Both the position numbers and the translations under genes were made by a program. DNA of 23,626 bases, taken from positions 1,128,664-1,152,289 of the forward strand of contig WELB01000019.1 of the NCBI GenBank assembly GCA_009602725.1, in the 5' to 3' direction. Shown here one piece after another: positions 1-23,626 of this stretch (within the stretch, counting starts at the first letter, position 1; each line of letters starts with the position of its first letter). Source of the stretch: Spirogloea muscicola (Eukaryota > Streptophyta > Zygnematophyceae > Spirogloeales > Spirogloeaceae). Under the pieces are notes generated by a model. The model had not been told where the DNA came from, did no database searches, and saw only the letters and a list, made by a program, of their open reading frames with translations.

Positions 1-171
1 GCCGCCGAGGGCCTCGCCGCCGTCCGGTACAGCGGCCCGATTGACGTCATGCGCCACGTGCTGCGGCTGGAGGGCGGCGTGCTCGGCCTCTTCAAGGGCC
101 TCACGCCCACATTGCTGCGCGAAGTCCCGGGCAATGCCTTCATGTTTGGCGTCTATGAGGCTGTCAAGCAG
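1..171 (+). CDS. Mitochondrial carrier family protein, partial exon
   Basis: The frame is open from base 1 and reads into a typical end of a mitochondrial carrier repeat: residues Y-S-G-P-I-D, then an EGG..GL(F)KG motif, then LREVPGNAFMFGVYEAVKQ. From memory this pattern is closest to plant BOU / carnitine-acylcarnitine-type carriers of the inner mitochondrial membrane; the substrate is not determined. The exon ends at CAG|GTAACG, a good donor in phase 0. The 5' part lies outside the window. A third carrier repeat (P-x-D/E-x-x-K/R signature) is expected after this exon, but none is visible in the following 650 bases. The gene is therefore truncated, continues through an unusually distant exon, or is an assembly remnant. 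The family call is firm; the subfamily is tentative. Confidence 0.75.
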
Positions 172-285
172 GTAACGGCATCCAGCCTGATCCCCCTTAC
201 TTGGGCGATAGCGTCCACTTTGCGCAGATCTGCCAGTACTATTGCTGACCACTGCCACTGCTTGACATCTCCCTCCATTCCTCCG

Positions 286-312
286 TCCCTCCCTCCCTCC
301 CTCCCTCCCTCT
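286..312. repeat. (TCCC)n microsatellite
   Basis: Six or more perfect TCCC units lie in the intron after the carrier exon. The pyrimidine-rich tract sits inside a non-coding segment. Confidence 0.85.
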
Positions 313-722
313 GGGCCTTTCACAAGCCACTGCCTCCTCGGAGCAGCCTTCTTCTTGCATCCTTACGGCCCTTCGGCCCCTCAATACACTTGAAGGAGGT
401 GCTTTCAGTACTCCGCTTACCACGCATGTTGCAGCATGACTCACTACCCTGTCTCATCCACTAGGTAACAGATTTGCCAACCTGCACGGGCACAGCGATC
501 ATCAAGGAGTTGCCGATGGAAAGCACAGCCCCTCCGCCATCCCGGCTGTCTCTCAGCTCACTGCTTACAATGGGGATCTGTCTCTGCAATAGCCCGTCGT
601 GCTTCAGTGGACCGCAGATAGAGCTTGACAAGGAGACAAGGTAAATTCATGGCCGCGTGTGCTCGCTCAACCAGATGTTATATTGACTTGCATGAAGATG
701 CAAAGACGCCACCCAATGGCAT

Positions 723-727
723 TTACA
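723..727 (-). terminator. TGTAA-type poly(A) signal for DUS3
   Basis: Plus-strand TTACA reads TGTAA on the minus strand, about 100 nt after the DUS3 stop codon. TGTAA is the known dominant polyadenylation signal in green algae. A five-base match can arise by chance; position and strand support it. Confidence 0.45.
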
Positions 728-829
728 CGTAGCATGGTGAATCTATTCCTCTCCCGGATATCCATAAACAGATCAGCACCTCGGCCTACAAATAATCATG
801 CCGTAAAGGCCTGCAATAATAGACTTGCG

Positions 830-3800
830 TCAGCCATTTTCGGCCAGGTCGTATGAGTTGGACTTGTGCTTGGGGACAAAGGAAAAGTTGGCTGGCGTGG
901 GCCCCAGAAGCATCTCGCTTAGCTTGACCTGCGCAACCCATCGGACGACGTTGCCTGCGAGCGTCAGCATGGGATACAGCAACTAAACCAGCACAGCAAA
1001 GTCAAGCGACAAGCAGCAACCCTTCTCACGATGAAGTCACACCCTCAGCTATCCGCCCGAATGCAGGAAAATGTGGACCATAGAATGGCAGGACCGATTC
1101 CTTTCACATCACCTGGACAGAACAACAGGTGAATTAGGGTTCAGGAAATTAGGGGTTAGGGTTGCCTCTGGTGCTGTGGCTTACCCAGTCAGTGGCCTGG
1201 TCAGAGGCCATAAGCGTCTCAAGGTCGTTCCTGCCAAAGTAGCTTGGCGGCCGCCAGTTCATCTTCTGCGGAAGTATGTCCAGCAGCCCGACCGGGATGT
1301 ACCTGTGCAGGAAGCCCAGCCATTCCAGGAGATAATGCCGCGTGGTCTCCACACCTGCCAAGAAGAAGCCGAGCCACACAGGTTAGATACGCAGGTAAGA
1401 GTCAGCAACTATAAATGTCTCCACAATAAAGTCTTCCATTTACTACAAAAATATTGCATGCGAGTGCTTGCAAGTCTGGGTCGATGAGGCATGATCCAGA
1501 AGCTAAGAAGAATTTCAACCAGAGTGGAATGACCACAGCATAAAAAGTGCATTAGATTGTGAAAGGAGGACCAGCAGCCACTTCAACCATGCGTCCTAAA
1601 TTCGGCACGCCCCGTGCTCTGACAAATAGTGCGATGGCGAACCTTTGGTGTCAGAACCCCAGTGCTCGAGCCCAAAACGAGCATAATCCTGCAGGATCGA
1701 AAACCGCTCCCCCGAGCTGATGTCCCAGTAGCGCTGCTCCTTAATTTCGGTCAAGAGCCACGGCTGCCCAAGCAAGACAAGAGTGGTGTCAGCTGACAGC
1801 AAAAGACACAAACCTGGCCGCAAACGACACAAACTTGATATGTTGACAGCTGCGATGTGGTAATCATCCAGTCAATTGATGCAAATACAGCAGACTTTGG
1901 AACTCACTTATACTCTTACTTTGCAGGAACTGTGAAATATTGATCAACTGCTATAAGATAAACACACATCTTATCGTAAATGGAAATTTAAAGGTGTGGA
2001 AGACCTTGATAAGCACTCCGCGTGCCAGCATGCAGGTGTCCACTCCAGGGCCCCCCATGGCCATGCGCTCATTCCAATCGGTGAAAGAAAAGACGTCACC
2101 ATTTCCAATCACCTACAACAAGGGGTGGCTTCAATCTGGCTTCTTCTTGAGATTCTCCAAAGAGTGCTTGATTCTCAAAGTGCTGCTCAACTCTAGTCCA
2201 AGAAAGGTGTCACAAAGATCAGATTGTGTAAGTCAGCTGATGGCAGCACACCAAATCATTCAGCATAGAAGAAGGTGGCCTTCGGGTGCTCACCTGCAAG
2301 GATGATGGTGCACACTCCCGGCACTTCTGGATGTAGTCCCAGTCCGCCGTCCGGCTATACCGTTGCTGTCGTGTCCGGCCGTGGACGACAACTGCCGAGG
2401 CCCCCCAGTCGGGGAAGTTCGGGATGAGGTTGTGAGCGCAGTTCTTGCCCTCATAGTACGCCATGCGAACCTATAGCAGTGTACAACAGAAGGTATTTTA
2501 GCAACTGACAGGAAAATTGATCAACATTCCAGATGCTCTGTAGTTGACCTTGACATCTAGTAGGTGGCTAGTGGGATGGACGTAGCCTCTTATTGACCTT
2601 GACATCTAGTAGGTGGCTAGTGGGATGGACGTAGCCTCTTGAATGCAAAAACCTACATGCTTCACCTTGTAGCGGTTCATGACCAATGCCTGTAGAATTA
2701 CATAACTTGCAGTCATGGAGCTCAATAGCAGCAATGTGCTGCTGCCTTGCTAATTAACGAGCACGTCTGCTTCCTAAGCTTTAGAGTGAATGATGTTGTT
2801 GAAATGACCTTGACTGTGAGGCTGCTGTCGATGGCGGCAGACGTGGCACGCAGGCACTGCTCCAGCCTCATCGGCTTTGTCAACAGGCAGGACCCAGCAC
2901 CCTGCCAACCAAAAGGGAGAACTTGGTCAATAAGGGCCAATTAAACCCTCTGTCTCCACAACCCAGACTCTGAGACTGATCATTCGCCAAAGCGTTGCCC
3001 TACTTGCGACCAATCAAGTAGGTTGCCCATGTTGCAGTTGCATTGAAGGCCAGTTATGGTCTTTGATAGAATCCTCAGATTCAAGCTTCAAGCCCTCCCT
3101 CTTGATGCAAAATTTGCAGCCGAACGAAGCCGCAAGGTGCGGATTGCTGACGTGCAGGTTAAGACCATCTTGCATCAGGGTTGCTCTGCAGCGTCCAGCC
3201 AATCCTTGATAACAGAGTATGGCAAGGACAGCGGAGGACTTTGAGCCCTAAGTCCTATCCCTATAAAAGTGAGAGCCCAAGAGCATGCGTCCTTTGTGAG
3301 AGCCAACAGTTTAGAGATGTACGTTTCTTGAATGCACATTAGATTACGGGTTTGCGTTGTAAGGAGTGCATCGCGCAGTGAGTGGCATCTGAGCCCCTCA
3401 CCTTGTTCACCACGAGATCGATGGGGCAGCCCATGTTGATGTCAAGGAAGTCAATCTGAGCCGCCGCCGCGGACTCACGAGCTGCAGCGTCAATAGGCGG
3501 TCTGATGCAACAACAGGGCCCATAAGGCAAGAAGACATCATGAGGAGCTCCCTCTGCATCCGACGCGAGCAGCAGATATCAAGAGGTGCGGTCAGCGTCT
3601 GAGGTCTAAGCCTAGACGCTGCTTGCCACGCCCTTCAAGGAACTCACACCTGGCACTCGCGCTCGACAATCTCGGCGGTGCGTGCAAGCGTGTCGGGGTG
3701 CGCGCCACAGATTTGCACGCCAAAGACGTCCTCACTTGTGTGCCGCCGCAGCAGCGCCCACTCCGACGCCTGGCCCTGTATTCGACCCCCAGCATGAGGT

Positions 3801-6625
3801 TTGGCAAATGCCGCAATCTCGAGCCTAATTGTTGCAAATGGGGCAGAGGTCACTACAGGCATCCATTAGCGCAGAACATGCATAAACAGGTAACAGTATC
3901 CCCAAGTAAAACCCAGGTCCCAAGTTGATGGCGATCAGGAGGGCAGGGGGCATACAGGCACTCGCCACTCGCCTGGAGCAGGTTGGTGCACATAGCCATC
4001 TCGCCGCACGTGATGTCGGCGCCCAGCGTCTTGGCGACGCGGCGGAAGGGCAGGTTCCCGACTGTCGTCAGCGGCGCGAGATATAGCTTGCCGCGGAAGT
4101 CGACCACCCGCCGCTCCCGCGGAGGGGCCCGCGTCGGCTCTGGAGCCCCGCCATCGACGTCCCCATGTGGACCTGCTACTGTGGCCTCGCTGACGGACCC
4201 ATTCACACCACTGCCAATGGGAGCGCCATCGTGCTCCTCAAGGCCGTGGGATCTGCCATCGCCCACCCTCCGCAGCCGCTTGACGCCATCGGCCTCCAGT
4301 GCGTCCTCGTTCCCACTGTGGAGAGCCATGCCTTCCTCCACCGCAGCCGGCTCGCCATCCCCCGCAAGCTCTTGGACCTTCCGCTTGAAGCCCTCGCTAA
4401 CATTTTGCAGGCCGTCATCGCCCTCCTTGCCAGACATGTCGTCCAGCACCACGTCCTCGCCAGGCAGTCCTTTCGGCGGGCGCACCTTGGCCTTGCTCTA
4501 GAAGCACAGGCATTGCATACGAGCAGCATTATCAGGCACTTGTAGATCCTGTTATGTTTCTGAATCCAGTTGTTAATGGAAAACCATCACGAGCTAGTCA
4601 ATCCTCACCCAGCTGCCTAGCCTTCAGCACTCATCTCACTCTTCTCACGCCACTTGCTGGCCGTAAGCACTGCACACTACTCCTTCCAAAGCACAAATTG
4701 TACACCTATTGGCTTGACCTTCCTATCTATTTCTTCTAACTTCGGGTTGAAGAAGTTTGACTCAAGTGGTGCTCAGGTGGTCCACTCCTTTTTGTACATG
4801 TATTTCCAATAACCTGCACACCAGCATAGCTAACAGACTGGCTGATAGGAAATATGTCTGCGGTTGCAACTTAGGCACTACGGGCTTGGACTTCATATTG
4901 CTGTCTTTACCAGGAGGCCGTGGGCGCGAAGGTATGCATCGGCGCGCGGGAAGGCGACGCGGTTCTTCCACAGCAGCTTCTGCAGCTCCTTGCTCAGGCC
5001 GTTGGCCTCTCCCTCGGGGCCTTTCTTCTGTGCGGCCCCTTGCTCAGGGGCGACGCCCGCTGCTGCCACGCCGTTTGCAGGAGCGGCGTGCCGCCCTGCG
5101 AAGCGGCAGGCCAGCCCGAAAGGGCACAGGTAGGGCTTGCTGGCAAAGGGGCAATCGCCGTCCAGGTCGGCAGGTTTCTGCAGTCAGCCACAATTATGAC
5201 TGCTCAGAGAAACAGTCCTGATCAGAGATAACAGACGCTATGTCAACATGTATTACCGTGTGTAGGAGAAAGTGCTAGAAGTGCTGAGGTATATGTGCTA
5301 GTGCAAATCTGATCCTAAACCCCAATCCACCGTCACTCTCCGTCTTGCCTGTGGAGGTGTCAGGGAGGTATCCAGTCCTGCAGAGGCATGCTAAGTGCTT
5401 GCTAGCCGCGGCCTTGCCGTGAGGAGCAAGTGTGCAAGACATAAGCTGCGACTGTCCCGCTCTCAGACAAAGCACACACCATCATCCGGGGTCACGCAGT
5501 TACTTTAAGATGGGGCCCAACGCTTGCGACTACATGCAGATGAAGTGAAGGCGAGAGCATTGTGGGCTAGGAAGGAGGGGCAGGACTGACGTGGCAGCCC
5601 TGGGCTTCGTCTTCATGGAGGATGAAAGCCTCAAGGCTTGACAACCCAGCGATTAACTCCAGTGAGTAAGTCAGGGGGAGTAATGAGTCAGGAGTTCTGA
5701 AAACCCTGAGCGTAGATTCGAAGTCGGGTTCAGAAGAATAGCAAGAGGGAAGTACTGGCTACCTGGGCAAGGAAGCCCGCCAGGTCATGGTTGAAGCGGC
5801 AGGCAGCACCATAGGGGCAGGCATCGGTGCGGCCGGCCCGAGCTACTGCTGCACAGACGTGCTCTGCTGACACCTTCGCCTGCATGATGAGGCGGGACCA
5901 GGCGCGGAGAGTCAGGCTGGTGATCAATTGCTGCAGAAACACAGGGCAAGGCAAATAGAAGGGGCAACACAATCAAGATATATCCTACATGGCCAATGGA
6001 ACTGTAAGTCAACTATACTTTGATCTCATCCTGAGCAACAGTAGCTGTAGCGCCTAACGAGACAAAAAGTAAGGCTGCAAAAGAAGAAGATGGGCTGCTG
6101 ATCATAGAACCGTCAAAGGCTTTCAGTCCTGTTTCCGTAGGTTCATGAACATGATTTTCATTTGCGGATAATTCACGGAGCTTTTGGAAATGGTCCGATG
6201 ATTATTATCAAGAAGTATTCAAGACATGATGTGCGACTCTCATGTGTGCTAGTCTAGTGTCGAGATAAACATAAGAATTGATTGAGCCTTACATTTGCAA
6301 TGGTGTAAGATACGGTGAATCACCTGCTGCCGCTCCCGCTTCTGCTGCCGCCGGGACTTCTTGCCCGCCGGCATGCCCGCCGCCGTCAGCGGCGCCAGCA
6401 TTGCGGGCGCCGCCACTTGAACCCCATTCTCCAGATTCGCAGCACTTGAGGCTGAAGTCCCTTCCGTCTGCTCTGGGGTCTTTCCGCCCTCCTTCGCCGA
6501 CCAGCCCCTCGGTCGCAGGTATTCCCGCTTTACCGGCGCCCGGTTCTTGGCAACCAGCTCCGCCGGTGTCAGGGCGGTGGTGCTGTCTGCCAGGCTGCTG
6601 CAGGCAGGTGGAGCTTCTGCGCTTC
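830..6625 (-). CDS. DUS3: tRNA-dihydrouridine synthase 3 (CCCH zinc finger DUS3), 12 exons
   Basis: DUS3 is an FMN enzyme that reduces a uridine of the tRNA variable region (U47 in the yeast enzyme) to dihydrouridine, using NADPH. Exons, high to low: 6625-6324 (start uncertain), 5879-5763, 5177-4911, 4497-3973, 3775-3650, 3455-3402, 2901-2809, 2470-2294, 2112-2005, 1763-1643, 1354-1185, 928-830 (TGA). All junctions keep frame, giving about 718 residues. In order they hold [15 protein letters not shown]; a first CCCH finger (C-X11-C-X5-C-X3-H); a second finger ending [13 protein letters not shown]; the [18 protein letters not shown] segment; a long acidic variable linker; the flavin-barrel start [29 protein letters not shown]; the catalytic Cys in [14 protein letters not shown] (codon 3428-3426); the [18 protein letters not shown] motif; and a terminal [13 protein letters not shown]. 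The initiating Met was not found: the frame stays open upstream without DUS3-like sequence, so a small first exon is probably missing. Family identity is very secure. Confidence 0.93.
1133..1163. repeat. Short telomere-like TTAGGG/TTAGGGG tract in a DUS3 intron
   Basis: The intron between the last two DUS3 exons contains AATTAGGGTT and AATTAGGGGTTAGGGTT close together. This resembles algal/plant telomere units but is very short and degenerate. Confidence 0.25.
2544..2640. repeat. 48-bp direct tandem duplication (period 49) in a DUS3 intron
   Basis: Bases 2544-2591 and 2593-2640 are identical by eye, separated by one base. Both lie in the intron between the exons at 2809-2901 and 2294-2470. 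A perfect tandem copy points to a recent slippage or duplication event, or to an assembly artefact. Confidence 0.9.
3776..3972 (-). other. GC-AG intron of DUS3
   Basis: The exon ending NLLQ stops at CAG and is followed on the minus strand by GCGAGT. The next exon begins after TACAG with GGC CAG (G-Q-A-S-E-W), which restores the conserved [13 protein letters not shown] junction in phase 0. Nearby GT dinucleotides would insert residues that the family lacks, so a GC donor is the best reading. Confidence 0.75.
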
Positions 6626-6784
6626 CTGCAGCTGGGAAGGAGCCGCTGGCCGTCAGCTGCCCAGCCCAAGGGACTCGGGCGTGGGAGAATGCAGGCGAGG
6701 CATGAAGGAAGGCCGGGTCATGAAGAGAGGGCGGGGGGGTGACAGAGGGAGAGGGAGGCGGAGGGGGGGTGGAGAGGAGAGCAA

Positions 6785-7311
6785 GAGGGCGAGGGTGACA
6801 ATGCTGACAACGTCTACTGGCAACACCGCGTGAGCCGGCATGAGGCGGCTCGGATTGTCCTCCATGGCAGTGCTGAATTTGAAGCCTGCAATGTGACCAT
6901 CGAGGTACCAGCATCTGTTTACAGGCTGCAGTATAATGCATGAAGGCATGCTGATTATTTGTCACTTCGTCTGCTGGCATCCTACTGGGACTGACCAGAC
7001 CATCACGGGTGGTCTTTGGCTGTCGCAGGGCCAGCAGACATTCGAAGTCCCGACTGGCCATCGAATGCGCGTGTCATCCTCTGCCAGCGGTGGTGCGCTT
7101 TCGCCGTGCTCACTGAGGCTGTTGATTATTTGTCGGCCCGTTTTGTGTCCCTCTTGAAACATCTAGATCTAATACTGGTCTCTGATTTTCTGCTGCAGGA
7201 ATGCAATGCCACTTGGAGCCTTTGTCAAGCGTTCACAGCAGCTGGGAATGGAAGTACGAGCTTCACGCTGAGGACATGAAGGTTGAGCTCACGCAGACGT
7301 TATCGAGCTAA
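6785..7311 (+). CDS. C-terminal exons of a UDP-sugar pyrophosphorylase-like protein (5' part missing)
   Basis: Three exons join in phase: about 6785-6904, 7029-7089 and 7199-7311 (TAA at 7309). They encode RIVLHGSAEFEACNVTIE, then GQQTFEVPTGHRMRV, then SSWEWKYELHAEDMKVEL near the C-terminus. From memory, a stack of short beta strands with FEVP.G+R and a closing W.WKY motif resembles the C-terminus of plant UGP3-like nucleotidyltransferases, but this is not certain. Donors GTACCA and GTGGTG and acceptors TCGCAG and CTGCAG fit. An in-frame TGA at 6740 limits the first exon on the left, and no good plus-strand acceptor is visible in the purine-rich tract there. Upstream exons would have to overlap DUS3 antisense, and none were found. 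It is either a real gene tail displaced by rearrangement or assembly error, or a duplicated gene fragment. Confidence 0.5.
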
Positions 7312-8059
7312 CACTAAGCGGCCTGCACATGTCCTACTACATTGCTGCAAGCTTAGCTGGCAGTTCTCTTTCACATTGCTGCATTAGTCAAGCAGACAGC
7401 TGGCGGCCTAGCTTACGCCTCGCAAGAGCCCCTTGGAAACAGATAATCCCATTCATTCTTGAGATTCATTCTTGAGCAGGTTGCCAGAGTCGTCTGGGCC
7501 GGTCTCAAAGTATGCTTGGCATTCATTGGCACTGGTCAACGATTTTGTTGACACTGCCTTCCTCGTTGGCACCACTGACAATGATTGGAGCTATGTGGAC
7601 TTCTGAGATTGGCGCACGTTGGCCTCAATCACAACCAACTTGGGCAGCCAACATATGGTGTCTATCTCCTGAAGGTTGCCAAGTAAAGGTAGCTGCAGGT
7701 GTTACTGCCTTTCAAGCAGGCACCTCAGGCCCATATCGATGCCAGCAACACAGCTCTGAGCAAGGGGCTGGAGGCAGCAAGGTGCTGGAGGCAGCTGAAT
7801 GAGGGGCGGGGCATGGCAGGGCTTGGCACTGTTGCAATCATTAGCTCAGGCGTGTACGTCCAGCCAGCAGTGGGCGGGCCATGAAGCTGATGCCTCAATT
7901 CCAGGGCAGCACTACAGCCGCGTCAAAGCAGCTAGTGATGCGGGTGTCGTGAAGCTCTAAGCTTCTTTTTGAGGCGCTGGCGACCCTGCACAGCGAAAGC
8001 TCACTGCACCATATTGACCAGGTGACAGCCTTGTGCTTGACGCAATGTACTGAGGCATG
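7312..8059. other. Region between the pyrophosphorylase-like tail and NOP58; no assigned gene
   Basis: This should hold the 3' untranslated regions of two convergent genes. A plus-strand open segment around 7508-7606 (peptide with YAWHSLALVNDFVDTAFL, ending TGA) and another around 7640-7884 have no recognisable family. No TGTAA signal was seen on either strand here. Confidence 0.4.
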
Positions 8060-10030
8060 CTACAACTCAGCCTGCTGGGTCTTCTTCTTCTTCTTTGGTT
8101 TTTCTGTTCCTCCGTTGAGTGCAGCAGCACTGGAGTCTCCTGCAGCTTTCCTCTTGACCTTCTTGCCAGCCAGCCCCTCTTCAGCATCTTCCTCAAAGTA
8201 CCTTTCCTTCTTCTTTCTTGTTGCCTTCTCCTGTGCTCATGCAGGCAAGGTTGAGGATTGGAAATACCAGGATAGACATTTAACATCATATTATATTTAT
8301 TCCTCTCAGGCCACTTCATTAGCAGACAATGTAGTCTCCGATTAGCTTACCACCTTAGACTCTAGTCGCCACCTCTGACACGCAATGCCAGACAGAGGTG
8401 AGTGACGACTTACTGTGACTGGAGCACCACCGTCTGGTGCCGGCTTCACAGTGACAGTTGTCTCCTCCATCTCTATCGTTTTCACTATCTTCTTCTTCTT
8501 GGGCCTTGTCTCCGCCGGCTCGCCTGCTGCAGGAGTCGCCTCAGGTGCCTCGACAACAGCCTCTCCCGTGCTGACCACTGACTCCTTTTTCTTCTTCTTC
8601 TTTTTCTTCAGCTCTGCTCGAGCTTCACCAGCAGCCTCCTGAGCGTCGACTGTCAAAGTCGAGTCAGCCGCCGGGTTGTACGCCTGCATTGTGGAGCCAA
8701 CATATGAGTGCAGTGGTAAGGCCTCCACAAGCTCCAGATTCTATCTGATAAGGCAGGACTCATGCTCGCCAACCATTTCAATTACCGGCAGTGAGTTATG
8801 GACAGACTCCCCACCTTGGCTGTCGTTAGGAGGAGAGGGGCATCCCTTTTGCGATCGCGGTCATATGCCTCCACCATGGGCTTGCCCCGTGCAGCGCCGC
8901 TTGTCTTGGCCATCGTCCGGCCCTCCAGCTGCCGCAGCCTCGCCTCCAGCTGCACATAAAGGAACTGCACTGCTTACCAGCCAAGATCGTGAAATTACAT
9001 ATGTTTGTTCCATCTGGCCCACGCAAACAAATGGATGCAGCATGCACTTGACCACGCTCTGACAATTACTGCACTCCTATGTCTTGGGTGCTTCAAGGAC
9101 GGTGGCTGCGTGAACCTTGGCCCGGCTCTCGAGGCCAATGGTGGGTTCTGAGCTCTCAGCGAGGGCGTCGATGCGGATCGAGAGTGCACACTTGGCAGCA
9201 AGCGAGCGCGAGATTTTGCCCTTCAGCTTTGGCGGCGCCTGCCCGATGAGCGACGCATGATATATCAGCCCATACTTGGGCGTCTCGTGTTTTGTTTTCA
9301 GCGCACGAAAAAGTGCCTGCACAAAGCGAGAGGACAGAGTCAAAAGTGTGGTTTGATAGTCAGCCTACTGCCCAAAACATGATCCGTCAAATGTAGCTTC
9401 TGACGCCTATTGAAGTAGCTGAAAGTATGTCACCTTCTCTGCGCCCAGGATCTGCACGGTGCTGGCGGGAAATTTGGCCAGATTGATGAGGCTGCCCGCA
9501 TGTGCGATGAGGCGCGCACCCACAAGCTCGCCAACGAGCACCGTGAGGTTGGGCGCAATCGCCGCCATGCGTGAGCGCAGGTAGTCATATAGCTGTGCGC
9601 GGTACTCAGCCAGCGAGATGACCTGCTCGCACAGCGCCACGATATTCGCCATGTCCTGCTCGCTGACCTCCGTGCCCATGGAGATGACTGCCGCCTCCTT
9701 CATGTCCACCTCCACCTCCTCAGAGAGAACCTGGCCAAAATTTGCACGTTGAACACAATATAGCCGATGTGAATTTCTCACTACACTTCCAGCAATGGCA
9801 ACTCTGTCAGCTACTGAACTTGGCACTGCAATGTCATTGGATTGAAAATTGGGTTGCTGCGAGAGTACGTGCCAGCAGAAGGGTGTTGAGAGCGGCAGGG
9901 GCACCTCAGAGAAGTCCATGGAGGCGGCGCTCGTCCGCGGCCCCATCAGGCGCACGACCTTGGCATACTCGATGTTGTCCGTGACAATCTTGGCAAGCTC
10001 TGGAAAGTGCCAGCCGTACCATTCGCGCAC
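8060..10030 (-). CDS. NOP58: Nucleolar protein 58 (box C/D snoRNP core), 5'-truncated
   Basis: NOP58 is a core protein of box C/D snoRNPs, which direct 2'-O-methylation of rRNA in the nucleolus. Exons, high to low: 10030-9905, 9730-9434, 9316-9116, 8949-8815, 8683-8414, 8230-8060 (TAG), all phase 0, 399 residues. They contain [16 protein letters not shown], the [19 protein letters not shown] coiled-coil region, the Nop domain ([18 protein letters not shown]; then [20 protein letters not shown] and [17 protein letters not shown]), the RLRQLEG segment and a Lys-rich tail with a run of eight lysines. KYGLIYHAS and [11 protein letters not shown] separate it from NOP56. The usual protein is about 500 residues; the N-terminal domain is absent because the sequence stops exactly at the N at 10031, and nothing beyond it matches. 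Confidence 0.93.
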
Positions 10031-10031
10031 N
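10031..10031. other. Ambiguous base N, probable assembly junction
   Basis: The only non-ACGT base falls precisely before the first surviving NOP58 codon on the minus strand. The bases beyond it do not provide an AG acceptor or NOP58 coding sequence. This is the behaviour of a contig join rather than a miscalled base. Confidence 0.6.
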
Positions 10032-10403
10032 CCCGGCCTGGGGGCCCACGGCGCGGGTCAGCTTACTAGCACCAAGGTGATGAGCAGTCTGCCACAGTGC
10101 TTGCCTTCGTACTCGGCCACTCAGGCCCTCCATGGTTGACAGCCGCACCGCCTACATCGTTTTCAGCCGCATTCATCGTTCGAAGCTGCTCTTCTGAATA
10201 CCAGCAGCCGCATGTCCTGTATCACTCGATACACTGATCATTCCGTGGCGGCTGCCTGCAGCAGCAGCTCCTCCCCGCAGCTCGCCGCCGCGCCACCACC
10301 CAGGCCGCGGTGAGGCGCCGCCATGGCGCCCGGCCTCCGCTGAAGCCCGGCCGCGTTCGGCGTCCAAGCTCGAGCTCGAGCTCGACGCCCGCCTCCTCCT
10401 GGG
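10032..10403. other. Upstream region of the large secreted-protein gene
   Basis: GC-rich leader before the ATG at 10404. It includes a short AGCTCG repeat (about 10367-10385) with overlapping CTCGAG palindromes. No TATA box or other promoter element could be identified with confidence. A minus-strand open segment near 10055-10120 is unassigned. Confidence 0.4.
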
Positions 10404-10493
10404 ATGGCGCTCGCGGCGGCGGCCATGCCAGGCTGGAAGGCGCTGCTCTGGGCCGCCGTGCTGCTGGGCTGCTGTGCCACCGGCGCGCTCGCC
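10404..10493 (+). other. Signal peptide of the large protein
   Basis: Residues 1-30 have a short start with one Lys, a hydrophobic core (ALLWAAVLLGCCATGALA) and a likely cleavage after A-L-A, just before a Cys. A second in-frame ATG at 10425 (residue 8) would keep the same signal, so the exact start is ambiguous. It implies secretion through the ER. Confidence 0.8.
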
Positions 10494-13400
10494 GCCTGCG
10501 TAGCACCAGGTGGGCGCCCACGTCCTGCGGGGCTGCCCGTCCCGAGGTCCCCTTCTGCAATGTGAAGCATGGCCCTGACCAGGCCCCACTGACGCACCCC
10601 GCCGCTGCGGCCGCGCCGCGGCTGCAGCTGGCAGCGTCGTCGGGCAGGAGAACTGCCTGCCCGGCGCCGGCGCGAGCTGGCGGCACGGCGTTGACTCCAG
10701 TATCGTCGGCTTCTCAGACGACATCAGCTACGAGCCCGGCAGCACTGTCAGCTTCAAGGTGGCTCCTGGTCCTCCCCTCCCTCGTGACAACTCTCCGTCT
10801 GCCTCGTCCTTCCCTTCCCTTCCATTCTCGAGCTCCTGTACAACACCCATGTTAGCTCCACTGCGAGCTGGTCAGCTCACAATGGGTAACTCCTCTCGCA
10901 GCAACCTTGCCATGGACGAGGCTGTTTGCAAAGCGAATCCGAAGGTCGTCACCCTTGAGCAGCATGCGTGCCCTGGACTGCTTGTGCTCACTGATTGTCA
11001 CTACTGTTGGGGCTGTGCCTGCTGCATTCTGGCATTCACGCAGATCAAAGTGGCCACTGGCAAGGCGTTTGCGTCTTTCAGCGTGCTGCGGCTCGGTTGG
11101 TACAACGGCGATGGCGCGCGTGTGGTGACCACGGCACCTGTGACGGCCACCGGCACCGCCACGCAGCCGGCGTGCGCTTACAACTCCACCACGGGCCTGG
11201 AGGACTGCGGCAACTGGGCCACGATTGCAACGTGGACAATTCCAGCCAATGCTGTCTCTGGTTTGTCACCTTCACACACTTTCCCCTCCCTCCAACGGCC
11301 TCCCCTCTTTAGCTCTGGGCTTGTCGCACAGGCCTCTACAGTCGCGCATCCGAGCTTCGTTCTCATCACCATCATGCGCTGGTTGTGTTGTTCGTGACAC
11401 TGGAGCATGAGGCAACGAAGTATACTGATTGGATGGATAGTGGGTATGATTCTTACATTTGTTGTTACGCTTGCCATTGTGGTCCTTACTGATTCATCGC
11501 CGCTTCCTCACTCCTCAGGTGTTCCCTCACGTTCTTGTCATCCTTGCAGGTCTGTATTTGGCACAGCTGTAAACGACAGGCAACTTGTACAATTATGTTC
11601 CCTTCATCGTTCGACAGCGTGCAGCAGACATCGCTCAATCGGCCATCCTCTTCCAGACGTCTGACACAACCTGGCAGGTCCAGCTTCCTCAGCCGTCACT
11701 TATGCAAGCTTCCCCACTTTTCCCCTGATCAACTCATGGTAGTGGATGCTGCCACAGAGAGGCCATTGCCATCAGCGGGGCGTTGGCAGAGGTTCCATGG
11801 GTGATGAGCAGAAAGTTTTGTATTCTCGTTCACGCCTTCGTGTTTGCATAGCTGTCCTATCTGAGGAAGTATGGTCACCATCTGCATCCTTGGTCTGCAA
11901 GTAGCAACTGAAGACTGTCAAGACTGTAGTGCAACTTGGCTGCGTCTATTGAGCTGCCTCCTGTGAGTTCGCAGGCTTACAACTTCTACGGGGCCAGCGG
12001 GAACAGCTTGTACCGTGGCACGGGCCCTGGCAATGGGGCCTCGTCCGGTAGAGCATACAAGGTTTGGCCATGACAATTAAACTGCGCCTTCACGGTCTCA
12101 AGTCCTTTTTGCATAAACAAACCCAGGGCCTGTGAGCATGCAGAGTCTGCTCGGTGACAATCACATCAAAACTTAACCCTGAAGTGTCTTGCTATGCTTA
12201 TACGCAGGTCAGCTACAACCGGCCGTTCATCACGCAGTCCGGGGATTCAGTGAGCAACTCTGTCACAGGGCCGCAGGACTTCCTCTTCAATGCCGAGTAT
12301 CCCATGATCCGGTGGCTTGAGCGCAATGGATACGACGTTTCGTACTTCTCTGGCGTCGACAGTGATCGCTATGGCTCGCAGATCCCGGTATAAATCATTC
12401 CTTCTCAAATAGCATGTAGGCAGCTATAATTGGCGTGCTTCAAGGCCAAGGGGCCAGCAATTGCACACAATTTAAGCCTTCTTTCAGATATGCTACATGA
12501 CGCATACATCATGTAGCAACACACCGATGGTGGTACCATGAATACATTGTAGATTGCAGTTAACTGGATTACATCCTATCATGTGACTTTTGGTTCATGT
12601 CAATGCAGCTTCACAAGGTATTCATATCAGTTGGCCACGATGAGTATTGGTCTGGCGGCCAGCGGCGAGCTGTTGAGGCAGCCAGGAACACGGGCGTTCA
12701 CCTGGCATTTTTCTCGTGAGTTTTCCTGCGCTGCAGGCCATCACATGGCATGCAAAAGAAGAGTGACGGCAGTACTTGACTATTCTTCACGTCAACGTGC
12801 ATTCGACAGGGGCAACACTGTCTTCTGGAAGACGAGGTGGGAGGCTGACCTGAACAACAAAAGCTACCGCACACTCGTTTGCTACAAGGAGACACATGAA
12901 AATGCAAAGATTGATCCCCTTCCAACTGTCTGGACAGGTGGCCTCTGCTCCTGACGTAGCAGATAGCTCTGGTTGTCTCACGCTTGCACTCCACATGTCC
13001 AAGTGCAAGCATGTCTGAGCAAGCCCTGCCACTGCTCGTTTGTATTGCTGTCAGTACTCTGGTGTAGCACTCTGCTTATGTCAATACTGCATAGTGCATT
13101 TTGCTGCTGTTGTCAAGTGCACGCCGCAAAATGTACGTAGTTGTCTGTCCCAGCCAGGCTACTCGAAGTAGCCAGGTTTGCCATGGAGCGGTCATGGTCT
13201 GACAGCGAGGACTGACAGCCTCTTTCTTTATCAGGGACTTGGAGAGACAATCGTCCTTTTGTGCCCTCTGGTCCTGATGGAGGTAACCAGCCGGAAAATA
13301 CTCTCACAGGCCTCATTTTCCTTGTGACTGGTGGTACCGTGGATTTGCAGGTGAGAGGGCTGCATAGGCTAGTGTACAATTGAATCTTATTATTCGAGAA

Positions 13401-16400
13401 GCATGCTCTATCGTGCTTAGGCTCACACAGTGTCCACAATATGCACGCTAACTATGCACAAATTTTTATCTCACACAGTGCATTGTACGTAAAGTAAAGC
13501 ACTCTGTGCTTCACAGCATGTTTAGGAGAAGATAACGTAAAGGGAATACTTGTGTGATACTTTGAAGGTCATGCTTGTGGTGCAGGTGCCTGTGAGCGCC
13601 AGCCGATTGCGGTTGTGGAGGAACACCGCGGTGGCCTCGGCGACGACCACAACCACCCTGGTCCCTGGCACAGTTGGTTATGAGTGGGACGTTGACACTG
13701 ACAACGGCCTTCGTCCTGCCGGTCTGCACGAGAAGGGCCTTTGACCTCTGTTGGTAAATCAAGTTCAGTACATTTGAGTGCTGAATTACAGAGATCCATT
13801 GTCAATCTTCACCTGTACTGCTGCACATTCAGCAGGTTGCAATGACTTATCCAACACTGGCAGCTGACGGGTTTGCCAAGTGCTGGCAGGGCTCATTCTG
13901 CTGTCCAAGACGGATGCGCAAGGAGTATCTGTGCTGGTAGACCAGGGGTCGAACTACGTCGACGGGCCTGCCACGCACACGATAAGCTTATACAAGTGGG
14001 CACTCTACAAGCTATGCTAATGTGCTCAAGCATGTGAATAGTCCACATGAATGGATCACATCAACATGTCTTTGCAGAGTGCTCTGCTAAACCCCTGCTG
14101 ACAGTCAGAGGTGGCCTGGCTTGGGAGGCAGACACGCCAGTGGAGCCCTGGTGTTTGCATCTGGCACTGTCCAATGGGCGTGGGGCTTGGACGGAGTCCA
14201 CGACCGTCCTGAGAACTCGCCAACGGCTGTCGACCTCCAGCCAATGCAGCAGGCCACAGTCAACCTCTTCGCTGACATGGCGGTCCTCCCTGCCACCATC
14301 CAGGTGTCCCATCTTGTCATTTGACCACATATATTTGTGGCCTACTCTGTGAGCCCTTACCCATGTATGAAGATGCTAGAATGTAAAGATCCAGAAGGTG
14401 CAATATCACTAAACACGACTCTTTCCCGTATGACATAAGCTGGACAGTGACCCTTTGACACCTCATCTCCGTGCTGCGCAGAGCAACCTGGTGTCTACCA
14501 CCGCTTCAACGGACACACTGGTGCCAACTGCCAGCATTGACTCTTACCCGCATTCAGGGTCCTCCTTTGCACAAGGGGCCTCTGTTTTAATCAGTGGGAG
14601 CGCGAACGATCCGGGCTCGGAGGCGAGCGCCACCCAGATTGGCGCCATCGAGGTATCCACTAATGGTGGAGCAACTTGGCACCCCAGCACCACTCTAGTG
14701 CGCAGCTCAACAAGGTGCACAATTGCCGCCAGGCGTGATGATCCTTGGCCAGCCCTCCTTGACGCTAATGAGCGTTGCGCTTGAGATGCCATGCACAATG
14801 TAGAGTCCAGAGGGCAATACGACCTTTACCGGCTGCTTAAAGTTTACTGCTGTGGCCAAGTGTAAGTCACCTGACTAGTCAGTGTGTGTGGCGTGCACCT
14901 GCAGTGCTACCTGGACGTACATCTTCACAATTTCCAGCAGCACTTCCTCCCTCAGCCTCAGCCTTGCGGCACGCGCCACGGACGACAGTTTCAACACAGG
15001 GGACGCTTCTGCGAGCATATCGGTCGTTTACCAGATATCAGGGCAGCCAGCTGTAAGCGGACCTGGCTCGCCAAACCACTGCCCTTGCAGGATCTTCGGA
15101 GACAGCTTCCCAGCACCCGACCTTGTTGACGTGTCTGATGGGGTGAGCCACCGCAACAAGGAATTTGGTTTCTCTCAACCCACATTTGTGCAACCTACAA
15201 TCAGACAACCTGCAGTCAGACCTTAGCTAGTCCTACTGAGGTCTTTCTGAGTATATTGGTGGGGCAAACGCTGACAACCAACAGTGCTGTGGAGGGACTG
15301 ATGTGGACCAGACTGTGTCGCTTGCTGCCAGCTAACAAGGGCAATATGTGTCAACAGCATCCAATCACTGTCGGCAACAAGGTGTATTTCCAGTCAGATG
15401 GCTATGTCACAGGCATGCGTCACTATGCAAGTGTCAGCAGCTACTCCTACACGGCCCGCTTGTACCAGCAGGACTGCACTCTCCTTGGGCAGGTCAGTCA
15501 TTCCGCACGGCCTGAAGGGGCTAATCAGGTGCTTGTTTGAAAGGTCGGCTGTTTTGTATGTGAAGGACGTGGAGAATCTCCTATTTTAAGCTTGGGTGTT
15601 GACCTGATAGTGACATCGCATAGATCATTGTTGATCTCTGCTCGAATGACCTTCACTTCTAGTTGTCTTGATTATATTTGGCTGCCACTTGCAGGCCGCT
15701 TTCCCCGCCGTTTCCACCGCAGGCTGGCAGAACGTCTACTTTCCATCCCCTATACAAGTCACTGCAGCCACTACATGCGTGGCAGCAGGTCAACGTTCAA
15801 TGCTCGTCAGTCCTGTGCAAGTAGCAAAGAACAACTATTGAACTATTTGCAACACTTTTGGCTCTACTTCTCAATACTCATCATGTGTGTGCTCTGAGCT
15901 TGTGCTCGCACTCGGTGATTGCAGTCTACTCACCGGATGGTAGATACAGTGACACAAATGGCTTCTTCGGAAGCATCACCAGTTACTCCGACTCGCAAGT
16001 GGCATTTGGTCAGGGAAACACCGCTGCCAGCCCCAACAATGTCTACATCTATGACAACGCATGCCCCAATGGTCCAGGCGGCTCGACTTATCAATCAGCC
16101 AACTACTACATTGATGTCATCTTCGATTACGTCTCCGGCAGTTCAGATCCTCCAGCTGTAAGATCTTATAATGCCCAGTACCTCTGACTTTGCAGCTTAC
16201 ACCAATCAAGCTGGCAGCTCAATTTGCAAATGCATTCAGGGCTTACATGCTATCACACGTGCGAGTCTTATACTTATGACAACTTGCAGGTGCTTAGTAC
16301 TAGTCCGGCAGATCAGGCCACCAGCGTGCGTACCAGCATTACTTCGGTCATTGCCGCATTTACTGAAAGCCTGGACCCTGCCACTGTGTCATCAAGCACC

Positions 16401-19400
16401 GTGACACTGATGGATGGTACAAACCCAGTCCCAGTAAGTGACTCTCTTCTGTCACACTATTTTTATATTATCATTGCATGCCGTAATCAGAGAGCTGGCT
16501 TTGCTGTCGTTGAGCTAGCCTTGTTGTGGCCACCACGCCCATTTGAGCAAAGCCTTGCAATTACTCATTATGGCTCAAGTGGCCCTGGCAGGGAACCGTC
16601 AGCTACGATTCCTCGCAGCTTGCGGTCGTCTACACACTGTCCGACAGCCTCGACGGGTCAACCAACTATGTGCTGACAATCAAGGGCGGGACAAGTGGGG
16701 TGAAAAACACTTTGGGGACACCGCTTTCTTCAGATTTTACCTCAAGCTTCACCACTGGTGCTGCACCCATCGTGCTGCCAAATCCCAACAACGATAACGG
16801 CCCAGGTATACTTTGTGCTATGTAAATAGTGCTCCAATCTTGAGTGTGTGGAGTCGAGCTCTTGTTTGCTGCAGATTAGAAGTATGTGAAGCCTTGGGTT
16901 ATCACAAGAGCGAGTCAACTTGCTATGACTAGTGGAGGGCATCGGGACCTGGGGCTGTTGTCATTTGATGGTCAATTAATGGCATTCATCAACTCTCATT
17001 AAGTCAAACCACCTTGCAGGGGGCCCAATCCTGGTGATTGTCAGTACCACCAACAAGTTCTGCCGCTACTTTAGCGAGATCTTGCGTGCCGAGGGCTTCA
17101 ACTTGTTCACGAACAAGGACATTTCGGCTGTGGCCAGCGCGGACCTCATGTCTGCCGATGTGGCCATTCTTGGAGACATACAGGCCGTGACCGCCGCACA
17201 GGCAAGCAAGCTCGAGCAAAGTATCTGTGGTATAGTTGCGCCAACAGGGCGTGGCAACTTGCGAGAAACTTACACGTGCAGATTTCGTATACTGCAGACC
17301 TAAGCAGCATACAATCAGCCTGGCATGCAGATTCCTCGCGGCTCGGCAACTCATCTTCTCGCATGCATCTGCGTTGGGCCTTGGGCAGGTTTCATTGTTG
17401 TCCAACTGGGTGGCTGGTGGTGGGCGACTGATTGTCAGCTGGCCAAGCACGCTATTTGCCTCCCTCCTCGGGCTCACCAGTGTCTCGGGCACCATCAGCG
17501 AAGGCTACTTCCTTGTCGACACTACTGTGGCACCTGGCAAAGGTACGCACATGTCAAGACCTAGGCATCTCAGGAAAGGTGTGCAAGGATGCAAATTTAA
17601 ACTTGTTTAGACCTCCATAATACTGCTTCTTCATAGACATGCGCCTCAAAGTCAAGTTCTATCTCTGTTCTGCGCTTGCAGGCCTGACATCTGAATCGAT
17701 GCAGTACCACGGAACCAGCGACCAGTGGCAGGTCGATGCTGCAGCTTCTCCGGCCACACGGAGGGTGGCCAGCCTCTCGGCGACGGCAACAGCGAGCACC
17801 GGGCTGGTGGCCGTCAGCTTGCGTGCAGTGGGCGTCACGGGCGGCCAGGTGGCTGCTTTCACGTTCGACATTGCACGTTCTGTGGTGTACACAAGGCAGG
17901 GCAACCCAGCGTGGGCAGGCCAGGAGCGCGACATGATCAGCCCCAAGCGTTCAGATGACCTGTTCGCCCCGCAGCCCTGGCATCTGCAGTGCTATCAACC
18001 ACTACAAAATTATGAACCCTCCAAGTGCAATAGTAGACCCTTGTATATTACGTGTGGATCCACCTTCAGAGCTAGTATTGAAAGTGGTGCCAAGATGCAA
18101 GACATGCCCTCCCCAAGGGCTGCACTTTTTTGACAGGAGTTCGTGTAATCATGACACAAGCATCTAACGAGAGAGGTCTACGTTGCTCTGTAGCAGATCA
18201 GGCAGTGTTACTGCTCTCTGAGTTGTTTACATGCCCGTGCAGATTCTACGGCGTGGTCGGCCAAGAGTGGGTGAACCGCGACAAGGTGCATATCCCTCAG
18301 GCAGATGAGCTGATGCGGCTACTGTCCAACGTCATCCGTGCGCTGACCCTTGACATCAAGCCCCTCCCCAAGCTCTGGTACTTCCCCAACTACTACAAGG
18401 TGGTCATCATCCTGACGGGCGACGAGCACGGGGACGGCAATGTCGCTAGTCGCTTTGACAACCTGATGGTGACGCTCTGTTCCATCTGGCAAATTCAGAA
18501 GTAGATCCCCTCTATCAGGCGAATCTCAGACCCCACATCACAGATCCTTACCACATAGACGCAGTTGTATTTATCCTAGTGCTGATACTTAAGTAGACCC
18601 TACATTGCGTCCTGCTATCTTCCCTGGCAATAGCTTGGCATGTTGACAGCAAGCTCCTTATCGTAGCCTGACCTCATTCATCTCAAGTTCGTGCTGTTGT
18701 GGGCATTGCCACCTTGCTAGGCTGCCGATCCACCAAGCTGCAACCTCACAAGGTGGGAGTGCATTAGGGGCTCCTCGTACTTCTACCTGGGTGGCTCCTT
18801 CAGCAACACGCAGGCCCAGGTCCACTGACTCCTGCCCATGCCTTGTGCCAATGCATGATGGTTGTTACTTCAGCAAGTCAGACGCTATCTTAATTACGTC
18901 AGTCTCAATTGCTGAACTTCTTGTGGGCCTGGACTTGCAGCACTATCAATCTCTTGGTTTTGAGATGGGGGTGCATGTGAACACCGGCTGCGCCGACTGG
19001 ACACCAGCAACTTTGGACCAATTCTATGTTGACCAGCTAGGCTCATTTGGTGAGAAGTACACATCAGTGCCACCGCAAACGACGCACCGCACGCACTGCA
19101 TTGCGTGGAGCGACTGGGCGACGCAGCCGAAGGTGGAGCTCAGCCACGGTGGGCCGTCAATGAATAACCTTCACCTAGACACAGGCCTCCTTCACATTGC
19201 TTTCTGGCACGCAGGATGCTTAAGTACAGCAACAATCATCACTGTGTACCTTACTCGCAGGCATTCGGCTGGACACGAACTACTACTACTACCCCCCTTT
19301 CAACACGCAGGGCCAGCCTGGCTGGATCTCCGGCACGTATGTTGGCCACATGTCTGGCTCTGCACTTCCCATGAGGTGCGCCCACTTAAGCTGACAGCAT

Positions 19401-22400
19401 TGACACCGAGCAGTAGCAAGTTGAGGAGCCACCTCCCAAGCCGTTTGACTAGATGTGCTGCTGACACTATCTTCGAGGAATTTGACAACACTCCTGGGCA
19501 ATGGTCAGTTACTTAACGCCCATGTTTCACCACACAGATTTGCAGACCTTGACGGGACAATAATTGACGTCTTCCAAGTGATGACGGAGATGACGGATGA
19601 GTCAGGCCAGACATATCCGAGCTTTGTGAACACGCTCCTGGATGCAGCTCTCGGCTCGCCGCAGTACTACGCCGCTCTGACAGTCAATGCTCACTCCGAC
19701 TCGGAGCCCAACCCTGTGACCCAGGCGATCGTAGCGGTGACCGTCATGCTGCCCAGAAGAACCCCGTGACCCAATTGCAGGGCACATACTGCATGCTTTA
19801 AATGATGGGCTTATGCATCATGCAGGTCACAAGAACATCACAATCTGATATTAGATATTTGTCGCTTTGTGCAGTCAAGCAAGTCAAGGAGCACGCCAGT
19901 CGTCAGTGCTACTCAGATGCTCCAGTGGATCGATAACCGGAACAAGGTGTCATTCAGCAACATAGTCATGTCGCCGGCCAGGGACTCACTGACGTTCACC
20001 GTCGCCACCTCGGGCAGCTTCCCCTGGGGCGTTACGTCAACCCTGCCTACCGCTATCAATTCGGGTATGTGCTCTTAACAGGTCAATAAAGGGGCTCTGA
20101 TGCCATGACTCTGGCTTTCAGCAAATCCAGCTGGAGTTGATGGTACAATAGCATGAGTATCCAACGACTTCTTATTATAAATTACTTCATCAGCATCAAC
20201 CCCCAATATGCAGTTGATTTGAGCTGCAAGCTGGATTGCAGCTGCATGGACTTGGCTGTATCTCACAAACTTGATTCATGTCAGGGGTGCTGCTGGGCAT
20301 CACTGGACCAAACGGCGTTGTCTCGTACAAATCCGACACAATAAAGGGTGAGTATGGCAGCCAGCCTCGCTAGCATGCCCCTTGGTGACATGTCACACTG
20401 CAGCAATTATGTTGGGATAAAGAATTTATTAAGAGTGCCCATGTTAACTACGAGTTTCATCCATGTCCAGGCATTCAGCACGCGGTCTTCGCAGTCATGC
20501 CGGGCGACTACACTGCCGCGTATAGCAATGCGCCGCTGCCGCCGTCGCCTCCGCCGCCCCCACCTGTGCCTTCAGCCCCAACGCCCGCTCCCTCAATCCC
20601 TCCCTCAACTCCTGCACCAATGGTCTACGACAGCACTGCTGCAGACTTTGCAGCAGCTACCTCGTTGTCGGCTGCCTGCTACGTATCCCAGGAATCTGAT
20701 GGCGAAGTCATTCTGGCCCCCACACTTGGTGAGCTTATCAGTTGCCTAGAACAATCTGTAATTTGTAGTTAAGGCATCTGATGCAATGTTAAGTACGATA
20801 GGCCTTAGGTGGACAGTGCAGCACCAACTGAGTGCTACAGAGATGGTCACCAGCCTGACATCCTTCAAACCGAGTGTGGCAGCGATGGAGTTTCCGTCAC
20901 CATTGGGGCCCAACTTTGAGGCAGCTATTTGGGATGGCACAGGCTCGCTGACCAACGCAGCGACTGGCAAGTTGACATTGAGCCGAGCATACGTACGGGC
21001 AGCGGCATACACTGCCGCCCCCACTGCCGATCAGGTTGTTGCGCTCGAGTTCTCCGCAAACTTCTCAGCCGACGCTACTGCCTCCCAGAACCAGCATGTG
21101 GGCTTTGGCACAGACCTTAACAACTGCCCCTGGGCCCTCATAAGCACGACCAGGGGCTCATCAAGCCAGCTGTATGCACGAACATGCGGCCCCTCGAACA
21201 CTGACGAGGTCATTGGTCTCGGCGACAGCTCCCTTGGCACCTTCCACACGTTCCGTCTCGAGGTGGGCGGCGCTTGGCTCCTCACTCCCAACCTCTGTAT
21301 CCTCTATTGACCCGTTCGCTAGGCAAAGAAGTAGCACCGAAGCAGACAATGACCTGTGTTTCCTACATTTGGCTGGCAGTGGCGGGCAACCGGCTTTACG
21401 TACCTGCTCGACGGCGTCATTGTGGCCACATCAACCATAACCATTGGAAGTCAGTTGAGGCCGATTGGCAGCGCATACTCGAGTAACCCAACAACGCTGA
21501 CACTGGACTGGCTGCACCTCAGCCCCTACAGCTCCGCAGCGTGCCAGTTCACATCGCAGCCGCTGGCAGCCCCAGGGGCCGCGGCGGTTATGTGGCAGTC
21601 CCTGACACTGGATGAGGATGTGCCAGCGAGCACTTCGGTCGGGAGCGTGGCATGGAGCTACGGCAGTGTCCTGCCACCAGACGCGTCCTGGAAGACTGTG
21701 GCGCTGCCGGTCCAGGCGAGTCCCACATGGGCGCTGAGCCCTGCGACGGCGTCGAAGTACATGACTTACTCATTTGCACTGGCGTCAACCGATGGGCAGC
21801 ACACCCCGACAGTGCGGCAGGCTGCCGCCACTTATGGGACAGGTAAGCCGCTGTTGTTCAAGCATTAGGATTCAATCTCCTGATTTGCCTCAATGCTCTG
21901 TAGATTGCAGCGGCTGAGGCCTTGTGCTTGAACCTGACCGTGCAAAGCTTTCTGCAGCGTCCTCACCGGCGCCGCCGCAGCCGGTGTCTCCTCTGCCCCC
22001 TCCCACGCTCCCGCCACCTTCGCCGAAGACGTCACCTCCAATACTGCCGCCCCCTCCACCAACGCCAGTTGCACCAACGCAGCCCCCAATGACAATCTTA
22101 ACAGACACAAGCACCGCAGACTTTGCCGCCGGCTCAGGGGCTGGCTGCTATGTTGCTCAGCGCAGTGACGGGGAAGTGATTGTGGCGCCAACACTTGGTT
22201 AGCCTACTCTTGCCACAAAGCTTCTTGGGGTTGTTGCAAGCTGGGCTTGATTATCCTTGTGCAAGACGTTAGACACACATCAATCTTACATCTGCGCTTT
22301 GCCTTCTGCCTGTTGTCCAGCAACTGAGTTTTCAACACCAGTGGGCTCTGACTTCGAGGCAAATACCTGGGACAGCCAGGGTGCATTGACGTACGACACA

Positions 22401-23626
22401 ACGGCGGGCACTTTGACGTTGAGCCGAGCGTATGTGCGGGCGGCAGCATTCACCATTGCCCCCATCGGCAGCCAGGTCATTGCGGTCGAATTCTCAGCAA
22501 AGTATGCAGCTGACGCGGCTGCGTCGCAGTACCAGCATGTTGGGTTTGGCACCGACTTGAATGCCTGCCCGTGGGCTATCATCAGCACAACACGAGGCAC
22601 ATCAGGCCAGCTGTATGCACGGACATGCGACGGAACAAACCTTGAGGAGGTCATTGGCCTCAGTGACAGCTCCCTTGGTGCCTTTCACACGTTCCGCATT
22701 GAGGTGGGTGGCTCTTGTTGGCCCCACGTGCTTCTTCCAGTGTGGTCTCCAGTTTGGTTACTCTGTGTGCACGGTCTTGTGGCCCAGATCTCTCATTGGT
22801 GAAGCCAGACTGGACACGCGGCAGCGAGAGCATGACATGTAACCTCTACCTTTGGCTTGCAGTGGCGTGCGACTGGATTCACATATCTGCTCGACAACGT
22901 CGTGGTGGCAACGTCAAGTGTGACAATCGGCGCCCAGATGAGGCCGATCGGCAGCGTGCTCTCAAGCAACCAGCCCATCCAGCTGACGTTGGACTGGCTG
23001 CACCTTCTACCATACGGTCCCACCTCACCCTCTTGCACGTTCACGTCACGAGCGCTTGCTGCGCCAGGCAGCACACCGGCTCTGTGGACCTCGCTCAGTC
23101 TCGAGGAGGACGTGCCGGCCGGCACGTCTGTCACGTCAGTGAGCTGGAGCTATGGGGACGTCCTGCCGCCGGATGCGTCCTGGACGACGACGGCTCTGCC
23201 TGCCAATGGTGGCCCAGTCTATACACTCGCTGCAAGCCGCTCGACCAAGTACATGGCCTACTCGTTCGTTCTCTCATCGTCAGCTGACGGGCAGCGCACG
23301 GCAGCCATTGGCAGAGTCGCTGTCTCATACCAGCCAGGTGAGCTTCTGTTACATCACCTCACTTGTTTGTGCAAATGGATTACTCGCATGGCTGTTTGTG
23401 CTGTGAGCCGGCTCACACAGTTGCCAGTTTCGGGGCTGGCTGTTCACAGCCCTTGCCCCCTTTCGGAGAGCCACTTTCTTTCATTTGATTTTTCTCTTTT
23501 CATTTTAAATGCGTCTCATTCGCAAGTACATCTGTTTGCCGCAGCTACGCCGCCACCGCCTCCGCCGCCGCCACCCCCGCCTCCTCCGCCGCCCCCGCCT
23601 CCTCCGCCGCCGCCGCGCCCGGCGCC
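10404..23626 (+). CDS. Giant secreted multidomain protein of bacterial type (DMFase-like/DUF4082), 36 exons, 3' partial
   Basis: Exons: 10404-10509, 10628-10758, 11044-11260, 11550-11677, 11975-12061, 12208-12387, 12609-12715, 12810-12937, 13235-13350, 13586-13721, 13890-13995, 14132-14303, 14482-14714, 14905-15142, 15358-15492, 15695-15788, 15925-16157, 16290-16433, 16592-16805, 17020-17201, 17389-17542, 17682-17961, 18243-18468, 18721-18819, 18941-19148, 19261-19375, 19538-19736, 19875-20064, 20285-20347, 20471-20728, 20883-21262, 21380-21842, 21958-22197, 22321-22703, 22863-23337, 23545-end. Every junction agrees in phase, giving 2,300 codons. Order: signal peptide; DMFase-like (about 36-538); Ig-like; DUF4082; Big_5; Rossmann/amidotransferase-like; deacetylase-like (about 1174-1556); two lectin-like modules; third Pro linker. 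From memory, bacterial secreted proteins share this order. Probably wall-bound or extracellular; its substrate is unknown. One in-frame TAA lies at 11570. The last linker runs off the window. Confidence 0.85.
10628..14303 (+). other. N,N-dimethylformamidase beta-like domain (exons 2-12)
   Basis: Residues about 36-538. Landmarks in order: ENCLPG near the start; SFSVLRLGWYNGDGARVV; GLEDCGNWA; LFQTSDTTWQAYNFYG; YKVSYNRPF; FLFNAEYPMIRWLERNGYDV; SVGHDEYWSGGQR; HLAFFSGNTVFWKTRWE; LVCYKETHENAKIDP; GYEWDVDTDNGLRPAGL; and TVQWAWGLDG followed by QQATVNLFADM. DMFase is known as an iron enzyme with Tyr/Glu ligands. A GHDEY / GNTVFW pair occupies the place of the family's H-x-E-Y / GN-x-F-x-W motifs as I recall them, so an active site may survive. 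The substrate is unlikely to be dimethylformamide itself. Confidence 0.75.
11570..11572 (+). other. In-frame TAA inside conserved exon 4
   Basis: With the acceptor TCCTTGCAG (ending 11549) the exon reads G-L-Y-L-A-Q-L, TAA, then T-T-G-N-L-Y-N-Y-V-P-F-I-V-R-Q in the same frame. Both sides fit the family. An AG ending at 11579 is also phase-compatible with exon 3 and would drop 30 nt including the stop. Confidence 0.9.
14482..15070 (+). other. Bacterial Ig-like domain (Big_7 type)
   Basis: Residues about 539-670. The domain shows GASVLISGSANDPG, IGAIEVSTNGGATWHPS, then after an intron ATWTYIF and LAARATDDSFN. The pattern 'EVS.DGG.TWHP...W.Y......AR..DD' is typical of Ig-like repeats that follow catalytic domains in bacterial secreted enzymes. 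Confidence 0.7.
15071..16157 (+). other. DUF4082 domain
   Basis: Residues about 670-849, across exons 14-17. Landmarks are CPCRIFGDSFPAP, then VYFQSDGYVTGMRHY, TARLYQQDCTLLGQ, AGWQNVYFPSPIQVTAATT, VYSPDGRYSD and a closing YYIDVIFDY. These follow the known DUF4082 layout (CPC..IW start, GVKF..D..G.ITG.R.Y, GWQ...F..P..I.A.TTYV, YHAPNG.Y, NYWVDVVF end). The family is thought to be beta-sandwich and carbohydrate-associated; it is non-catalytic as far as I know. Confidence 0.75.
16290..16805 (+). other. Big_5 / SbsA-type Ig-like domain
   Basis: Residues about 850-968. It opens with STSPADQATSVRTSITSVIA, then FTESLDPATVSSSTVTL, VVYTLSDSLDGSTNYVLTI and ends SSDFTSSFTTG. This is the Big_5 signature (SP..GA..V.....I...F...MD..TV....V.L / L.....Y.V.I...........FTT) found in bacterial surface proteins. 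Confidence 0.75.
17020..17961 (+). other. Rossmann / class I amidotransferase-like domain
   Basis: Residues about 969-1173. It contains ILVIVSTTNKFCRYFSEILR, DVAILGDIQAVTAAQ, SLLSNWVAGGGRLIVSWPS, GTSDQWQVD and VAAFTFDIARSVVYTRQGNP. The 'DV.ILG....T.AQ...L.NWV..GG.LI' pattern is that of ThuA/GATase-1-like alpha/beta domains. No catalytic nucleophile is evident, so it may be a structural or binding domain. Confidence 0.6.
17202..17388 (+). other. GC-AG intron of the large gene
   Basis: The exon ends VTAAQ at CAG and is followed by GCAAGC. The next exon starts after GGGCAG with GTT TCA TTG (V-S-L-L-S-N-W), which restores the family pattern TAAQV..L.NWV in phase 0. Downstream GT sites would add residues or break phase. 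Confidence 0.75.
18243..20514 (+). other. Carbohydrate deacetylase-like domain
   Basis: Residues about 1174-1556. Landmarks: IPQADELMRLLSNVI, KPLPKLWYFPNY, VVIILTGDEHGDGN, then WECIRGSSYFY, GFEMGVHVNTGCADWTP, HCIAWSDWATQPKVELSHG, IRLDTNYYYYPP, PMRFADLDGTIIDVFQ, MTDESGQTYPS, ALTVNAHSDSEP and VVSATQMLQWID. The order acidic pair (TGDEHG), HVNT and late AHSD resembles metal-binding motifs of NodB-like deacetylases. From memory the bacterial relatives read TGDDHG, so the second acid is D to E here. Enzyme activity is inferred only. Confidence 0.6.
20471..21842 (+). repeat. C-terminal module copy 1 (linker + ADFAA segment + lectin-like domain)
   Basis: Exons 30-32 (258, 380 and 463 nt; entry phase 1, then 1, 0, exit 1). 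The first holds the end of the deacetylase-like part, a Pro-rich linker (PPSPPPPPPVPSAPTPAPS) and TAADFAA...SDGEVILAPTL. The second holds LTLSRAYVRAAAYT, HVGFGTDLNNCPWALISTTRG and SQLYARTCG. The third starts WRATGFTYLLDGV and holds LRPIGS, LTLDWLHLSPY, DEDVPASTSV and LPPDASWKT. From memory this is the concanavalin/lectin-like C-terminal module of bacterial relatives. Confidence 0.85.
21958..23337 (+). repeat. C-terminal module copy 2
   Basis: Exons 33-35 (240, 383 and 475 nt) with the same intron phases as copy 1. A longer Pro/Ser linker (LPPPTLPPPSPKTSPPILPP) precedes TSTADFAA...SDGEVIVAPTL; then TLTLSRAYVRAAAFT, QHVGFGTDLNACPWAIISTT, WRATGFTYLLDNVVV, QLTLDWLHLLPY, EEDVPAGTSV and VLPPDASWTT. 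Many long identical stretches with copy 1 show tandem duplication after the introns were in place. Confidence 0.9.
23545..23626 (+). repeat. Third proline-rich linker, cut by the window end
   Basis: After acceptor GCCGCAG, in the same phase as the other linkers, the exon encodes A-T then an almost unbroken polyproline run ending R-P-A. The position suggests that a third module follows outside the window. Confidence 0.8.

What the first reader, a model, noticed from the sequence alone, without database searches (positions are those of the whole stretch)
10404..23626. Bacterial-type giant secreted protein embedded in an algal genome with 35 introns
All 36 exons join in one consistent phase and give a domain order (DMFase-like, Ig, DUF4082, Big_5, Rossmann-like, deacetylase-like, lectin-like modules) that I know from bacterial secreted proteins rather than eukaryotes. 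The gene has a eukaryotic signal peptide, dense short introns and algal-style Pro-rich linkers. This suggests an old horizontal transfer that was domesticated, probably for work in the cell wall or on external polysaccharides. The domain order is known from memory; the transfer is inferred.
Basis: partly seen in the sequence, partly recalled or inferred. Interest (0 to 1): 0.87.

Follow-up and report, generated by a model that had tools for sequence, protein, structure and literature searches.

The report
Bacterial exoprotein domesticated in land-plant-sister alga

Summary
The 36 exons join in one phase, and all 35 introns keep both splice sites in two further copies of the gene in the same genome. 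Between copies dN/dS is 0.18-0.19, no exon indel shifts the frame, and introns carry 82-99 indels. One exception: this copy has an in-frame TAA (11570-11572) where both others read CAA. A EukProt gene model, SM000019S05113, is identical over 1187 residues; by the recalled SM prefix the host is Spirogloea muscicola. The order amidase, deacetylase, C-terminal module occurs in 30 of 200 bacterial proteins examined. Of 247 listed hits, the only two from a eukaryote source are fragments of this alga's own copies. Bacteria-to-alga transfer is by far the best reading; the donor phylum is unresolved. The C-terminal module was duplicated after introns had entered it: both copies share three of three intron positions and phases. 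Likely function (inferred): a secreted enzyme removing N-acyl groups from extracellular polysaccharide, with an iron-amidase-type domain whose mapped active-site residues are intact and a deacetylase-fold domain that lacks the canonical HXXXH motif.

The parts
10404..10509 (+). exon 1, start codon (10404, or 10425 as in the EukProt model of the C64 copy) and signal-peptide-like hydrophobic stretch
10628..10758 (+). exon 2 (acceptor corrected from 10583)
   Evidence: agrees with EukProt model P0128 of the C64 copy
11570..11572 (+). in-frame TAA in exon 4; CAA in the C64 and C29 copies
11080..14192 (+). DMFA2_C domain (DMFase-like amidase; residues 92-501 of the corrected model, exons 3-12) with Tyr207, His293, Glu295, Asn321 equivalent to DMFase Y440, H519, E521, N547
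14524..14938 (+). Big_7-type Ig domain, weak (E 0.014), exons 13-14
15116..16112 (+). DUF4082, exons 14-17
   Evidence: E 2.4e-23
16146..16756 (+). Big_5 Ig-like domain, exons 17-19
   Evidence: E 1.6e-13
17020..17961 (+). alpha/beta (glutamine-amidotransferase/ThuA-like) domain, exons 20-22; exon 20 has a GC donor
   Evidence: fold from the bacterial homologue L036; splice sites
18370..19949 (+). NodB-fold deacetylase-like domain, exons 23-28, with Asp1234, Glu1235, His1236, His1294, Cys1299, His1442
20515..20619 (+). Pro-rich linker 1 (exon 30), not seen in the 15 bacterial proteins aligned
20632..21842 (+). C-terminal module M1 (GH16/concanavalin-type fold plus C-terminal strand region), exons 30-32
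21960..22097 (+). Pro-rich linker 2 (exon 33)
22107..23337 (+). C-terminal module M2, tandem duplicate of M1 with introns at the same positions and phases, exons 33-35
23545..23626 (+). exon 36, poly-Pro run cut by the contig end
   Evidence: acceptor conserved in the other copies

Best explanation
The locus is one of three copies of a nuclear gene of (most likely) Spirogloea muscicola for a secreted multidomain protein of about 2,300 residues. It was acquired whole from a bacterium and domesticated. Shown: bacterial homologues over the whole length, conserved introns, purifying selection, and a C-terminal module duplicated after its introns were in place. Inferred history: transfer of an intronless gene, gain of 35 introns and of Pro-rich linkers, internal module duplication, the genome triplication reported for this species, then a recent nonsense change in this copy. 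Inferred function: the protein enters the secretory pathway and works on extracellular mucilage or wall polysaccharide. Its C-terminal concanavalin-type modules bind glycan. A NodB-fold deacetylase with an attached amidotransferase-like domain, arranged much as in Agd3 and PelA, removes N-acyl groups from amino sugars. The iron-amidase-type N-terminal domain cleaves a further amide. My confidence is about 0.9 for the bacterial transfer, 0.4 for the deacylating function and 0.2 for the exact substrate.
Against: The HXXXH metal motif of CE4/CE18/CE21 is absent: 0 of 167 bacterial rows and no algal copy has His at +4; one His and a Cys at +5 (166 of 167) remain. The metal Asp is Glu in the alga (Asp 162, Glu 5 of 167 bacteria). 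By VIA-align Z, glycosidases (6tvk 20.3, 5xb7 20.0) rank above Agd3 for the two-domain model, through its first domain and a strand domain. The third DMFase Fe ligand Y399 could not be placed and no small-subunit gene was sought. Bacterial neighbours include exopolysaccharide genes only in a minority. The gene's GC3 is 0.68, somewhat below exons of two neighbouring genes (0.81, 0.77). No transcript or activity data. The copy in the window carries a stop.
Confidence: 0.8

Rival explanations
1. Ancient eukaryotic gene kept only in this lineage and lost elsewhere; the similarity to bacteria is vertical.
For: The unrooted tree cannot exclude a root on the long algal branch.
Against: Among 247 listed hits of three searches the only two from a eukaryote source are this alga's own fragments. 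The same order in several bacterial phyla would require losses in almost every other eukaryote.
Confidence: 0.04
2. Two-step transfer: bacterium to another eukaryote (fungus, other alga), which added introns, then to Spirogloea.
For: The algal stem is long (0.70 and 0.87), leaving room for unsampled intermediates; how many eukaryotes the database covers is not known to me.
Against: No eukaryotic relative other than this alga's own fragments was listed.
Confidence: 0.1
3. The window copy is a recently dead paralogue; only the C64 and C29 copies work.
For: In-frame TAA in exon 4, upstream of the mapped active-site residues and of all later domains.
Against: Branch dN/dS of this copy is 0.18, like the others (0.20 and 0.17), so any loss is recent. 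A single-base assembly or sequencing error, or a polymorphism, is not excluded.
Confidence: 0.5
4. The protein is a non-catalytic wall or mucilage scaffold; the enzyme folds are relics.
For: HXXXH absent; GH16 catalytic motif absent from the C-terminal part; several domains are Ig-like or lectin-like.
Against: DMFase active-site equivalents and the catalytic-type Asp and His of the deacetylase part are conserved in all three copies and in 165-167 of 167 bacterial rows.
Confidence: 0.2
5. Bacterial contamination or misassembly.
For: None beyond the bacterial domain order.
Against: Dense introns conserved in three loci, neighbouring genes of eukaryotic type on the contig, a second locus with a syntenic neighbour, EukProt models at two of the loci.
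Confidence: 0.01

Closest known systems
Bacterial DMFA2_C/DUF4082/Big_5 large exoproteins (e.g. from Caldilineaceae L036, Dyadobacter L039, Tautonia P0030)
   Same: Same kinds of domain; 30 of 200 have amidase, deacetylase and C-terminal module in the algal order; 46-47% identity over 99-100% of the core in six of 120 listed hits
   Different: The algal version has 35 introns, Pro-rich linkers where the aligned bacterial proteins have Ig-like, DUF4082 or FN3 domains, and two tandem C-terminal modules with shared intron positions
N,N-dimethylformamidase large subunit (6lvb) and N-acetyl-(R)-beta-phenylalanine acylase (8i5a)
   Same: Homologous catalytic domain (4e-7 and 3.7e-19); Y440, H519, E521, N547 equivalents conserved
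   Different: The long stretch between the N-terminal part and the catalytic part (residues 43-338 of 8i5a against profile positions 45-89 here) is missing; no small subunit known; substrate unknown
Agd3 (CE18) and PelA (CE21) exopolysaccharide deacetylases
   Same: Amidotransferase-like domain followed by a NodB-fold deacetylase; catalytic-type Asp and His present
   Different: No HXXXH metal motif; Glu for the metal Asp in the alga; rmsd 10.2 over 471 residues with 6nwz, so domain orientation differs; no sequence-level match in the PDB
GRAS and PYL genes acquired from soil bacteria by the Zygnematophyceae/land-plant ancestor (PMC12448838, passages read)
   Same: Bacteria-to-streptophyte transfer reported from the same algae
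   Different: Those are regulatory genes shared with land plants; this is a giant exoprotein found only in this alga among the hits listed here

Membership tests
DMFA2_C (Pfam PF20254) | Profile score above the curated cut-off | tested here: met
   337.4 bits against cut-off 27
Iron amidase of DMFase type | Fe ligands Y440 and E521, essential H519, active-site N547 (residues from PMC7686228) | tested here: met
   Profile alignment to 6lvb; present in all 3 algal copies. Iron itself not tested
Iron amidase of DMFase type | Third Fe ligand Y399 | tested here: inconclusive
   Outside the aligned stretch; the Tyr of WQAYN, invariant in 167 of 167 bacterial rows, is a candidate
N,N-dimethylformamidase proper | Pentraxin-fold domain II (residues 74-337) inserted before the catalytic domain | tested here: not met
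   Profile positions 49-156 span residues 33-433 of 6lvb and positions 45-89 span 43-338 of 8i5a, so there is no room for it; filed as superfamily relative only
N,N-dimethylformamidase proper | Small subunit and activity on dimethylformamide | not tested
   No search for a partner gene, no assay
CE4/CE18/CE21 deacetylase | NodB-type (beta/alpha) fold | tested here: met
CE4/CE18/CE21 deacetylase | HXXXH metal motif | tested here: not met
   His at +4 in 0 of 167 bacterial rows and in no algal copy; one His and a Cys at +5
CE4/CE18/CE21 deacetylase | Catalytic-base Asp and catalytic-acid His | tested here: met
   Asp 167 of 167 and His 165 of 167 bacterial rows, both in the alga; positions assigned by motif order, not by superposed coordinates
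CE18 (Agd3) | N-terminal amidotransferase-like CBM87 domain before the deacetylase | tested here: inconclusive
   An amidotransferase-like domain is present and 6nwz aligns over 471 residues, but rmsd is 10.2, glycosidases rank higher, and glycan binding is unknown
GH16 | E-[ILV]-D-[IVAF]-x(0,1)-E catalytic motif (recalled) | tested here: not met
Bacteria-to-alga horizontal transfer | Algal gene nested in a bacterial clade | tested here: inconclusive
   Long single stem; an alternative placement was 4.5 log-likelihood units better, p-AU 0.58
Bacteria-to-alga horizontal transfer | Patchy presence: widespread in bacteria, not found in other eukaryotes sampled | tested here: met
   absence is limited to the listed hits, the length limits and the database's eukaryote coverage

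The most novel reading that the evidence does not exclude
[quoted passage not shown] It now uses it to deacylate amino-sugar polymers of its own mucilage. That would make it a working DMFase-superfamily enzyme in a eukaryote, which I know of nowhere else, built into the algal matrix through plant-type Pro-rich linkers.
Probability: 0.3. Interest if true: 0.75.

Novelty: new member of a known kind. Interest (0 to 1): 0.62.

Why it matters
Transfers from soil bacteria are already held to have helped streptophytes onto land, but the best-known cases are regulatory genes (GRAS, PYL). Here a 2,300-residue multidomain exoprotein came over whole, in the species placed as sister to all other Zygnematophyceae (PMC9632326, passages read). 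The bacterial homologues used here are single open frames, so the 35 introns should all be gains after transfer. Three copies allow dating relative to the reported genome triplication, and one internal duplication is dated after intron entry. That makes the gene a clean test case for massive intron gain. It also gives a concrete enzyme candidate for modifying algal mucilage. The EukProt models cover only fragments of the gene and so hide it.

Tried and rejected
A home-made splice-aware predictor with a weak intron penalty gave 131 exons, mostly false; a stronger penalty gave 38, two of them empty. I then set exon borders by hand with the bacterial domain pattern in mind. Two borders (exons 2 and 31) were wrong there, which made the C29 copy look frame-shifted (39 stops); they were corrected after the EukProt models showed better acceptors. 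Searches used the uncorrected version, which has 15 extra residues near the N-terminus and 14 extra at exon 31; domain coordinates in this report are shifted accordingly.

PDB searches with single algal sequences found nothing relevant, and the profile of the amidotransferase-deacetylase region found no PDB sequence. Pfam gave no deacetylase match at E up to 5 for four proteins, so that domain rests on fold comparison.

Exopolysaccharide genes flank two bacterial loci (L065, L070) but none of ten ORFs scanned at L036, L042 and L078 matched a family I would count as such, apart from lipid-type PAP2 and CDP-alcohol transferases. In 132 flanking ORFs from 40 loci the counts were Bac_transf 4, epimerase 4, DegT 2, outer-membrane barrel 7, gamma-glutamyltranspeptidase 6. 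These 132 came from 277 (up to four nearest per locus, 80 loci); I left out 20 loci chosen by eye as near-duplicates and stopped at the residue limit. Some ORFs may be spurious, and I had no control set of random loci.

The search for a donor failed: the free tree put the alga with P0089, P0030, Pseudomonadota and others (21 rows, support 92), but a tree holding it with Bacteroidota and Chloroflexota was 4.5 log-likelihood units better (p-AU 0.58).

In print: the listed titles and abstract starts of searches for dimethylformamidase (13 papers), DUF4082 (1 paper), Spirogloea with horizontal transfer and bacteria (21 papers) and related ones (part of the papers listed) showed no report of this gene. 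Cheng et al. 2019, the genome paper, did not appear in these listings and I did not read it.
Full report
What is there. The window is the last 23.6 kb of a 1.15-Mb contig of an assembly held as 153 Mb in 471 contigs. From 10404 to the contig end runs one gene of 36 exons. I rebuilt the model by hand and corrected two exon starts. All exons join in one phase; the 35 introns total 6321 bases, about 180 each; phases are 16, 14 and 5 for 0, 1 and 2. One codon breaks the frame: TAA at 11570-11572 in exon 4.

Is it real. The three copies test the exon model without transcripts. Both splice sites of all 35 introns are intact in all three, including a shared GC donor after exon 20. The C64 and C29 copies are open over 35 exons, 2273 and 2270 codons. 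For the pairs window-C64, window-C29 and C64-C29, divergence at codon positions 1, 2, 3 is 3.5/2.2/9.3, 4.6/3.0/13.5 and 3.6/3.1/12.3%, and in introns 14.3, 14.9 and 15.5%. dN/dS is 0.190, 0.175 and 0.180. Exon indels number 0, 4 and 4, all multiples of three; intron indels number 93, 82 and 99, of which 86, 76 and 93 are not. The stop is CAA in both other copies, and this copy's branch shows the same constraint as the others (0.18 against 0.20 and 0.17), so the change is recent or an error.

Which organism. A search with the C-terminal part returned P0121, EukProt SM000019S05113 at s19:1146362-1151999, identical to my model over 1187 of 1187 residues. A search with the N-terminal part returned P0128, SM000064S19735 at s64:87939-90944, identical to the C64 copy over 394 of 418 residues. 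No output names the species. The SM prefix is that of Spirogloea muscicola by my recall; scaffold numbers s19 and s64 agree with contigs C19 and C64, and three gene copies fit the genome triplication reported for it (PMC7994812, passages). Its assembly is given as 174 Mb (PMC11096116, passages), larger than the 153 Mb held here. It is a unicellular zygnematophyte placed as sister to all other Zygnematophyceae (PMC9632326, passages). Probes for two neighbouring genes found two strong copies each, not three. The EukProt models found cover only pieces of the gene.

What it is related to. A search with the 1460-residue core found 2580 proteins (120 listed) in a database of 5.8 billion; six of the 120 align at 46-47% identity over 99-100%. 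A scan of bacterial and archaeal genomes gave 259 encoding stretches, of which 80 were kept, from Chloroflexota, Acidobacteriota, Actinomycetota, Bacteroidota, Cyanobacteria, Pseudomonadota, Myxococcota and others. Of 200 bacterial proteins in hand (120 search hits and 80 loci; two pairs between the sets are near-identical), 30 have the amidase part, then the deacetylase part, then the C-terminal module as in the alga; 90 have the first two in that order without the module; 49 have them reversed without the module; 1 is reversed with the module elsewhere; 25 have the deacetylase part alone and 5 that part plus the module. That count uses three anchor parts; DUF4082 and Big_5 between them are seen in the six full-coverage proteins.

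Direction and donor. In trees of 169 and 85 rows the two algal copies used form one long stem (0.70 and 0.87 changes per site) with no specific neighbour. The 169 rows are 2 algal and 167 bacterial (117 in the algal order, 50 reversed); sequences filling under 70% of either part were dropped. The free 85-row tree groups the alga with 19 bacterial rows at support 92, but a tree holding it with Bacteroidota and Chloroflexota was 4.5 log-likelihood units better (p-AU 0.58). Direction rests on distribution: across 247 listed hits of three searches, the only two from a eukaryote source are this alga's own fragments.

Events after transfer. The C-terminal module occurs twice, M1 in exons 30-32 and M2 in exons 33-35, each preceded by a Pro-rich linker. 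The six algal modules form one clade (support 100) and M1 and M2 are 70.5% identical, against at most 41.3% to any of 59 bacterial module copies from 41 proteins. Three introns cut each module at the same residue and phase: after APTL (phase 1), between FR[L/I]E and WRATG (phase 0), and at the module end (phase 1). Duplication therefore followed intron entry, so it happened in a eukaryote, most simply in this alga. All three genomic copies share both modules and all introns, so these steps precede the split of the copies.

Likely mechanism. An N-terminal hydrophobic stretch of signal type makes secretion likely. The DMFA2_C domain is related to N-acetyl-(R)-beta-phenylalanine acylase (8i5a, 3.7e-19) and dimethylformamidase (6lvb, 4e-7). 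In DMFase, Y440, Y399 and E521 bind iron; the Y440A, E521A and H519A mutants were inactive; N547 is drawn as an active-site residue (PMC7686228, passages and part 2 of the text). The equivalents Tyr207, Glu295, His293 and Asn321 are in all three algal copies and in 166-167 of 167 bacterial rows. Y399 could not be placed.

Verdict. A real, large, domesticated bacterial gene in a key alga; a new member of a known kind (bacteria-to-streptophyte transfer). Its size, its intron load and the ordered internal duplication make it worth following. Function is inferred.

Noticed in passing
window 1312-10030; C29 and C23: Upstream neighbours match different places: the dihydrouridine-synthase-like region matches C29 at 84%, beside the C29 copy of the gene, while the NOP56-like region matches C23 at 93% and was not matched on the C29 stretch fetched. 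This suggests rearrangement after duplication.
   Followed up: partly
C64:68000-78000 (L005) and window end: Two of three copies break off at the poly-Pro exon: the window contig ends there and C64 runs into a long stretch of N; the C29 copy seems to end in a Pro-rich tail with a stop soon after.
   Followed up: partly
L070:4882-13382: In Nostoc linckia two adjacent genes carry DUF4082 and Big_5, one with DMFA2_C and the other with a WD40-type propeller, near Wzt-like ABC transporter, GFO/IDH/MocA and DegT aminotransferase genes.
   Followed up: partly
bacterial proteins P0001-P0120 and L034-L113: The amidase and deacetylase halves occur in both orders: 120 of 170 proteins with both one way, 50 the other, so the family has been shuffled or fused more than once.
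   Followed up: no
window about 2540-2640: A tandem duplication of about 50 bases (ttgaccttgacatctagtaggtgg...), seen by eye.
   Followed up: no
P0122, P0123: Bacterial proteins with more than one copy of the C-terminal module, joined by FN3 or other Ig-like domains; 13 of the 41 bacterial proteins with the module have two or more copies, so duplication of this module is common in the family.
   Followed up: partly
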